From a bacterium (GTDB taxonomy: Bacteria; Armatimonadota; Fimbriimonadia; Fimbriimonadales; Fimbriimonadaceae), in the NCBI GenBank assembly GCA_013823945.1, contig PNMZ01000001.1:310001-374000 (forward strand): a DNA stretch of 64,000 bases, read 5' to 3'. Numbering within the stretch: the stretch's first letter is position 1; each line of letters opens with the position of its first letter. Shown here one piece after another: positions 1 through 64,000 of the stretch. A program made the translations under genes and the position numbers. The notes under the pieces are model-generated. The model saw nothing but the letters and a program-made list of their open reading frames with translations, did not search any database and was not told the DNA's origin.

Positions 1-179
1 ACAATCAGGGCATTAACTTCCTTAACAAAATTCTCGTTTCTCGGCTCCGTCCCGGAAATACCCCTCACGAAGAAGTTCTTATCCGTGCCCTTCTCCGTTG
101 ATTTATAGAGATCGTAGAGCGCGTCTGACCCCACCTCTTCAACGAGCTTATACTTGCCTCCGATCTCCTGACCAATCAT
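1..179 (-). CDS. Protein-kinase-like protein, N-terminal part only
   Basis: Cut by the left edge; only about 59 residues are visible, starting MIGQEIGGKYKLVEEVGSDA. The opening resembles the N-lobe of bacterial Ser/Thr kinases (a G-x-Y-x-L strand, then a glycine-loop position, then a VYxA-like strand read here as LYDLYKS). The glycine-rich loop keeps only its first glycine, and the strand that should carry the ATP-binding lysine reads FFVRGI, so a pseudokinase or a highly diverged kinase is possible. The ATG overlaps the stop of the small membrane protein upstream (ATGA), so the two are probably translationally coupled. Assignment rests on a short similarity and is uncertain. Confidence 0.4.
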   Translation of the reverse strand, partial: MIGQEIGGKYKLVEEVGSDALYDLYKSTEKGTDKNFFVRGISGTEPRNENFVKEVNALI

Positions 180-397
180 GCTTCTTCCTCAGACGGATCA
201 ACCTCTTTGCTCGGCACAAATGCCATGCCCACAATCGCAAGAAACAGAACCAGTGAAAGCATTGGCACCGGAGACGATTCGATTCTTGCCGAATACTCTG
301 CCGCGGTTCCACCAAAGTACGCCGACAACGATGCTAAGTAACCACCAACGAGCAACAAACCCGTCACGCTCGCCACAACCAGTCGCATCAAGTCCAT
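176..397 (-). CDS. Small two-helix membrane protein, unknown function
   Basis: A 73-residue protein with two hydrophobic stretches (about residues 5-25 and 45-61), a short hydrophilic loop between them and an acidic tail ending DPSEEEA, so probably an inner-membrane hairpin. It is sandwiched by overlaps: its ATG lies inside the last codons of aroB and its TGA overlaps the ATG of the kinase-like gene. This tight packing supports it being real and co-translated with aroK-aroB. I do not recognise a family. It could be a membrane partner of the kinase-like protein (inference from position only). Confidence 0.6.
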   Translation of the reverse strand: MDLMRLVVASVTGLLLVGGYLASLSAYFGGTAAEYSARIESSPVPMLSLVLFLAIVGMAFVPSKEVDPSEEEA

Positions 398-1416
398 AAG
401 TCCGCCAAAACCGATTGAACCATGTCTGGTTCAACGCCGTGGCATAGTTTACACTCGCCCGGTACAGTTACCAGACTCAGACTCAGTCCATCGCCAATAT
501 TCTTTTTATCCCCTGTCATCAATTCAATGAGTCGACTCAATTCAATTTCACTTTTTGGTCGCACGGGCAGATCATAAAGGTCAAAAATTTCTGCCACATC
601 AAATGGATCAATCTCTGAAATACCCGCCCGGTACGCAATGGCCGCCTCTGCGACCATTCCAATCGCAATTGCTTCCCCGTGAAGCAAGTTTGAATACCCA
701 TCAAGAGTTTCTAGCGCGTGACCAACCGTATGTCCAAAGTTCAAAATTGCACGAGCTCCGCTCTTCTCTTCAAAGTCAGCCTCTACGACATCTCGCTTGA
801 TTGAAATACAGCGCGCCACAACCTCTTGTAGATCGGTTGATTCTATCGACAATCGCTCACTTTTAAGATTATCGAGCAGTTCTACATCCCAAATCCAACC
901 GTATTTGATGACCTCAGCCATCCCGTTCGTAAAATGCTCCGGCGGCAAAGTCTTAAGAAGATCAATGCTGAGCCGAACTTCCTTTGGATTATGAAATGCA
1001 CCCAGCAAGTTCTTTCCATGACGAAGGTCGATCCCCACCTTCCCCCCCACAGAGCTATCTACCATCGCCAAGAGTGAAGTCGGAACCTGAACAAAATCAA
1101 CCCCTCGATGAACTGTCGCCGCAACAAACCCCGCTAAGTCTCCCACGACCCCACCACCGAACGCCCAGATAACGCCGTTCCTTTTTAAACCTAATGACAA
1201 AACCTGATCGACGACAGAAAGATAAACCTCTGGAGATTTACTCGCTTCTCCGGCCCCAATCACAACGAGGCGTTCAGTTGAAATGGACTCCCGATAAATG
1301 GAGTGCAGATTCGAGTCTGTAATGACAACCCCTGAGCGATCAATTCCATCCCAAGTTGAGTCACTCGGCAAGAAGCGAACTTCGTATCCGGATGATCCGT
1401 CAACGTTAATGTCCAT
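388..1416 (-). CDS. aroB: 3-dehydroquinate synthase
   Basis: Converts DAHP to 3-dehydroquinate, second step of the shikimate pathway; cytosolic, NAD- and metal-dependent. The NAD-binding block GGGVVGDLAGFVAATVHRG, the QVPTSLLAMVDSSVGGK block, the metal-ligand segment EVIKYG, and the paired histidine segments NFGHTVGHALE and HGEAIAIGM are all present in family order. I chose the ATG that gives MDINVDGSS (342 aa); a TTG nine codons upstream would give a longer form but has no better ribosome site. The gene overlaps the end of aroK by 11 bases, so the two are co-translated. aroK-aroB directly after a pilQ-type secretin is also the Proteobacterial order. Confidence 0.95.
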   Translation of the reverse strand: MDINVDGSSGYEVRFLPSDSTWDGIDRSGVVITDSNLHSIYRESISTERLVVIGAGEASKSPEVYLSVVDQVLSLGLKRNGVIWAFGGGVVGDLAGFVAATVHRGVDFVQVPTSLLAMVDSSVGGKVGIDLRHGKNLLGAFHNPKEVRLSIDLLKTLPPEHFTNGMAEVIKYGWIWDVELLDNLKSERLSIESTDLQEVVARCISIKRDVVEADFEEKSGARAILNFGHTVGHALETLDGYSNLLHGEAIAIGMVAEAAIAYRAGISEIDPFDVAEIFDLYDLPVRPKSEIELSRLIELMTGDKKNIGDGLSLSLVTVPGECKLCHGVEPDMVQSVLADLWT

Positions 1417-1918
1417 CGAGTGCCACCCGTATTCTTTCCGCAATCACTTCGATTGGCTGCTCATCAACCTCAACTCGAACATCTGCTCGTTCATAAAGGG
1501 GGCGTCGAGAAGCATAAAGATCTCGCAACTTGGTTTCCCAATTCTCTGTCTGCAACAAGGGCCGCTTGCGACTCGATTGGTCGAGACGAGTTTCCAAAAG
1601 CTCAACCGGCACATCGAGGAAAACACTCCGACCGAGCCGGGTGAATTCAACCCAATTCTCTGATCGCAATACAATCCCTCCCCCTGTAGCTAATACCCGT
1701 CCCTCTGGTTCCAAATTTTTCAAAATCGAAGTCTCGTGATATCGAAATGCTTCTTCTCCGTAGAGTTCAAATAATTGTGGAATCGGCCGACCGAGCCGGT
1801 GCTCAAGCATCATATCCGTATCTTGGAATGGAACTCCAAGCAAATCTGCAAGCGCCCGACCAACCGTGCTCTTACCACTGCCCATCATTCCAACCAAGAT
1901 CACTGACTCCATTTTCAT
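1406..1918 (-). CDS. aroK: Shikimate kinase
   Basis: Phosphorylates shikimate at O3 using ATP, fifth step of the shikimate pathway. At 170 aa it has the usual length. The Walker A loop GMMGSGKSTVGRALA is at about residues 10-24, followed by the shikimate-binding DTDMMLE segment, the conserved ATGGG motif at about residue 77-81, and the lid region SSRKRPLL with its arginine. The 3' end overlaps aroB. The ATG lies only about ten bases after the T-tract of the pil operon terminator, so aroK needs read-through or a promoter inside the end of the secretin gene. Confidence 0.95.
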   Translation of the reverse strand: MKMESVILVGMMGSGKSTVGRALADLLGVPFQDTDMMLEHRLGRPIPQLFELYGEEAFRYHETSILKNLEPEGRVLATGGGIVLRSENWVEFTRLGRSVFLDVPVELLETRLDQSSRKRPLLQTENWETKLRDLYASRRPLYERADVRVEVDEQPIEVIAERIRVALDGH

Positions 1919-1927
1919 TCATTCGAT

Positions 1928-1960
1928 AAAAAAGCAGCGGCAACCAAAGGTCGCCGCTGC
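1928..1960 (-). terminator. Rho-independent terminator of the pilM-pilQ operon
   Basis: On the minus strand GCAGCGGC pairs with GCCGCTGC (8 bp), continued after one mismatch by ACC/GGT around a TTT loop, followed at once by six T residues. It sits about 20 bases after the secretin stop codon and just before aroK. Confidence 0.8.
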
Positions 1961-1982
1961 CCGTCTTGACCGTCCTTCGAGC

Positions 1983-3617
1983 CTACGGAATTCCGAAGCC
2001 CGGCGTTCCTTCGTCAACAATCTTCGGTGTAACGAAGATGATGAGTTCAGAAGAACTTTGTCGGGATTCTTTCTTTCGGAACAATTGACCGATGACCGGC
2101 AAATCGCTCAAAAGCGGAATTCGGTTTTGGTTATATGAATCCTGCTTCGTGGTCAATCCACCGAGCGCAACCGTTTCCCCGTCCTTAACTCGCATTGCAA
2201 CGTTGATCGTTTGGAATGCAGTTTCAGGGAATTGCTGACCATCTGGGCTGGTTCGGAAACCAGTGATGTTCGTAATCGTCGGCGACAAGGTCATGGTGAT
2301 TGTGTTGTCACCATTGATCCGTGGTCGAACTGCCAAGGTGGAGTTCAAGTTCAGCGGAATTGGAACCGTTGTCGTGTTTGTAACACCGTTGCCAGAAACA
2401 ACGTTGTTGGTTACAAAGATGAACGTTTGAGTACCCGCCGTCATGACTGCCGTTTGGTTGTTCAGAGTTCGAACGATCGGTGCCGTTACGACCCGACCGT
2501 CACCATCTGAAAGCAATGCTCGGAGTCGCATCGAAACGTTGCCCGTTGCGTAATTCAGGAAGACAGGATCGGTTGCGTTTGCAAATCGTCCCGGTGCAAC
2601 TCCAGCAAAAACTCCTCCGCGCTCGTAGTTCCAGTCAATCCCAAGACTCTTGTCAATGCTTCGAGTCGTGGTAACAAACTCAACCTTAACGGTGACTTGC
2701 TTTGGAGCCTTGTCGATTCGGCTCAAAATGTCAAGCAATTCTTGGTAAGCCTGGCTCGTACCACGGAAAATCAGTTCGTTTGTTGCCGGGTTGTAGGTGA
2801 GGTCGGTTGTTCCAGCCGGAAGCAGACCTTGTCCGCCAGCGTTAGCACCTGCAACAGATGCGCCGCCACCTTGCTGACCGCCACCACCACCTAGGTTTCC
2901 GCCGCCTGCTTGACCGCCGCCACCACCTAGGTTTCCGCCGCCCGCTTGTCCGCCGCCACCGCCACCACGTTGAGGTGCATCACCACCTGGCAACGTCAAT
3001 CCAGATTCAGAGGACGTGGGTTGATTCAAACTCCCAAATGATCGATTTTCTTGGCTCAGGCGATTCCGATTAATGAAATCTGACGGTGCCCCGAAAGTCG
3101 AGCTGTCCATGCTCTGCGGATTTGATCGCCGTGCCAGATCCCACATCTCTTCAAAGACTCGATCTGGATTCTTGACCGCCCCATCGACCAGAAGATCGAT
3201 GATGTCTCTCGGGTCAGCTTGCTGAACTTTGATTTCGCGAATAATGAGTCGGTCGTTATCCACTTGAGCATTGAGAGGCAATGCTTCGCGCTTGGTACCG
3301 AAGTAGATGACAAATACGCCATCTTCGTTACGTTCTGCGTAACCCCCTGCAGCTTGGCAGAGATACTTGATCGCAGTCTCAGCCGAAACATCATCAAGCG
3401 ACAAATTGATCTTCTTGAATTCGCCTGCATTCTGATTGCTAATAACAAACTGCAAACCTGTTTGCTGTGAGAGCAAACGAGTTGCCGTCAAAAGATCAGC
3501 ATCCTTCAAGTAAAGATCAACCTTCGTATCGAGTGCTGAACTCTGCGCAATTGAGAATGCCGCGACTGCACCCAGGCAGAGCGTCAAAACTGACTTTGTG
3601 AAAATTCCTTTCTTCAT
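1983..3617 (-). CDS. pilQ: Type IV pilus secretin (PilQ-like)
   Basis: Outer-membrane secretin forming the channel for the pilus fibre. A signal peptide (MKKGIFTKSVLTLCLGAVAA...) is followed by an STN-like domain (about residues 29-104), a secretin N1-type domain (about 120-160), a long Gly/Gln linker with 12-residue repeats (about 220-265), a second small N-domain (about 280-310) and the C-terminal secretin domain ending with VKDGETVALGGL, PLLSDLPVIGQLF and ELIIFVTPKIV. The start is ATG at 3617 because GAGGAGG lies eight bases upstream; the reading frame stays open further upstream only because it lies against the Gly-rich end of the neighbouring gene. No AMIN domain is seen; a separate STN protein precedes it. 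Last gene of the pilM operon, with a terminator after it. Confidence 0.93.
   Translation of the reverse strand: MKKGIFTKSVLTLCLGAVAAFSIAQSSALDTKVDLYLKDADLLTATRLLSQQTGLQFVISNQNAGEFKKINLSLDDVSAETAIKYLCQAAGGYAERNEDGVFVIYFGTKREALPLNAQVDNDRLIIREIKVQQADPRDIIDLLVDGAVKNPDRVFEEMWDLARRSNPQSMDSSTFGAPSDFINRNRLSQENRSFGSLNQPTSSESGLTLPGGDAPQRGGGGGGQAGGGNLGGGGGQAGGGNLGGGGGQQGGGASVAGANAGGQGLLPAGTTDLTYNPATNELIFRGTSQAYQELLDILSRIDKAPKQVTVKVEFVTTTRSIDKSLGIDWNYERGGVFAGVAPGRFANATDPVFLNYATGNVSMRLRALLSDGDGRVVTAPIVRTLNNQTAVMTAGTQTFIFVTNNVVSGNGVTNTTTVPIPLNLNSTLAVRPRINGDNTITMTLSPTITNITGFRTSPDGQQFPETAFQTINVAMRVKDGETVALGGLTTKQDSYNQNRIPLLSDLPVIGQLFRKKESRQSSSELIIFVTPKIVDEGTPGFGIP
2885..2962 (-). repeat. 36-bp tandem repeat encoding a Gly-rich linker in the secretin
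   Basis: Two near-identical 36-base units plus part of a third (CCTAGGTTTCCGCCGCC recurs at a spacing of 36) encode a repeated 12-residue block containing QAGGGNLGG. It lies between the N-domains of the secretin. The period is a multiple of three, so changes in copy number would keep the frame. Confidence 0.75.
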
Positions 3618-3648
3618 TCTGTGTTCCTCCTCAGGATCATTACGGGCT

Positions 3649-4308
3649 TTAGAAGCCGCCACCACCGCCAAAGCCGCCGCCGCCGAAACCGCCGCCGCCA
3701 TTGCCTCCGCCGAATCCGCCGCTTCCACCGCCAAAGCCACCGCTTCCGCCGCCAAATCCGCCTCCATTGTTGCCACCGAAGCCACCGCCGCCACCACCGA
3801 ATCCACCGCCGCCGCCGCCAAAGGCAGGAACGGAGCTCCTTTCGGGTTCAGAACCAAAGGTAGCTTGGTCTAGCAAAATGTCAAGAATCATTTGCGGATC
3901 ATTCAAAAGAATGATCGGAGGGAAAAACTCAGCCGCTTGATTTTGAGTTCCAAAGTCGGGAGTCGTATTCGTAGCTGCAGTAGGATCCGGCTTTCGGATG
4001 ATATTGAAAATGTTCCCTTCTTCGCGCCATGTTGCATCAACTTGGGAAAGAATCCCGCGCAGTGCAGTTTTAAACTGCACGTTCTTCAAAGAGACCGTTA
4101 CAACACCTTGAACATCCGGAGCAACCGTGTAGTTCAAAGATGTTGATCGGAAAAGCACCTTGAGCGCGTCCCGAATGTCTGCCTGATCCAACTCAATCGA
4201 CTCGATGATGATGTTGTTGGGATCATCCTGAGCCTTGACCTGCGCCGGTGCCACAAAGAGCCCCAAGGCAAGTGCAAATGTCAATGCTGCTGCAACTTTT
4301 GTTTTCAT
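3649..4308 (-). CDS. Secreted STN-domain protein with Gly-rich tail (secretin accessory)
   Basis: A 219-residue protein with a signal peptide (cleavage likely after VKA), one secretin/TonB short N-terminal (STN) fold at about residues 33-110 (IIIESIELDQADIRDALKVL... VSLKNVQFKTALRGIL), a second segment that looks like the start of an N1 domain (FFPPIILLNDPQMILDILLDQ), and then about 55 residues that are almost only Gly with Phe, Asn and Ser. It ends without a secretin channel domain. It lies directly upstream of the secretin gene in the same operon, with GAGGA ten bases before its ATG. I infer that it supplies an extra periplasmic ring or gate for the secretin. A truncated former secretin is the alternative. 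Confidence 0.75.
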   Translation of the reverse strand: MKTKVAAALTFALALGLFVAPAQVKAQDDPNNIIIESIELDQADIRDALKVLFRSTSLNYTVAPDVQGVVTVSLKNVQFKTALRGILSQVDATWREEGNIFNIIRKPDPTAATNTTPDFGTQNQAAEFFPPIILLNDPQMILDILLDQATFGSEPERSSVPAFGGGGGGFGGGGGGFGGNNGGGFGGGSGGFGGGSGGFGGGNGGGGFGGGGFGGGGGF

Positions 4309-4373
4309 GTTCTTGCGTTCCTCAACGATACCTGTTTCTAACTTGTTTTCGCACTCAATTTCAATCTTCGACT

Positions 4374-5090
4374 CTATTTGTCGCCTTCATCATCCGGGCC
4401 ACGTCCACCACCACCGCGAGGATCATTCCCCCCGCTTCGACCACCTGCTGGCCCGCCAGTGGGAGCATTGCCGCCACCCAGCTGACCAGGCAGACCCGCC
4501 TGTAGTGGAACAACTACCTCTGAAGGAACCCGGCTAGGGTCACGTTTAAAGACAGCTTTTTCGGTGTCAATAGACACGCATCGCCATTCGGTTCCTGCTA
4601 CCGGCTGACCGGGAACAATGGTGTCCACCGACCCGCCTTGATCAAGAAGGGCAATTACAGCACCTTCACTGACAACAATTCCCGCCAGACGCCAAGCCGG
4701 AGTCGGAAATTGTTGGGGTCGAGTGTCTGCCTGACCTGACTCATCAGGAAATTCAAATTCTTGGGAGAAGCCACCTGATTCAGTCATGAGGCGCTCCAGC
4801 ATTTGCTCCTGATCAAATCGACGCTCAGCCGCTAGCAAGCTAAAGGCGTCCGATCGGCGAGATGACCAGTTCTTTCTCTGGGCAATGTCAAAAACTGAAT
4901 CCATGTCGGCATAAGCCATGTCCGAAGGAACTGAAACCCCTGCTTGCGCATCGGGCATGTACAATTCACGAACCTTGGGGTCAATCGCCCCCGTCTTTGC
5001 ACTCGGCCCTGGACGGGCTTCGGTATCACATCCCGCAACCGCAAATGCAACTGCGACCAATGAAATAAGCTTGAGCATATCCTTCATCAT
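4374..5090 (-). CDS. pilP: Pilus assembly lipoprotein, PilP-like
   Basis: A 238-residue lipoprotein with signal peptide and lipobox VAGC at about residue 20. The middle-to-C-terminal region (WRLAGIVVSEGAVIALLDQG followed by IVPGQPV) has the short beta-strand pattern of PilP and of the GspC homology region, which bind the secretin. The tail (about residues 205-238) is Gly/Pro-rich and ends in an acidic DDEGDK. Two in-frame ATGs follow a GAGG site; the first overlaps the pilO stop codon (TGATG). Position after pilN and pilO supports the call more strongly than the sequence does. Confidence 0.75.
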   Translation of the reverse strand: MMKDMLKLISLVAVAFAVAGCDTEARPGPSAKTGAIDPKVRELYMPDAQAGVSVPSDMAYADMDSVFDIAQRKNWSSRRSDAFSLLAAERRFDQEQMLERLMTESGGFSQEFEFPDESGQADTRPQQFPTPAWRLAGIVVSEGAVIALLDQGGSVDTIVPGQPVAGTEWRCVSIDTEKAVFKRDPSRVPSEVVVPLQAGLPGQLGGGNAPTGGPAGGRSGGNDPRGGGGRGPDDEGDK

Positions 5091-5905
5091 CAATCCTCAT
5101 CATCCCGGCCACGCCCACCACCACGGCTGTCAGTCGCTGGCACTCCGCCAGGTACGCCAACCCCTGCTGGAACTGCACCAGGAGCGACACCTGCCGCGCC
5201 TGCCGCACCTGCGACAGCTTTATCTCGCGCCATCTGAATTGTCGGCGAAATTTTCTTTCCTCGCACAAAAGCGACCAACGTTACGTTATAACGTGCTGTC
5301 AACTGTGGTGCGGTACCCGTTATAACCAAACCGTCCGCAACTGCAAGATAGTTCGGCATCCGACTCCAAGCCCGAATATTCTCGGCAATTTGCGAGAACG
5401 TTCCCCTCACTTCCACTTGACCCATGTCAAAGATAGCGACCGGATACGGCGTATTGGGATAGTTATAGTAACTAGACATGATCGTTTCCGGATCATCTGT
5501 CGGCGCAGGAACCAGAGGCCCGGTTACAACTGTAATTCCGCCCGCCTTCACCTGGCGGTTAACCGCCGACTGTACGTTATCTCGGAACAACAAAGAATCA
5601 ACCGTCAATTGATAAGGATTGACCGCAACGTTCACCCCACCCGCCGATACACTTGCCGGAGGAGTCTTGACTCGAACTGTTTGATCCCACTTATCGTTAA
5701 TTTCCTTAACCTTTGCCTGCGCAGCCTCAACACGTTTAACCGCCTGTGGAAGCTTCCCTCCTTCAGCATCAAGCTTTTCACCCCATTCGGAGTAAAGCCC
5801 CGCGTCGTTCATATTCGGCAAGAATCGCTGGAAAAGACCGTAAGTCAATCCAATGACCCCGAACATCAATCCAATCATCAAAATTGCAAGTGGTGATAAT
5901 TTCAC
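5090..5905 (-). CDS. pilO: Type IV pilus inner-membrane protein PilO-like
   Basis: A 271-residue bitopic protein: one transmembrane helix (about residues 6-26), a coiled-coil (about 40-75), then a ferredoxin-like periplasmic domain. The C-terminal 35 residues are Gly/Ala/Pro-rich, ending GGGRGRDDED. I chose the GTG start at 5905, seven bases after the pilN stop codon and behind a run of six G; the reading frame stays open upstream but that part lies over the pilN coding sequence. PilO pairs with PilN and forms the inner-membrane alignment complex with PilM and PilP. Confidence 0.82.
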   Translation of the reverse strand: MKLSPLAILMIGLMFGVIGLTYGLFQRFLPNMNDAGLYSEWGEKLDAEGGKLPQAVKRVEAAQAKVKEINDKWDQTVRVKTPPASVSAGGVNVAVNPYQLTVDSLLFRDNVQSAVNRQVKAGGITVVTGPLVPAPTDDPETIMSSYYNYPNTPYPVAIFDMGQVEVRGTFSQIAENIRAWSRMPNYLAVADGLVITGTAPQLTARYNVTLVAFVRGKKISPTIQMARDKAVAGAAGAAGVAPGAVPAGVGVPGGVPATDSRGGGRGRDDED

Positions 5906-5909
5906 TGTC

Positions 5910-6800
5910 TTATTTCCCCCCGTCCGCATCGGGGCCACCAGCCCCTGTTCTAGGTGTACCAGGTCCCGGAGGTGCTCCACCTCCACCCGGCACACCGCCA
6001 AATCCATTCGGCGGTACCGATGCTGCACCTGCCGCACCCGCTCCCGCAATCGTTGCTCGCGGGTCAGGCGTTTGAACATTGCGCGCCAATGTTACAGTCA
6101 TCGTGACTTGCTTGTAGCCCGGCATCGCCTGTCGCGCCCCTTCCACGGCACCGAAATTGCCTTCATTCAAAAATCCTCGAGGCTCACCCGCCGCACGTGC
6201 AATCATTGCCTCCATACGATCAAGTGGATCTGTAGGCAACGGAGTTTGACCCGGCTTGACTGGGAGGCCAGTTTGATCAGCTTCCGTCAAATTTGGCACC
6301 GACGCTCGGTCAAGCTGGTAGCCAGCTCGGCTAACTGCAACCGCATCAGGAATCTTCCAAAGCGCAACGGAAAGATCAGCATACTGCCTGAAGGTTTCCA
6401 AATAACCGTTCAAGGTCACCGTCGTCTGCTGAGGACTGGCCGGAACCGCTGAAATAGAATCAATTCGGTAATAAGCGGGCACATGCTTCAAAACATCCGC
6501 GTACAGATCAACGTAAGTGCGGTTGTGCGCGATCATTGCCTCCGAAAGTGCTTGGCTTCGGTTAATGATCGCCGCTTCAGCAATTTGCTTGTCGGCATGA
6601 TCTGCCGTGGCTTTTGCGTCAACTGCTCGTTGCATCTTGGCTTCGGCATCAGCCTTGGCAGTTGCAAGAGCACCCTCAGACATAACCGTCAGTCCGACGC
6701 CTGCCAAAATCCCAAGTACCGCCAAGAGAAGCGCAACGAAGATCATTCCCTTCGCTGCCCCCGCTTTCGATACGCTTTGTGGAAGTAAGTTAAGTTTCAT
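5910..6800 (-). CDS. pilN: Type IV pilus inner-membrane protein PilN-like
   Basis: Begins MKLNLLPQSV, the N-terminal N-L-L-P motif by which PilN docks into PilM. One transmembrane helix follows at about residues 19-41, then a long helical region and a ferredoxin-like periplasmic domain (about 105-165). At 296 aa it is longer than typical PilN (about 180-200 aa); the extra length is a 60-residue insertion after the periplasmic core and a Gly/Pro-rich tail ending GGPDADGGK. Thirteen bases separate it from pilM. Confidence 0.85.
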   Translation of the reverse strand: MKLNLLPQSVSKAGAAKGMIFVALLLAVLGILAGVGLTVMSEGALATAKADAEAKMQRAVDAKATADHADKQIAEAAIINRSQALSEAMIAHNRTYVDLYADVLKHVPAYYRIDSISAVPASPQQTTVTLNGYLETFRQYADLSVALWKIPDAVAVSRAGYQLDRASVPNLTEADQTGLPVKPGQTPLPTDPLDRMEAMIARAAGEPRGFLNEGNFGAVEGARQAMPGYKQVTMTVTLARNVQTPDPRATIAGAGAAGAASVPPNGFGGVPGGGGAPPGPGTPRTGAGGPDADGGK

Positions 6801-6813
6801 TCAGTCAACTGCC

Positions 6814-7995
6814 TCAAAAGCCAATATGCATCCCATTTCCAATCGCCATCGCGAAGGAACTCTTCGTTTCCTCCAGCCGTGCCGGATCACCACTCTTCAA
6901 ACTCATGTTTACGTTTCGGAAGGGATCCATTCTTTCAACCGTCATTCCAACCGCCGAAGTCAAGAACTTGTCCAGATTCTTCAACTGAGCCGAGCCCCCT
7001 GTGATCATCATCATATCCACATCACCGCCCTTGTTCTTGTAATAATCCACGCTACGGCGTAATTCTGAGACCAATTCGTCCAGTGCAGGCGCAACAGCAG
7101 CGTAGAGAGGATTTTCTTCTACCGGAGCCGGTGTCGCCGCCGGAGGAGCATCGCTCGCCATAGTCTGCTCACTCGGGTCTGCAAACGGGTTGTAGCTCTG
7201 AACCGGAGCAGCCCCCGCAAAAGGATTGAATGAAGGAGCCGGGGCTGCATCTTCAGGCAATACGAGTTGCTCATGCTTCGCTTGCTGAGCATCCGCGAAT
7301 GAGAGACTTCGAGAATCCGCAATCGCCCGCGTGAACATTTCCCCACCCACCGGAACCGTTCGCGAGAAAAGCAACCGCTCATTCTTGTAAATGTTGATCG
7401 ATGTGGTCTTGTGACCAATTTCAGCAACGCAAATCGTCTTATTCGCCGCTTCTTGCGCATACCCCACATCAAGAAGCCGAAGCAAACTCAACGGCTCAAC
7501 ATCAAGTGCCGCTGCCTTTTTGCCCGAACGTTTTAAAATATCAACGTTCATATCAACTCCCGAACGAGTCGCAATTGCCATCACCACATCCAAGTTCTGA
7601 GATGCCGGATCAGCCAACGGATAAGCTTTGAAATCTGTCTCAACTGTGCTTTCAGCAAAAGGAATGTTTCGAGTGAATTCCCACGCCATGTGATCTTTTA
7701 ACTCACTCTCGCTCATGTTCGGAACTTCAAGCGGACGAACCAAAACCGAGCCCTGACCGTTAAGAGAAACCACGGCATTGGATTCAGAAGATCCTGATTC
7801 CATAATCGCTTGCTTAACAATTGAAACCAACTGATCCGGATCGTTGATCCCCACGTGATCAACTGCGCCTTCCGGCACCGGAGCCATCCCCAACGCCGTA
7901 ATCGTCGGTTGGTTACCTTGCAGGCGGATTTCCGCCACCTTCACCGACTGGCTGCCGATGTCAATTCCCAAAACGCTGTTCAGTCTTTTCGCCAT
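6814..7995 (-). CDS. pilM: Type IV pilus ATPase-fold protein PilM
   Basis: Actin-like cytoplasmic protein that binds PilN and links the alignment complex to the assembly motor. The first phosphate motif GIDIGSQSVKVAEI is at residues 10-23, the second phosphate region at about 188-220 (CVAEIGHKTTSINIY), and the adenosine motif MMITGGSAQL near residue 325. It is 393 aa against about 350 usually; the excess is a Pro/Ala-rich insert at about residues 247-296 with two NPF motifs (SFNPFAG, SYNPFAD). First gene of the operon, with a promoter candidate 34-63 bases upstream. Confidence 0.93.
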   Translation of the reverse strand: MAKRLNSVLGIDIGSQSVKVAEIRLQGNQPTITALGMAPVPEGAVDHVGINDPDQLVSIVKQAIMESGSSESNAVVSLNGQGSVLVRPLEVPNMSESELKDHMAWEFTRNIPFAESTVETDFKAYPLADPASQNLDVVMAIATRSGVDMNVDILKRSGKKAAALDVEPLSLLRLLDVGYAQEAANKTICVAEIGHKTTSINIYKNERLLFSRTVPVGGEMFTRAIADSRSLSFADAQQAKHEQLVLPEDAAPAPSFNPFAGAAPVQSYNPFADPSEQTMASDAPPAATPAPVEENPLYAAVAPALDELVSELRRSVDYYKNKGGDVDMMMITGGSAQLKNLDKFLTSAVGMTVERMDPFRNVNMSLKSGDPARLEETKSSFAMAIGNGMHIGF

Positions 7996-8028
7996 AACGG
8001 AAACCCGCTGTGCCCTCTAAGCCAAATG

Positions 8029-8058
8029 ATCTTAGCACTCGGACGCGCCGAGAGTCAA
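8029..8058 (-). promoter_or_regulatory. Sigma70-type promoter of the pilM operon with a spacer dyad
   Basis: On the minus strand TTGACT (8053-8058) and TAAGAT (8029-8034) are 18 bases apart. The spacer contains the inverted repeat CTCGG-CGCGT-CCGAG. The site lies about 35 bases upstream of pilM and after the terminator of the preceding operon, where a promoter is expected. The dyad between the two boxes suggests a repressor or a MerR-like activator site (inference). Confidence 0.55.
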
Positions 8059-8138
8059 CACATTCGGAAGAACTCGACGTAAATCAAGACGAAACCCCAC
8101 TCCCCAATGGTTACAAATCAACTGCGATATTAATCAAT

Positions 8139-8169
8139 AAAAAAGCCCCGAATCATTCGATTCAGGGCT
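8139..8169 (-). terminator. Rho-independent terminator of the pilD/minor-pilin/giant-protein operon
   Basis: On the minus strand AGCCCTGAAT pairs with ATTCGGGGCT (10 bp, one G-T pair) around the loop CGAATG, followed by TTTTTT. It starts about 20 bases after the stop codon of the 2338-aa protein. Confidence 0.85.
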
Positions 8170-8190
8170 GCGCTTTGATTGAAAGCGATT

Positions 8191-11100
8191 CTAAGGTCGC
8201 CGAGAGATTCTCGGCGTCGTCTTCGGAGCAAGGGTTTGCATGTAAATATCCTGCGCACCCGCCCGCGTCGAACTCCAAACCATCCAGATCAGCGGCGGTC
8301 GACGCTCGACTAGGGATACATTGTTCGTTTCAACCCGATCCATTGTTATGGAAAGGTCGCCTTCCTGACCGATCTGTTCAATCGGCACAAGCTGCTCACC
8401 CTGTTCAATAATCAATCCAACGCGTGCTTGAACTTGCTGATTGAAGACAAACTGACCATTCGCATCGATACCTGTGTAAGTCACCGTTACAACTGTTCCT
8501 TCTTCTTCCGCTTGCATGTAGATCTTTCCACCAACTGGGTCAATCTGAACCACATTCGATCCCGATCCAGTCAACCCTGTTATGTTGAGTCCAACTGCCG
8601 ATGTGTCTGAATTGACCGCAATTGGCATTGGCAAGTGAATTCCAAACCGAAGCGAACTCATCACGGGCCGTGCCGCTGCAGAGCCATCATTGGAACTACG
8701 ACCAAACGCTGCATAGAACCGATCCTGACGCAACAGATTCGCGGGCAATGGATTACTTGGTGGTGCAATGGGTGTTCCAAAGGAATTCACCCAAAAGTTC
8801 ATATCCTCTCTCAACCTTCGCGATGGAACTCCGTTGTCAAAGACTCCGAGCAAGCGGTCGTCAAACACAACTGACGCACCTCGGTAGTTCAGTCCGGCAC
8901 TCGCATTCGCAGTCGCAATCAAACCAGAACCAGTTCGGAACGCTGTCGTCGCCCCACTCACCCGAATAAATTTCGGCGAGTAAGCGATAAAGACTTGACT
9001 GTTCCGCCCCAGAACCGTTCCCGATAGCCGAACCGAACCCCGTCGTGCATCTACATAGACTTTGCCGCCTCGCGGACTGCCGAAAACCATTTCTCGGGTT
9101 TCTCGGTCAATCAGCCGCTCTCGCATATCCGCCGGAACTGCCGTATCATTGTTGATTAGTCGGCTGAGAGCACCTGTTCGAGCGTCAACAAGGAAGAGCT
9201 GGAAGTTATCAACATCCGCTCGTCCCATCGCAAAATCCACGCCCGGTGCCCAATACATGCCCGTCGTTGCATCGTATTCCAGTCGATCAAACCGGTCTTC
9301 AAAAATGTTCCATGTTTGATTGGCAACTGGCATTCCGTTCACTGCTACTGGCAACTGACCCATGTAGGCTTCTGAGTTCTGCCGACCGCGTACCTGACCC
9401 GTGAAGAACATTTCAACCGCTGTACCACTTGCCGAAATTCCAAGCGGAACCCGACGCGCACTCGCAGATATGCCAGAGATTTCTTCAAAAGTTGCACCAA
9501 CACCCAGCGACTGAACTCCGTTCCATGTCGCTCCATTGAACACCGCCGAGTAAATTTCTGTTCGACCAGATGACTGAGCCGGATAGAACGCCGCCACACT
9601 TGATCCTTGTTGGATAATTGACGGCTTTCCTTTTTTGGAGGTCGGATCCGTCGCCAATGGGTAAATCCCATTAAGTGGACCTGATGGCAGACGAGTCGGC
9701 ACTCCCGCAGAAATTTGGAGGTCAACAAGCATCAGCTGACTCAAAGGAACAACGTTGCCTGTTCGATCGCGTTTAGTTGTTTCACCAACAAAGGCCATGA
9801 ATCGGCGAGCCTGACCAGCCCGTGTTGGTGTTGCAACATCAATTGGGTCAATAGCTCCGTGTCCAGAGAATGTCGGATACAAGAACCGAGCGGAACTTTC
9901 ATCCGTCGGCCCGGTGAGCGATTCACCTGCATTAACCGCGAACCAATTGGTCCACTCGTTTACTGCGGGCAACGTAGTTGAAGGCTCAATCCAAGTGGTC
10001 GTGGGCACTGTGCGAGAAAGGTTCGCCGCGAGAGGGCTTTGAGTCGGACCAAATGGGGTCAGTCCAGCCGTCGAACCGGCAAAGTGAATCCGCCAAATGC
10101 TTGGCGTTGTACCATCGGCCGCCGTTTTTCCACGAGCAAAGATTGAACTACCGCCGACGCCCAATCGGTTCGAACTGAAGGCGATGACCTTATCACCTTG
10201 ATCCGTCACCGCTAGCGTAGGCTGGCGGTTCGACCAGTCAAATCCTGGATCAGCTACCGGAATGTTCTCAAAAATCGATCGTGTCTTTGCTGTGGGTCGA
10301 GTTGTAACCCGCGTCTCCCGGATATTGAACTTCAACGAAATTGCCGGATCAGTGTATGCCTCCGGAACCAACCCTGAAGCTCCCACTTGGAAGCCCAAGG
10401 TTGGGAAGTTCGCACCGTAATCCGCCGAACCCGCAATCGTATCCTCAAATAGGAAGATATCGCGGACATACGAGCCCACCGGAGCCCCAAGCGGAACCGC
10501 AATTCCAACAAATGGATCACCCGCCGGGAACGCCGTTGTGTTCGCAATGAGAGTGCCCGAAGTCACATTCAAATTGCTATTCTGACGTCGTCGAGGATTC
10601 GTTGAGAGCCGCGTCGGAGCCGGATCGCCCGGGCGTGGTTTTTGCAGCGCAATCGCCCCCGCCGGATCAATTCCCGCCCGATTCGTCGGGCTCAAATCTG
10701 GATCCAAATCACTGAACAACGTATTCGCCGCATCAAACCAGGCCAACTCATGCTCTGCCGGAGCGAAAAGCTCAAGCGGGCGTTCAACTTGGTTGAACGG
10801 ATTGACCAACTCAGCCAATCGCCGACTCACCCGTACGTTGAGCAAGTTGACGTTTCCTTCATTAAAGCCCGTCACGTTTTGGAATTGCGGAGCATTCGGA
10901 TCCAAGAATCCCGCGTTGAACGGAGCAAAACTATTGAACTGACCTGGATAAACCGCGTTGCCCGTTCCTGAGTTATAGTGTCCACCACCGCCCGGAATCG
11001 AACCCAAGTCAACCGTTCGCGTCGTCGTGACAATGTTCTCATCCGGAGCAACATTCGCTGCCATGGTGAACCGTCTTGCTGAGTCAGAATCAGAGAATCC

Positions 11101-14100
11101 AGCCTCACCCGTTTCAACGTAAATCAAATTCTCAGAAACATATCCAAACGGACGTGTTCCTCCTACCTGTGTTGCTGGCTGATATTGCGGAATCGCCATC
11201 CGCATACTGAAGACCGTCGGCCGAAGGGTCCGTGTAAGACCTGCTTCGTAACCCAATCTCGTATTGTAAGTCGAACGATCCAAAGCCGTCGTCGTCGGAG
11301 GAACCAATCGAACTCCACCAAAAAGCGGATTTTCCGTATCACCACCGAGCGACTTCGCGATCTGCAATCCACCCCGATTCATATCTGGATAGTCCTGACT
11401 GATATTCGGGAAGCTCGTCGGAAAGTCTTCAAATCCCGCATAAGCCGCCGGCAGGGGCTTGTAAACCCCCGCTTGTGCAGCGTTTGTCGGAACCGAGTTG
11501 CTCGCCGGTTGCCAAACCATGTCGTTGGCCTGAACCCGAACACCGGTCAATCCGACCGTGTTCCGATTGAGCAAAACCATCAGTGACCGGTCAACAACCT
11601 CCATTGCTGAGACCCCGGTTGAGTTATGAGACACCGGATCAGTACCGTTGACTCGGGAGCTAAATCGTCCGCCTGGAACTCCAAGCCCCGCACCCGGATC
11701 AACAAACGCATTGGTCCATTTGTTGAACGGAGTCCCACCTCCGGTATATCCCGGAACCAGGTTTTGGCTGACCAAGATATTCGCTGGGTCAGTGGTCACC
11801 CCAGCTTGATTCAAAATCACACCCCCCGAATCTCGGAACTGAATTCCAAAAGGAAGTGCAGTGCGAATTGATGATACAAATGGAGGTGGAACTGTCGGCA
11901 ATGCCAAAGTCTGAACATCGCCACGCACTCGCAGCTGGACTGCCCGAACTTCCACATTGAGGTCACCAGCCCTTGCGGAGTTACTTCCCGAAGGCGAAAT
12001 CGGCAATTTGAAAAATGCATAGCCGCTTTCTTCCGGCGTCGGTCCACCCGAAGCATCTCTAACGCCTACCGTCGCGGCGCGGCGCGACGGAGTTCCGTCT
12101 CCCACAAGCCCAGCTTGGATTGAATATCCAGCTGTTTCGACAACAGTCGTCGCATGAATATCCTTCACCAAAATGTGGAGCGTCTCACCGTGCTCAAAAT
12201 TGCGCCGTTGAATCTGATTCGCCTGGTACGTGGTCAAATCACCGTATGTGACCGTGCCCGCTTGCGCAGCTTGCTCCAAAGCTTCGTAATCTTCGGGCGA
12301 CAAGAGCACAACGTCATCCTGCTCAATCATGTCATTCAGCAACGTCTGATCAGGATCATTCGGATTCGCTGATTGACTTCCTGGCGGGATACCAGGGGTC
12401 AGAGGCGGTACCGCATTGAGATCATCTTCGCTTGAAAAGGCATAAAGAATCCCCCCAGCATCCGCCGCATAAATATGCGTGCGATTCGCCAGGAGACCCG
12501 CCGCATTCGGCCATCCCCCAACCGCCAAACTCGCAAGTTGCGGCTGCCCGTCTTCACCTTCCAAGAAGTAACCCCAGTTTCGGCGATTACCATTGATATT
12601 GAGCGAACCATCCGCATAGTAACCAAGCAACGCACCCTGCGTACTGGAAACAAGCACCGTTGGAACCGCATTATCAATGAATGTCCCGGCTGGATTGAAC
12701 GTGCGCATGTAAGCGAATCGAACCCCGGTTGAACTACCACTCGTGACCGAAAACTCCTGCCATTGAATCGCACCAGTAGCCGCATTGAGACTTGTGATGA
12801 ATCCGCCACCATCAACCATGTACAAAGAATCGCTGGCTACAATCGGTGCTTCCACTGCCGCTGGCGAACCAGAAATTCGACCGAACGGCGTAACGTTATC
12901 TGCGCGCTCGGACCGCTGCCAATCGAGAAGACCCGTGTCTTCATCAAGCGCAACCATGCCTTGAACGCCCGGTCCGTCAACGTCTTCCGTTCCTACGTAA
13001 ACCCGACCAAATGCAACCACTGGAGTCGTTGTCATTGCACCAAGCGGAGGATCGATCGCCGCCGGATATTGCCACAAGATGTTCGTCGTGCGGGTCGCAC
13101 CATTACCTGCTGCATCAATTGCAAATATCCGACCTGCATCCGTAGCGACAATGATCGCCGGAGTCCCTGCTACATTCGCCAGGGCCACAGAACCAACAAT
13201 CTTGCCGATCCCGGAAAGGGACATCGGATTCGTAGGATTGCTCGGATCATAATCTGCCGGCCATGTCCATCGGCGCTGGGTAGTGCCATCGCCACGACCA
13301 TTCATATCGAGTGCATAAACCCGACCGTTCAAACCACCAATATAGGCTACGTCAGGACCTGTGGCGTCACTCACCAACGCTGAACTCATGCCAAACCCCG
13401 GAGGCATTTCGGCAATTCCACCATCCTCTGCCAATGCAGAGTTCGGATCAGCATCCGGGTCTTGGCTCGGATATGTCCAAAGGACATTCGGAGCCGTTCC
13501 GGTTACTTCGTCTCCATGGGCTTCCATCGCCACAATCGAACCGTTTTCGCGCGCCGCCAAAATCACGTCAATGACGCTTCCGCCAACTGTCGCGACTGTC
13601 TGAACCGGAGTCGACGTAATACCCAAATCAGCATCACCGACGAACCGAATTGCATCCGCATAAACTGACCGGTTGTTTGCAACGTCGTTTCCATCGCCCG
13701 AGCTCAGCACCCGAACGGTTAAGGGATTCAAAACCGTATGAGCAAAGCCGTCTGGCTGGTTCGGCAATCGAATCCAGTTGTTAAAACTTGCCTGGTTGAT
13801 CGTACGGGTCGCCACGACCGCTCCACCTTGCAAAATCTGATAAGTCACCGTCCGCGCCAAATCATTTGGCCCGTCATTATTCGGCAAATGAACCTCGATA
13901 AAGTAAGTTCCAGGATTTGCAACCGGTTCCCACTCCACGAAGCTCGTCGGAGCCGCTGTCGCCGGAATGATCGCATAGTTCGGACCAACCGAGTTGAATG
14001 TATTATCGTCAATAAAACCTGCGCCAATTGACGTCCCTGCGCTCAAATTGTCACTTTGTCGGAAAATCAAATTCCTTGGATAAGCCGGATTAATCCCACC

Positions 14101-15207
14101 AGAAATCCAGTTCTGACGTTCAACCGCATAGCGATCCGTCTCAGACTGGTTCAAGTTAAATGGTCGAACTGCTGGCCAACTCCACACCATATTCCGGCGC
14201 AATGGTTCACCCGCATCCACAACCTGTCCATTGTGGGTAAACGAACTCAGAACCCCAAATCGAAATTCCTTGTTCAACGCTCCCACAAAAACAGGTTCAT
14301 TCCGGGCCGAGACCACACGCTGATCGAAAACCGTCGGTTGTGCATCGAGTCTGGGCTCGGTCAGTTCACCAACTACAGGCGAAGCAACATAGGTTCCCGC
14401 TGAACTGGGGCTCTGACCAACCGCCTTCACCGCATCAGCATAAACGACGTCCTGACCAGGCTGATCCGTATTATCAACTAAAGTTCCAAAGTCATTCCGG
14501 CGGTGAACATTGTACAGCGTGACTACGACCGATCCACCCAGTGCTGGCCGTGCAACGAATGGAGCAGTAGAGGTATCGCCAAGCGGTGCATAACCACCCG
14601 CTTGAGTCCGCATATCAACCCAGAAGAAACGAGTACCATTCGCATCTTCAACTCCATAAAGCTGAAACGCCGGTGTAAAGCGCAAATCGTCATTTATTGA
14701 CGTATCAATGTCTGTCGGACCGATCGGCAAGTTGACTTCAACGTCAAATTCATTCCCTGCCCCAAGGTTATCCAAAGTCCAAGTGAAAGCCGCTGTTGCC
14801 CCAACTTGTGGATTCGGGCCATCATTCCCACCCGTAGTCGAAGTCACCGCATAGCGGTAAGGAGCCTGCGCAATGTTGAGCTGGAGATACCCTCCCGCCA
14901 AAGTAAAGTCTCCGTTCGCCGGGTCAACAAACACCCCGAGCGAGGTCCCCGCATCCGGATCGTCATTATCAACTTCGTTGCCAGTTTCAAAAATCGGATC
15001 CCACCACCGCAAAAAGCCCCGGCCTGCATTCCCCCAAGTCGTTTCCGGAACAGCCACCGCTGGTTGAGGCGTACTCCTCCCTGCGCGCTCGTTACTCCCC
15101 GCAAACGTTCGGAAATCCTGGGCATACGCCACGCCTCCGATGACTGCCGCCAAAGCCAAAGCTCCGGTTACTGGCCACAATTTCGTCCGTTTACTGGTCT
15201 TCTCCAT
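8191..15207 (-). CDS. Giant secreted beta-propeller protein (PilY1-position, second)
   Basis: A 2338-residue exported protein with a signal peptide cleaved near AYA-Q (about residue 30). Residues of about 540-860 form PQQ-like propeller blades, for example GRVYALDMNGRGDG, GRIFAIDAAGNG, VYVGTEDVDGPG and FITSLNAATGAIQW. The rest is beta-rich, with few Cys and Lys and no transmembrane anchor at the C-terminus. I chose ATG at 15207 (AAGG eight bases upstream); a GTG at 15225 with GGAGAG is also credible. It is the last gene of a seven-gene transcription unit running pilD, pseudopilins, giant proteins, with a terminator after it. In fimU-pilVWX-pilY1 operons this is the place of the tip adhesin PilY1, which is also a large propeller protein. 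Function as pilus-tip adhesin is inference. Confidence 0.8.
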   Translation of the reverse strand: MEKTSKRTKLWPVTGALALAAVIGGVAYAQDFRTFAGSNERAGRSTPQPAVAVPETTWGNAGRGFLRWWDPIFETGNEVDNDDPDAGTSLGVFVDPANGDFTLAGGYLQLNIAQAPYRYAVTSTTGGNDGPNPQVGATAAFTWTLDNLGAGNEFDVEVNLPIGPTDIDTSINDDLRFTPAFQLYGVEDANGTRFFWVDMRTQAGGYAPLGDTSTAPFVARPALGGSVVVTLYNVHRRNDFGTLVDNTDQPGQDVVYADAVKAVGQSPSSAGTYVASPVVGELTEPRLDAQPTVFDQRVVSARNEPVFVGALNKEFRFGVLSSFTHNGQVVDAGEPLRRNMVWSWPAVRPFNLNQSETDRYAVERQNWISGGINPAYPRNLIFRQSDNLSAGTSIGAGFIDDNTFNSVGPNYAIIPATAAPTSFVEWEPVANPGTYFIEVHLPNNDGPNDLARTVTYQILQGGAVVATRTINQASFNNWIRLPNQPDGFAHTVLNPLTVRVLSSGDGNDVANNRSVYADAIRFVGDADLGITSTPVQTVATVGGSVIDVILAARENGSIVAMEAHGDEVTGTAPNVLWTYPSQDPDADPNSALAEDGGIAEMPPGFGMSSALVSDATGPDVAYIGGLNGRVYALDMNGRGDGTTQRRWTWPADYDPSNPTNPMSLSGIGKIVGSVALANVAGTPAIIVATDAGRIFAIDAAGNGATRTTNILWQYPAAIDPPLGAMTTTPVVAFGRVYVGTEDVDGPGVQGMVALDEDTGLLDWQRSERADNVTPFGRISGSPAAVEAPIVASDSLYMVDGGGFITSLNAATGAIQWQEFSVTSGSSTGVRFAYMRTFNPAGTFIDNAVPTVLVSSTQGALLGYYADGSLNINGNRRNWGYFLEGEDGQPQLASLAVGGWPNAAGLLANRTHIYAADAGGILYAFSSEDDLNAVPPLTPGIPPGSQSANPNDPDQTLLNDMIEQDDVVLLSPEDYEALEQAAQAGTVTYGDLTTYQANQIQRRNFEHGETLHILVKDIHATTVVETAGYSIQAGLVGDGTPSRRAATVGVRDASGGPTPEESGYAFFKLPISPSGSNSARAGDLNVEVRAVQLRVRGDVQTLALPTVPPPFVSSIRTALPFGIQFRDSGGVILNQAGVTTDPANILVSQNLVPGYTGGGTPFNKWTNAFVDPGAGLGVPGGRFSSRVNGTDPVSHNSTGVSAMEVVDRSLMVLLNRNTVGLTGVRVQANDMVWQPASNSVPTNAAQAGVYKPLPAAYAGFEDFPTSFPNISQDYPDMNRGGLQIAKSLGGDTENPLFGGVRLVPPTTTALDRSTYNTRLGYEAGLTRTLRPTVFSMRMAIPQYQPATQVGGTRPFGYVSENLIYVETGEAGFSDSDSARRFTMAANVAPDENIVTTTRTVDLGSIPGGGGHYNSGTGNAVYPGQFNSFAPFNAGFLDPNAPQFQNVTGFNEGNVNLLNVRVSRRLAELVNPFNQVERPLELFAPAEHELAWFDAANTLFSDLDPDLSPTNRAGIDPAGAIALQKPRPGDPAPTRLSTNPRRRQNSNLNVTSGTLIANTTAFPAGDPFVGIAVPLGAPVGSYVRDIFLFEDTIAGSADYGANFPTLGFQVGASGLVPEAYTDPAISLKFNIRETRVTTRPTAKTRSIFENIPVADPGFDWSNRQPTLAVTDQGDKVIAFSSNRLGVGGSSIFARGKTAADGTTPSIWRIHFAGSTAGLTPFGPTQSPLAANLSRTVPTTTWIEPSTTLPAVNEWTNWFAVNAGESLTGPTDESSARFLYPTFSGHGAIDPIDVATPTRAGQARRFMAFVGETTKRDRTGNVVPLSQLMLVDLQISAGVPTRLPSGPLNGIYPLATDPTSKKGKPSIIQQGSSVAAFYPAQSSGRTEIYSAVFNGATWNGVQSLGVGATFEEISGISASARRVPLGISASGTAVEMFFTGQVRGRQNSEAYMGQLPVAVNGMPVANQTWNIFEDRFDRLEYDATTGMYWAPGVDFAMGRADVDNFQLFLVDARTGALSRLINNDTAVPADMRERLIDRETREMVFGSPRGGKVYVDARRGSVRLSGTVLGRNSQVFIAYSPKFIRVSGATTAFRTGSGLIATANASAGLNYRGASVVFDDRLLGVFDNGVPSRRLREDMNFWVNSFGTPIAPPSNPLPANLLRQDRFYAAFGRSSNDGSAAARPVMSSLRFGIHLPMPIAVNSDTSAVGLNITGLTGSGSNVVQIDPVGGKIYMQAEEEGTVVTVTYTGIDANGQFVFNQQVQARVGLIIEQGEQLVPIEQIGQEGDLSITMDRVETNNVSLVERRPPLIWMVWSSTRAGAQDIYMQTLAPKTTPRISRRP

Positions 15208-15225
15208 GGGAATTACCTTCTTCAC

Positions 15226-18200
15226 TTACTGTCTCTCCGCAAATACTGGTCGGGAAATACCGCGAATGCCTTGCACCGGCGGTAATTCAAACAAAATGCT
15301 GAGTGCGTTGAATCCAAGATTCGCCCGCGTCACGCTGTAGCTCGGCTGGCGCGGATCCGCAACGGCTCCAATCGATCCATCAATCACCACAACTTCGCCA
15401 GCAAAAGGCTCGTTGTTCTTTTTGGTGCCCGCATAACCGTTGACAACCAAAACGTCACCTGATTCCAAGCGGCGTGCATGCATCGGTCGGAATCCTTCTG
15501 GATTCTGCCCAAGCTGACCAATCACAAATGGTCCCGCAGATCCAATCGGCCGGCGCATGAATTCATAAACCTCAATCGGCAACATCCATCGCACTTCCCA
15601 GCGGTTCAACGTAGTATTCTCAACGACTTCAAACACGCCGCGGTCAGTGGAAAGCATCGCCGTCAAAACCGGACCCGCGCCCAAGTCAATGTATCGGACA
15701 CTCACAGAAGTCAATCCGCTGACATTCAACGTACGTTCTGCTCGCGGTTGTGACAGGAACGAATAGCTTCCCGCCGAAACCGACATCAGCACATTCGCAG
15801 GCAAAGCCGGAACCGTAAACTCATTGATGACCTTCGTTTGCGGACCATCATAGATCACAACCCCACCGAAGCCACTCGGATTATCCGTTCGAGCTCCGGG
15901 GTTCGTATCGAGACCAAACGTCTTCGCCGAAGGCTGGACGTTGTTAAAGCCCATCGCATAGGCCGTTCTTGGTGTACCGCCCACATCAACCGTCGCCCGG
16001 CTGATCGTGTTATACGCATAGCGCTTGCCACTAAACTCTTCCGGCGAATGCCACCACACGATGCTTTGCGCTGGCGTCAGGCCCGCTTCGCTTTCCAAAC
16101 CGCCTTGGTATTGCACAACTCCGGTCACCCGGCCCTGTGCATCAAGCGTATAACGATCAATGACCTGCACAACTCGGTTATTCCCCGCATCAGCGATCAA
16201 CCAGTTATCCCATCGCTCGTCAGTAATCGTTCTGTAACCGCTTTCACTCGGGAAGAACGTATTCACATCCGCCGCTGAAACAAATGTCGTCCAGAACTGA
16301 ATATCCTGCGGATTGCGCAGTTGATTCGAAGAATTCTGCGGCAAACCATTAATCGCACGGTCCGGGTGGAATCGCAATCGTTGAACCGCCCGCAATTCTC
16401 GACCACTAGCGTCTATCCGCGCCACCAGGTTGTTGCCCGGATCGGCAAAAACATAGCCGTTATTTCCGTCAGGATAAACTCGATTGGGCGCACTCATTCG
16501 GCGCGGTCGCTCGGCAACACTCGGTTGATTGGCATTCACTTCACCCGTGTTCTCCAACGCCCAAAGCGGATTACCAACTGGGTCAAATCGCCCGATCCGC
16601 CCGGCATCAGCAATCAAGAAATCGCTGCGCTCAAATACCGTCGTGTTCACATCGGATGTCACTGCAATCGCACCTTCGCCCACCGCAAGCCCAAAAATCT
16701 GTGGCTCTCCGAGCAAAGCGGCTTGCAAAAGTCGAATTCGGAAATCCTCACCCGAAGTCACGCCTTTCAACTGGGGCCATCGAATCGACTTCGCTGGCGT
16801 CACATTGCTAAAGTCATTCACCGTTACCGGCCCGTTGACTCGAACGTTGTAAAGCTGACTCACCCATGGCCGTGCACTGGTGCTGACCAAGTGGGTGTCG
16901 TCAGGACTAATCCGACGATCCGCCCCAATGAGCAATCCATCAAAAGTAGGAATCGCGCTAAAGCCATTCAAGATCAGCGACGGCAAAGCACTGGCCCCCG
17001 CAATAACCATTCGCTCTCCCGCAACTACCGGCCCCTGATCGATGCGATAACCGTTCGCAACGGTGTAGAAGTTCACGTGGCTCCATCGACCCGCTGCCGC
17101 ACCGGGGAAGAATCCACCCGAAGCAAGCGGAGCCTCCGGCTCGTAAATCGTGTCGGTCTGACCATCCCTGGAAACGATGACCGGCAGATTGTTGGAGAGG
17201 CAAGAGTTCATCCCACCGTTAGTCGAGGCCGCCAAAGTTCGTAACCTCACCCGAGACCGAGTCGAATTCGGAATCGGTTCAATTGCGAACGCGTTCGGCC
17301 CAAGAGTGCTGAACAATCCCGGATTGGGGACATAGCCGCTTCTCGCCATATCCGGCTGCTTCAACAGCAACCCTTGGTTCTGACCACTGCCAACTTCCGC
17401 AATGAATTCTGGATCGTCTGGTGAAGCTTCCACACTCAAAACCACTCCCGTTGGCACGCCAAATCCACCGAACGACTTCGTTGAATTCGCTGCAACATAA
17501 AATGCATCACCTGCCGTCGCCAAACCGATCGGATTAAAGTTAATCATCTCTCGATTCAAAAATGGAATCAATCGAACAAGATCGTCCTCATCTGCAAATG
17601 CCGCCGGATAACCTGCCGAGGATCCCAACGCTCCAAGGTTGTTAATCCGAGAATGAAATTCAAACCTTGATTTGACATAGAATATCCCCTGTCCTTCTTC
17701 CTTAATGTTATAGAACGATCCACCCGTTGCCGAACCAACGATCAGGCCAACATTTCCGCTCGCCGCAACCGCTGGTGCGGCACGCAAATCAAGCTGCGGA
17801 ACAGATGAGTCGACAACTTGAATTTGACCACGCACGAGAGCACTCATCGGATTGACACCGTTTGTCCAATCATGCATGTAGTCAACTCGATAGCTAATGT
17901 CATTCACCCAGTCAATACCCGAGGCCGCACCCGCCGCTGAGAGCTGCAATTGAATCACCCCATTCGAGGGCTGTAGAACAACACCGGTGAAGTTTGTATT
18001 AACGAAACTTTGATCGAAGGGAACACCTGCAGAATTCAAGAACTGCACTTTCAAACCACGAGGAGATCTATCCCCCGTTGCCGTCACAATTCTCATATTC
18101 CTTGCCGCCGCTCGAGTAGTAATGTTGATCGCCGTGCCAACCACATTTACTTGGAATGGAACTTCTCCCCTTGCCCCAAGGTACATACTCGACAGACCAG

Positions 18201-19884
18201 CAGTCCTGCCTGTACCAACATTTCTGTCCGTACCGACATATGCAACCAAGTCAAGCCCACCCGACGAATCCTGAATCGGGATATAAGCCACCGCTGGACT
18301 CGCACCGGGCAAACCATAGGTTCCCGCGCCGGCACCGCTCCAGAAATAATTACCGAGCGTATTTCCATCGTCATCAATATTCCGTGACTCATCACCCGCG
18401 CCTTCCGCCGCCATCTTCGGATTCACCATCCACAGACGACCTTCATTCAGCGTCCCTGCATCAGCAATGTAGAGCACACCTTCATGGTAAGTCGGCGCAA
18501 AGACCTTCGGCTGAACTCCCGGTCCACCCGCCGGAGGAGTAATGCTCGCAAATGGCGTTACCCCCGTGCCCACGGTCTGGTTCAAATTAAATCCATGCAG
18601 GCGACCGTCAAGCGATTGCACCCAAACCTGTTCCGCAATCGGTGATCCTGGAACCTCAACATATGTCGGCTCAGAGATCGTTCCCAAAGACGCACTCGAC
18701 CAAACACGGTCATAAGCTGTCCCGACCGGATCAACAAACCCGTCATCATCATTCCCATCACGATCTAAATCTGTGTCAGTGTTCGCATCGTATACGAAAA
18801 GCGTCCCGCCCACACTCGTAATCAGGCGACCATTCGCCAAAATCGGTGTCCCTTTGGATCCCGCAAAAGCCGGAGCCTGGAGCCGTCGAATCGCCGGCAT
18901 CGAAACCGTTACTGCCGTCGCACTCGATCCACGCGCCCCACTCTGGGCCGATGCAAACCGTGACCGTGCTTCCAAAGCATTCAAAACGAGCTTCGCTGAA
19001 GCAAAATAAGCCGCATCCCGACGACCTCTGTTGGAGATAACACCAGTATTGGGAGCGCCCACACGGTTCCCGTTCAAAATCGCACTTGTTCCTCGTGTTG
19101 TGAGCAGAACAAAACCATCTCCAATCTGAGCAAAACCAACAACCGTATTACCGTTGGAACCAATCACCGTTTCAAGCTTAAAGGAATCAAGCTCAACGCC
19201 TCGAGCAATCGTTGCCGCTGGTGTCGCACCAAAATTCACCGGGCTCGCCGTTACCGTACTCGCGCCATCGGTCAAAGCGTACGCATCCGCAAGCGAAATT
19301 CGATTCGGCCCGAGTGTGAGCGGATGAAACTGATTCAGATTCAAAAACCCATTTCCAAGCGTCCGTGTCACCGGAACCGGGAAGTTATTCATCACATCAA
19401 CATCGGCACCACCACCAACGAAATCAACCCAAAGCAAACCACCCTTGTCAACGAACCGGCGCAACTTCTCCCGACCTTCCGAAGAAATCGAAATCACACC
19501 ATTCACGCTCAAAAGCAACACATCGTATCGGGCCAAGCTGTCACTCGTCTCACTTCGGAGGTCAACCATCCAGTACGGAGCATACGTTTTGTTGATCGGA
19601 TCACCCGGAGTACCCGGATAAATCGTCGCCGCATCTTGTGAAAAAACACCATTCCCGCTTCCAGAATCAAACCGCCAATCTGCCGGTTTTACTGCTCGAT
19701 CACCGTCCAATACACTCCAAACGTGCGGCGCATTAGAAGGAATAATCGTCCCCGCCGGATCCCTCAGCACAACCACCCCGGCCTTGATCGACACCGTATC
19801 GGTTGAGTAAGTAACGGGCTGTGCCTGCGCAGCAATTGCGCAGGCCACTAAAGCACCTAAGGGAATTATGCGAGTCAATTTCAC
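15226..19884 (-). CDS. Giant secreted propeller/NHL-type protein (PilY1-position, first)
   Basis: A 1552-residue exported protein; signal peptide ends near AAQAQ (about residue 22). The N-terminal part (about 110-160, YDVLLLSVNGVISIS and GGLLWVDFVGGG) resembles the amidotransferase-like Rossmann fold seen in large surface proteins of the DUF4159 kind. A propeller with an acidic Ca-loop-like stretch (DTDLDRDGNDDDG, about 370) follows, and NHL-type blades lie near 1180-1330 (WLIADAGNNRVVQVID). The GTG start overlaps the stop of the PilX-like gene (GTGA), so it is translationally coupled to the pseudopilins. It ends 18 bases before the next giant protein. A role in the pilus tip complex is inferred from position. 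Confidence 0.78.
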   Translation of the reverse strand: MKLTRIIPLGALVACAIAAQAQPVTYSTDTVSIKAGVVVLRDPAGTIIPSNAPHVWSVLDGDRAVKPADWRFDSGSGNGVFSQDAATIYPGTPGDPINKTYAPYWMVDLRSETSDSLARYDVLLLSVNGVISISSEGREKLRRFVDKGGLLWVDFVGGGADVDVMNNFPVPVTRTLGNGFLNLNQFHPLTLGPNRISLADAYALTDGASTVTASPVNFGATPAATIARGVELDSFKLETVIGSNGNTVVGFAQIGDGFVLLTTRGTSAILNGNRVGAPNTGVISNRGRRDAAYFASAKLVLNALEARSRFASAQSGARGSSATAVTVSMPAIRRLQAPAFAGSKGTPILANGRLITSVGGTLFVYDANTDTDLDRDGNDDDGFVDPVGTAYDRVWSSASLGTISEPTYVEVPGSPIAEQVWVQSLDGRLHGFNLNQTVGTGVTPFASITPPAGGPGVQPKVFAPTYHEGVLYIADAGTLNEGRLWMVNPKMAAEGAGDESRNIDDDGNTLGNYFWSGAGAGTYGLPGASPAVAYIPIQDSSGGLDLVAYVGTDRNVGTGRTAGLSSMYLGARGEVPFQVNVVGTAINITTRAAARNMRIVTATGDRSPRGLKVQFLNSAGVPFDQSFVNTNFTGVVLQPSNGVIQLQLSAAGAASGIDWVNDISYRVDYMHDWTNGVNPMSALVRGQIQVVDSSVPQLDLRAAPAVAASGNVGLIVGSATGGSFYNIKEEGQGIFYVKSRFEFHSRINNLGALGSSAGYPAAFADEDDLVRLIPFLNREMINFNPIGLATAGDAFYVAANSTKSFGGFGVPTGVVLSVEASPDDPEFIAEVGSGQNQGLLLKQPDMARSGYVPNPGLFSTLGPNAFAIEPIPNSTRSRVRLRTLAASTNGGMNSCLSNNLPVIVSRDGQTDTIYEPEAPLASGGFFPGAAAGRWSHVNFYTVANGYRIDQGPVVAGERMVIAGASALPSLILNGFSAIPTFDGLLIGADRRISPDDTHLVSTSARPWVSQLYNVRVNGPVTVNDFSNVTPAKSIRWPQLKGVTSGEDFRIRLLQAALLGEPQIFGLAVGEGAIAVTSDVNTTVFERSDFLIADAGRIGRFDPVGNPLWALENTGEVNANQPSVAERPRRMSAPNRVYPDGNNGYVFADPGNNLVARIDASGRELRAVQRLRFHPDRAINGLPQNSSNQLRNPQDIQFWTTFVSAADVNTFFPSESGYRTITDERWDNWLIADAGNNRVVQVIDRYTLDAQGRVTGVVQYQGGLESEAGLTPAQSIVWWHSPEEFSGKRYAYNTISRATVDVGGTPRTAYAMGFNNVQPSAKTFGLDTNPGARTDNPSGFGGVVIYDGPQTKVINEFTVPALPANVLMSVSAGSYSFLSQPRAERTLNVSGLTSVSVRYIDLGAGPVLTAMLSTDRGVFEVVENTTLNRWEVRWMLPIEVYEFMRRPIGSAGPFVIGQLGQNPEGFRPMHARRLESGDVLVVNGYAGTKKNNEPFAGEVVVIDGSIGAVADPRQPSYSVTRANLGFNALSILFELPPVQGIRGISRPVFAERQ

Positions 19885-22800
19885 GGGTTTATGTCTCCAA
19901 AGTAAGCCAATGTCGGGCTAACCGGAAGTCGGGGAGCCGGAGGCAAAATCCGCCCCACGGAATCCAATCGAATAGCCTCCAGCGGAGCTGTTGGCGTGTC
20001 ATTCTGCGGAACCGCCGCTGTCGCCAGCACCGGGTCGTAGTTCAAAATCATGTTCGGAACGGTCAACTGGCCCGCCAAGACACCACCCGGCACGTGCGCC
20101 GTCGGCAAGACTCGGCCCGTTCCGCCAATCCGGCGCGGCATCCAGCCCCATTTCTTCAACCATTCAGCTTGCATACTCATCGGCGCGGGCATGTTCTCCG
20201 CAATCGATCCAATGATCGAAATCCGAACTGCCAAAGGTTCACCATAGAACGGCATCTCCGGCGAAGCACCATACCGCTCATATCGACGTTGTTGAGCCGT
20301 ATCAAGGTTCACTCCTCCACCGTAATCCAGAGCCGCTGTTGCCAAGTCATCCGTATTATCCGCCGGCGTGTAATTCTGTTCAAAACTCGTCCGCAAGTCA
20401 TCCGGATTCGTGTTGAACCACTGACCAGGAATCACAAAGAACGAACCATTTTGCGCGTACATCACTGCTTCAATCCGCACATCCGCCGGAGTGATCGCCG
20501 TTCGCGCCATCAAGACATTCTTCGAAGGCTGAGCCCCCACTGGATTCAAGAAGAACCGGAAGTCGGTAGGATGTTGCGTCGCCAAATCAAATCCGCCAAA
20601 TGGATTCGCACCCGTTGCTTCAAGCTTCCGTGCGAGCGGATTGTAAGCCGCAAAAGCCCCCGCCGTTGGATTGAAAATCGGCATCGCCCAACTCTCAAAC
20701 TTCGGATAAGCATTCACCGTCGGATCAGTCAATCCATATTCGGGAATGTTCGTCGGAACCGGAGCCGGGTAAGCCGCCGCCGCACCATTCGTCAAGACCG
20801 AGGTTAAGAAGAAGTTCATATCCGTCGGGAACAAATAGCTCCCCGTCGCCGGAGTTGGATCTCGGAATACTTGTGAACTAATTTCCAGGCCCAAGAACGC
20901 CGGGCCGTTATCATCGCCACTGACCGAAGCAATCATCCAGCTCGGCAGAACCCCCGTCCCATCCGCCGCCGCATAGCTCGTCGCAAACGGTTGCCAAGTG
21001 CTCGGATTGTTTCCAACCGGATTAAGCACGAATTCGGTACTCATGACAATGTCCGTGCTGGGATCGAGCTCAATCGGGTTCGGCGTATTCGGCACCGGAT
21101 TCGTGGACTTCGGTCGCGGACTCTCGCCCACTTTCGGACCAAAGAACATCGTCGTATTCACTGTAACGTAATCTTTCGCCAGGAGTGCAAGCATCGACCG
21201 ACTCGGTCGTGTGAGCATTGCCCCGGCCCATGGTTCAAAGACGCCCTTGGTGATACTGCCTTCAACATAAATCGAACCCATGGAAACGAGCGTCAACTGT
21301 TGATCCGTCGGAATCACCCCGCGAACACGGACATCCCCTTCGAACATCAGGACACCGTTGAAAATTTGACCATCCGTGACAAAATTCCCGGTAAGCGGAT
21401 CAAATGTTGGATTCGCAATGTTATTGACGATGTAGTTCACACCGCCTACGTTCCGCACCCAATACCGAGCGTAGGTTGAGCCAGAACTTGCACCGTTCGG
21501 ATCAACCCAGAACGCCTTTTCGCTGCGGTTGTCCCGGCGAATTTCAAAGCCATCGGGCAAAAGCTGAACGTGAGGAGCGTTTGGAATGTAGTAAGGCCCT
21601 TGCCAACCCTGACTCGTTGCATTGTTCGGATTCAACCAGTCATTCGGCATCGATTTTTGCGGGTCAAAGCCCTTTCCAGCGTCAGAACCACGTCGGTTCC
21701 CTCGCTCATTGCTATCCACATAAACGCCTTCCCCGTGACCAAACTGTCCAATTAAGTCACCCGCCGCATTCAAACGACCTGTTCGCTGAGTTAATTCCAA
21801 ATAACGGTTCAACCCGTTCTGCGGATTCGTCGCGGTAATCGAAGGCGGATCCTTACGCTTCGTCGTCCGGATATACCCCTGAGCATCCTGAGCATCGCGA
21901 CCATCTTGCAGAACTCCTGAAACGGTCGTGTAGTTCGGATTATCGCTGCTCATCTGGTTACCCGTAAGCGTTACTGGCGAAGTCACAGGATCACCCGCTC
22001 CCGTATTCAGCTCATCCCAGTTTCCGGTCGTGTTGTTCAATTTGAACAAGCTCAAAATCAATTCCGCCGAACTATTCGCCGGCTTGATCCCGCCAACCGC
22101 CGTGACGTTCTCGCCCAGACTACGGTTAATCACCAGGCGATTCACACCATGGACTTCGAGCGGCGCATTGGAGTAGATACTCGCCCCACCCGGAAGCAAA
22201 TCCCAGCGACCCTGGTCAACCGGAATCGAACTCGCTCCCGAATTGTTTGAACCAAAATTGATCCCAGTAGCGACGTTAACTCCTTCATACCGCGCCCCAA
22301 CATTTGTTTGGTCGGTAAATAAGCCCGCTCCGCCCGCCGTTGGGAATCCAATTTCCGCCGGACGATTCAATTCATAAATGTTCGAAATAAATCGACCCGA
22401 CTCCAAAAACCCAACCGACGCAAAAGCAATCATTGTGCGACTATTCGTAATCGTATTGTTCGCCGCCTTCAACTGCCCAACGCCATCCCGAACCGCATTC
22501 CCGTCCGCAAATCCTGTAACGCGCAAACTTTCCGTCAACAGCTGACTAGGGTCAATTCGCCCTTGGTCATCAAGCGCCCCGGCCCGGCCCACTGATTCAA
22601 TAACAATGTGACCCTTGGCCCGGCCAAGTTCCCGCAAAGCACCCGTTGCCGCACTGAACTGATCATACGCCGATGGTGAGTACCGGACTCGAACCAAAGC
22701 TCGACCCCGATCAAATCCAACCCGCGAATAAGCTCCCAAATAATCTGGTCCGCCCAGGTCAGTAACGAAGAAACCAGGGCGATTCACGGGATCAATTTCA

Positions 22801-23129
22801 ACCGGAAAACCGCTTCCCGGTCGAAGGAAACTCGCATCTGGATCTTTCGTGACCCCACCAACCGCCGTGAGTGCCGTAGCATCCGGACGCCAGTCCGCCC
22901 CCGATGCCGAATTCAGCATCTGATTGTGCGCGTACTTAATCCCCGCTGTCGCCAAATCACTTGCCACTGTCCGCCGCGCCGATCGACCCGTCTCCGTAAT
23001 GTTTCGACTGATAATCCCGGCGAACGCAATTCCCAAAATTAGGAGAACACCCAGAACCAAGATCGCAATCACTAGCGTCTGACCCGATCGCCGGGACCGC
23101 TTCGTTGAACTCATTTTCATCTCGTACAT
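19881..23129 (-). CDS. PilX-like minor pilus protein, very large
   Basis: A 1082-residue protein. A basic N-terminus (TKRSRRSGQ) is followed by a hydrophobic helix starting TLVIAILVLGVLLILGIAF and then a helix with charged residues, the arrangement of PilX_N proteins, which often lack a strict G-F cleavage site. The long C-terminal part is beta-rich and Asn/Gly/Pro-rich, far longer than normal PilX (about 170-200 aa), and I recognise no catalytic domain in it. ATG at 23129 is chosen because AGGAG lies seven bases upstream; it lies 13 bases after the PilW-like stop. Third of four pilin-like genes after pilD, just before the giant propeller proteins. Confidence 0.7.
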   Translation of the reverse strand: MYEMKMSSTKRSRRSGQTLVIAILVLGVLLILGIAFAGIISRNITETGRSARRTVASDLATAGIKYAHNQMLNSASGADWRPDATALTAVGGVTKDPDASFLRPGSGFPVEIDPVNRPGFFVTDLGGPDYLGAYSRVGFDRGRALVRVRYSPSAYDQFSAATGALRELGRAKGHIVIESVGRAGALDDQGRIDPSQLLTESLRVTGFADGNAVRDGVGQLKAANNTITNSRTMIAFASVGFLESGRFISNIYELNRPAEIGFPTAGGAGLFTDQTNVGARYEGVNVATGINFGSNNSGASSIPVDQGRWDLLPGGASIYSNAPLEVHGVNRLVINRSLGENVTAVGGIKPANSSAELILSLFKLNNTTGNWDELNTGAGDPVTSPVTLTGNQMSSDNPNYTTVSGVLQDGRDAQDAQGYIRTTKRKDPPSITATNPQNGLNRYLELTQRTGRLNAAGDLIGQFGHGEGVYVDSNERGNRRGSDAGKGFDPQKSMPNDWLNPNNATSQGWQGPYYIPNAPHVQLLPDGFEIRRDNRSEKAFWVDPNGASSGSTYARYWVRNVGGVNYIVNNIANPTFDPLTGNFVTDGQIFNGVLMFEGDVRVRGVIPTDQQLTLVSMGSIYVEGSITKGVFEPWAGAMLTRPSRSMLALLAKDYVTVNTTMFFGPKVGESPRPKSTNPVPNTPNPIELDPSTDIVMSTEFVLNPVGNNPSTWQPFATSYAAADGTGVLPSWMIASVSGDDNGPAFLGLEISSQVFRDPTPATGSYLFPTDMNFFLTSVLTNGAAAAYPAPVPTNIPEYGLTDPTVNAYPKFESWAMPIFNPTAGAFAAYNPLARKLEATGANPFGGFDLATQHPTDFRFFLNPVGAQPSKNVLMARTAITPADVRIEAVMYAQNGSFFVIPGQWFNTNPDDLRTSFEQNYTPADNTDDLATAALDYGGGVNLDTAQQRRYERYGASPEMPFYGEPLAVRISIIGSIAENMPAPMSMQAEWLKKWGWMPRRIGGTGRVLPTAHVPGGVLAGQLTVPNMILNYDPVLATAAVPQNDTPTAPLEAIRLDSVGRILPPAPRLPVSPTLAYFGDINP

Positions 23130-23142
23130 CGCCATTCTCCTA

Positions 23143-25395
23143 TCACCGCAGCTTGTTTCGCACCGCCGCGGAACCACGCACCGTCACCATCTGAGGATTC
23201 GGAATCGATGTCTGCGGATAGTTGCGGATCGTCAACACGACCTCCATCAACTCCGAAGACCCATAGTCAACCGACACAACATCGTTCGGCTCAGTAAATT
23301 GGAAGCGATACGAGACATAAATGTTCCCGTTCGGCTTCGGTGTCGCCAAAGGAAGAATCGCATCGTCTCCTGGAATCGGCTCACCGTAGCGAGAATTCAA
23401 CTCCATGTATCCTGCGCGATACCGAGCCTGCATCACTCCGGACAAGAAATCTGTTCCATCGTAGAACGTTTTGTCGAAATTCACGCCCGCGAAACCAAAA
23501 TCTGCCGCCCAGTTAGGTTCTTTACGATCTGTATAGTTGATCTTGTACTGGTTCGGCCCAACTGGAACCGAATCAATGTTCGGAACTCGACTATATCGGA
23601 CAATCTGACCGTAGTTCGGCCCCGGATTTTGATCCGGCCCATAAACCACTTCACTGCCCGGCACAATGTTGATCCGAGGGAATAGCCCCGGCGTCAATGG
23701 GCTTGGTTCCGCACTCGGACCTGCCATCGGCAATGTTCGCAAGTCAATAAACCGCTTCACGCCATTCGCCAGGTCATCCCGCGCCGGTGCCAATGCCGGA
23801 TTCGGCCAGAGCGAATCCCATTGATGCCACAACCGAGCGTACTGTTCGTTGACGCCTGCAAATGTGTGCCACGCTGGGCCCGCCGTATAAGCCGGATTCG
23901 CTGGTGTAACCGTTACACCAACTTCCACTCCTGGATCAGTCGTCTGATTACTCGGAACCCGGGCGTCAAACGGAACACCCGCATCAACTCCGTAGTCCCG
24001 AATGTCAAAGCCCGCATCAATCGTCCCCACCGTTGGGTTTGGAACAAGCGCAATAAATTCTTGCCGAGCCGCCGGGCTCGCCGCCAGAACCGCGAGGTTT
24101 AATGACCGGGTGAACGGATAATCCGCTCCCTGCCCCTTCAAACTGCGATAGCGATCAACATTGAAATATTCACCCGCGCCACCAAAAATCGCATTTTCAC
24201 CTGCCGCATTGGGTTGCATGATCAGCGTGTTCGCCGCCGGAAGAGCTGGACCTCGAACGGCACCCGCGCTTTGATTCAGCGGCCCGAATACCGCCGGGTA
24301 GGTGCTCGGCCAAATCCGCATCTGTGCATCTGACCATGCACCGAGCTGAGTCTTGTACGTCGCCGGACCCATCTTTTCCGAATTGTCCGTCTCTTCATTC
24401 GGCCGAACCGCAAGCTGAGCTTCCGCCGCTTCCGTATTCATCCGCGTCGGTTGGAACCGGATCAACGGCACCACAATTGGGTTCACTCCATCAAATTGAA
24501 CCGTATTGTTCGCCTTGTTAAAGACCGGCATAATCATGTCGTACCGGCTGACTTCGGTGACGATCGTCGCCTTGTTCATCCAGTTCCGCACCATTTCATC
24601 CCGATCGGCCGGATCATACGCTTGGCCTGTTACATAGGGCAATGCTGGCCCGCCTCCAAGGAGGTTTCGCGCCAATGGATCGGTAAAGACCGGATCATCG
24701 TAAAGCGGCCCGCTCGTGTTCGGATCAGCATCTCGGTCAAGATCAATAAAGAAATTGGAGTTGACAACCCGAGTCGGGACACCCGCAATTGTTTGGTAAA
24801 CATAGGGCTCAACTTCCGCCCGCATCAATACATAAAGATTGTCCTGTTGTGAATTCGCCGGAAGCCAGCGACCCCCACCCGGTCGGTTGTATTGCACCCA
24901 TGGGTTATTGTAAGGCGCAAACGGATCGCGCCGCGCGATGAAGTACCGCACGATCGTTGTCCCCGGAACACCCGGAATCTGCATCTGACCTTTACTGGTC
25001 TCCAAAGTCGGGTCAACTTTGCCTGTGTCTGGGTCGATAAATCCCGTCCCGACTCGGCTCGCCGGATCACCTTGCGCCGGAGCCTGGATGTCCAGTTTCA
25101 CATAGCTCATCGGCAAAGCAACTTGTGCCCCTGTCGAATCTGGCAGGGTCACATATAGCACACCCTTTTGGCCCGCATTATCTCGGACGCCTGCGCTGTT
25201 AGAAACCTCACGCTCAATCTGAGAAACCACTCGCCGCGCCACGTCTTGCGCATTCGCAAAACCCTGAGCCGCTCGTGTGATGTTGAAGCTCTGAACGACC
25301 GGGATGATGATCAGCCCTAGCAAAATACTGGTGATCGCAATCACCACGATCAATTCAATCAGCGTAAACGCTCGTTTCATCACTCGCTTGGCCAT
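23143..25395 (-). CDS. PilW-like minor pseudopilin, enlarged
   Basis: A 750-residue protein with a class-type prepilin leader: MAKRVMKRA, then FTLIELIVVIAITSILLGLI. The residue before the cleavage site is Ala rather than Gly, and the Glu at +5 is present. A long amphipathic helix (RRVVSQIEREVSNSAG) precedes a large extracellular part with acidic turns such as FIDLDRDADPNTSG. GGAGGAA lies before the ATG, which overlaps the stop codon of the upstream gene (TAATG). PilW homologues are typically 200-380 aa, so this one carries a big extra domain. It should be a tip or initiation-complex subunit (inference). Confidence 0.78.
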   Translation of the reverse strand: MAKRVMKRAFTLIELIVVIAITSILLGLIIIPVVQSFNITRAAQGFANAQDVARRVVSQIEREVSNSAGVRDNAGQKGVLYVTLPDSTGAQVALPMSYVKLDIQAPAQGDPASRVGTGFIDPDTGKVDPTLETSKGQMQIPGVPGTTIVRYFIARRDPFAPYNNPWVQYNRPGGGRWLPANSQQDNLYVLMRAEVEPYVYQTIAGVPTRVVNSNFFIDLDRDADPNTSGPLYDDPVFTDPLARNLLGGGPALPYVTGQAYDPADRDEMVRNWMNKATIVTEVSRYDMIMPVFNKANNTVQFDGVNPIVVPLIRFQPTRMNTEAAEAQLAVRPNEETDNSEKMGPATYKTQLGAWSDAQMRIWPSTYPAVFGPLNQSAGAVRGPALPAANTLIMQPNAAGENAIFGGAGEYFNVDRYRSLKGQGADYPFTRSLNLAVLAASPAARQEFIALVPNPTVGTIDAGFDIRDYGVDAGVPFDARVPSNQTTDPGVEVGVTVTPANPAYTAGPAWHTFAGVNEQYARLWHQWDSLWPNPALAPARDDLANGVKRFIDLRTLPMAGPSAEPSPLTPGLFPRINIVPGSEVVYGPDQNPGPNYGQIVRYSRVPNIDSVPVGPNQYKINYTDRKEPNWAADFGFAGVNFDKTFYDGTDFLSGVMQARYRAGYMELNSRYGEPIPGDDAILPLATPKPNGNIYVSYRFQFTEPNDVVSVDYGSSELMEVVLTIRNYPQTSIPNPQMVTVRGSAAVRNKLR

Positions 25396-27461
25396 TAGTA
25401 ATTTCCTCCTGCATCAAAGGTCTCGGTCGTCGTCGTGTTGTATCGCTCAATCCACCGACGCAAGTTGTCAAAATTCGTTGTCGTCGATCCACCCAAGGTA
25501 AACGTATCCGGGTTGTAGAACGAGCGCACCTTAATCGAAGCCCCGTTCACTCGCCGAACCGCATAACCGTTTCGACTCGAATCGAACGTGTTGCCGCCTG
25601 GAATCTCTGCGTAAGCAACTGAAACCCCCGCGAACTGCTCAACTCCGCTGATCTTCAAGTCACGATCTCTCACCACCGGAGCCGACGGGCCCGCTAGCCA
25701 AAGTTCTCCAATCGTTACCTTCTGACCACGGTCAATCAGAGGGAAGTAAAGCCGGTTCGGTTGACCCCAACCTGCACTCGCCCCTTCGTAGCATTGACCT
25801 GCAACCAACTGATTTGGCGCATTAGGATAAACCACATTGTACGAAGCCGAAGCTTTCAAAACCTGAGTCGCCAGTTCGCTACTCGGGATGTACATTCCTC
25901 GAACAGAACGTCCCGCCAGTTCAACCGGACCCGAATTCGTAAACCCTTGGAACGTTCCATTGGGCAACGCAATTCGACCCGTGATCGCAAATCCATCCGT
26001 CGTATCGGTATCGCGGAACTGCACATTGCCGTTCGACTTGTCAACAAAGTACGGACTTCCCGCACCCTGGTCATTCCCCAGAATGAAGCCTCCAGTCTGC
26101 AAATCCATCAAAACAAAGTCTTGCTGAGCCAGCGGCCCCGCCAGAGTCGGAACTTGCATGAATGCATCCGTCGCAAGTCCAATCCCACCAAAGTTCGTAC
26201 CGTCCGCCGACTGACCACTGCCCGGCTTGATCGAATTCACCAAAAGCTTCACATTTGGGCTGAATGTGCCCGCAACCGGACGAGGAATCGAAAAATCATC
26301 CTGCATGATCCGCCAATCGTAAACCGAATAATCAACACGCGCCACCAGCGGAGTTGAGTTACCATCAATGTCGCTCACACGGTAGTTCGCACCTGCCGGA
26401 TTCAGCATCAACGTTCCATAGGCATGATTCCAAGGGATAAATTGGTATGGATCATCCTGGTTGAATGTTCCTGTCGAAGGAACTTCACTGAAAATTCGCT
26501 GAACCCGCAAACTGCCAATTTCAACGCCGCGATAGCCCGCCACTGTGAATCCACCCGCTGCAACCAGCTCGGGAATTGAAATGATTGAGTAGTTACCTTG
26601 CGTCGCAAAATAGGGGTTACCGGGAGCAGCTGTGAAAATCGCTTCAACAACCCGTTGATTGACTCCATCGTTGAAGATGAAACTCATCGAAACGCGATAA
26701 GCATGAGGAATCAATGTCGCTGCAACCGTATCCTGCAAAGCACCCACGACAATCTGATCTTGATTTAAGAACGCCGGAGGAACTTCTGCCGGATTCGTAG
26801 CATCTTCACCTGCATTGAAGTAGAAGACATCCGTGTCGTAAAGCGCGGCTGCCGTGTCCGGAATTTGATCATCCAAGTTCGCCGTCGCCCGTCGCAAATC
26901 GTTCCCGTAAACCTGCAACACCTGACCCGCCGAACGGTTCGCCCCTGCATCGTGCAGATAGAAAATCGGCGCGAACATCAACTGCATTCGGCTTCCCCGA
27001 ATTCCATTCACAAACGTTGGTTGTGAAATCGGACGACCTTCGCCAATAATCCGCGTGATCTTGTTCGGACCCGTGAGCTTAGACCAGTGACCAACCGGAT
27101 TCCCCGCAACGATCACCTGTCCGCTCGCATCAACTTCGCCAATATTCGTCGCTGGATCAACCGGCGGAGTCAATGAATTCGGATCGGTTTGAGAAAGGAT
27201 GAAAACCGTACCCGCCGCATTGAAAGTTCCGGCAACAATTCGCTCTGGCAATTGCGCCGACTGACCCAACACCTGCTGAACCTTTGCTCGCGCCAAAGAA
27301 ATCGCTTGCGTTTGCGCCCGATTCGTTCGCAAAACCTGCAATCCCGGAGGGAACACTTGCACAACTGCAAGAATCCCAACCAAGAACACCACGATCACAG
27401 TCAAAACCTCGATCAAAGAGGCTCCCTTCACTGTGCGTCGATTCATTTTCACTCGTACCAT
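25395..27461 (-). CDS. PilV-like minor pseudopilin, enlarged
   Basis: A 688-residue protein with a basic leader and prepilin-type helix KGASLIEVLTVIVVFLVGIL, with Gly at -1 and Glu at +5, followed by AVVQVFPPGLQ, which is typical of PilV/GspI-like proteins. The extracellular part is long and beta-rich with no catalytic motif that I recognise. The start is uncertain: ATG at 27461 is used here, while ATG at 27446 (MNRRTVKGA) is also possible, and a TTG lies further upstream. The stop overlaps the start of the PilW-like gene. Confidence 0.76.
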   Translation of the reverse strand: MVRVKMNRRTVKGASLIEVLTVIVVFLVGILAVVQVFPPGLQVLRTNRAQTQAISLARAKVQQVLGQSAQLPERIVAGTFNAAGTVFILSQTDPNSLTPPVDPATNIGEVDASGQVIVAGNPVGHWSKLTGPNKITRIIGEGRPISQPTFVNGIRGSRMQLMFAPIFYLHDAGANRSAGQVLQVYGNDLRRATANLDDQIPDTAAALYDTDVFYFNAGEDATNPAEVPPAFLNQDQIVVGALQDTVAATLIPHAYRVSMSFIFNDGVNQRVVEAIFTAAPGNPYFATQGNYSIISIPELVAAGGFTVAGYRGVEIGSLRVQRIFSEVPSTGTFNQDDPYQFIPWNHAYGTLMLNPAGANYRVSDIDGNSTPLVARVDYSVYDWRIMQDDFSIPRPVAGTFSPNVKLLVNSIKPGSGQSADGTNFGGIGLATDAFMQVPTLAGPLAQQDFVLMDLQTGGFILGNDQGAGSPYFVDKSNGNVQFRDTDTTDGFAITGRIALPNGTFQGFTNSGPVELAGRSVRGMYIPSSELATQVLKASASYNVVYPNAPNQLVAGQCYEGASAGWGQPNRLYFPLIDRGQKVTIGELWLAGPSAPVVRDRDLKISGVEQFAGVSVAYAEIPGGNTFDSSRNGYAVRRVNGASIKVRSFYNPDTFTLGGSTTTNFDNLRRWIERYNTTTTETFDAGGNY

Positions 27462-27528
27462 GTCCTTTCTCAAATCAATCTCAATTCGTTTCGTCCGTCA
27501 ACCCGGCTCGCTGCCACTCCGAGGCGAT

Positions 27529-28443
27529 TTAATTCGCCTTCTGTCGCCAAGCTCGGTCAAAAAGCTGCTTACTATCCCAAGGTCGTGCGGCACCGCTCAG
27601 CAAAAGAACAATGTCTCGTCGAACCGCACCCGGAACGCCTGGAGTCGTGTATTCACGGAAGTTGCTATTCCAAGTAACCACCGTCTCATCGGGAGGATTG
27701 GTATAGCCAAGCTGACGCGGATCATCATTCTCATTTCCTGCGCCAAATCCCGGCCCCGATCCAATGGCAAAATTCGTCCAAAAGCGCGTATACCGAAGCT
27801 CATTCCGAGTTCCGCCACCCGCAACCGGCACACTCGCTACGTCATATCCTGAAATCGAATAGAACAACCGCGCTCTCGGATCGGTCGGATCGTTCAATGT
27901 CACACCACCGCAACGTGCGCCCGCCGCAATCGCATTGATCGAAGGATCCCAGCAAACCGAACCATCAGCTGGCCCAAACGCTTGCCGTACGCCCGCAACA
28001 TCATCCGCCGCCGTGATCGCACCATCTCCGTTCAAGTCAAGTTGAGCCCCATTGCCAACCGCCGTAGCATCCGGCTCAGGAAATACTGCGTTGACCGTTG
28101 CCGTCGAACTCGCCCGTACATAGGAAGGTGTCATCGCTGAAAGCGGAACCCGCTTCGGCGCCAAAAATCCTTTCAGTTCGCTCGCCGGGATTACATTGCC
28201 CGCATTCGGGCCGCTGGCATAAAGGGTCACATAGCCCAAAAGTGCCGGAGGATAAGCCCCCTGATCTTCCCGGTACAAAGCCAACGCGGATCGAAGCGAA
28301 TTCATGTTCGCAATGTCTTGGCTTCGGTAAGAATTGTCCTTTACCCGTGAAAACACAGGCACGATAATCGCCGACAAAATTGCAATGATCGCAATAACTG
28401 TCAGCAACTCAAGTAATGTAAATGCGCGTTGGCCGTTCCTCAT
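27529..28443 (-). CDS. Pseudopilin (GspG/FimU-like) with an EF-hand-type loop
   Basis: A 304-residue prepilin: leader MRNGQRA, then [20 protein letters not shown], with Ala at -1 and Glu at +5. After the helix comes a GspG-like segment (SLRSALALYREDQGAYPPAL). Residues 136-147 read DLNGDGAITAAD, which fits the 12-residue EF-hand/dockerin calcium loop (Asp1, Asn3, Asp5, Gly6, Ile8, Asp12). GGAG lies six bases before the ATG. It is the first pilin gene after pilD and could be a FimU-like initiator or a major pilin; I cannot decide which. Confidence 0.82.
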   Translation of the reverse strand: MRNGQRAFTLLELLTVIAIIAILSAIIVPVFSRVKDNSYRSQDIANMNSLRSALALYREDQGAYPPALLGYVTLYASGPNAGNVIPASELKGFLAPKRVPLSAMTPSYVRASSTATVNAVFPEPDATAVGNGAQLDLNGDGAITAADDVAGVRQAFGPADGSVCWDPSINAIAAGARCGGVTLNDPTDPRARLFYSISGYDVASVPVAGGGTRNELRYTRFWTNFAIGSGPGFGAGNENDDPRQLGYTNPPDETVVTWNSNFREYTTPGVPGAVRRDIVLLLSGAARPWDSKQLFDRAWRQKAN

Positions 28444-28500
28444 GGCGTACTCCGGTCTGTCTTGTGTGACTCAACCTGATTTCCCTTTGTTCCGTTGTCC

Positions 28501-29532
28501 TCATTCAAGCCCCAAAGATTGGATGTACTGATCCAGCCAACCGTAAAGCACCGGCGCGAACAAAATCACTGCCAAAGCTCCGGCCGCCAAATAAGGACCA
28601 AACGGAATCATCGTATGTTCTACCTCAGGCTCCTCCTCAAACTCTTCCATTGAGTAAGGATTCTCCCCAAACCACCATTCGTACACCCGAGGCCAAATCA
28701 ATCCAAAAATATCCATCAGTAACATGTATCCGAGCCCACACTTCAGAAGCGAACCAATACTTTCAGGCTCATAATGCTCCTCCTCTGCTTCAACTGGCAC
28801 CGGCTTGCTTCGCATCAGAGCAACCTGCAATCCCCCAATGACCGCCCCCAAGGCCACTGCCATTGCAAAACTCATCCCCGCCCCAATCGGCAACAACACC
28901 GCCCCTATCCCCCGCGCCATCTTGATGTCACCATGCCCCATGGCATCTTTTCGGAACATCACTCGACCCAAAAACGCAATCCCCCACAACACTCCTACCC
29001 CTGTTAATGCCCCCGCAATCGAACTCGGCATCCCCCACAACCATGCTTCCGGCAATCCATAAAACACCATCGCAATATTCATTCCCACCCCAACCACAAA
29101 CATAAATGCATTGATTTGATCCGGAATGATGTAATGCGCCAAGTCCGTAAAGATCGCCGCAACCAATGCCGCTGCAAAAAGACAAAATCCCACTGCATTA
29201 ATGACATTCAGCGGACTATAAAGCCCCGCCGGCTGCAAAACTAACTGCTGATACCAAATCACTCCGAATAGCCCCCCCGTGATCAGCTCAACAATAAAAT
29301 ACCGAGCCCCAATCTTATTCTTCCCACACTGACAGCGCCCCTTCTGAAACGCCCAACTCAACAGCGGCACCAATTCTGCCGGAGTCAACTGCTTATCACA
29401 ACTCGGACAATAACTGTTCTTGGGCTTGTATATCGAAATCCCCCGTGGCATTCGGTAGATCACCACGTTCAAAAAACTGCCAATCGCTGCGCCAAACCAA
29501 AACCCAACGATCCAAGTCCAAGCGGGGAACAC
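28501..29532 (-). CDS. pilD: Prepilin peptidase / N-methyltransferase
   Basis: Inner-membrane aspartic protease that cleaves and N-methylates prepilins. The N-terminal hallmark GSFLNVVIYRMPRG is followed by the cytoplasmic zinc domain with CPSC and CQCG cysteine pairs, and by the two catalytic aspartates in FTDLAHYIIPDQ and GHGDIKMARG. About eight transmembrane helices are visible. The last 100 residues, with a Glu-rich stretch (EEFEEEPEVEHT) between helices, extend beyond the usual 250-290 aa. GTG at 29532 (AAGGAA upstream) fits the family start best; a TTG at 29568 would add 12 residues. Its substrates are encoded immediately downstream. Confidence 0.95.
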   Translation of the reverse strand: MFPAWTWIVGFWFGAAIGSFLNVVIYRMPRGISIYKPKNSYCPSCDKQLTPAELVPLLSWAFQKGRCQCGKNKIGARYFIVELITGGLFGVIWYQQLVLQPAGLYSPLNVINAVGFCLFAAALVAAIFTDLAHYIIPDQINAFMFVVGVGMNIAMVFYGLPEAWLWGMPSSIAGALTGVGVLWGIAFLGRVMFRKDAMGHGDIKMARGIGAVLLPIGAGMSFAMAVALGAVIGGLQVALMRSKPVPVEAEEEHYEPESIGSLLKCGLGYMLLMDIFGLIWPRVYEWWFGENPYSMEEFEEEPEVEHTMIPFGPYLAAGALAVILFAPVLYGWLDQYIQSLGLE

Positions 29533-29600
29533 TCTCTTTACTTCCTTGGCATCCGTGCCAAACCGCAAGATACCAGGTTCAACCTAATCCGGTCCACCTC

Positions 29601-29640
29601 AAACAAAACAAAGTGGGTTGAGCAAACAAACTCAACCCAC
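29601..29640 (-). terminator. Rho-independent terminator after pilC
   Basis: On the minus strand GTGGGTTGAG and CTCAACCCAC form a perfect 10-bp stem with loop TTTGTTTG, followed by TTTGTTTTG. It is located between the pilC stop and pilD and separates the motor genes from the pilin operon. Confidence 0.82.
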
Positions 29641-29661
29641 CCCCGGATCAAAAGCAGAGAC

Positions 29662-30897
29662 TTACTCGCCTTCTGCGCCGCCCGAAGACAGTCCTTCAAC
29701 AACCTTCAAAAGTGGTGCAAACATCGCAAAAACGATGAATCCAACGACCACCCCAAGGAACACGATCAAGATCGGCTCAAGTGCTGATGTCAAGGACTGC
29801 AAAGTTGCCTCAACTTCCGCTTCATAGAAGTCCGCAATTTTTTGGAGCATGTAGTCAAGCGAACCTGACTCTTCACCAACCCCGATCATGTGAACAACCA
29901 TCGGCGGGAACAAGCGGCTCGCTTCCAACGGATCACCAATACGATCCCCTTCCCGAATCCGTGCCCGAGCATCCAAAACCGCATCCGACATGATCGAGTT
30001 ACCGACCGTACCAGCAACTGTTTCCATCGCTTGCAAAATCGGAACCCCGGAGGTCAAAAGCGTACCCATCGTTCGGCTAAATCGCGCCATGCACACCTTG
30101 AGGTGAAGCGGGCCAAAAACCGGAATCTTCAACTTAATCCGGTCAACCACCCGACGACCAAACCGCGTCGACGAGAACAACTTGAATCCAGCGTATATAG
30201 CCGCACCAACGATCAGGAAGATGTGCCAGTTGACAACCATGTTGTCCGACAAGTCCATCAAGAACTTCGTCGCCGCCGGGAACTCACTGTCCTTCAATCC
30301 AAGATCCTTAAAGATGTCCGTGAACTGAGGAACAACGACTACCATCAAAAGGACAACAATTCCGACAGCTGCCAAAACAACGATCAACGGATATGTCAAA
30401 GCCGCTTTAACTTTGCGGCGAAGGTTGACGTCCGATTCCAAGAACTGAGAAAGACGCTGCAGAGCCTCTTCCAAGACCCCGCCAATTTCACCTGCTCGAA
30501 TCAAACCGATGAACAGGTTATTGAATGTCCGTGGGTGACGCTGCATTGCTCGGCTCAACGACTCTCCACCCTCAACCCGCTCGCCAATGTCGATCAAAAT
30601 CTTCTTAAGCTTCGGATCTTCTGTCTGACGGCTCAAAACGTCCAAGCATCGAACCAATGAAACCCCCGCGTCTACCATCGTCGAAAACTGACGACAGAAG
30701 AGCGACAATTTGATCAGCTTGACTTTTCCAAAAGAACGGGCTTTCTTTATATTCCCCTTCTTGATCATCGTCACTTCGACGATTTCAAGGCCCTGCTCCT
30801 GGAAACGGGCCCTCAAATTCTCTTCAGATTCAGCTTCCGCCGTTCCCTTCTGAAGTCCGCCGCTGGGATCGCGGAATGTGTAGCTGTAGACTGACAT
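29662..30897 (-). CDS. pilC: Type IV pilus platform protein PilC (GspF family)
   Basis: A 411-residue inner-membrane platform that transmits motor action to the pilin subunits. It has two GspF domains, each starting with a cytoplasmic helical bundle: FCRQFSTMVDAGVSLVRCLD at about residues 68-87, and MARFSRTMGTLLTSGVPILQ in the second half. Transmembrane segments lie at about 170-190, 220-240 and 378-398. The length matches the family. It follows pilT by seven bases and is followed by a strong terminator. Confidence 0.95.
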   Translation of the reverse strand: MSVYSYTFRDPSGGLQKGTAEAESEENLRARFQEQGLEIVEVTMIKKGNIKKARSFGKVKLIKLSLFCRQFSTMVDAGVSLVRCLDVLSRQTEDPKLKKILIDIGERVEGGESLSRAMQRHPRTFNNLFIGLIRAGEIGGVLEEALQRLSQFLESDVNLRRKVKAALTYPLIVVLAAVGIVVLLMVVVVPQFTDIFKDLGLKDSEFPAATKFLMDLSDNMVVNWHIFLIVGAAIYAGFKLFSSTRFGRRVVDRIKLKIPVFGPLHLKVCMARFSRTMGTLLTSGVPILQAMETVAGTVGNSIMSDAVLDARARIREGDRIGDPLEASRLFPPMVVHMIGVGEESGSLDYMLQKIADFYEAEVEATLQSLTSALEPILIVFLGVVVGFIVFAMFAPLLKVVEGLSSGGAEGE

Positions 30898-30904
30898 GGT
30901 TCAT

Positions 30905-32179
30905 TTACCTCCGTGGCGGGCCGCCTGACTCGCCTTGACCGCCTGGGCCGCCCAGGTTAATCATCTTCTTCAATTCCTCAACGTTTTGACAACGCGACAT
31001 TGCGTCCTCAAGCGTAATCAAGCCTTTCATATATTGGTCGCGCAAGCACTGATCCATACTCATCATCCCATGAGCATGACCCGTCTGAATCATAGACGGA
31101 ATCTGGTGCGACTTGTTTTCGCGAATCAAGTTTCGAATCGCCGGCGTGGCAATCATAATCTCGTTGGTCGGAATCCGGCCCGGACCACTCGCCCGCGGCA
31201 ATAACTGCTGAGAAATGATTGCAATCAAGTTGTTCGATAACTGAACCCGAATTTGCTCCTGCTGACCCGGAGGGAAAACGTCAATAATCCGGTCAATGGA
31301 TTCTGCCGCGTTGTTTGTGTGGAGCGTGGCGAAAACCAAGTGCCCCGTTTCCGCTGCCGTAATCGCCAGCTGAATTGTTTCTCGGTCGCGCATTTCACCA
31401 ACGAGCAAGATGTCCGGGTCTTCCCGCAAACTGGCCCGGAGCGCGTTGCTAAAGCTCAAAGTGTCCTGACCCAACTCGCGCTGGTTAATCACACAACTCT
31501 TGTGCACGTGCAAATATTCGATTGGGTCTTCAATCGTAATAATGTGGTGCGCGAAGTTCATGTTGATGTGGTTGATCATCGCTGCAAGCGAAGTCGACTT
31601 ACCTGAACCCGTCGGACCCGTAACCAAGACCAAACCACGCGGCTTTTCTGACAAAGTCTTCAATAGCGGCGGAAGATTCAACTGCTCAACTGTCGGAATA
31701 GAACTTGAAATCAAACGAAATGCCGCTGCAACACTTCCCCGGTCGCGATACATATTGACCCGGAACCGAGCCCGCACCGGACCCTTACCCTGCTCCCGAA
31801 GGTGCGGAGGATTCGGCAACGCGTAGGAAAAGTCAAGCTCTTTCGTCTGCTCAAACTTCGTCACGTTGTCATCGGAGATGATCTCATAAAGCATCCGCTG
31901 GCAAACCTGAGGCGTTGCTTTTTCATAGTTCAAGCGCTTCAATCCACCATCTTCGCGAATCACCGGCTCGCTATCCACACAAAGGTGAAGGTCAGAACAG
32001 TTCCGGTCAACCATGATGTGCAACAGCTCATCAATGTGCAAATCATCCATGCCACGCGGTGCCCCAACCTTTTTCTCCTCACCACGAGGTGGCTCGCCCA
32101 TAGTCGGTGGGGCCCCCGCAGGCGGGGTCATCGCCGGCGGCGGAGTCATTCCAGATTGCATTGAAGGGTTGTTTTCCAT
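30905..32179 (-). CDS. pilT: Type IV pilus retraction ATPase
   Basis: Hexameric ATPase that drives pilus retraction. Walker A GPTGSGKST, the Asp box (HIITIEDPIEYLH), Walker B (ILLVGEMRD) and the His box (GHLVFATLHTNNA) appear in order, and the PilT signature AIRNLIRENK is near the C-terminus. At 424 aa it is longer than standard PilT (about 345-370) because of a Met/Pro-rich N-terminal extension (about residues 1-45) and a Gly-rich tail. Downstream of pilB by 65 bases, possibly with its own weak promoter. Confidence 0.95.
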   Translation of the reverse strand: MENNPSMQSGMTPPPAMTPPAGAPPTMGEPPRGEEKKVGAPRGMDDLHIDELLHIMVDRNCSDLHLCVDSEPVIREDGGLKRLNYEKATPQVCQRMLYEIISDDNVTKFEQTKELDFSYALPNPPHLREQGKGPVRARFRVNMYRDRGSVAAAFRLISSSIPTVEQLNLPPLLKTLSEKPRGLVLVTGPTGSGKSTSLAAMINHINMNFAHHIITIEDPIEYLHVHKSCVINQRELGQDTLSFSNALRASLREDPDILLVGEMRDRETIQLAITAAETGHLVFATLHTNNAAESIDRIIDVFPPGQQEQIRVQLSNNLIAIISQQLLPRASGPGRIPTNEIMIATPAIRNLIRENKSHQIPSMIQTGHAHGMMSMDQCLRDQYMKGLITLEDAMSRCQNVEELKKMINLGGPGGQGESGGPPRR

Positions 32180-32188
32180 GTGTTACTT

Positions 32189-32217
32189 ATTTTTCGTTTG
32201 ACGTCGTGTTAATTCAA
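32189..32217 (-). promoter_or_regulatory. Possible promoter for pilT-pilC
   Basis: In the 65-base gap between pilB and pilT, TTGAAT (32212-32217) and AAAAAT (32189-32194) are 17 bases apart on the minus strand. Each box matches four of six consensus bases. The gap is AT-rich and has no terminator, so read-through from pilB is equally possible. Confidence 0.3.
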
Positions 32218-32244
32218 ATTTGTTCAATTGCGTTCCGACCAATT

Positions 32245-34032
32245 TTAGAAACCAGCCGTGAAGACAACCCGCATGACTTCGTCCGGAGTCGTCTGACCGA
32301 GCAGAACCTTCTCCAAACCGTCTTCGCGCAACTCTTTCATACCATTTGCTTTCGCTGCCGCTTTAATGTCGTTGAGCGGCGAACGGCGGACAACCATTTC
32401 CGCAATCTCTCCGTTCATCACCATCAATTCGTGGAAACCTGTCCGACCCTTAAAGCCTGTCATTCGGTTGTCCTCGTGCGGAATGCCTCGATAAAGCGTT
32501 ACAAGCGCCTCGGGATCCTTAACTTGGAATCCAAATCGGCGCAAATCAATTTCGCGAACCTCATAAGGCTCCTTATTGTTCGGGTCAATGCGTCGCCCAA
32601 GCCGTTGCGCCAGAACGCCAACCACTGTTGCCGAAATCAAGTAAGGCTCAACCCCCATGTCAATCATCCGGAGAGTGGCCGATGGAGCATCGTTTGTGTG
32701 GAGCGTGGACAAAACCAAGTGACCCGTCAGCGATGCTTCAATCGCAATTTCCGCCGTTTCAAGGTCCCGCATTTCCCCAACCATGATAATGTCAGGGTCT
32801 TGCCGAAGGAAAGCCCGCAGAGCTGTACCAAAAGTCAAACCCGCTTTCTTGTTCACCTGAACCTGGGCCAAACCACCAAGCTGATACTCAACCGGGTCTT
32901 CAACCGTGATGATGTTGCGCTCAACACTGTTGAGCATGTTCAAAACGGAGTACTGCGTGGTCGTCTTTCCGGAACCCGTCGGACCCGTACAAAGGAACAT
33001 CCCGTTCGGCTGAGAAATCAACTCTTCAATCTCGGCCTGATTTGCTTCGGTGAAGCCCAGTTTGGAAAGACCAATCATCGCGTTGCCCTTATCCAAAATC
33101 CGCATAACGATCTTTTCGCCGAAGGGAGTCGGAATCGAGCTCACCCGCAAGTCAAATTCCTTGCCCTGGTGACGTACCTCAATACGACCATCTTGGGGAA
33201 CCCGCCGCTCGGCGATGTTCATTTCCGCCATGATCTTCAAGCGGCTAATCATCGGTGCTTGAAGGTTCTTCGGAACCGTCATCGCCTCCATCAAAACCCC
33301 GTCAATCCGGTACCGAACCCGAACATTACGCTCTTGCGGCTCAACGTGGATGTCCGATGCGCGGTCAATAATTCCCGTTTGAATTACGGCGTTTGCCAGC
33401 TTGATGATCGGTGCCTGGTCTGCCAGTTCTGCTCCGTCATCCTCGCCTTTTTCCGCCGGCATCGCCCCCATGTCCGCATCGCGCGTCACCTGGGCCTGGG
33501 CGACCAATGCCGAAATCCCAGTCGCGTTGTCCCGCTTCTCTTGCGCCGCCGTCTTTGTTGCCCCGTTCTTCGGAGCCTCTGCTGCCGCACTCTCACCCGC
33601 TCCGTAATACTTTTTGATTGCGTCCTCAATCGCCCCCGGAACCGCAACCGCTGGCTTCACAATGCAACCACTTGCAAACCGAACCGCATCAATCGCTTCC
33701 AAGTTGTTCGGATTGCTCATCGCGACCCAAAGCATCGTTCCATCTTTTCGTACCGGAACAACATTGTGCTGTTTCGCAATTCGATCCGGAACAACGTTGA
33801 CGGCACTACTTTCCAGAGCAACGTTGTCCAGGTCAACAAATGGGAATCCTGCTTCCTGCGCCTGAGCCTCCGTGACCTCGCGCTCACCCACCATCCCCAA
33901 ATCCACAAGAATCTTCCCCAAATTCGGATTCTTGGTCTGCTCCTGCACCTTCATCGCTTCATCAAGCTGGTCAGGTTTCAAGTACCCCTTGTCAACAAGG
34001 TACTTGGCCATCGGTTTGCGTTCAATTGCCAT
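32245..34032 (-). CDS. pilB: Type IV pilus assembly ATPase
   Basis: A 595-residue motor ATPase for pilus extension. The N-terminal MshEN-like domain has two tandem helical motifs (MAKYLVDKGYLKPDQLDEAM and LGKILVDLGMVGEREVTEAQ), a fold that binds cyclic di-GMP in MshE-type ATPases. After a low-complexity linker (about 150-200) come the N2 domain and the ATPase core with Walker A GPTGSGKTT, Walker B IIMVGEMRD and His box GHLVLSTLHTNDA. The zinc tetracysteine motif of many PilB proteins is absent: the region before GFKGRTGFHEL has no cysteine. The 246 bases upstream, shared with argS, hold no clear promoter. Confidence 0.95.
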   Translation of the reverse strand: MAIERKPMAKYLVDKGYLKPDQLDEAMKVQEQTKNPNLGKILVDLGMVGEREVTEAQAQEAGFPFVDLDNVALESSAVNVVPDRIAKQHNVVPVRKDGTMLWVAMSNPNNLEAIDAVRFASGCIVKPAVAVPGAIEDAIKKYYGAGESAAAEAPKNGATKTAAQEKRDNATGISALVAQAQVTRDADMGAMPAEKGEDDGAELADQAPIIKLANAVIQTGIIDRASDIHVEPQERNVRVRYRIDGVLMEAMTVPKNLQAPMISRLKIMAEMNIAERRVPQDGRIEVRHQGKEFDLRVSSIPTPFGEKIVMRILDKGNAMIGLSKLGFTEANQAEIEELISQPNGMFLCTGPTGSGKTTTQYSVLNMLNSVERNIITVEDPVEYQLGGLAQVQVNKKAGLTFGTALRAFLRQDPDIIMVGEMRDLETAEIAIEASLTGHLVLSTLHTNDAPSATLRMIDMGVEPYLISATVVGVLAQRLGRRIDPNNKEPYEVREIDLRRFGFQVKDPEALVTLYRGIPHEDNRMTGFKGRTGFHELMVMNGEIAEMVVRRSPLNDIKAAAKANGMKELREDGLEKVLLGQTTPDEVMRVVFTAGF

Positions 34033-34278
34033 TCGTTTCGTGTCCTCGGTCCACGTGCCCGTGAAATCTAATAACCGCCACTGCTCGTACTTCAGTCGCC
34101 GTCATCAACTGCCCGCTCGCTCCACCGCTCATTCCCAAAACTGCGGAACTCTCAGGCACATCCCCTATTTTATTCACAAAACGACCTGAATAAGAAAGGG
34201 GCAACCGTACTTTCTTGACTCTTTCTCTGGGTCTTAACGTTCGCCCACCCCCCGCAACCCCCCATAATTGAAGCTGTT

Positions 34279-36609
34279 TTGGTACGCGACGCCCTCATTC
34301 AACTCATTTCTCAAGCCATTGAAGAATTGGTGGAAAAACAAGTAATTGACCCCTCAATCAAGTCAATACCCATCGAAATCGAACCCCCCAAGCAAGCTGA
34401 CCACGGCGATTTCGCCACAAACTTCTGTCTCGTCGCCTCCAAAACCGCCAAAACCAACCCCCGCGCCCTCGCCGAAACCCTCCTCCCCGCCATCCTTGCA
34501 ATCTCTCAAAATCGTCATCCCCACGTAGGCGGGGACCCAGCCCTGGAAAACCAAGGTTCACTCAATTCCTCCCTCCCCGCTGGGGAGGGGAAGGGGTGGG
34601 GCATAAACACCCAAAATATCGGGAATCCTGAAACTTCCCCCCTCCTCTCCGCCGAAATCGCCGGCCCCGGCTTCATCAATTTCCGCCTCAACCCTGCCTG
34701 GGCTGCCCAATTCCTGACGGAAGTCCTCGAAAACCCAACTACCTTCTACAAACCAAAAAACGACAACCCCCAAACAATCAACGTCGAGTTCGTCTCCGTC
34801 AACCCCAACGGCCCGATCACCATCGGCTCCGGTCGCGGCGCCGCCTTCGGCTCCGCCCTCTGCAATGTCCTCGAAGCCGCCGGAAACACCGTCCACCGCG
34901 AGTACTACATCAACGACGGCGTCAACTCCGAACAAATGCGCCTCTTCGCAGAAAGCGTGAAGGCGATCATCGAAGGCCGCCCCGTCCCCGACAACGGCTA
35001 CAAAGGCGACTATGTTCACAAAACTGCAAACTCAATCTCAACTCTCCTCAATTTTGCCAATGTAAATTCTGAGAGGGCTGGCGATATTTTTCTGAAATTC
35101 GTGCAGGATTTCATTAATGCTACTGATCTATCTGAATATCCAGAGATGCCTATCGCCGCCGAAAAACTTCTAGGTTTAGCTGAAAAATTGAAGCAAGCAG
35201 ATGCTTTGTCATCAGATCATTCTGAACTTGAGTTAATAAGGTATTTCGCTGAGGGCTCAATGGTACGGTCACAATCAGACGATCTTAGGGTCTTCCAAAC
35301 CAACTTTGACACCTGGTTCTCCGAACAATCCCTCCACGACTCCGGACTCGTGGAACAAGAACTCCAACATCTCCTCGCCTCAAACGTCGCCGACGACGCC
35401 CCCACCCGCACAAAAGTCGTTTTCGCCAAAGGCGGAATTATCAAAGAAGTTCTCAAAGAAGGCCAACCCATCGACGGAGATGTTGAAAACGTCGAAGGAT
35501 TCCCTCCCCAAGATTGGGGAGGGCAGGGCGGGGTTGAATCTCCCCCTCTCCGTTTCAATGGAGAGGGGGATCAAGGGGGTGAGGTCAGCCAATCCACATC
35601 CAGTACCATCTGGCTCCGCTCCACCAAATTCGGCGACGACCAGGACCGCGTCCTCAAACGCGCCGACGGCCGCCTCACCTACATCGCCAGCGACGTCGCC
35701 TACCACAAAGACAAGTTCAACCGTCCTGCCAACGCCGACAAGCTCATCACCGTCCTTGGCCCCGACCACCACGGCTACATCGCTCGTCTGACCGCTGTCG
35801 TCGCCGCCATGTTCAGCGACCAAGTTGCCCCGCTCGTTAATCCCGAACCCCTCACCGAGCACGAAGCCCTCATCTACACCAGCATCGCGGAACGCAACCA
35901 ATGCCAAGCCGCCCTCGCTTGGGCAAAAGACCACCTCGAAGTCCAAATTTTCCAAATCGTCCGATTCCTCAAGGATGGCAAACCCGCCCCCATGCGCAAG
36001 CGCGACGGCAACATCTACGCCCTCATTGACCTGATCAACGAAATCGGCGAAACTCTCAAACCCGATGGCACAACCGAAGAAAAGCAACAAGCCGGCTCCG
36101 ACGTGGCGCGCTTCTTCTACCTCATGCGCCACCACGACACCGCGATGGATTTCGACCTCGAACTCGCCACCAAACAGTCCGACGAAAACCCCGTGTTCTA
36201 TGTCCAATACGCCCACGCCCGCATCTGCAGCGTGATCGATAAAGCCATTGAGGAAGGAATCTCCCTCCCCATTGGGGAGGGACTTAGGGAGGGGTCTCTA
36301 GAATACTTACACCTCCTCACCCACCCCAAAGAACTCGCCCTGATCCTCAAAATCTGCGACCTCCAAAACGAAATCGCCCGTACTGCCGAAGACTACAGCG
36401 TCAACCGACTCACCACCTACGCCATCGAACTCGCCCGAACCTACCACAGCTTCTACGACTCTTGCCGGGTCATCCAGCCCGACCAGCCCGAACTCAGCCA
36501 AGCGCGCCTTGCCCTCTGCGAAGCCACCCGAACCGCCCTTCAAGCCGCTCTCGAACTCCTCGGCGTCTCCGCCCCCAACCGCATGGATCGAGCAGAACGA
36601 CCTACCTAA
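34279..36609 (+). CDS. argS: Arginyl-tRNA synthetase, enlarged by in-frame repeats
   Basis: Charges tRNA-Arg. Family blocks are clear: the N-terminal Add-1 domain, HREYYINDGVNSEQM, the WFSEQSLHDSG block, WLRSTKFGDDQDRVL, GPDHHGYIARL, VQYAHARICSVI and the C-terminal helical anticodon domain ending LLGVSAPNRM. At 776 aa it exceeds the usual 550-600. The excess comes from palindromic repeats read in frame at about residues 77-118, 408-431 and 662-668, and from a segment at about 249-338 with AT-rich codons. The HIGH motif position reads TIGS (in NPNGPITIGSGRG), so both histidines are replaced; the KMSKS region reads PMRKRDG. The start is TTG, giving (M)VRDALIQLI, as in other ArgS. It may be functional or degenerate; a second argS elsewhere would settle this. 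Confidence 0.85.
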   Translation: MVRDALIQLISQAIEELVEKQVIDPSIKSIPIEIEPPKQADHGDFATNFCLVASKTAKTNPRALAETLLPAILAISQNRHPHVGGDPALENQGSLNSSLPAGEGKGWGINTQNIGNPETSPLLSAEIAGPGFINFRLNPAWAAQFLTEVLENPTTFYKPKNDNPQTINVEFVSVNPNGPITIGSGRGAAFGSALCNVLEAAGNTVHREYYINDGVNSEQMRLFAESVKAIIEGRPVPDNGYKGDYVHKTANSISTLLNFANVNSERAGDIFLKFVQDFINATDLSEYPEMPIAAEKLLGLAEKLKQADALSSDHSELELIRYFAEGSMVRSQSDDLRVFQTNFDTWFSEQSLHDSGLVEQELQHLLASNVADDAPTRTKVVFAKGGIIKEVLKEGQPIDGDVENVEGFPPQDWGGQGGVESPPLRFNGEGDQGGEVSQSTSSTIWLRSTKFGDDQDRVLKRADGRLTYIASDVAYHKDKFNRPANADKLITVLGPDHHGYIARLTAVVAAMFSDQVAPLVNPEPLTEHEALIYTSIAERNQCQAALAWAKDHLEVQIFQIVRFLKDGKPAPMRKRDGNIYALIDLINEIGETLKPDGTTEEKQQAGSDVARFFYLMRHHDTAMDFDLELATKQSDENPVFYVQYAHARICSVIDKAIEEGISLPIGEGLREGSLEYLHLLTHPKELALILKICDLQNEIARTAEDYSVNRLTTYAIELARTYHSFYDSCRVIQPDQPELSQARLALCEATRTALQAALELLGVSAPNRMDRAERPT
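34513..34540 (+). repeat. dRS3-like palindromic repeat inside argS
   Basis: CGTCATCCCC-acgtaggc-GGGGACCCAG: ATCCCC, eight bases, GGGGAC. This matches the arms-N8-arms layout of the Neisserial dRS3 repeat (ATTCCC-N8-GGGAAT) and the widespread CGTCATTCCCGC family. It is read in frame as RHPHVGGDP. Confidence 0.75.
34571..34601 (+). repeat. CCCTCCCC/GGGGAGGG palindromic repeat inside argS
   Basis: CCCTCCCC-gct-GGGGAGGG is a perfect 8-bp stem with a three-base loop, followed by the G-rich tail gaaggggtggggc. It is read in frame as SLPAGEGKGWG. The same arms recur twice further on in the gene. Confidence 0.78.
35019..35290 (+). other. Segment of atypical codon usage inside argS
   Basis: From about codon 249 to 338 the argS frame uses T- or A-ending codons and codons that are rare nearby (TTA, ATA, CTA, AGG), whereas the flanks end almost always in C or G. 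The encoded stretch between GDYV and FDTWFSE is about 100 residues, against about 55 in ordinary ArgS. This suggests a recombined or inserted piece; relaxed selection on a lineage-specific insertion is the alternative. Confidence 0.55.
35502..35523 (+). repeat. Perfect 10-bp palindrome repeat inside argS
   Basis: CCCTCCCCAA-ga-TTGGGGAGGG, same arms as the repeat at 34571, followed by the tail cagggcgggg. It is read in frame as PPQDWGGQGG. Confidence 0.8.
35541..35583 (+). repeat. TCCCCCTCTCC palindrome repeat inside argS
   Basis: TCCCCCTCTCC, an eight-base loop (gtttcaat), GGAGAGGGGGA: an 11-bp perfect stem, followed by the tail tcaagggggtgagg that is usual for this widespread repeat type. 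It lies 17 bases after the previous palindrome and is read in frame as SPPLRFNGEGDQGGE. Confidence 0.8.
36262..36298 (+). repeat. Third CCCTCCCC-family palindrome inside argS
   Basis: TCCCTCCCC-att-GGGGAGGGA, a 9-bp perfect stem, followed by the tail cttagggagggg. It is read in frame as SLPIGEGLREGS between the VQYAHARICS block and the anticodon-domain helices. Confidence 0.78.
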
Positions 36610-36616
36610 AATGGAT

Positions 36617-36646
36617 GCACCCTAAGCTCTAAAGAGCCTAGGGTGC
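36617..36646. terminator. Bidirectional terminator hairpin between argS and a PEP-CTERM gene
   Basis: GCACCCTA and TAGGGTGC enclose an inner GCTC-TAAA-GAGC hairpin. It lies in the 59-base gap between the two convergent stop codons. There is no strong T-tract on either side (ATCCATTTT on the minus strand), so efficiency is uncertain. Confidence 0.55.
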
Positions 36647-36668
36647 CCGAACCTAACAAGATAATTGC

Positions 36669-37292
36669 TTAGCTTCGCTTCTTGCGAGCCGCAACCAAAG
36701 CCGCAATCCCGCTCAGAACAAGCATCGTTGCCGGCTCCGGAACTGATTCCGTAACCTTGCCCGAACCTGCTTGACCCGGCGTATTCTGAACGTGCATCAA
36801 AGCGCGAAGCGGCGACCCGCCCGTCGAAAACTCGTCAAAGTCCAAAGCATCAAGCCCCGTACCCGTCAACCGAATCGTGACCGAGTCACCCGGTAGCAAC
36901 CGACTCGCCCCGCTTCCAGCATTAGTCGTCTTGAAGTCAATCGAGAAATCGAAAGTCCTTCCCGCATCGGTTGCTTGCCCAAAGCTTGCACCATCAAACG
37001 TAGCGACCTTGCCTCCAATCGCATTCGCCGAAACACCAGTAACGGACGCATCCACATTCAATCTGAGCAAACTAATGAACTGGCCAGCCTGACTCCCTGA
37101 ATTGTGGGTAACCACCAAATCAACCGTATTCGCCGCAACATCCGTAAATACTGCGCTCGCCCATGGAGCCGTTCCACCTGGAGTATCACTGGAAACCACC
37201 GTGTTAAAGTCAAATGTCAAAGTCGCCGCAACTGCTTGACTCGTCAGGGCCAACGCACCCACCATGGTGCCAATCATCAATCTTGTATTCAT
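36669..37292 (-). CDS. PEP-CTERM exported protein
   Basis: A 207-residue secreted protein with signal peptide (cleavage near AVAA, about residue 22), a beta-rich domain without recognised motifs, and a C-terminal exosortase signal: VPEP, hydrophobic helix, then AARKKRS. PEP-CTERM proteins are cleaved and anchored or released by exosortase in the cell envelope. GAGAGGAG lies just before the ATG at 37292; the open frame upstream of it carries no ribosome site. The leader contains GTTGC-TTCG-GCAAC, a hairpin with a UUCG-type tetraloop at 37324-37337. Monocistronic and convergent with argS. Confidence 0.82.
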   Translation of the reverse strand: MNTRLMIGTMVGALALTSQAVAATLTFDFNTVVSSDTPGGTAPWASAVFTDVAANTVDLVVTHNSGSQAGQFISLLRLNVDASVTGVSANAIGGKVATFDGASFGQATDAGRTFDFSIDFKTTNAGSGASRLLPGDSVTIRLTGTGLDALDFDEFSTGGSPLRALMHVQNTPGQAGSGKVTESVPEPATMLVLSGIAALVAARKKRS

Positions 37293-37462
37293 TGCACTCC
37301 TCTCAAACCAATCTGATTCGTATGTTGCCGAAGCAACCTTTCTAGACCTTATCACGATCTGACAACATAAACCGCTTTTGTGGGCCAATCCGGCAATGAA
37401 AACCCGTAACAATACTGTGAATATTCACAAAAACACATCAATCCTACAAGCTCTAGGCTTTG

Positions 37463-38452
37463 CTACTTCCCCAATTCCATATCCGAACTATGCCCCGGGA
37501 ACAGCTTTGCCGAAGGATCAATCATCGTCTTCGCGATACAAACCGCCGTCGCCGCTTCCCCAACTCCCGTCGCAATCAGCTTCAATTTCCCGTCAAACGA
37601 GCACACATCACCGACGGCAAATACCCCTGACAAGTTGGTCTGATACAGATGATCCACAACAATCTGATTCTTCTCAATCGTCAAACCCCAATCCTTGAGC
37701 GGACCAAGTGAAGACTTGAACCCTATATTCACGATCAAAGCATCGCATTCGACTTCGCGTCGCTCTTTGGTCTGAGAATTCTCCAATGTAACCCCGGTCA
37801 AATGACCGTTTCCATGCAACTCCACGACTTGCGACCACAAACAAATCTCCGCATCCGTCGCCTTCAATTGATTCACCGTTTCATCATGCGCTCGGAACCG
37901 ATCATTCCGGTGCACCAGCTTCATCGACGCCGCATCCGGGTGCAACGCGACCGCCCAATCAAACGCCGAATCCCCTCCCCCTACCACAACGCATCGCTTC
38001 CCCTGAAACATCCCCTTATCTCGAACCCCATAGCTTAACCCCTTCCCCTCGAATTCTTCCTCCCGATCAACCCCAATTTTGGTCGGTGAAAACGCACCAG
38101 CCCCCGCGCTAATCACAACCGTTTTGGTCGGCCACTCCATGCCATCCCCCGTAATCACGCACCAATCATCCCCTCGCTGTTCCAAAGTCTCCGCAACCCG
38201 CCCCAAAACAATATCCGGCCCAAACCGCCCCGCTTGCTCTACCAAATTTGCCGCCAAATCCTTCGCCAGCACTTCCGGAAATCCCGGCATATCATAAACA
38301 TATTTCTCCGGATAAAGAGCCGTCAACTGCCCTCCCAAGTCCGACAATGAATCGATTATCCGAACCTTCATTCCCCGCAATCCCGCATAGAACGCACCAA
38401 ACAAACCCACCGGCCCGCCGCCAATAATCGTCACGTCTACCGTCTCTGCCAT
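37463..38452 (-). CDS. Ferredoxin/flavodoxin-NADP reductase, thioredoxin-reductase-like
   Basis: A 329-residue FAD enzyme of the YumC/TrxR-like FNR type, which transfers electrons between NADPH and ferredoxin or flavodoxin. The FAD Rossmann motif GGGPVGLFGAFYAG is at about residues 10-23, the NADPH motif VVGGGDSAFDWA near 155, and the second FAD motif GVFAVGDV near 290. No CxxC redox pair is present, which separates it from true thioredoxin reductase. AGGAGG precedes the ATG at 38452. It lies between two PEP-CTERM genes, apparently without functional link to them. Confidence 0.88.
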   Translation of the reverse strand: MAETVDVTIIGGGPVGLFGAFYAGLRGMKVRIIDSLSDLGGQLTALYPEKYVYDMPGFPEVLAKDLAANLVEQAGRFGPDIVLGRVAETLEQRGDDWCVITGDGMEWPTKTVVISAGAGAFSPTKIGVDREEEFEGKGLSYGVRDKGMFQGKRCVVVGGGDSAFDWAVALHPDAASMKLVHRNDRFRAHDETVNQLKATDAEICLWSQVVELHGNGHLTGVTLENSQTKERREVECDALIVNIGFKSSLGPLKDWGLTIEKNQIVVDHLYQTNLSGVFAVGDVCSFDGKLKLIATGVGEAATAVCIAKTMIDPSAKLFPGHSSDMELGK

Positions 38453-38470
38453 CGCACCTCCTATTGTGAA

Positions 38471-38496
38471 GAAAGGCCGGGGCATTCACCCCGACC
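38471..38496 (-). terminator. Terminator after the second PEP-CTERM gene
   Basis: On the minus strand GGTCGGGG pairs with CCCCGGCC (one G-T pair) around TGAATG, followed by TTTCTTC. It lies between the 38525 stop codon and the reductase gene. Confidence 0.6.
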
Positions 38497-38524
38497 TCCA
38501 CTCCATAAGGCCCCCTGAGGAACC

Positions 38525-39229
38525 CTATTTTCTTTGCTTACGAAGAAAAGCTGCGAGACCCGCCGCTGCCAAAACCGTCATCGTGGCCGGCTCCGGAACT
38601 GCTTCCACACCAAAGTAATAAGTCTGAACATCACTTGTTACGGCTTGACCGTTGATAAATCCTTGAGCGAACAGATCAACTTCCCAGATTCCAGTGCCCG
38701 TAAACGCAAAGTTGTAGTGAGCATGTCCTCCCACCGGAACTGGAAGAACGTCGGCCGCCGAAATCCCATCGAACGTTGACATTCTCACCGTCGGGCTACC
38801 AAACGAATCGGTGCTGTAGAGTGAGAAATGACCTGTACCACTCCCGGGTCGGACAGCGCTGAGGAACAAGTTCACGGCATTGCCATCGAACACGTTGGGT
38901 TCAATCTCTTCGCCCGCAACCCCAAGAAAAACCAGGTTGTTGTTCTGCGTTTGCGGCAAAATCCAAACGTCATTGCCTGCTCCGGCTCCCAAGAAGTTCC
39001 AAGTCGAGCTTCCCGGCTGCGCTACTCGAGCATCTGGGCCAACGAAGACCAATGTGTCGTCCGCTTCAAGTTCCACGTTGTTATCTTCATCATGCAAATG
39101 CAGATCCCAAATCCCGCCTTCATAGCCAACGCCGATGTCCGCATGCTCTGTCGTCAAGATCGTGCCAAAGCCAAACGCTTGACCCGCTACCATGCTCGCA
39201 AGAGCAACCATCATTAAGTTTCGTTTCAT
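38525..39229 (-). CDS. PEP-CTERM protein with choice-of-anchor M-type domain
   Basis: A 234-residue exported protein. The signal peptide ends near AFG (about residue 21). The body starts TEHADIGVGYEGGIWDLHLH and contains GGHAHYNFAFTGTGIWEVD, the His-rich pattern of the choice-of-anchor M (TIGR03769-like) domain. The C-terminus VPEPATM, hydrophobic helix, LRKQRK is an exosortase sorting signal. A poly-purine ribosome site (AGGAAAGGAC, read from the complement) lies upstream. Surface protein of unknown ligand. Confidence 0.8.
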   Translation of the reverse strand: MKRNLMMVALASMVAGQAFGFGTILTTEHADIGVGYEGGIWDLHLHDEDNNVELEADDTLVFVGPDARVAQPGSSTWNFLGAGAGNDVWILPQTQNNNLVFLGVAGEEIEPNVFDGNAVNLFLSAVRPGSGTGHFSLYSTDSFGSPTVRMSTFDGISAADVLPVPVGGHAHYNFAFTGTGIWEVDLFAQGFINGQAVTSDVQTYYFGVEAVPEPATMTVLAAAGLAAFLRKQRK

Positions 39230-39278
39230 AGTCCTTTCCTATTTTTAATCTTGCGGAGACCCTCCACAAGAAAATCGC

Positions 39279-39995
39279 TTAATCCGTCGGCGGTTTGGCA
39301 AAGTCGGTCTGCGAATCTGCAAATCCTTTGACCTTGCCTGCTGGCCAACTCTTGACGTGGGTGTCGGCAAATAGATAATTCGCTGAACCTTCTGTCCTTC
39401 CTGTAAACCCAACCCCAATTCCCTGCCTGAACCGATCCGGTTGTATATCCGCCAAAATCCGACGCCAAGTCAGAGTCGGATTCCCCGTGAACCACCCACG
39501 AGAATGCGTATGATCCTGTTGCCAACTCGCTCCCTGCCGATCACTAATGATAAATGTCGTAACTGTATCTGTCGGCCTCGGCAATTGATCTAAGTTGGTG
39601 ATCGCCCCTGGGCCAGGAACAACAATCCACTCATTAAGTGTGTAACTTGTCCCCCCCAAAAGCCGCCGACGATTCGCATTCGGATCGACCGGGCAAATAC
39701 GAATCTCATCCACTTTCCCGGTATATGGCTTCAACTGCATTATCCAAGAACCTGCCGAATCAATCGGCGAAGTGTGCGAGGAAGTCGGAAACTCCCCGTC
39801 GTAATCACTCGCATACATCGTTAGCGCTATCCCGATCTGGCGCATGTTGCTCATACACTGGGTTTTCTTCGCCGCTACCTTCGCAGAAGCAAAAACTGGG
39901 AATAGAATCGCCGCCAATATCGCAATGATTGCAATCACAACCAGCAACTCAATCAAGGTAAAGCCTGAAACCGCCCTGCCTCCTAATGCAATCAT
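39279..39995 (-). CDS. Prepilin-like protein with DUF1559-type C-terminus
   Basis: A 238-residue pilin-like protein. The leader [11 protein letters not shown] is followed by [20 protein letters not shown], with Gly at -1 and Glu at +5, then the typical [27 protein letters not shown]. The C-terminal part contains [12 protein letters not shown], like the H-x9-DG region of DUF1559 proteins of Planctomycetota and Armatimonadota. ATG at 39995 has no clear ribosome site; the open frame runs 16 codons upstream. It is divergent from a homologous gene on the plus strand. Confidence 0.8.
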
Positions 39996-40113
39996 ATTGC
40001 AATAATACTCAGTAAACGCAACAGAGTTGCAGTAATAAAGCAACTTTATATCAAAAACGGGACCTTACTGGAACAATATTGCGTTAACATTGCATTAAAC
40101 TAGAGTCACCTCA
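39996..40113. promoter_or_regulatory. Divergent promoter region between two pilin-like genes
   Basis: An AT-rich 118-base region rich in the words TTGC and GCAA: ATTGCAATA, the perfect small dyad GCAAC-aga-GTTGC, ATTGCG and CATTGCAT. No single pair of -35/-10 boxes is convincing. The spaced half-sites suggest a shared regulator for both pilins (inference). Confidence 0.4.
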
Positions 40114-40776
40114 ATGAAAAGTCGAGCTTTTACCCTCATCGAACTCCTCGTGGTCATCGCCATCATTGCGATCCTTGCCGCAATCCTCTTCCCCGTTTTC
40201 GCCAAAGCCAAAGAAGCCGCCAAGAAAACCCAAGACCTTAGCAACATCAAACAAATCGGAACCGCTATTCAACTGTATGCCGCCGACTATGATGATCGGA
40301 GCATGGAAAAGAACGAGCCCGAAGACTACGATTGGTTCGAACCTCTGTACCCTTACGTCAAGAATCGCCAAATCTTCCGTTCACCTGCGCTCAACTCCAC
40401 TCCGGACGAACTGCCAACCGACTACCTCATCAATGGCGTATTCGCCCACAGCGTTTCCTTGACTCAGTTCAGTGACATCGCCGGTCAAGTCATGATCGCC
40501 CTCCGCACTCAAGAAACTGAAGACTCCGACTACCACCCTTGGCCCTCCGACGACGTCTCTTGGGATGACCCCGCTCAGTACTTCGGCGACGAAGGTGATG
40601 GCCCTGAAAACTGGTTCGAGGAAAGAATCTTTCAGACCGCATTCTCCGAAGGAGCAAATTACGGATTCGGTGACTCCCATGCCAAGTTCCATAAATTCTC
40701 CCAAACGTTGGCCAACCGCCCCTATCCGGGAATGCACAACGTAGATCGGTTCATCCCCGCTTACGAACGCGACTAG
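40114..40776 (+). CDS. Prepilin-like protein with DUF1559-type C-terminus
   Basis: A 220-residue pilin-like protein: leader MKSRA, then [20 protein letters not shown], with Ala at -1 and Glu at +5, followed by [24 protein letters not shown]. The remainder is acidic, and [13 protein letters not shown] near the end corresponds to the DUF1559-type motif. Its helix and early domain are close to the divergent neighbour, so the pair probably arose by duplication. Substrate of PilD; surface filament or minor component (inference). Confidence 0.85.
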
Positions 40777-40803
40777 TCTTACTCACGAGGAAGTCCTTTG
40801 GGG

Positions 40804-40836
40804 CCCTTACCTATGCCGTCAAAAGAGGGGTAAGGG
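40804..40836. repeat. Inverted repeat between a pilin gene and mnmG
   Basis: CCCTTACC and GGTAAGGG form an 8-bp stem with a 17-base loop, followed by ggataaaaat. There is no T-tract on the plus strand, so it is not a standard terminator. It resembles the C-rich/G-rich arms of the argS repeats but is not the same sequence. Confidence 0.45.
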
Positions 40837-40870
40837 GATAAAAATCGCAAACTGTCACAATAGCAGTGCA

Positions 40871-42787
40871 GTGCAAAACTTTGACGTCATCGTCGTCGGT
40901 GCCGGACACGCCGGAATTGAAGCCGCTCTCGCCTCCGCGCGAATCGGCGTCAACACTCTGTGCGTGACTCTCCGCGCCGACAGAATCGGTCATCTCCCGT
41001 GCAACTGCAGCATAGGCGGTCCCGCAAAAGGGCACATTGCTCGAGAAGTTGATGCCCTTGGCGGACAAATGGCCGTCACGACCGACCACACCCTCACTCA
41101 CAACCGCCGGGTCGGAACCGGAAAGGGCCCCGCCGTTCAAACCCTGCGCGCCCAAGTCTGCAAAAACGCGTACCCCGAATTCATGCAAAAGGTTTTTGCG
41201 GAACAATCAAACCTCTCCCTTCTCGAAGGTCAAGTCCTCACCGTAGTAACCCAAGGCGAAACCATCACCGGAGTTGAAGTTCTCCTCAATGGAACCGATC
41301 AGTCCATAATTATCAACTGCCGATCCGTCGTCATCACCACTGGTACTTTCCTCAACGGCCTATGCCACGAAGGCAAAACGAAAACCGTCGCGGCTCGCCA
41401 AGGAGACCAAGCAGTCTCAAATCTTTCCGATTTCCTCCGGGACCTCGGAATTCGCCAACGCAGGTTCAAAACTGGCACAACACCCAGAATTGCACTGAGC
41501 AGTCTAGATTTATCCAAAACTCTCGTCATGCCATCCGAACCCGAGGCCGGGCCAATGTCGTTCATCCACGACCATACGTTTGAAACTCAACCCCTTCTCC
41601 CCACCTGGCAAACCCACACATCGCGAGTAACCCACGACATTCTCCGCGAACGACTCGACGAATCCGCAATGTTCAGCGGGCAAATCGAAGGGGTCGGTCC
41701 CCGCTACTGCCCGTCCATCGAAGACAAAGTTGTCCGATTTGCCGACAAAGACTCCCACCCCATTTTCCTCGAACAAGAAATGTGGAACGATGAGTCCATA
41801 TATGTCCAAGGGTTCAGCAGTTCAATGCCCGGCGAAGTCCAACTTGCCGCGCTCCAAACGATTCCCGGCCTCGAAAATGTGCACATGATCCGCCCAGGAT
41901 ACGCCGTTGAATACGACATGGCGGATCCCCTCCAGCTCCGCCCGACCCTCATGTCCAAACTTCTCCCCGGACTCTTTCTTGCCGGGCAGATCAATGGAAC
42001 GTCCGGCTACGAGGAAGCCGCTGGACAAGGCATCGTCGCCGGAATCAATGCCGCCCGTTTTGCGACCGATCAGTCAGAAATTATTTTCCCCCGCAACAAC
42101 AGCTTCATCGGTGTAATGATCGACGACCTCGTTACAAAAGGCGTAGATGACCCATACCGAATGCTCACGGCCCGAGCCGAACACCGACTCTTCCTGCGCC
42201 ACGACAATGCCGACCAACGCCTTACCCCCCTCAGTTCAGAAATTGGACTTGCCAGTCCAGAACGCCAGGATCGCCTCAAACGCAAACTCCAACTCCTTTC
42301 CCAGACGCGTGAAGAACTTGATACAACCTACATCTTCGAAGCTGAAAACCCGCGCCTCGAAAAGTACGAAATCGGCATCATCAAGAACAAAGCCACACTT
42401 TTCGACATCCTCAAACGACCAAATATGTCCCTCGCTCACCTCGAACGAGTAGCCAATGACCTCAACATCCCGACCCCCATCCTCACAGAGACCCCCGATA
42501 ACCGTCTCCGCCACGAAGTCCGCGAGCAAATCGAAATCCAATCCGTATACGACGGCTACCTCAAGCGCCAGCTTGAAGAAATCGAAGCCGCCGAAAAACT
42601 CGAAAGCCTGGTGATCCCCCTGAATTTTGACTATGCCAGCATCAAGAGCTTGAGTTTTGAAAGTACCGAGAAACTCACAAGAATCCAACCTGCAACAATC
42701 GGACAAGCCGGACGCATCCCCGGCGTCCGACCATCCGACATCGCTCTCTTGATCGGGCACTTGCGGCAACGCGCCGCCGCCCGATAA
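40871..42787 (+). CDS. mnmG: tRNA uridine-5-carboxymethylaminomethyl modification enzyme
   Basis: FAD enzyme that with MnmE modifies the wobble uridine of several tRNAs. The FAD motif [13 protein letters not shown] lies at residues 8-20, [21 protein letters not shown] is the family hallmark at about 46-66, and [21 protein letters not shown] is near 365. The C-terminal helical MnmE-binding domain is present ([13 protein letters not shown]). Length 638 aa matches the family. The start is GTG, with a weak ribosome site. MnmE is not in the window. Confidence 0.96.
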
Positions 42788-42792
42788 CCTCG

Positions 42793-42885
42793 TCAACTAC
42801 CAAGCAGCCGAAACGCCAAAAAGATCACACTTGCTCCAACCAAGAAGCCGAAGAAAAGCTTTTGCGCAACTGTTTTTGATCCCAT
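42793..42885 (-). CDS. Possible 30-residue single-helix membrane peptide
   Basis: An ATG-initiated frame gives 30 residues: a polar start (MGSKTVAQK) followed by one hydrophobic helix (LFFGFLVGASVIFLAF) and LLGS. It ends five bases from the mnmG stop on the other strand and is preceded by a perfect dyad. No ribosome site is visible, and the frame is short enough to occur by chance, so this is tentative. Confidence 0.3.
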   Translation of the reverse strand: MGSKTVAQKLFFGFLVGASVIFLAFRLLGS

Positions 42886-42892
42886 AAAAATG

Positions 42893-42909
42893 TATTACAA
42901 TATGTAATA
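42893..42909. promoter_or_regulatory. Perfect dyad, operator-like
   Basis: TATTACA-ata-TGTAATA, 7-bp arms, between the AlkC-like gene stop and the small peptide frame. The TTACA/TGTAA half-sites resemble operators of BlaI/CopY-type repressors, which is only a similarity of words. It stands out as the only AT-rich perfect dyad in this neighbourhood. Confidence 0.4.
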
Positions 42910-42923
42910 ACTTTCGAGTTCCA

Positions 42924-43643
42924 CTATTCTGAAAGAGATCGCATTGCCCGCTTCGCTATCCGGTCTGCAACCCCAATTTCACCCCAATCCGCAACCAGTC
43001 CACGAACCCACTCTGGCTGGCTCTTCCCCGCATCGTTCAGCCAATTCGCAACCGAATCCTGAACATACCGCGACCCATCTTCCCGCAACGGCTCCAAAAT
43101 GGGCAACCCTCGCCAAGGTTCCAACTTCAATGCCGGAATATGCGCACACCACACCCCCCGAGGCCGAGTCACTTCACTCGCAAACCGCCGGATATTGGGA
43201 TCAGGATCAAAAGACCAGTTAGTCAATATTTCAATTGCCAGGTCAAGCTCACCAATCACCCGCCCTCGAGCCGCCAACCAAACCCATTCCCGAACACCAA
43301 AATGGGGATCAGCCGCAAACGGCTTCAAATCCTGCAACACCCCACTCAAATCCCCGCCCACCGCTACCCGAGCGTAACAAGCCCACCCCCGCACCGTATC
43401 CGACTGGTGATCTCGAAACTCCGCCCACCGCTCTCCCATCGCCAATCCAGCCAGAGCCATCCGCCCGGTCACTCCGCCAGCCGCTAAGCCGTCACACTCT
43501 TCGCCAATAACCGCCAACCAAAGAGTCGAAAAGTCCATCGCCAAAGTCTCTGAAAGGTTGACCGTTTCATCCAGTCCAGCATTCAAGCTAATCAAGACAT
43601 CAGCCGGAACGAGTTTTGGTGAACTTGCCCCCGTTCGCCGCAT
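42924..43643 (-). CDS. DNA alkylation repair protein, AlkC-like HEAT-repeat
   Basis: A 239-residue all-helical protein. The C-terminal half reads RRFASEVTRPRGVWCAHIP ... LPILEPLREDGSRYVQDSVANWLNDAGKSQPEWV (non-contiguous), which is the typical pattern of AlkC/AlkD-type DNA alkylation-repair HEAT proteins (ASE-TRPR, VR-SVAN-LNDI). Such proteins remove or bind 3-methyl- or 7-methylpurines. The ATG overlaps the phytase stop codon (TAATG). Third gene of the prcA operon. Confidence 0.72.
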   Translation of the reverse strand: MRRTGASSPKLVPADVLISLNAGLDETVNLSETLAMDFSTLWLAVIGEECDGLAAGGVTGRMALAGLAMGERWAEFRDHQSDTVRGWACYARVAVGGDLSGVLQDLKPFAADPHFGVREWVWLAARGRVIGELDLAIEILTNWSFDPDPNIRRFASEVTRPRGVWCAHIPALKLEPWRGLPILEPLREDGSRYVQDSVANWLNDAGKSQPEWVRGLVADWGEIGVADRIAKRAMRSLSE

Positions 43644-44809
43644 TACCGAACCGTAATCCGGCTTGCAATGTCTCGCCAGTCGAATATCAAGAATCGCTTG
43701 TTGATTGAGTCCATCATCACAACAATGCCCTCAGGAAAATCAGGTCCCAAATCGCGGTTGACGGCTTCCATCCCATCCGTCGAATCCGCCGGAGTTTCAA
43801 TCACCCGCAAAGCCTTATTAGACCAGTCAGTCTCGCTGGTTCGACTTCGCGTGTAAACAAAAATGCGAGACTTCTTCTCGATCTGATCGACACTGAGAAG
43901 GAATCCCTCGCCTTCACCCGTTTCATAAATTGCCAATCCTTCCCGATCCCCAACGTACTTATCTCGACCAAAAAATGCCAACTCCGCCCCACCTTTGGCT
44001 GGGTCAGCCCAGTACTTCCTAATCCCCGCTAGTTCATCGGAGTAATACACAATCCCCATGGCATCATCAACCACGATCGCTTCAATTTCCCCCTCACTGT
44101 CTTTCGTCAAACCGGAGAAATTCCCAAACCGCCGCACCAATTTCAGGTCAATCTTCCCGGCATTCGCAACGAGCCGGTATTGAGCCAAATAATTCGTTTT
44201 CCCTCCCGATTTCGGCGCGACAATCGCGTACATCTCCCCCTCTCCCTTTCGGTAAAGTGAGATTCCCATTGGCTCCCGAGCATCGCCCTCCGCTTCACCC
44301 AAAATCGCCGTATTCCCTCCCACATCCGTTAACTTCCCACTCGACTGGTCAATCGCAAAAATTCTCAACTTCCCGGCCATACGCTCGGTCAAAACCGCCA
44401 AATCAACTTTCTTGTCGCCCAACTGGAAGTCATAGTCAACGTCCACATTGTTGGGCCGGTCGATCGGCGTCACTTTCTCAACAATCTTGCCATCCAATCC
44501 AAAAACATAAAGACCCCCTTTCTCTTCAATCTTATCGGTCCCCAGAATCAAACTCTTCGCCGGATCAAGCCGATTCACCCAAATCGCTGGATCATCCGCA
44601 TCATTCGGAACAGGGTCAGATGCACGAACAGGCTTGAGCTCTTGAACCGAAGTAGCCGTCGTTCCTCGACCTGCATTTGCTCCGGCCGAGTTAAATCGCG
44701 TCCCCGGTTGATTGTCCAAAGCGGAACTTCCAGTCCCAGCACAACTCGCAAGTACCCATCCTGCCAGTACAAATGTCACGATACGCATGACCCAAGAGTT
44801 TGCCGCCAT
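43643..44809 (-). CDS. Beta-propeller phytase, lipoprotein
   Basis: A 388-residue lipoprotein (lipobox LASC at about residue 22) with the beta-propeller phytase motifs: NDADDPAIWVNRLDPAKS at about 70-87, GLYVFGLDGK, PNNVDVDYDF, AREPMGISLY, IEAIVVDD and VGDREGLAIY. These carry the Asp/Glu ligands for the calcium ions used to hydrolyse phytate. It should act in the periplasm or at the cell surface to release phosphate. AAGGA lies seven bases before the ATG. Directly after prcA (21 bases) and overlapping the AlkC-like gene. Confidence 0.88.
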   Translation of the reverse strand: MAANSWVMRIVTFVLAGWVLASCAGTGSSALDNQPGTRFNSAGANAGRGTTATSVQELKPVRASDPVPNDADDPAIWVNRLDPAKSLILGTDKIEEKGGLYVFGLDGKIVEKVTPIDRPNNVDVDYDFQLGDKKVDLAVLTERMAGKLRIFAIDQSSGKLTDVGGNTAILGEAEGDAREPMGISLYRKGEGEMYAIVAPKSGGKTNYLAQYRLVANAGKIDLKLVRRFGNFSGLTKDSEGEIEAIVVDDAMGIVYYSDELAGIRKYWADPAKGGAELAFFGRDKYVGDREGLAIYETGEGEGFLLSVDQIEKKSRIFVYTRSRTSETDWSNKALRVIETPADSTDGMEAVNRDLGPDFPEGIVVMMDSINKRFLIFDWRDIASRITVR

Positions 44810-44830
44810 CACAGATTCCTTAATACTATC

Positions 44831-45523
44831 TTAATCGATTGGCCCGGTGATCCGATGAAATTTCCTCGTCCATTTCGGGTCACGCCTCATGATTGCCGAT
44901 TCAAATATCAACTCGGGCAACTCTCCTGCCTTGGCCTTGCTCCCATCTGGATCCATTCCCTTCACGACCGCTTCTCGCAACTGAGCAAGGGCATCCTCCT
45001 GTTTCGCCGTCGCAAAATCAACCCCGGCGACCGCCTCTACCATGGCTTTAACTGCTTCGTCCGATCCTGCAAGGAAAAACTTATCTCGCCAAACCCGGTA
45101 ATCCCCATCGTAATCAATCATGAACACCTTGTCGTGCTCAATTGAATCGCCCAATTCTGCAAAAAGTGATCGAACAACCATCGGCGAGCTCTGCATGTCC
45201 CCAAACGCTCGCTTGATCGGCTGACTCAGATGAGTCGCAACCCGTTGAATGGTCACATCGTCCTCGCTTCGCCGATACCCTTCCTGATGGCAAAATTCTA
45301 CCGCCGCCACCCGCACCGCCTCAATATCACTCTGGATACCGATCGCTGAGTAAGCAATCCGATCGTATACTTCAAAAATCTTGCTGGACTGGTACCGAAA
45401 AGTCGCCATCAAGATGCCATCCGGAATCGATGCCACCGCGACCGGAATTCCTCCCTCAAGTCGCGACTCGACATACCGCGCCCGATGCCCAATGTTCTCC
45501 TGCCAATCGTAAGGGGTAACCAT
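44831..45523 (-). CDS. prcA: Proteasome alpha subunit, PrcA-like, without prcB nearby
   Basis: A 230-residue protein that aligns by eye along its whole length with actinobacterial 20S proteasome alpha subunits: an N-terminal helix with RARYVESRLEGG, the block SSKIFEVYDRIAYSAIG (PrcA: KISELYDRVGFAAAG), RVAAVEFCHQEGYRR, MIDYDGD, then KFHRITG near the C-terminus (PrcA: FRRITG). No N-terminal catalytic Thr is expected in alpha subunits. PrcB, the Mpa/ARC ATPase and the Pup or UBact ligase are absent from the neighbourhood, which instead holds a phytase and an AlkC-like gene downstream and divergent asnS upstream. The alpha ring gates the beta ring, so a beta subunit is expected elsewhere. Confidence 0.78.
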   Translation of the reverse strand: MVTPYDWQENIGHRARYVESRLEGGIPVAVASIPDGILMATFRYQSSKIFEVYDRIAYSAIGIQSDIEAVRVAAVEFCHQEGYRRSEDDVTIQRVATHLSQPIKRAFGDMQSSPMVVRSLFAELGDSIEHDKVFMIDYDGDYRVWRDKFFLAGSDEAVKAMVEAVAGVDFATAKQEDALAQLREAVVKGMDPDGSKAKAGELPELIFESAIMRRDPKWTRKFHRITGPID

Positions 45524-45632
45524 TCCGTCTCTATCCTACTCCGAATCTTGACCCCTTTCGCGATACCCTCGGGCTGAAGGCACCTTCGACCAAGTCTGCA
45601 TTCTTCTTCCCAAGTAAACTCTTTCCCATCGC

Positions 45633-47036
<1,404 letters not shown>

Positions 47037-47211
47037 TCTGTCCTACTCTAAGGCTTGAGCAGGAATAGATTTTACTGAGGAGGCACCTTGGGTTGTTCAA
47101 AGCTCTCATCTCAAACAGCATGTCTTTCGCGGGTTGGAGCAAGAGGTTTGAAAACCTGACCACTTCAATTCCTGCCCCGACCGGTATCCTCCCCAGAACA
47201 AACCAAACCGG

Positions 47212-49239
47212 ATGCCCCAACTCCCTCGACTCGACCCCCGCATCACTGCCGAACTCAAACGGCAACGCAAAACAATTCTCAAGGGCCTCGCCTGCGTTGT
47301 CATCACATCCCTTCTCACCATCGCCACACTCCGACTCACCCTCACCGCCCTCACCGCCATCGAAGATGCCGCCGTCACCCGAATCTCCCAAGAATCCCTC
47401 AAACTCACCGAGAAACAAGCCGCCCCCATTGCCGAAGCCCTCCAAACCGACAACAAGAAACTCAGCGAAGCCATAGAGCGTGCCCGAAAAACCAGCAACA
47501 ACCTCGACCTCACCCCCGCCCAGATCGAAGAAGTCGCCGCAAAAACTAATCTCAACCCCATATCTCTGTCCCAAGAGATCCAAAAAGCCAAACAACAACT
47601 CCAAAACCAAGAATCCCAAGATCAAATCAAGCTCCGTCAAGACAACGCCCTGCGCACCCTCGCCATCGCCTGTCTCGGCGTCGTCCTCCTGTTTGCCCTC
47701 AAATACGTCTTCACCCGAGGTCAGGTCTACTACCTCAGTAAAGCCTCCAACCGCCTCGCCACCGACCTCCGCCAACGCCTCTTCGAAAAACTCATGCGGC
47801 TCCCCGTCGCGTACTTCAACAACAAGCGCACCGGCGAAATTCAATCCATTGTCAGCAACGATGTCGGCGTCTACCAATCCGCCGTCATGGTTATCCGCGA
47901 CTCGATTGATGGCCCGATCAAAGCCATCGGAGCCCTTGCGTTTGTGTTCTACATGCAACCCGTACTGGGCGCAATCGCACTTCTCTTCGTCCCGCTCCTT
48001 GCCTTCGTCGTCAACCGTACGGGCAAGCGCATCAAGTCCGCCCAAACCGAAATCCAAGAGAACCTCGCCAGCGTGACTGCCCTCAGTCAAGAAGCTTTAA
48101 GCGGTGCCCGCATCATCAAGTCCTTTTCCGCCGAAGAGCACATGCGCGGCATATTTGATGAATCCGCCGAACGACAATACGAATCTCAGCTAACCGGAGC
48201 GCGGCGAATTGCTTCTCTCCGCCCGACCGTTGAACTCCTGGGCGCCGTCGCAATTGCGATCATCATGTACGTCTGCGGCCACCTCGCCAAAGCCGACATC
48301 CTCGCCATCGCCGACATCATCGTCATCGTCCAAGCCCTCGACATCGTTAACCAAGGCTTCAAATCCATCACCAACGTCAGCAGCACCTACAACCAAGTCC
48401 AAGCCGCCGTTGACCGCATCCACATCCAAATCCTCGACATCCCCGACGAGCGCGAAGAATCCCCCAATGCTCAAATCATCGAAAACCCTGTCGGCAAAAT
48501 AGAATTCCAAAACGTGACTTTCAATTATCCCGACGGTACCCCGGCCCTCAAGGAAGTCTCTTTCACCCTCAACCCCGGAGAATCGCTCGCCCTCGTCGGC
48601 CCCTCTGGCTCTGGAAAATCAACAATTGCCGACCTGGTTCTCAGATTCTATGAACCAACATCCGGACAAATTACGTTCGATGGAATCCCCTACCAAAATC
48701 TCAAAGTCAATTGGCTCCGCGCCCAATTCGGCGTGGTTCCCCAACAAACGTTCCTTTTCGCCGGCTCAATCCGCGATAACCTCAAACTCGGGCGCATCGA
48801 AGCCACCGACGAAGAACTTGAGCAAGCCATTGCAATGGCTAACGCCAAGCCATTTATCGAGAATTCACCTGACGGGCTCGAAACCGCCCTCGGAGAGCGC
48901 GGAGTTCGGCTCAGCGGCGGCGAACTGCAACGCCTCGCCATTGCTCGCGCCCTTGTCAAAAATCCAAAAGTGCTCATCCTCGATGAAGCCACCTCAAACC
49001 TCGACCCAATGAGCGAAAAAGTCGTAACCGCCGCTATCGAAGAAGTCATGGAGCAACGCACCACTCTCTTCATTGCTCACCGTCTGACCACTGCGGCCCG
49101 CGCTACAAAAATTCTTGTCATCCGCCGGGGGGAAGTCCTTGAAACCGGAACCCACGAAGCCCTCATTGCCGCCAACGGTCCCTATGCCACCATGTATGAA
49201 GCCTTCACCAGCGGCATCATGTCTGACACCTTCGATTAA
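47212..49239 (+). CDS. ABC exporter half-transporter with an insertion after TM1
   Basis: A 675-residue fused membrane-ATPase protein of the MsbA/multidrug type. TM1 lies at about residues 25-50, and TM2 starts only at about 146. The 95 residues between are hydrophilic, Gln/Glu/Lys-rich and probably coiled-coil (KLTEKQAAPIAEALQTDNKK...), where normal exporters have a few residues. The ATPase has Walker A GPSGSGKST, the Q-loop, signature LSGGELQRLAIAR, Walker B VLILDEATSNLD and H-loop FIAHRL. Probably a homodimer exporting lipid or a hydrophobic compound; substrate unknown. Confidence 0.9.
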   Translation: MPQLPRLDPRITAELKRQRKTILKGLACVVITSLLTIATLRLTLTALTAIEDAAVTRISQESLKLTEKQAAPIAEALQTDNKKLSEAIERARKTSNNLDLTPAQIEEVAAKTNLNPISLSQEIQKAKQQLQNQESQDQIKLRQDNALRTLAIACLGVVLLFALKYVFTRGQVYYLSKASNRLATDLRQRLFEKLMRLPVAYFNNKRTGEIQSIVSNDVGVYQSAVMVIRDSIDGPIKAIGALAFVFYMQPVLGAIALLFVPLLAFVVNRTGKRIKSAQTEIQENLASVTALSQEALSGARIIKSFSAEEHMRGIFDESAERQYESQLTGARRIASLRPTVELLGAVAIAIIMYVCGHLAKADILAIADIIVIVQALDIVNQGFKSITNVSSTYNQVQAAVDRIHIQILDIPDEREESPNAQIIENPVGKIEFQNVTFNYPDGTPALKEVSFTLNPGESLALVGPSGSGKSTIADLVLRFYEPTSGQITFDGIPYQNLKVNWLRAQFGVVPQQTFLFAGSIRDNLKLGRIEATDEELEQAIAMANAKPFIENSPDGLETALGERGVRLSGGELQRLAIARALVKNPKVLILDEATSNLDPMSEKVVTAAIEEVMEQRTTLFIAHRLTTAARATKILVIRRGEVLETGTHEALIAANGPYATMYEAFTSGIMSDTFD

Positions 49240-49250
49240 CAACCAACCCG

Positions 49251-50006
49251 ATGCTTACTATTTCCAACTTAACGGCAATAATAAATTCAAATTTCACCCT
49301 TGGCCCGATTTCTTTTTCCGCCCGGCCTAACCAAATTGTCACACTCTTGGGTGAAAACGGCTCAGGAAAAACATCATTTCTCCGTTCCCTGCTGGGCGAA
49401 ACACCCACATCTGGAACCGCTAATATCGGCAACCTCGATCTACTGCAAACAACGCCAGCCGAGCGTGCCAAGGTCGTCGCTCTTGTCCCCCAAATCGAGC
49501 AAGTCCCGTTCCATTTCACCGTCAAGGAGACCGTTCTCATGGGGTGCCTCCCGCACAACACCCACCGTGAAGAATCACCTGCTGACCACTTCCGCACTGA
49601 CGAGGCCCTCGAAACACTTCAAATTACTCACCTTCATTGCCGATATGTCCACGAACTGAGCGGCGGAGAACGCCAAAGAACTCTGATTGCTCGGGCAATT
49701 GCTCAAAATCCGACTTTGCTCCTCCTCGACGAACCCACTGCCCATGTCGACCTCAAAACGCGAAAAAATCTCCTCGAAACCCTTCAAACGCTCAGTCAGA
49801 ATCGAATCATCATTTTGACGACACACGACATTGCCTTTGGAACCCAAATCGCAGACTCAGTCATTGCCCTCAAAAACGGCGAACAGTCCCTGACGCAAAC
49901 CCAAACCACCCTTGATGCCCAAAGCCTCTCAAACCTATTCAATGTCGAAATCGAAATCACCACAAACAAGTTGACCGGGCGAACTTATGCTCGCCCGGTC
50001 AACTAA
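49251..50006 (+). CDS. ABC transporter ATPase, FecE/BtuD type
   Basis: A 251-residue ATPase with Walker A GENGSGKTS, Q-loop VPQIEQVPFHFTVKETVLMG (typical of iron-siderophore or B12 importers), signature LSGGERQRTLIARA, Walker B LLLLDEPTAHVDL and H-loop TTHD. No FecCD-type permease or binding protein is in the window. It starts 11 bases after the exporter, so the two may be co-transcribed. Confidence 0.88.
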   Translation: MLTISNLTAIINSNFTLGPISFSARPNQIVTLLGENGSGKTSFLRSLLGETPTSGTANIGNLDLLQTTPAERAKVVALVPQIEQVPFHFTVKETVLMGCLPHNTHREESPADHFRTDEALETLQITHLHCRYVHELSGGERQRTLIARAIAQNPTLLLLDEPTAHVDLKTRKNLLETLQTLSQNRIIILTTHDIAFGTQIADSVIALKNGEQSLTQTQTTLDAQSLSNLFNVEIEITTNKLTGRTYARPVN

Positions 50007-50013
50007 ACGAATT

Positions 50014-50391
50014 TTAAAACCCGCGTTCTTCTTTAACTTCTTCAGCTTTTTGCTTGACGATATTTTCATCGTTGTCCCACTGCGATGATGTGGACGTCTC
50101 GTTGTATTGAGGAACGTAAGTTTGCTGCTTCGGCTTAAAGAGTGCGGTCTTTTCCGGAATCCCGTCGGTTGGCATGTCCTCTCCTTCTTGACCGCCTCGG
50201 CGACTCCGAACTTGATTGGCCAACTGGGTCTTCGTATCGTTTTGAGAAATAGATGGTTTGTTCTCAGCTTGCTTCGGTGCCTCGGGCAAAAGCGGTTTAG
50301 TCAAAAAGTTTGTGGCGTTCAAAAAGAACGCGAGTCCAATTACAAGGGTGAGAACCACCCCCCACATCGCTCCCGATTTTCTTGTCTTCAT
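50014..50391 (-). CDS. Single-pass membrane protein, unknown
   Basis: A 125-residue protein with one N-terminal helix (GVVLTLVIGLAFFLNATNFL, about residues 11-30) and a polar, probably disordered extracytoplasmic part rich in Gln, Lys, Glu and Asn, ending KAEEVKEERGF. No recognised domain. It converges on the FecE-type gene and diverges from the glycosyltransferase operon. Clean start with AGGA upstream. Confidence 0.6.
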   Translation of the reverse strand: MKTRKSGAMWGVVLTLVIGLAFFLNATNFLTKPLLPEAPKQAENKPSISQNDTKTQLANQVRSRRGGQEGEDMPTDGIPEKTALFKPKQQTYVPQYNETSTSSQWDNDENIVKQKAEEVKEERGF

Positions 50392-50407
50392 TGTCCTGGT
50401 TCCTTAA

Positions 50408-50436
50408 TTGATTTCAACGTTAGACGGTATTGTAAT
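50408..50436 (+). promoter_or_regulatory. Sigma70-type promoter of the glycosyltransferase operon
   Basis: TTGATT (50408-50413) and TGTAAT (50431-50436) are 17 bases apart; the -10 box matches five of six. It would place the transcription start about 37 bases before the ATG at 50480. Confidence 0.55.
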
Positions 50437-50479
50437 CGTTCCCGGTCGCACGAAACGGGCCATTCCAACTAAATCCCCT

Positions 50480-51541
50480 ATGTCCAAGCCCATCATCGCC
50501 ATTGATGCCTCCCTGATCGGCACCCAAAACACCGGCGATACAAGCTACTGGCGTGGAATTCTTTATGGACTCTCCCAATTAGAAACCAACGCAGAATTCC
50601 ACCTCTTTGCCCCAGAACAAGCTCCCCTCAATTACGATCTTCATCCCAAGTTTACATGGCACCACATCCCCGCCAAAAACCGTCGGTTATGGAACCTCAA
50701 AGCGTTACCCCAAGCCGCTGCCGAGATCAAAGCAACTGTCCTCCATACTCAGTATAACGTCAGCCCTTTCGCCCAAACTCCCGCCATCACAACCATTCAC
50801 GACGTCAGCTTTTTCATCAACCCTGATTGGTACAAGCTCAAAGATCGTATTCTCCTCACCACCCAAATTCCCAAAACCATCGCTCGGGCAAAGAAAATCC
50901 TGACCGTTTCCGAAACTTCTCGCCAAGAAATAGTCCATCACATTCCTCATGCCGAACCAAAAACAATCGTCACCTACAATGCACTAGGCCAGAACTTTCA
51001 ACCTCAACCCAAAGAACAAGCTCGATCCCAGCTCAACATCGGGCAACCGTTTGTGTTTTGCATCACTTCAGCTTGGGCCAGGAAGAACACATCCCTCGCT
51101 GCCCAAGCCTTTCAAATTTCGGAACTCGCACAAACCCACCGCCTTGTCACCTGTGGACCGGGAGACCCTCTTCTTCCCAATTCAACCCATCTCGGCTATG
51201 TGGATGAACTGACAATCCGGAATCTCTACGCCGCCGCCGATTGTTTCCTCCTACCTTCACTTCACGAGGGGTTTGGTATCCCCCTTCTTGAAGCCTTTGC
51301 ATCTCAAACGCCTATCATCACCGGAACGGGCGGAGCGATCCCAGAAATTGCCGCGGACTGCGCCATCATCTGCCCCGACTACAATCCCCAAACTTGGGCA
51401 AAAGCCCTCAATTCTCTCAACGATGATTCCGGTAAATTACAGAGCATGATCGAGCGCGGTATGAGAAGGGTCAACGACTTCTCCTGGAAAAAGACCGCCG
51501 AGCTCACAATGGAAGCATACGAAGAGGTCTCTCGTGGATAA
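50480..51541 (+). CDS. Glycosyltransferase family 4 (group 1)
   Basis: A 353-residue GT-B enzyme. After MSKPIIAIDASLIG comes an N-terminal Rossmann-like domain, TVLHTQYNVSPF and TTIHDVSFF, then the C-terminal domain starting at about 195 and the donor-site motif HEGFGIPLLEAFAS with its two Glu near 275-285. It transfers a sugar from a nucleotide donor; the acceptor is unknown. ATG at 50480 gives the family N-terminus; the longer frame from a TTG overlaps the promoter. First gene of a five-gene operon. Confidence 0.88.
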   Translation: MSKPIIAIDASLIGTQNTGDTSYWRGILYGLSQLETNAEFHLFAPEQAPLNYDLHPKFTWHHIPAKNRRLWNLKALPQAAAEIKATVLHTQYNVSPFAQTPAITTIHDVSFFINPDWYKLKDRILLTTQIPKTIARAKKILTVSETSRQEIVHHIPHAEPKTIVTYNALGQNFQPQPKEQARSQLNIGQPFVFCITSAWARKNTSLAAQAFQISELAQTHRLVTCGPGDPLLPNSTHLGYVDELTIRNLYAAADCFLLPSLHEGFGIPLLEAFASQTPIITGTGGAIPEIAADCAIICPDYNPQTWAKALNSLNDDSGKLQSMIERGMRRVNDFSWKKTAELTMEAYEEVSRG

Positions 51542-51728
51542 CGACTTTCTCAGCCAAATCGTGGCCTGCCCCGCATGCGAAACTCGGCCCAAACTGACAA
51601 AATCAGAAAACCACTACACCTGCTCCAACTGCCTCCGCGAATACCCCATCATCGACGGAATCCCCCACCTCGTCATTAAAGAGGGCTTAACTCCAAGCCC
51701 AATAAAGACCGACAAAACATCATCATGA
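51534..51728 (+). CDS. Trm112-family (UPF0434) small zinc-finger protein
   Basis: A 64-residue protein. CPAC and CSNC form two cysteine pairs, followed by [13 protein letters not shown], the hallmark of YcaR/UPF0434 Trm112-like proteins. The GTG start overlaps the glycosyltransferase stop by eight bases, and its stop overlaps aroQ. Trm112 proteins activate methyltransferases; the bacterial role is not settled. Confidence 0.88.
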
Positions 51729-52165
51729 AAATCCTCGTCCTCCACGGCCCAAATCTCAACCTCACCGGCTTCCGAGAACCCGAACTTTACGGTAAAAAAC
51801 CTCTCGCCGAAATAGACGACGAAATCCAAGCTTCGGCCAAAGAACTCGGCGTTGAAGTCCGAATTCTGCAATCCAACCACGAAGGCGTCCTCATCGACAC
51901 TATTCAAGAAAATCGGAAATGGGCCGACGCAATCGTCATCAACCCCGGCGCGTTCACCCACTACAGTATCGCTCTCCGCGACGCCCTCGCCTCCGTTCGT
52001 TCACCTGTCGTCGAAGTGCATCTCAGCAATGTCCATGCACGCGAAGATTTCCGCCGGGAATCCGTCATCGCTCCCGTCACCGTCGGTCAAATCACTGGCC
52101 TCGGCTCAATCGGCTACAGCCTTGCTCTCCGAGCCCTCGTCAATCTCGAAAACCCGTCCGCATAA
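51725..52165 (+). CDS. aroQ: 3-dehydroquinate dehydratase, type II
   Basis: Third step of the shikimate pathway, linking functionally to aroK and aroB at the left end. Length 146 aa is usual. Motifs: [17 protein letters not shown] with the catalytic Arg and Tyr, [17 protein letters not shown] with the substrate Asn, [17 protein letters not shown] with the catalytic His and the carboxylate-binding region. GAF replaces the more usual GAY, a mild change. The ATG overlaps the previous stop (ATGA). Confidence 0.95.
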
Positions 52166-52186
52166 ATCACTCATCCAGAAATCTCA

Positions 52187-53251
52187 ATGAGCAATCTCAA
52201 TCGCCTTCGCCAAGCAATGGAGCAAGCCTCCATCCCCGCCCTCCTCGTGACCGATAACGTGAACCTCCGGTGGCTCACCGGATTCACCGGCTCCAGCGGG
52301 ATTGCCCTCGTCACCCAAAATCATGCCGGCTTTGTGACCGATGCTCGTTACGATCTTTGGTCCCGTTCAGAAGTCACCGACCACGAAATCACGATTTACC
52401 AACGCCCGCGCACACTTGACGATCTCATCGCAGAAGTTTCCACCAAATTCCAATCCAAGGAAATCGCATTCGAAGGCTCAATCTCATATTCTGCATGGAA
52501 AGCCCGAACTGAAAAGCTAAGTGACTTCACTTGGATTGAATCCCCCGACCTCATCCGCGATCTCCGCAAAATCAAAACCGTTGACGAAATCAATCGCATC
52601 CGGGCTGCCTGCAAACTCGCCGATGCCTGCATAGAAAACATCACCCGCATGATCCAACCTGGAATCACAGAATACGATATCAGCCTCGATATCGAGTTTT
52701 TCTACCGCCGTAACGGCGCCGAAATCGCCTTTGATCCCATCGTTGCCAGCGGACCCAATTCCGCTCGACCTCACGCAACTCCATCTGAACGCAAACTCGA
52801 AGTGGGTGACTTTGTCACTATCGACTGCGGCGGAAAACTCGACGGATATTGCAGCGACATCACCCGAACGTTTGTTGTCGGCAAAGCGTCCGATCGCCAC
52901 GTAGAAATCTATAACCAAGTTCTCAAGTCCGAAATCGCTTGTTGCGCAGCCCTCAAATCAGGAGCCAACGGCAAAGAAATTGATGCCCTCGCCCGGGAAA
53001 TCCTGGACGAAATTGATCTCAATCAATACTTCACCCACGGCCTGGGGCACGGACTCGGTCTTGACGTGCACGATCCTGGCGGGCTCAGTTCAACTGTTGA
53101 TCAACCCATCGAACCCGGAATGGTCTTTACTGTCGAACCAGGCGTCTACATCGAAGGATTTGGCGGTCTCCGCATCGAAGACGACGTCCTCGTTACTGAC
53201 AGCGAACCCGAAATCCTCACCCTTTTCCCCAAAGAACTGATGATTCTCTAA
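52187..53251 (+). CDS. Xaa-Pro aminopeptidase / M24 family peptidase
   Basis: A 354-residue pita-bread metallopeptidase. The N-terminal creatinase-like domain (about 1-125) is followed by the M24 core with ligands in TIDCGGKLDGYCSDITRTF (two Asp), HGLGHGLGLDVHDPGG (His), FTVEPGVYIEG (Glu) and LRIEDDVLV (Glu). It cleaves N-terminal residues before proline in the cytosol. In many bacteria this gene follows aroQ and precedes efp, so the context fits; efp is not here. Confidence 0.92.
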   Translation: MSNLNRLRQAMEQASIPALLVTDNVNLRWLTGFTGSSGIALVTQNHAGFVTDARYDLWSRSEVTDHEITIYQRPRTLDDLIAEVSTKFQSKEIAFEGSISYSAWKARTEKLSDFTWIESPDLIRDLRKIKTVDEINRIRAACKLADACIENITRMIQPGITEYDISLDIEFFYRRNGAEIAFDPIVASGPNSARPHATPSERKLEVGDFVTIDCGGKLDGYCSDITRTFVVGKASDRHVEIYNQVLKSEIACCAALKSGANGKEIDALAREILDEIDLNQYFTHGLGHGLGLDVHDPGGLSSTVDQPIEPGMVFTVEPGVYIEGFGGLRIEDDVLVTDSEPEILTLFPKELMIL

Positions 53252-54082
53252 ATGGCCACTCCCCTCGCCGTCCTCGACCGAATTCAGCTCCGCACCAAGG
53301 CAAAGAGCCTAAGCATCGAAATCCAGGCCGGCGAGATCATCGCTATCATGGGTCCGGCTGGCGGAGGTAAGTCTCACCTTCTGGAAGTCATTGCTGGCGC
53401 CGCCAAACCCGCTGACGGCAAATTCACGTCAGAAGTCCCCATCCACTTCTGCGGCGACCCCATCTTTCCCCGCCGGGCAACACCCATGTCCCTCGCGCGC
53501 TCCGCTCAATCCTCAAAAGATAATCAGCGCACCATCATTGTCCTCAATGCCCTCGGTCTGACCGATGTCCGCGAGCAACCCGTCGCCCGCTTGAGCCAAT
53601 CCCAGATGATCGCCTGCACACTCATCGAAGGGCTCATCCCCGAGTCCGGCATCACCCTCATAGATGGCCTCCTCGATCTCCTCGACCCGTGGATCCTTGA
53701 CCGCACCCTTCGGGTGATGTTGGATGACCTCGAACTCGGTAAGTCCTACCTCTTCACCACCCATCAGCCCCCTCTCGCCGAGCGGGCCGACCAACTCATC
53801 CTCGTCAAAGAGCAGTCCATGGTCTTCGCCGGCTCAATCCCCGAACTCATTGCCCGTACCAAACCCGCTGAATTCATCATCGAATGCGACGATAACTCAA
53901 CCGTCGCCGCCCTGGTCGAACCATTTGCGATCAGCATCAAAAAGTCCCCTGGCCGAATCGTCTTCACCACGCACCGTGGCCAATCCCTCGCCGCCAAACT
54001 CCTCACCTACGGCTATGGCCCTATTCGCACGATCACTGTCAACCAACCCACCCTTTCCGACGCCCTCAAAACTCTCGTTTGA
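53252..54082 (+). CDS. Degenerate ABC-type ATPase
   Basis: A 276-residue ABC ATPase-like protein. Walker A GPAGGGKSH is intact at about residues 34-42. The signature reads LSQSQ instead of LSGGQ, and Walker B reads ITLIDGLLDLLD, with Gly in place of the catalytic Glu. The H-loop His (TTHQ) is kept. About 70 residues follow the ATPase core. Slow or absent ATP hydrolysis is likely. It starts directly at the stop codon of the peptidase gene (TAAATG). No permease is adjacent; a partner subunit may be elsewhere. Confidence 0.75.
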   Translation: MATPLAVLDRIQLRTKAKSLSIEIQAGEIIAIMGPAGGGKSHLLEVIAGAAKPADGKFTSEVPIHFCGDPIFPRRATPMSLARSAQSSKDNQRTIIVLNALGLTDVREQPVARLSQSQMIACTLIEGLIPESGITLIDGLLDLLDPWILDRTLRVMLDDLELGKSYLFTTHQPPLAERADQLILVKEQSMVFAGSIPELIARTKPAEFIIECDDNSTVAALVEPFAISIKKSPGRIVFTTHRGQSLAAKLLTYGYGPIRTITVNQPTLSDALKTLV

Positions 54083-54094
54083 GAAGTATTGAGT

Positions 54095-54180
54095 CGTCAT
54101 TCCGGGCATGATCCGGATTCTCCTCGTCTCAGACTTGATAGAGGGGCTTGTCCCCACAAAGGCGGGGAGGGTTGGGGGGC
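54095..54180. repeat. Intergenic palindromic repeats related to those in argS
   Basis: The 115-base gap between two convergent genes holds CGTCATTCCGGGCatgaTCCGGATT (54095-54119), the start of which matches the argS repeat at 34513, and TCCCC-acaaaggc-GGGGA (54151-54168) with the same N8 spacing as that copy, followed by a G-rich tail gggttggggggcgagg. No T-tract is present, so these look like dispersed elements more than a terminator. Confidence 0.65.
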
Positions 54181-54197
54181 GAGGTTCTCGCTAACGG

Positions 54198-56033
54198 TTA
54201 CCGAACGACCCGCGCGTCACCCTGCCGCAACGTCACCCCAGCCGCATCAAACCACTCCAACAATGGAATCGCAAACTTTCGACTCGTCCCAAAAAACTCC
54301 TTAAACTCCGCTGCCGAAAACCGCTTCCCCGCAAACTCCGCAACAAGTCGATCTCTGAGCATCCGCAAAGACCCTTCCGAATAGTAAATCCCCTCCTCAA
54401 CCCGAACCAATTCTCCCGCATCAACCCCCACCCGCAATATCTCTTCAACCGCCTGCTTCGGAACATTCAAGCCATCCGCAATCACATGCGCCGCCGCCGG
54501 ACTCACCCCTCCCGAATCCAAAACCACCTTCACCCGATCAAGCAAACTCCTTTGCCGCGCCGAAAGCTCCGGACGATGCTCCGCCGAGGCAATGTTCGTC
54601 CCATCCCCCCGCATGACCCCGTCGTGAATCCAGTACGAAACAAGCCGATCCAGGGCCTTCCCCCGCCACGGAACATCCGCAAGTTTTGCCACCTGTTCCC
54701 GAGGCAAAAGCGACTTCGCTGGGTTCTGCCGGTGCAACTCATTCAGGGCCAACAAGAACCGATCCGTCGCCGACCGAAAGTTCTCACCCGTAAACCAGAG
54801 CCCCGCGAATCCCAAAATCTCGCCCGCATTCTTCGACCTCTCAATTTCATCCCCGATCGTCTGCACACTCTCGCCCATCAGCCGTGCAATCTCACCCGAC
54901 ATGATCCCGAGGGGAGCCGAATGAACCACCTGCACCAAATTACTCCCACTCCCCGCCGCCGCTTCACCCGCAAACGCATTCTTCCTTCGCTTTCTGGCTT
55001 CCGGAATCAAGACTTTCCCTCCCCCTAAAACACGCGCCGGTGAATAGCTCCGCACAATCATCGGCTGATCCTTCGCCACCACGGTCACCCGTTCACACCG
55101 AAATTGCTCAAGCGTCGGATCGTGATCGTTGTGGAAGACCTTCCCAATGACCTCGTCCGCCCCGATACTGATCCGAATTCGCGAACCATGCTTGGGTTTC
55201 TCCACCCAGTCAATACGTCCGTCAAAAAGCTCCGTCGCAAAACATCCCCCCGCCTCTGCCACGACATACCCCCGTTCCATCTCGTCTAGATCAACTCCGG
55301 CCAAATTGAGCGCAACCCTCATCCCCGCCACAACTTCCCCAGCTGACTGACCGTGAGAATGCATACCTTTCGCCCTCGTTTTTTCGCCGGAAGGCAACAC
55401 AACACAAGGCTCCCCAACTTTTAACCGACCCCGCGCCAGCGTTCCCGTCACGACTGTTCCATGCCCAGGTCTCGAAAACACTCGGTCTACTGGCAAATAC
55501 CATTTTCCGGTTTTTTCAACCCCTTTCTCACCCAAGAGCCTTCCCAATTCACATTTCAACTCCTCCAATCCCGCTCCTGTGAAAGCGGATACCGGCACGA
55601 TCCGCGCCCCATCAAACCGAGTCCCCTCGAGTAACTCCCTGACCTGCATTGAGGCCAATTCCACCGTATCCTCGTCCGCTAAATCGGATCGCGTCAAGGC
55701 CACCACGAGCTTTTCGACGGGTAACAATTTAACAACCGAAAAATGTTCAACTGTCTGCGGCATCACCCCCTGGTCAGCCGCCACACAAAGCATAACCACA
55801 TCCATCCCCAAAGCCCCGACCAGCATATTCCCGATGAACCGCTCATGCCCCGGCACATCCACTATCGAAATCTTCCCAATCCCCGGCAGATCTATCGCGG
55901 CAAACCCGATATCAATCGTCAAACCGCGCTTCTTTTCTTCCGGGAGCCGATCCGTATCAACGCCCGTCAGTGATTTGATCAAGGTCGTCTTGCCATGATC
56001 AACGTGCCCGGCCGTTCCGATCAGCTGCGCCAT
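54198..56033 (-). CDS. selB: Selenocysteine-specific translation elongation factor
   Basis: A 611-residue GTPase that brings Sec-tRNA to UGA codons. G1 GHVDHGKTT is at residues 9-17, G2 region [10 protein letters not shown] at about 36-45, G3 DVPGHE at about 59-64, and G4 reads TRSD. Domain II has [16 protein letters not shown]. The C-terminal 230 residues are winged-helix repeats that bind the SECIS hairpin (ending ARVVR). Length and layout match SelB. It implies selA, selC, selD and at least one selenoprotein elsewhere; none is visible here. It lies six bases after an asparaginase-family gene. Confidence 0.95.
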
Positions 56034-56039
56034 TCAATC

Positions 56040-56921
56040 CTACACAATCCCGTGATACTCCCGGTAAGTTATGCTCTCACCTTCTGCAATATACATCTCA
56101 TACTGGCCGTGTGTAATTGCCGCACCGTAATTCCCCATCCGATCGAGCGCCAAAACGACGCACTGATACTCCCGCGACTTCGGCACACGTTTAACCAAAA
56201 ACTCCACAACTTCCCGGCAAGCTTCCTCTGCCGTCGCTCCTTTTCGCATCAATTCAACAACTTTTGCGCTTGCCGATATTCGCCAAAGTGCCTCGCCCAG
56301 CCCCGTTGCCCCGGCGCATCCTGCTTCGTCATCCGCATAGATCCCCGCTCCGACTATCGGAGAATCTCCAACTCGACCAGGCTTTTTAAAAGGCATTCCG
56401 CTCGTCGAACTCGCCGCTACAAACTTCCCATTCTCCCGCGCCAACATCGTCACCGTATCACAAGGTGGCTGATCCTCCACCGAGTGAACGTATGCCATTG
56501 CCGATTGTTTGTTATCCAAAAAATCCTGGTACCGTCTGCGCGCTTCATCGGTCATCAAATCCTGAGGAACCATCCCTTGCTCAATCCCAAATCGCCGGGC
56601 TTGGTCACCCGCAAGCATCACATGATCAGTCCTCTCCATGACCATCCGAGCCAAACTCACCATTGGTAACAAATCTTGAACCGCACAAACCGCACCTGCC
56701 TTGAGATCCTCACCAACCATAACACTCGCATCAAGTTCCAAGACCCCTTCGGAATTAGGCAAGCTCCCTTTGCCAATGGCAATGAAGTCTGGATCAGCCT
56801 CCGCGACTGTCAACCCGGCCTCTAAGCAATCCAAAAGCCCACCCCCCGCCAAGCTGTTCGCAACCGCCGCCTCAATTGCCGCTTTGCCCGGTCTTTTCCA
56901 CGTTGAAAGGATCGTTCTCAC
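56040..56921 (-). CDS. Isoaspartyl peptidase / N4-glucosaminyl-asparaginase family (Ntn hydrolase)
   Basis: A 293-residue Ntn hydrolase of the asparaginase-2 family, made as a precursor that self-cleaves before a Thr. The N-terminal ILSTWKRPGKAAIEAA and GGGLLDCLEAGL fit the aspartylglucosaminidase branch. The cleavage region reads PCDTVTMLARENG, with the nucleophile Thr following Asp, where HDTIGM is more usual. PGRVGDSPIVGAGIYADDEAG with the substrate Arg and Asp is well kept, as is GATGLGEAL. Upstream of selB. Confidence 0.88.
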   Translation of the reverse strand: MRTILSTWKRPGKAAIEAAVANSLAGGGLLDCLEAGLTVAEADPDFIAIGKGSLPNSEGVLELDASVMVGEDLKAGAVCAVQDLLPMVSLARMVMERTDHVMLAGDQARRFGIEQGMVPQDLMTDEARRRYQDFLDNKQSAMAYVHSVEDQPPCDTVTMLARENGKFVAASSTSGMPFKKPGRVGDSPIVGAGIYADDEAGCAGATGLGEALWRISASAKVVELMRKGATAEEACREVVEFLVKRVPKSREYQCVVLALDRMGNYGAAITHGQYEMYIAEGESITYREYHGIV

Positions 56922-56961
56922 AAGCTCAATCCTACCTATTCAGTTTCATCCCGGTCAGTCC

Positions 56962-56989
56962 TTGCGTTTTCACAATTTGAGCCAATAAT
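56962..56989 (+). promoter_or_regulatory. Possible promoter of the flippase gene
   Basis: TTGCGT (56962-56967) and AATAAT (56984-56989) are 16 bases apart, about 38 bases before the ATG. The -10 box matches five of six bases, the -35 box only three. Confidence 0.3.
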
Positions 56990-57026
56990 TTGACCAGCCA
57001 TTTCTCAAAATCGCGAGCGCAAATCC

Positions 57027-58415
57027 ATGTCAAATCCCGACTCAATTGAACCCAACAATTCAATTGAGCTTTCGGCTCAACGAATTGCCGAAGCGCAGGA
57101 ACTCCGCAAGAGCCGAGTTAAGTCCTCAATCAGTTCAAGTATTGTCTCAAAAGTCTTTGGGGCCCTCACTCCCTTACTCATCATTCCACTTGCCCAAACT
57201 CATCTCGGCGATAGTTATCCCGCATATATTGCACTCATGAGCTTGGTGACACTGATCAACACATTTAACTTAGGATTCGGTCCAGCGGTAACTTTCAAGG
57301 TGGCGAAGTTTGCGATCGAGCCAAACCACACGGAAGAAAGACGTCTCTACGCTTCATCGTTTTTTGCCTGCCTTGCCAGCAGTTCTATCCTAGCGCTCGC
57401 AATACTCCTTATTGCCCCATTTGCTCCGATGGAGGCAATTTTTGGCTCAAACCTTTCAAGACACGAAGAAAGCCTTCGTATCGGACTACTAATCCTTGCC
57501 GGACTGACACTTCTTTCCACATTCCAGAACGCGGCCATAAACATGTACAAGGGCTACATGGAAGTCCATAAGATCAGACTCGCCATGGCGACGAGTTACC
57601 TTTTGGCCGCTGTCCTTGCCCCAATTGTGATTCTCTCCACGAAATCTGTAGTCTGGACATTTGCCGTCATGACTGCAACTCCCGCCTTAGCTCAAACCTC
57701 TCTCTTGATCAAACTGCTCTATCAAGATCGCAAATACCTCAGACATTCCTTAGCCGCATGTGATCGAGCCGAAGCAGCCCAGATCTTTCGCGACAACATG
57801 GCCCAAACAGGATCATCCGTTGGTGCCCTTTTCGCCCGGCAAATTCCCATCATAGCGGCCGGATTTCTTGCGAGTTCTCAAGTGGTTGTTGGTCAAGCTG
57901 GAACATTCCTCATCTGGATGAGCGTGATTGTGAGCATTTCACAAATGATCATTGAATCCACTTCGATCACAGTAAGCAATGCGTACCAAGAACACGACTG
58001 GAACTACATCGACCGAGCCAACGCCAAGCTCCGAAAACTTCTCCTAATCGCCGCCCCAACTGGGCTGCTTGTTGCCGGATCGATCGGTCCACTTGTGCTA
58101 AATCTCGTGAGTCGTGGCGACTATCGAGTTGGCCCAATTGAGTGCTTATTCCTCGGCGGCGCTATCATCGCCGCCACATTTATGACTTGGTGGCAATACT
58201 ATGCAGTCGCACTCGGTATGTTCAAATCGGCATCCATAGGCGGACTGATCCAAGCCATCGCCGTCGTTCTGATTCTTGTCCCAATCTCACAGTTCAATGG
58301 ATTCATCCTAGAAGGAACCGCCATCATCGTTGCCGACACCGCTTGCGGATTGTATCTTCTCAAGGCCTTCCGAGACAAACGTGCCGCTTGCCTTGTCGCC
58401 GGTAAGCCCGTCTAG
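57027..58415 (+). CDS. Polysaccharide flippase-like membrane protein (MOP superfamily)
   Basis: A 462-residue integral membrane protein with about 12 hydrophobic helices and a polar 40-residue N-terminus (rich in Ser, Glu and Gln). The layout of helices, with positively charged cytoplasmic loops, fits Wzx-type translocases that flip lipid-linked sugars. There is no conserved catalytic motif in this family, so the call rests on topology and overall similarity. Codons are less C-rich than in neighbours. It is convergent with the next gene, and the two stop codons overlap in CTAG. Confidence 0.7.
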   Translation: MSNPDSIEPNNSIELSAQRIAEAQELRKSRVKSSISSSIVSKVFGALTPLLIIPLAQTHLGDSYPAYIALMSLVTLINTFNLGFGPAVTFKVAKFAIEPNHTEERRLYASSFFACLASSSILALAILLIAPFAPMEAIFGSNLSRHEESLRIGLLILAGLTLLSTFQNAAINMYKGYMEVHKIRLAMATSYLLAAVLAPIVILSTKSVVWTFAVMTATPALAQTSLLIKLLYQDRKYLRHSLAACDRAEAAQIFRDNMAQTGSSVGALFARQIPIIAAGFLASSQVVVGQAGTFLIWMSVIVSISQMIIESTSITVSNAYQEHDWNYIDRANAKLRKLLLIAAPTGLLVAGSIGPLVLNLVSRGDYRVGPIECLFLGGAIIAATFMTWWQYYAVALGMFKSASIGGLIQAIAVVLILVPISQFNGFILEGTAIIVADTACGLYLLKAFRDKRAACLVAGKPV

Positions 58416-58831
58416 TCCTTTCCTATCGCCGCCCTCGCCCCAAATAAAGACTCATTCCCCTCTGGCGTCAAACTCCCAGTTAACTCATCCATCAATTCAC
58501 GCGATTCTGACTCAAATACAAAAGTACCGGTGACATCTCCTTGCCAGATATTCTCCACAACCCACTTGGGTACAGGCATATAGACAATTCTCTCTTCTGG
58601 CTCGACTGAAACACTCAAAATGACTGCCGATCCGTTCCGATCTTGAAAAAGAAACTCATAGACAATCCGATAAGGAAAAAAAGTCGTCGTCCCCATCTGC
58701 ACTTGCCCTTTTTCCCGACCAGATCGCAGCACATCCGAATCAAAAGTTCCAAGTGGCGGCCCGTCACCCCGGCGCAGAGCCTCGTAAATCTCCCGTTTTT
58801 GTTGCGCCGCGACTACCGCCAATTTCTTCAT
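58412..58831 (-). CDS. Conserved-looking protein of unknown function
   Basis: A 139-residue soluble protein. No recognised motif; alpha/beta with a hydrophobic core (FPYRIVYEFLFQD, AVILSVSVEPEERIVYMPV). I use the ATG at 58831 (MKKLAVVAAQQ, GGGA upstream); a TTG eight codons earlier is possible. It converges on the flippase with overlapping TAG stops and diverges from flagellin. It could be a flagellum-related or surface-sugar-related factor by position only. Confidence 0.6.
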   Translation of the reverse strand: MKKLAVVAAQQKREIYEALRRGDGPPLGTFDSDVLRSGREKGQVQMGTTTFFPYRIVYEFLFQDRNGSAVILSVSVEPEERIVYMPVPKWVVENIWQGDVTGTFVFESESRELMDELTGSLTPEGNESLFGARAAIGKD

Positions 58832-58925
58832 CACATCCCAGTCTACGCAACTCAAATCCCCATTAACACCCCAGCAAAAAAACTAGCTAGTAAAACCGCC
58901 AGTGTTTTTTCACCCCAGTAATTCT

Positions 58926-59036
58926 GCCTGCGTGACTCCCCCCAATACCTGGCAAATATCTCCCCAGGCGAGCGGTCAGGATGACCAACCGGAAACGGGA
59001 CGCCAATCCACTCTTGGATTCACGGAAGAAAACAAC
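58926..59036 (+). ncRNA. Structured 5' leader of the flagellin mRNA
   Basis: Four short hairpins follow one another: CCTGG/CCAGG (58948-58968), GGTCA-GGA-TGACC (58974-58986), CCG-GAAA-CGG with a GNRA tetraloop (58989-58998), and AATCC/GGATT (59005-59020). The ribosome site GGAAG (59024-59028) begins right after the last one. GCCTG at 58926 can alternatively pair with CAGGC at 58965-58969, so two folds compete. The GAAA loop followed by GGGACGC recalls the core of the cyclic di-GMP-I riboswitch, but the remaining consensus is missing. A perfect ACTAGCTAGT palindrome lies upstream at 58882-58891. Confidence 0.45.
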
Positions 59037-60431
59037 ATGTCATTTCGAATCAACACCAACGTCAATGCAATGAACGCACTCCGCAACCTCGGTTCCACCG
59101 GGATGGAGATCAACAAAGCCACGACTCGACTCGCTACGGGTCTCCGCATCAATAGCGGTGCTGACGACCCAAGTGGATTGATCGCCTCAGAAAGCTACCG
59201 AGCTCAGCTCAGCAGCATGGATCAAGCCCTGCGAAACAACCAGGACGCTATGAACTTCGCCAAAACCGCCGAGGGTGGTCTTGATGAAGTCAACCGACTT
59301 CTCCGCGATGCTCGTTCACTCGCCGTTGCCAACGGTAACGGAACGCTTGACGATACACAAAAGCAAGCAAACCAAACCCAGTTGAACAGTATTCTCTCCT
59401 CCATTGACCGAATCGCTGGTAACACCGCATTCGGATCAAAGAAACTCTTGAACGGAACGGCAGGCACGCAGTCCAGCGTTATCAAGTCCGCTGACGTCAG
59501 CAAAGTGAGCTTCACCGGCCAATTCAATGGTGCAGCCATTGCCAACGACGGTGCAGTTGACATTAACGTGACAACTGCTGCTCAACGAGCTACCGCTCTC
59601 GGTACCGTTGCTTATGCAACTGGTGCAACCGAAGTTGCAGGTGCTGGATCATTCACGGTCAACGGAACTCAGTTCACAGTTGCTGCTGGAACAACCCGAG
59701 ATCAATTGATCCAATCCATCAACGACAAGTCCTCCGAAACAGGCGTCACCGCCGAAGTCGGTGCCGGTAACGTTGTGAGCTTCAGCTCAATCGAATACGG
59801 TGCAGATGCCAACGTCACCGTCGTTGATGCAAATGGATTGCTCGTCACCGGTGGTGGTTCACTCACCGACAGCGGTGTGGATGCAGAAGCTACTGTTACG
59901 TTCGATGGTGCAACTGTTACATTCGACAGTGGAACGGGCCTCAACCTCAAAGACGCAGACGGTAACAGCATCTCGCTGACCGCTGGTGGTAACGTCGCTG
60001 GTGCAAACACCGGTGTCGGTTACGTCAAGCGCGGTTCGTCTGATTTCCAAATCGGTGCGAACGCTGGTCAAACGGCAAGCCTCTCACTCGGTAACTTCAG
60101 TGCTGGTGCTTTGGGTCTCAACTCAACGTCCACCAACATCACCGGAACCGACATGAGCACGGCTCTTGGCGCAATCGATAGCGCAATCGCATCTGTCGCT
60201 GACAGCCGCGGTCGAATCGGTTCGTTCATGAAGAACACTCTCGAATCGAACGTCCGGAGCCTCGGAATTGCTCGAGAAAACCTCGCTGCAACCGAAAGCA
60301 CAATCCGAGAAATCGACGTTGCTCAAGAAATGACCAACTACACCAAGTTGCAAATTCTTCAACAATCCGGTATCTCAATGCTTGCTCAAGCCAACTCGGC
60401 TCCGCAGGCTGTTCTCTCCCTCCTCCGATAA
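59037..60431 (+). CDS. fliC: Flagellin
   Basis: A 464-residue flagellar filament subunit. The N-terminal D0/D1 part (MSFRINTNVNAMNALRNLGS ... SRLATG-like TRLATGLRINSGADDPSGL) and the C-terminal part (NVRSLGIARENLAATESTIR, then QILQQSGISMLAQAN and QAVLSLLR) are canonical. The central domain (about 165-370) is a variable beta domain rich in Ala, Gly, Thr and Val, almost without Lys or aromatic residues. ATG at 59037 is fixed by GGAAG eight bases upstream. Codon usage is biased as in highly expressed genes. It stands alone, with a strong terminator after it. Confidence 0.96.
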   Translation: MSFRINTNVNAMNALRNLGSTGMEINKATTRLATGLRINSGADDPSGLIASESYRAQLSSMDQALRNNQDAMNFAKTAEGGLDEVNRLLRDARSLAVANGNGTLDDTQKQANQTQLNSILSSIDRIAGNTAFGSKKLLNGTAGTQSSVIKSADVSKVSFTGQFNGAAIANDGAVDINVTTAAQRATALGTVAYATGATEVAGAGSFTVNGTQFTVAAGTTRDQLIQSINDKSSETGVTAEVGAGNVVSFSSIEYGADANVTVVDANGLLVTGGGSLTDSGVDAEATVTFDGATVTFDSGTGLNLKDADGNSISLTAGGNVAGANTGVGYVKRGSSDFQIGANAGQTASLSLGNFSAGALGLNSTSTNITGTDMSTALGAIDSAIASVADSRGRIGSFMKNTLESNVRSLGIARENLAATESTIREIDVAQEMTNYTKLQILQQSGISMLAQANSAPQAVLSLLR

Positions 60432-60453
60432 TTCGGTCGAGAATAAGACGGCG

Positions 60454-60484
60454 AGAAGGGCTCCCACGAGGTGGGAGCCCTTCT
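60454..60484 (+). terminator. Strong rho-independent terminator after flagellin
   Basis: AGAAGGGCTCCCAC and GTGGGAGCCCTTCT form a perfect 14-bp stem with a three-base GAG loop, 22 bases after the flagellin stop codon. The T-tract is short (TTCTTACATTT). It may also serve the convergent glycosyltransferase gene. Confidence 0.88.
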
Positions 60485-60504
60485 TACATTTCAAGTTTCA
60501 CCAA

Positions 60505-62712
60505 TCAGAGTTGATCTTCAAGCACATCGACAAAGTCACGGAATAATTCTGTCGTGTCACAAATCGGGCTCAAAATCACTTGCTTTCGCAAAGCACTCCG
60601 CATCTTTTCCAACCCTTCGACCGAATGGGTCCACCGCACAGCCGAGGCAATGTAATCCTCAACATTCTGGCAAATCCAGTCTTGATGTCCAACCGCATTA
60701 AGAATTGATCGCACCGGACCACTCGTGAAGCTATCTTGAGCCATTGTCACAACCGGAACTCCCATCCAAAGCGATTCCAAGGTTGTCATCATCCCTGTCG
60801 CGGGGAACGAATCCAAACACAAATCAACCTGATTGAAGCTTGCGTAGTGAGCCACTCGAGTCGTGTTCTGGCGGAACACAATTCGATCGGTATCAATGTC
60901 CATTGCCTTGAACCAGGCCAAATACTGACGTCGCAAACTCCCACTCGCCAAAGTCCGACTCTTCATCATGAGTCGAGAACCAGGAGTCTGCCGCAAAATC
61001 TCCGCCCAAGTCTCAATGACTTGCTTGTTCAGCTTCCGAGTTCTGCAAAAACTTCCAAAGGTGAACGGTTCGCCTTTTGAGACCGGTGGCACCGAAAGCG
61101 GAGTCTCAACTTCCGGCTGAACAAACCCAAAAATTGTCCGCGGGAGCCGCAAGACTTTCTCCGTAAACCAATCATCACTGCCGGATGGCAAGTATTGACT
61201 ATCCGCGACGAAAGCATCCATCGCCCCAACTCCCGATGTCGTCAAGGCCGTCGGAACCGTAACTTGCATCGGAGCTGCATGGTTCACAATCGCCCCAAGC
61301 CGTCCGCCCGATCCATGACCAGTCAAATCAACCAAACAATCAATCTTATCTTCTTGGATGATTGCCGTCGCCGTCAAGTCATCAACCCCAACAAGTGACC
61401 TCAAATGTGTGCACAGATTGCGAATTCGCTCCTGATGACCGCCTTTTGAAGCGTCGTTGGAATAAACAAAAACCTCGCACCGCCCCGGATGACGCCCCGC
61501 CAATAGAGCTTCCAACCAGTACCCTTCAGGAGTCTCCTCAACCCGACCAATCAAGAAGCCCAAACGCCGAATTTGAGTCGGACGTGCCGCCGCACCAAAT
61601 TCTGAAAACGCATAGCTACGCGACCAATTCTCCGCCGCATTCTTCACCGCTTCCGGACCCGCAATTGCACTACAGCTCAAAGCATGGACAATGTTGCTGG
61701 AAGCTTTGCGATAGCCGGGCTTGATTTCAATTGCACGGGTAAAGCACTTAACTGCCTCTTCCACCATACTCGAATCTAAGTAGACCAAACCCAAACCATT
61801 ATGAGCCTCGGCAATTGAATCATCAGCGTAAATTGCCCGTTGCAAACTCTGCATTGCTTCGTCAAGCCGACCAAGACGCCGCAAAGCCTCACCCCGATTA
61901 CAATGGGCCGAAGCCAGGTTATCGTCGAGCTGAGTTGCCTGAATACAGGCTTCAAGTGCTTGCGCAGGCTTCCCAAGGTCAAGGAAAACGCGTCCCATAT
62001 TCGCATAAGCCTCCGCATGACGCGGATCAAGTCGAATCGCGGTTCGGAACGTCTCCTCTGCGTGAGAAATCTGCCCCAACGCCGCTAGCGACTTACCCAA
62101 AACGTTGTAAGCCGGAACGTAATTCTTGTTAATCATCAGCGCCGAGTGGCAAGCCGACATCGCTTCTTCAAATTCACCTAACTTGTAGTGACATTTGGCC
62201 AACTCCGTGTACGCCTGAGCGTGTGAAGGATCAAACCCGACTGCCTTCCGAAAATATTGCGCCGCATTCATCCACTCTTTGAGCGAAGCGTAAAGCTGGG
62301 CAAGGTGGTAATGAGTATCACTGAGCGATGGGTTCAAATCTAACGCTCGGTGGAACGCATCCATAGCCTCCTCCGGCTTACCTGCACCTGTGAGTGCCGA
62401 ACCCAGATTCGACCAAGCCTCGGCATATTCAGGATGAGCCGAAGTCAGTCGCTGCAAGAGGCTAACTGCCTCATCATATTCCTTATGTCCCAATCGAACC
62501 GTTGATAGCAAAAACAAAGCATCAGGATTTTCCGGATCCGTCGCCAATACCTTTTCATAAATTGGCTCCGCCATATGGAGCCTGTGTTCACGCTGATGTG
62601 ACAACCCTTCCTGAATCTGAACCGTAAACGGTGAACCAACCGTTCGGAGCGTGTACTCTTTCGTCAAGTCACGCGCAGATCGATCAGCTGTCTTCCTCAG
62701 GAACCTATTCAT
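60505..62712 (-). CDS. TPR-domain O-glycosyltransferase, GT41/SPINDLY-like
   Basis: A 735-residue protein: about nine tetratricopeptide repeats (roughly residues 45-355, e.g. AEAWSNLGSALTGAGKPEEA) followed by a GT41-type catalytic region like O-GlcNAc transferase and bacterial SPINDLY proteins (DCLVDLTGHGSGGRLG near 475, FGSFCRTRKLNKQVIETWAE near 570, DLCLDSFPATGMMTTLESLWMGVPVV near 640, non-contiguous). It should add a sugar to Ser or Thr of a protein bound by the TPR part. It converges on flagellin, a natural candidate substrate (inference). ATG at 62712 is preceded by GGAG. Confidence 0.85.
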   Translation of the reverse strand: MNRFLRKTADRSARDLTKEYTLRTVGSPFTVQIQEGLSHQREHRLHMAEPIYEKVLATDPENPDALFLLSTVRLGHKEYDEAVSLLQRLTSAHPEYAEAWSNLGSALTGAGKPEEAMDAFHRALDLNPSLSDTHYHLAQLYASLKEWMNAAQYFRKAVGFDPSHAQAYTELAKCHYKLGEFEEAMSACHSALMINKNYVPAYNVLGKSLAALGQISHAEETFRTAIRLDPRHAEAYANMGRVFLDLGKPAQALEACIQATQLDDNLASAHCNRGEALRRLGRLDEAMQSLQRAIYADDSIAEAHNGLGLVYLDSSMVEEAVKCFTRAIEIKPGYRKASSNIVHALSCSAIAGPEAVKNAAENWSRSYAFSEFGAAARPTQIRRLGFLIGRVEETPEGYWLEALLAGRHPGRCEVFVYSNDASKGGHQERIRNLCTHLRSLVGVDDLTATAIIQEDKIDCLVDLTGHGSGGRLGAIVNHAAPMQVTVPTALTTSGVGAMDAFVADSQYLPSGSDDWFTEKVLRLPRTIFGFVQPEVETPLSVPPVSKGEPFTFGSFCRTRKLNKQVIETWAEILRQTPGSRLMMKSRTLASGSLRRQYLAWFKAMDIDTDRIVFRQNTTRVAHYASFNQVDLCLDSFPATGMMTTLESLWMGVPVVTMAQDSFTSGPVRSILNAVGHQDWICQNVEDYIASAVRWTHSVEGLEKMRSALRKQVILSPICDTTELFRDFVDVLEDQL

Positions 62713-62833
62713 GAACACTCCGGACAAGTTCAATCCTCTTGCCCAGTATTTCTATCGGGGACTACTTGAGGTTTTTGCAGTCAAAATCTAAAAAATTCAT
62801 CCGCATTTTTACTGGGGTCGCCCGGACAAATAA

Positions 62834-63430
62834 TCACCGCACGATTTTCTCCGTAATCTTACGAATCCACTCCTTTCGCAATCGAGCATTGCCCCAGTGC
62901 GTTGACTTGACTCGGGGCTCCACCTGAAGCCGCACCAACTTCCCCCCGACTTCCGCATCAACTGCCACCCAGCCCCCCAATCCTAAGAGAGAGTGTATGT
63001 TTGCACGCTTGCCTACCCTTGTAATCGCCGAATAAGGCAATGAAACGTGATGAACCTCCCCAAAAAACTCGAGTTCCTCATCCCGAAACACTAAGAATCC
63101 TAAATCCTCGTGCGGATCAAGTAATCCGTATTTCCCCGGACGACTAAACCCAGCGAAAAATCGCTCTGACTGATCATATTCGTACTCATCCTTGAACCGC
63201 ATCTCAATGGCATGGCGCAAGCCCCGATTGCCGAACAATCCCAGAAAATTCACCCCCACCCATCCCACAACAAAAAAAGCAATCCCAAGCAAAACTCCCT
63301 TTGGGGTGACGCCAAATCGAACAATCTCCTGAACCGATAACCCCAAAAGCGGAAACGAAAGCAGAACCGGAATCAAATTTCCCGGAATTTGCCGCGCCAA
63401 ACTCCAAACCCGCTTCCGTTCCGAAGGCAT
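62834..63430 (-). CDS. Membrane protein with PH-like C-terminal domain
   Basis: A 198-residue protein with two N-terminal helices (about 18-36 and 45-66) and a cytoplasmic part with the strand pattern of bacterial PH/GRAM-like domains (LGFLVFRDEELEFFGEVHHVSLPYSAITRV). No catalytic residues. It is divergent from the AddB-like gene with only 15 bases between the start codons, so promoters must overlap coding sequence. Unknown function. Confidence 0.6.
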   Translation of the reverse strand: MPSERKRVWSLARQIPGNLIPVLLSFPLLGLSVQEIVRFGVTPKGVLLGIAFFVVGWVGVNFLGLFGNRGLRHAIEMRFKDEYEYDQSERFFAGFSRPGKYGLLDPHEDLGFLVFRDEELEFFGEVHHVSLPYSAITRVGKRANIHSLLGLGGWVAVDAEVGGKLVRLQVEPRVKSTHWGNARLRKEWIRKITEKIVR

Positions 63431-63445
63431 AATGATTATTCAACT

Positions 63446-64000
63446 ATGGCAGATCGAAGACCTCAGGTGGTCATCGTGCCTCCCGGAGGCGCGGGCCTCC
63501 ATGCCGCCATCAATAAGCTTGTAACTCACGAAACTGTCGTCACCGCCCTCGAGGATAGTGCCCTCCACAGTGCCAAGCAAATGCTCGGAGATCGAGAGAT
63601 CGAAGAATATCTTCCGTTCGGCTCATGCGTCGGAAGATTCGCTGCCATGTGCGGAGATACCGGCTTTCCGCGCCTCACTGGCCCTCAAAGCTTTCATCTC
63701 ATCCAGCGTTCCGCTAGCGAACTTCATTTCGACAATGTCCTGTCCGCCGCCGCTTTCTCTCTCGGACTCGCCAAAAACCTCGCCCGAACCCTGACCGAAC
63801 TGCGTTACCACGGATTCCGCCCCGATGATCTCCGTCAATCTGCCGAAAAAACCGCCGACCATATCTCTGCCGAGCGGTTCAAATCTCTCGCCGAACTGAT
63901 CGAGATTTACGAAGCCCAGTGTCACACTCATGGTCGAGAATTTGCATCCGAAAGAGCCGAATTTTGCATCAGCCAATCCGAACCTCGCCATTTCACCTTC
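63446..64000 (+). CDS. AddB/RecB-like helicase-nuclease subunit, N-terminal part
   Basis: Open to the right edge; 185 residues visible. The start MADRRPQVVIVPPGGAGLHA has the strand and loop position of a degenerate P-loop, and the part near residues 110-165 (NLARTLTELRYHGFRPDDL, SLAELIEIYEAQC) has the helical pattern of the AddB/PD-(D/E)XK family N-terminus (TI-ELK--GI-PEDL, K--DL--IY--Y). It probably works with an AddA-like helicase in double-strand break repair. A confident call needs the C-terminal nuclease motif. Confidence 0.55.
   Translation, partial: MADRRPQVVIVPPGGAGLHAAINKLVTHETVVTALEDSALHSAKQMLGDREIEEYLPFGSCVGRFAAMCGDTGFPRLTGPQSFHLIQRSASELHFDNVLSAAAFSLGLAKNLARTLTELRYHGFRPDDLRQSAEKTADHISAERFKSLAELIEIYEAQCHTHGREFASERAEFCISQSEPRHFTF

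Follow-up and report, generated by a model that had tools for sequence, protein, structure and literature searches.

On the minus strand of the window, i.e., the whole 64,000-nucleotide stretch that was analysed, positions 34032 to 1983 form one type IV pilus locus, which runs from pilB to the PilQ secretin and is followed by aroK and aroB (Table 1). The locus holds the type IVa pilus (T4aP) set of PilB, PilT, PilC, PilD, PilM-N-O and a secretin. In profile searches of the window proteins, PilC matched at 1.6e-124, the PilT family lay above its cut-off with 485.8 bits, pilM also exceeded its cut-off, and the secretin gave PilQ/GspD matches; PilB scored 1.6e-180, yet remained under its equivalog cut-off. 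PilN, PilO, the PilP-like lipoprotein and the STN-domain protein were assigned by position and sequence, the basis for PilN and PilO being position and form alone. The presence of PilT together with separate PilM and PilN argues that the locus encodes a retractile, T4aP-like machine and not a plain secretion system.

Other features of the region were also observed. PilB (32245-34032) has an N-terminal MshE-type c-di-GMP-binding domain (NF053729, 7.3e-11, over cut-off), and pilus extension may therefore respond to c-di-GMP. Two proteins make up the secretin part: a separate STN-domain protein, the tail of which is glycine-rich (3649-4308), and PilQ (1983-3857), which has a glycine-rich stretch of its own. 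At 39279-40043 and 40114-40776, the window encodes two short, divergent proteins that resemble pilins and have nearly the same N-terminus; they are perhaps of the DUF1559 type and are possible major pilins. Outside the window, a second set of pilM, pilN, pilO, PilP-like and secretin genes lies beside an ExeA-like ATPase gene (G000, contig C7:91780-98963; L151/L152); this set is without pilins or giants nearby, and its pilM outscores that of the window.

Table 1. Features of the pilus locus and domains of the two giant proteins (positions in the window).
Feature	Position	Strand	Remarks
pilM, pilN, pilO, PilP-like lipoprotein, STN-domain protein, PilQ secretin	1983..7995	-	
GIANT2 (P0001), 2344 aa, exported	8191..15225	-	golvesin-type domain, PQQ propeller, beta-rich middle, C-terminal six-bladed propeller
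Predicted sialidase/arabinanase-shaped six-bladed propeller, GIANT2 ~1579-2337	8215..10491	-	
PQQ/BamB-type propeller, GIANT2 634-932	12430..13326	-	PQQ_2 E 1.9e-12
Golvesin C-terminal-like domain, GIANT2 408-529	13639..14004	-	Pfam Golvesin_C, weak in window protein (0.0014)
GIANT1 (P0002), 1552 aa, exported	15226..19884	-	pilY1 position; DUF4159-like domain, PQQ/BamB-like propeller, NHL-like propeller
Predicted NHL-type propeller, GIANT1 ~1086-1507	15364..16629	-	
Predicted 8-bladed PQQ/BamB/YxaL-type propeller with insertions, GIANT1 ~328-1087	16624..18903	-	
DLDRDGNDD, GIANT1 372-380	18745..18771	-	exact PilY1 calcium-binding motif 1, Dx(D/N)xDGxxD
DUF4159-like domain core (alpha/beta, GATase-like), GIANT1 113-159	19408..19548	-	Pfam DUF4159 E 3.6e-4
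PilX/GspK-like minor pilin, 1098 aa	19881..23177	-	presumed GIANT1 carrier
PilW-like minor pilin, 750 aa	23143..25395	-	N_methyl E 8.6e-6; TIGR02596 1.2e-5
PilV-like minor pilin, 692 aa	25395..27473	-	TIGR02523 PilV, E 0.0016, under cut-off
GspG/FimU-like pilin, 304 aa	27529..28443	-	TIGR01710 E 3.9e-11, under cut-off
Prepilin peptidase PilD	28501..29568	-	A24_N_bact E 1.5e-28; Peptidase_A24 5.6e-11
pilC, pilT, pilB: platform protein, retraction and extension ATPases	29662..34032	-	scores in the text

Between pilD and pilM, an earlier sequence-only reading had described a GspG/FimU-like pilin, PilV-, PilW- and PilX-like proteins and two giants, and the window ORFs agree with it in gene order, strand and lengths. 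The genes overlap or nearly touch, as it had also stated: the PilX stop and the GIANT1 start share four bases (GTGA), and the GTG start of GIANT2 lies immediately 3' of the GIANT1 stop. This overlap and the abutting of the two giant genes make translational coupling likely. The sizes of 1552 and 2338 residues were likewise borne out, the latter counting GIANT2 from an ATG at residue 7 (2344 residues from the GTG). By inspection, both giants have Sec-type N-termini (AQA-QP and AYA-QD), in line with the claim that they are exported.

GIANT1 consists of a DUF4159-like domain followed by two predicted propellers. DUF4159 matched 18 of 18 GIANT1 relatives (best 9.3e-7), each single sequence weakly; GLMA_2nd and DUF4350 gave single or double weak matches among GIANT1 sequences, and a literature search on DUF4159 found no papers. 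In an AlphaFold2 model of residues 320-1519 (m7e7435c81e33; 57 sequences; mean pLDDT 85.5, pTM 0.78), the first propeller aligned structurally with the designed protein Cake8 (Z 21.0, rmsd 2.7 over 310 of 320 residues) and with YxaL and BamB (Z ~19), and the second with the NHL domains of SOQ1/NHLRC2 (Z ~20) and TRIM71/TRIM2 (~19). All matches listed for the model are of the 8-bladed PQQ and NHL types, and the PilY1 structure 3hx6 is not among the matches listed, although GIANT1 may still resemble it. The GIANT1 profile matched PDB chains of Pizza6 (9.2e-9, the best) and of the NHL protein Thin (0.002), and its matches to NHL chains are independent of the structural alignment to NHL propellers. 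Single-sequence searches of GIANT1 and GIANT2 against PDB sequences gave no match.

Golvesin_C was found in 12 of 17 GIANT2 relatives (best 1e-35), and profile matches of GIANT2 to BamB-type PDB chains reached ~1e-11. In the model of residues 1145-2344 (m5064250cd595; 40 sequences; pLDDT 83.0, pTM 0.78), the C-terminal propeller aligned with 3h6j (Z 23.2, rmsd 3.2 over 310 residues). A sialidase-type enzyme was considered for this part and dropped: in the window protein, a search for Asp boxes (SxDxGxTW) in the C-terminus gave one degenerate match only, at residue 1600, instead of several. Because Asp boxes are missing, we claim for the GIANT2 C-terminus a shared shape and not an enzyme. The last ~175 residues are the piece of GIANT2 most often detected in distant genomes, and RGD occurs twice in the window protein. 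The PQQ- or NHL-like blades that the sequence-only reading saw in both giants thus reappear in the family searches (PQQ_2 in GIANT2 and in 17/17 relatives, NHL in 4/18 GIANT1 relatives), and structure prediction, the check it proposed, gave propellers in both modelled giants.

The giants are a real, phylum-wide feature of the Armatimonadota pilus locus. Single-sequence searches recovered relatives of GIANT1 in 176 and of GIANT2 in 127 of 291 genomes of the phylum, and a GIANT1 profile matched 208 of the 237 genomes that are at least 85% complete and 172 of the best 194. A conserved-peptide scan of one genome per species (~85,000 species) returned 67 loci, practically all labelled as Armatimonadota or unnamed bacteria. 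One record titled Propionibacteriaceae bacterium UBA6122 (L142) has the Armatimonadota-type pilus gene order, and its title is probably wrong. The closest named relative fetched is Armatimonadetes bacterium Uphvl-Ar1, the GIANT1 of which is 95% identical.

Homologues of the giants adjoin pilin genes. With this location and the predicted propellers, neither of the two outcomes named as refuting by the sequence-only reading was observed. The order GspG-PilV-PilW-PilX-GIANT1-GIANT2-pilM recurs in 86 fetched loci, as far as each stretch reaches. When a strict limit is set on distance, PilX is the immediate upstream neighbour of GIANT1 in 13/14 phylum representatives and in 59/66 additional loci, and the misses are mostly due to over-extended ORF starts, with PilX still listed, or to contig ends. 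GIANT2 lies directly downstream of GIANT1 in 16/19 and 47/57 loci. One unrelated reverse gene separates the giants in three loci (L135, L137 and L148), and in five loci of divergent lineages (L134, L140, L143, L145 and L146) GIANT1 follows PilX with no adjoining GIANT2; GIANT2 is therefore not essential to the scheme everywhere. Thus, synteny and fold support well the proposal that a pair of giants takes the PilY1 position in most lineages, but it does not extend to those in which GIANT1 stands without an adjoining GIANT2. G133 and G134, both reduced genomes of 1.5 Mb, are without GIANT1, GIANT2 and any strong pilM; this joint absence is a small co-loss test and is consistent with the giants belonging to the pilus machine.

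Several features of GIANT1 recall PilY1/PilC (PF05567; 3hx6). First, GIANT1 is the gene that follows fimU-pilV-pilW-pilX, with GIANT2 coming second; the pilY1 locus of Cupriavidus (L149) has the same V-W-X-Y1 order. Second, both proteins are exported and have an N-terminal alpha/beta domain followed by a propeller. Third, GIANT1 contains calcium-binding motif 1, defined for PilY1 as Dx(D/N)xDGxxD (PMC13190605). The sequence-only reading had seen no obvious PilY1 motif in the giants, which is wrong for GIANT1: 49 of 60 GIANT1 sequences have an exact copy in the corresponding position, and when GIANT1 was shuffled 5000 times, the motif arose in only 22 cases. It is absent from GIANT2. In the GIANT1 model, the motif forms a loop that joins two strands of blade one (model strands 42-47 and 74-78); when this blade is aligned with a PQQ blade of GIANT2, the loop stands out as an insertion in GIANT1. 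We suggest that this putative loop of the first propeller probably holds a calcium ion. In the PilY1 proteins of Cupriavidus and Aeromonas, by contrast, the motif comes immediately ahead of the strand VYVGD, i.e., in a different inter-strand loop. GIANT1 and PilY1, proteins of one kind, thus share the motif at different places, and convergence and rearrangement are both possible.

The minor pilins are oversized. Median lengths in the family are 1026 residues for the PilX-like proteins, 660 for PilV and 736 for PilW, several times the usual size; PilX of Cupriavidus has 181 aa versus 1098 aa for its counterpart in the window. The N-terminus of the latter, GQTLVIA, is without Glu5, and none of the 61 recognised PilX-like N-termini, all of them prepilin-like, has this residue. 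The apex subunits GspK and PilX also lack Glu5; such a PilX sits at the apex (PMC7541494), where it is bound to PilY1 (PMC7541494; PMC13190605). PilX_N (PF14341) did not match the PilX-like proteins, GspK models gave one weak match in 14 relatives, and no solved structure was matched by sequence. A comparable case is ComZ of Thermus thermophilus, a tip pilin into which a large domain is inserted (PMC6561018): ComZ, too, is a GspK/PilX-like pilin of unusual size for which a place at the tip of the pilus has been argued, whereas the Armatimonadota proteins are longer still and are followed by separate giants. The PilW-like N-terminus weakly resembles the Verru_Chthon cassette pilin-like proteins C and D (TIGR02599, TIGR02596), but the match covers the pilin N-terminus only, with scores far under cut-off; a literature search on this cassette found no papers.

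Altogether, position, export, propeller build, calcium motif and a PilX without Glu5 indicate that GIANT1 should do PilY1-like work at the tip. We therefore favor, with a probability of about two in three, a model whereby this part of the main T4aP-like pilus locus encodes a tip complex in which GIANT1, on PilX, does the job of PilY1 and GIANT2 is a further tip subunit. In this model, PilD would process the GspG-, PilV-, PilW- and PilX-like prepilins, and the processed pilins would nucleate the filament with the PilX-like subunit at the apex, as GspK and PilX do elsewhere. After Sec-dependent export, GIANT1 would sit on the oversized PilX, prime assembly together with the minor pilins and travel through PilQ on the tip as the pilus grows. 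There, it would bind surfaces, probably with a calcium ion in the first-propeller loop, and GIANT2, attached to GIANT1 or next to it, would be a second adhesive subunit in a distal or accessory role. We infer the physical complex, its tip location, calcium binding and adhesion in part from Myxococcus and Pseudomonas, in which PilY1 and the minor pilins prime filament assembly, remain at the tip and adhere, and in which PilX contacts PilY1 (PMC7541494; PMC13190605). By the same analogy, the giants may be adhesins or mechanosensors, as the sequence-only reading had proposed. Several observations count against the tip model. Neither giant shows detectable homology to PilY1, the calcium loop has another place in the blade, and GIANT2 does not adjoin GIANT1 in some lineages. 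Sequences of the form Dx(D/N)xDGxxD are, on their own, common in secreted proteins. According to a published report, Fimbriimonas ginsengisoli is non-motile and probably uses its pili for attachment (PMC4072686).

An alternative that we consider unlikely is that GIANT1 is a true, very diverged PilY1 orthologue with a propeller changed beyond sequence recognition, and GIANT2 a lineage-specific addition. The shared gene position and calcium motif would fit such an origin, as would the alpha/beta domain ahead of the propellers, which is also found in vWA-type PilY1. However, PF05567 is silent on GIANT1 and GIANT2 at E up to 1, and on 18 relatives of the former and 17 of the latter, yet it matches a real PilY1, that of Cupriavidus, at E 4e-9; this PilY1 also matches 3hx6, at 3.5e-11. 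In hhalign comparisons with a PilY1 profile built from two sequences only, the probability was 0.5% for GIANT1 and 33% for the PQQ part of GIANT2. The architectures also differ: PilY1 has one seven-bladed propeller and a vWA or DUF4114 domain, whereas GIANT1 has two propellers, of PQQ and NHL type, and a DUF4159-like domain instead, and its calcium loop lies between two later strands of the PQQ blade. Cysteines are few, with 2 in GIANT1 (0-2 in the comparison) against the 7-30 reported for PilY1 (PMC13190605). Unlike PilY1 loci, moreover, those of Armatimonadota usually have a second giant after the first. Thus, neither giant is a PilY1 by these family tests, and either may work like one. Across the phylum, PF05567 exceeded its cut-off in none of the 291 genomes, in searches in which the controls were silent and Cupriavidus PilY1 served as positive control instead. 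Together with the prevalence of GIANT1, this result argues that GIANT1 fills a vacant pilY1 place. A literature search found a single paper that names both PilY1 and Armatimonadota; PilY1 occurs in it once, in connection with cryoconite metagenomes.

We regard it as similarly improbable that the locus encodes a T2SS-type secretion machine with the giants as its substrates, either released or left on the cell surface, rather than parts of a pilus tip. Filament genes of GspG- and GspK-like type, a PilQ that scores like GspD and the plausibility of substrates encoded beside their machine speak for this possibility, and Armatimonadetes have been assigned a T2SS (PMC6668835). The T2SS pseudopilus tip of GspI, GspJ and GspK likewise has a GspK-like apex subunit without Glu5 and a GspG-like pilin. 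In contrast to that system, the Armatimonadota locus has a PilT-family retraction ATPase that scores over cut-off and separate PilM, PilN, PilO and PilQ, and the giants keep strictly to the place right after PilX throughout the phylum, which is the pilY1 pattern. That the giants are periplasmic or outer-membrane assembly factors, i.e., BamB-like propeller scaffolds that stay at the base, is very improbable: the first propeller of GIANT1 and the PQQ propeller of GIANT2 are near BamB/YxaL in fold and sequence and pilM comes directly after the giants, but the large size and the golvesin-type and sialidase-shaped domains better suit surface binding, and inspection found no lipobox or anchor.

PilY1 is treated as a widely conserved tip protein of type IVa pili. 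Phylum-wide, Armatimonadota have one or usually two giants in its place, which standard PilY1 searches miss, and they therefore probably build a much larger and differently made pilus tip. Its tip protein is probably non-homologous to PilY1 or extremely diverged from it. A bolder interpretation, to which we give somewhat less than even odds, is that Armatimonadota swapped PilY1 for a tip of two proteins that evolved independently, is carried on oversized minor pilins and converged on the calcium motif. Such a tip would have four propellers, with GIANT1 supplying one of PQQ and one of NHL type and GIANT2 another PQQ propeller and the six-bladed one. If true, this two-protein tip would rank with the largest tip complexes predicted for type IV pili. 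A giant in the PilY1 place with the same calcium motif suggests that a tip may be recognisable by place and logic and not by family, makes it possible to test which features a tip protein requires, i.e., a propeller, a calcium loop and contact with PilX, and suggests inspecting the pilY1 position wherever another phylum seemingly has no PilY1. For Armatimonadota themselves, it provides a likely role for two of their largest conserved exported proteins.
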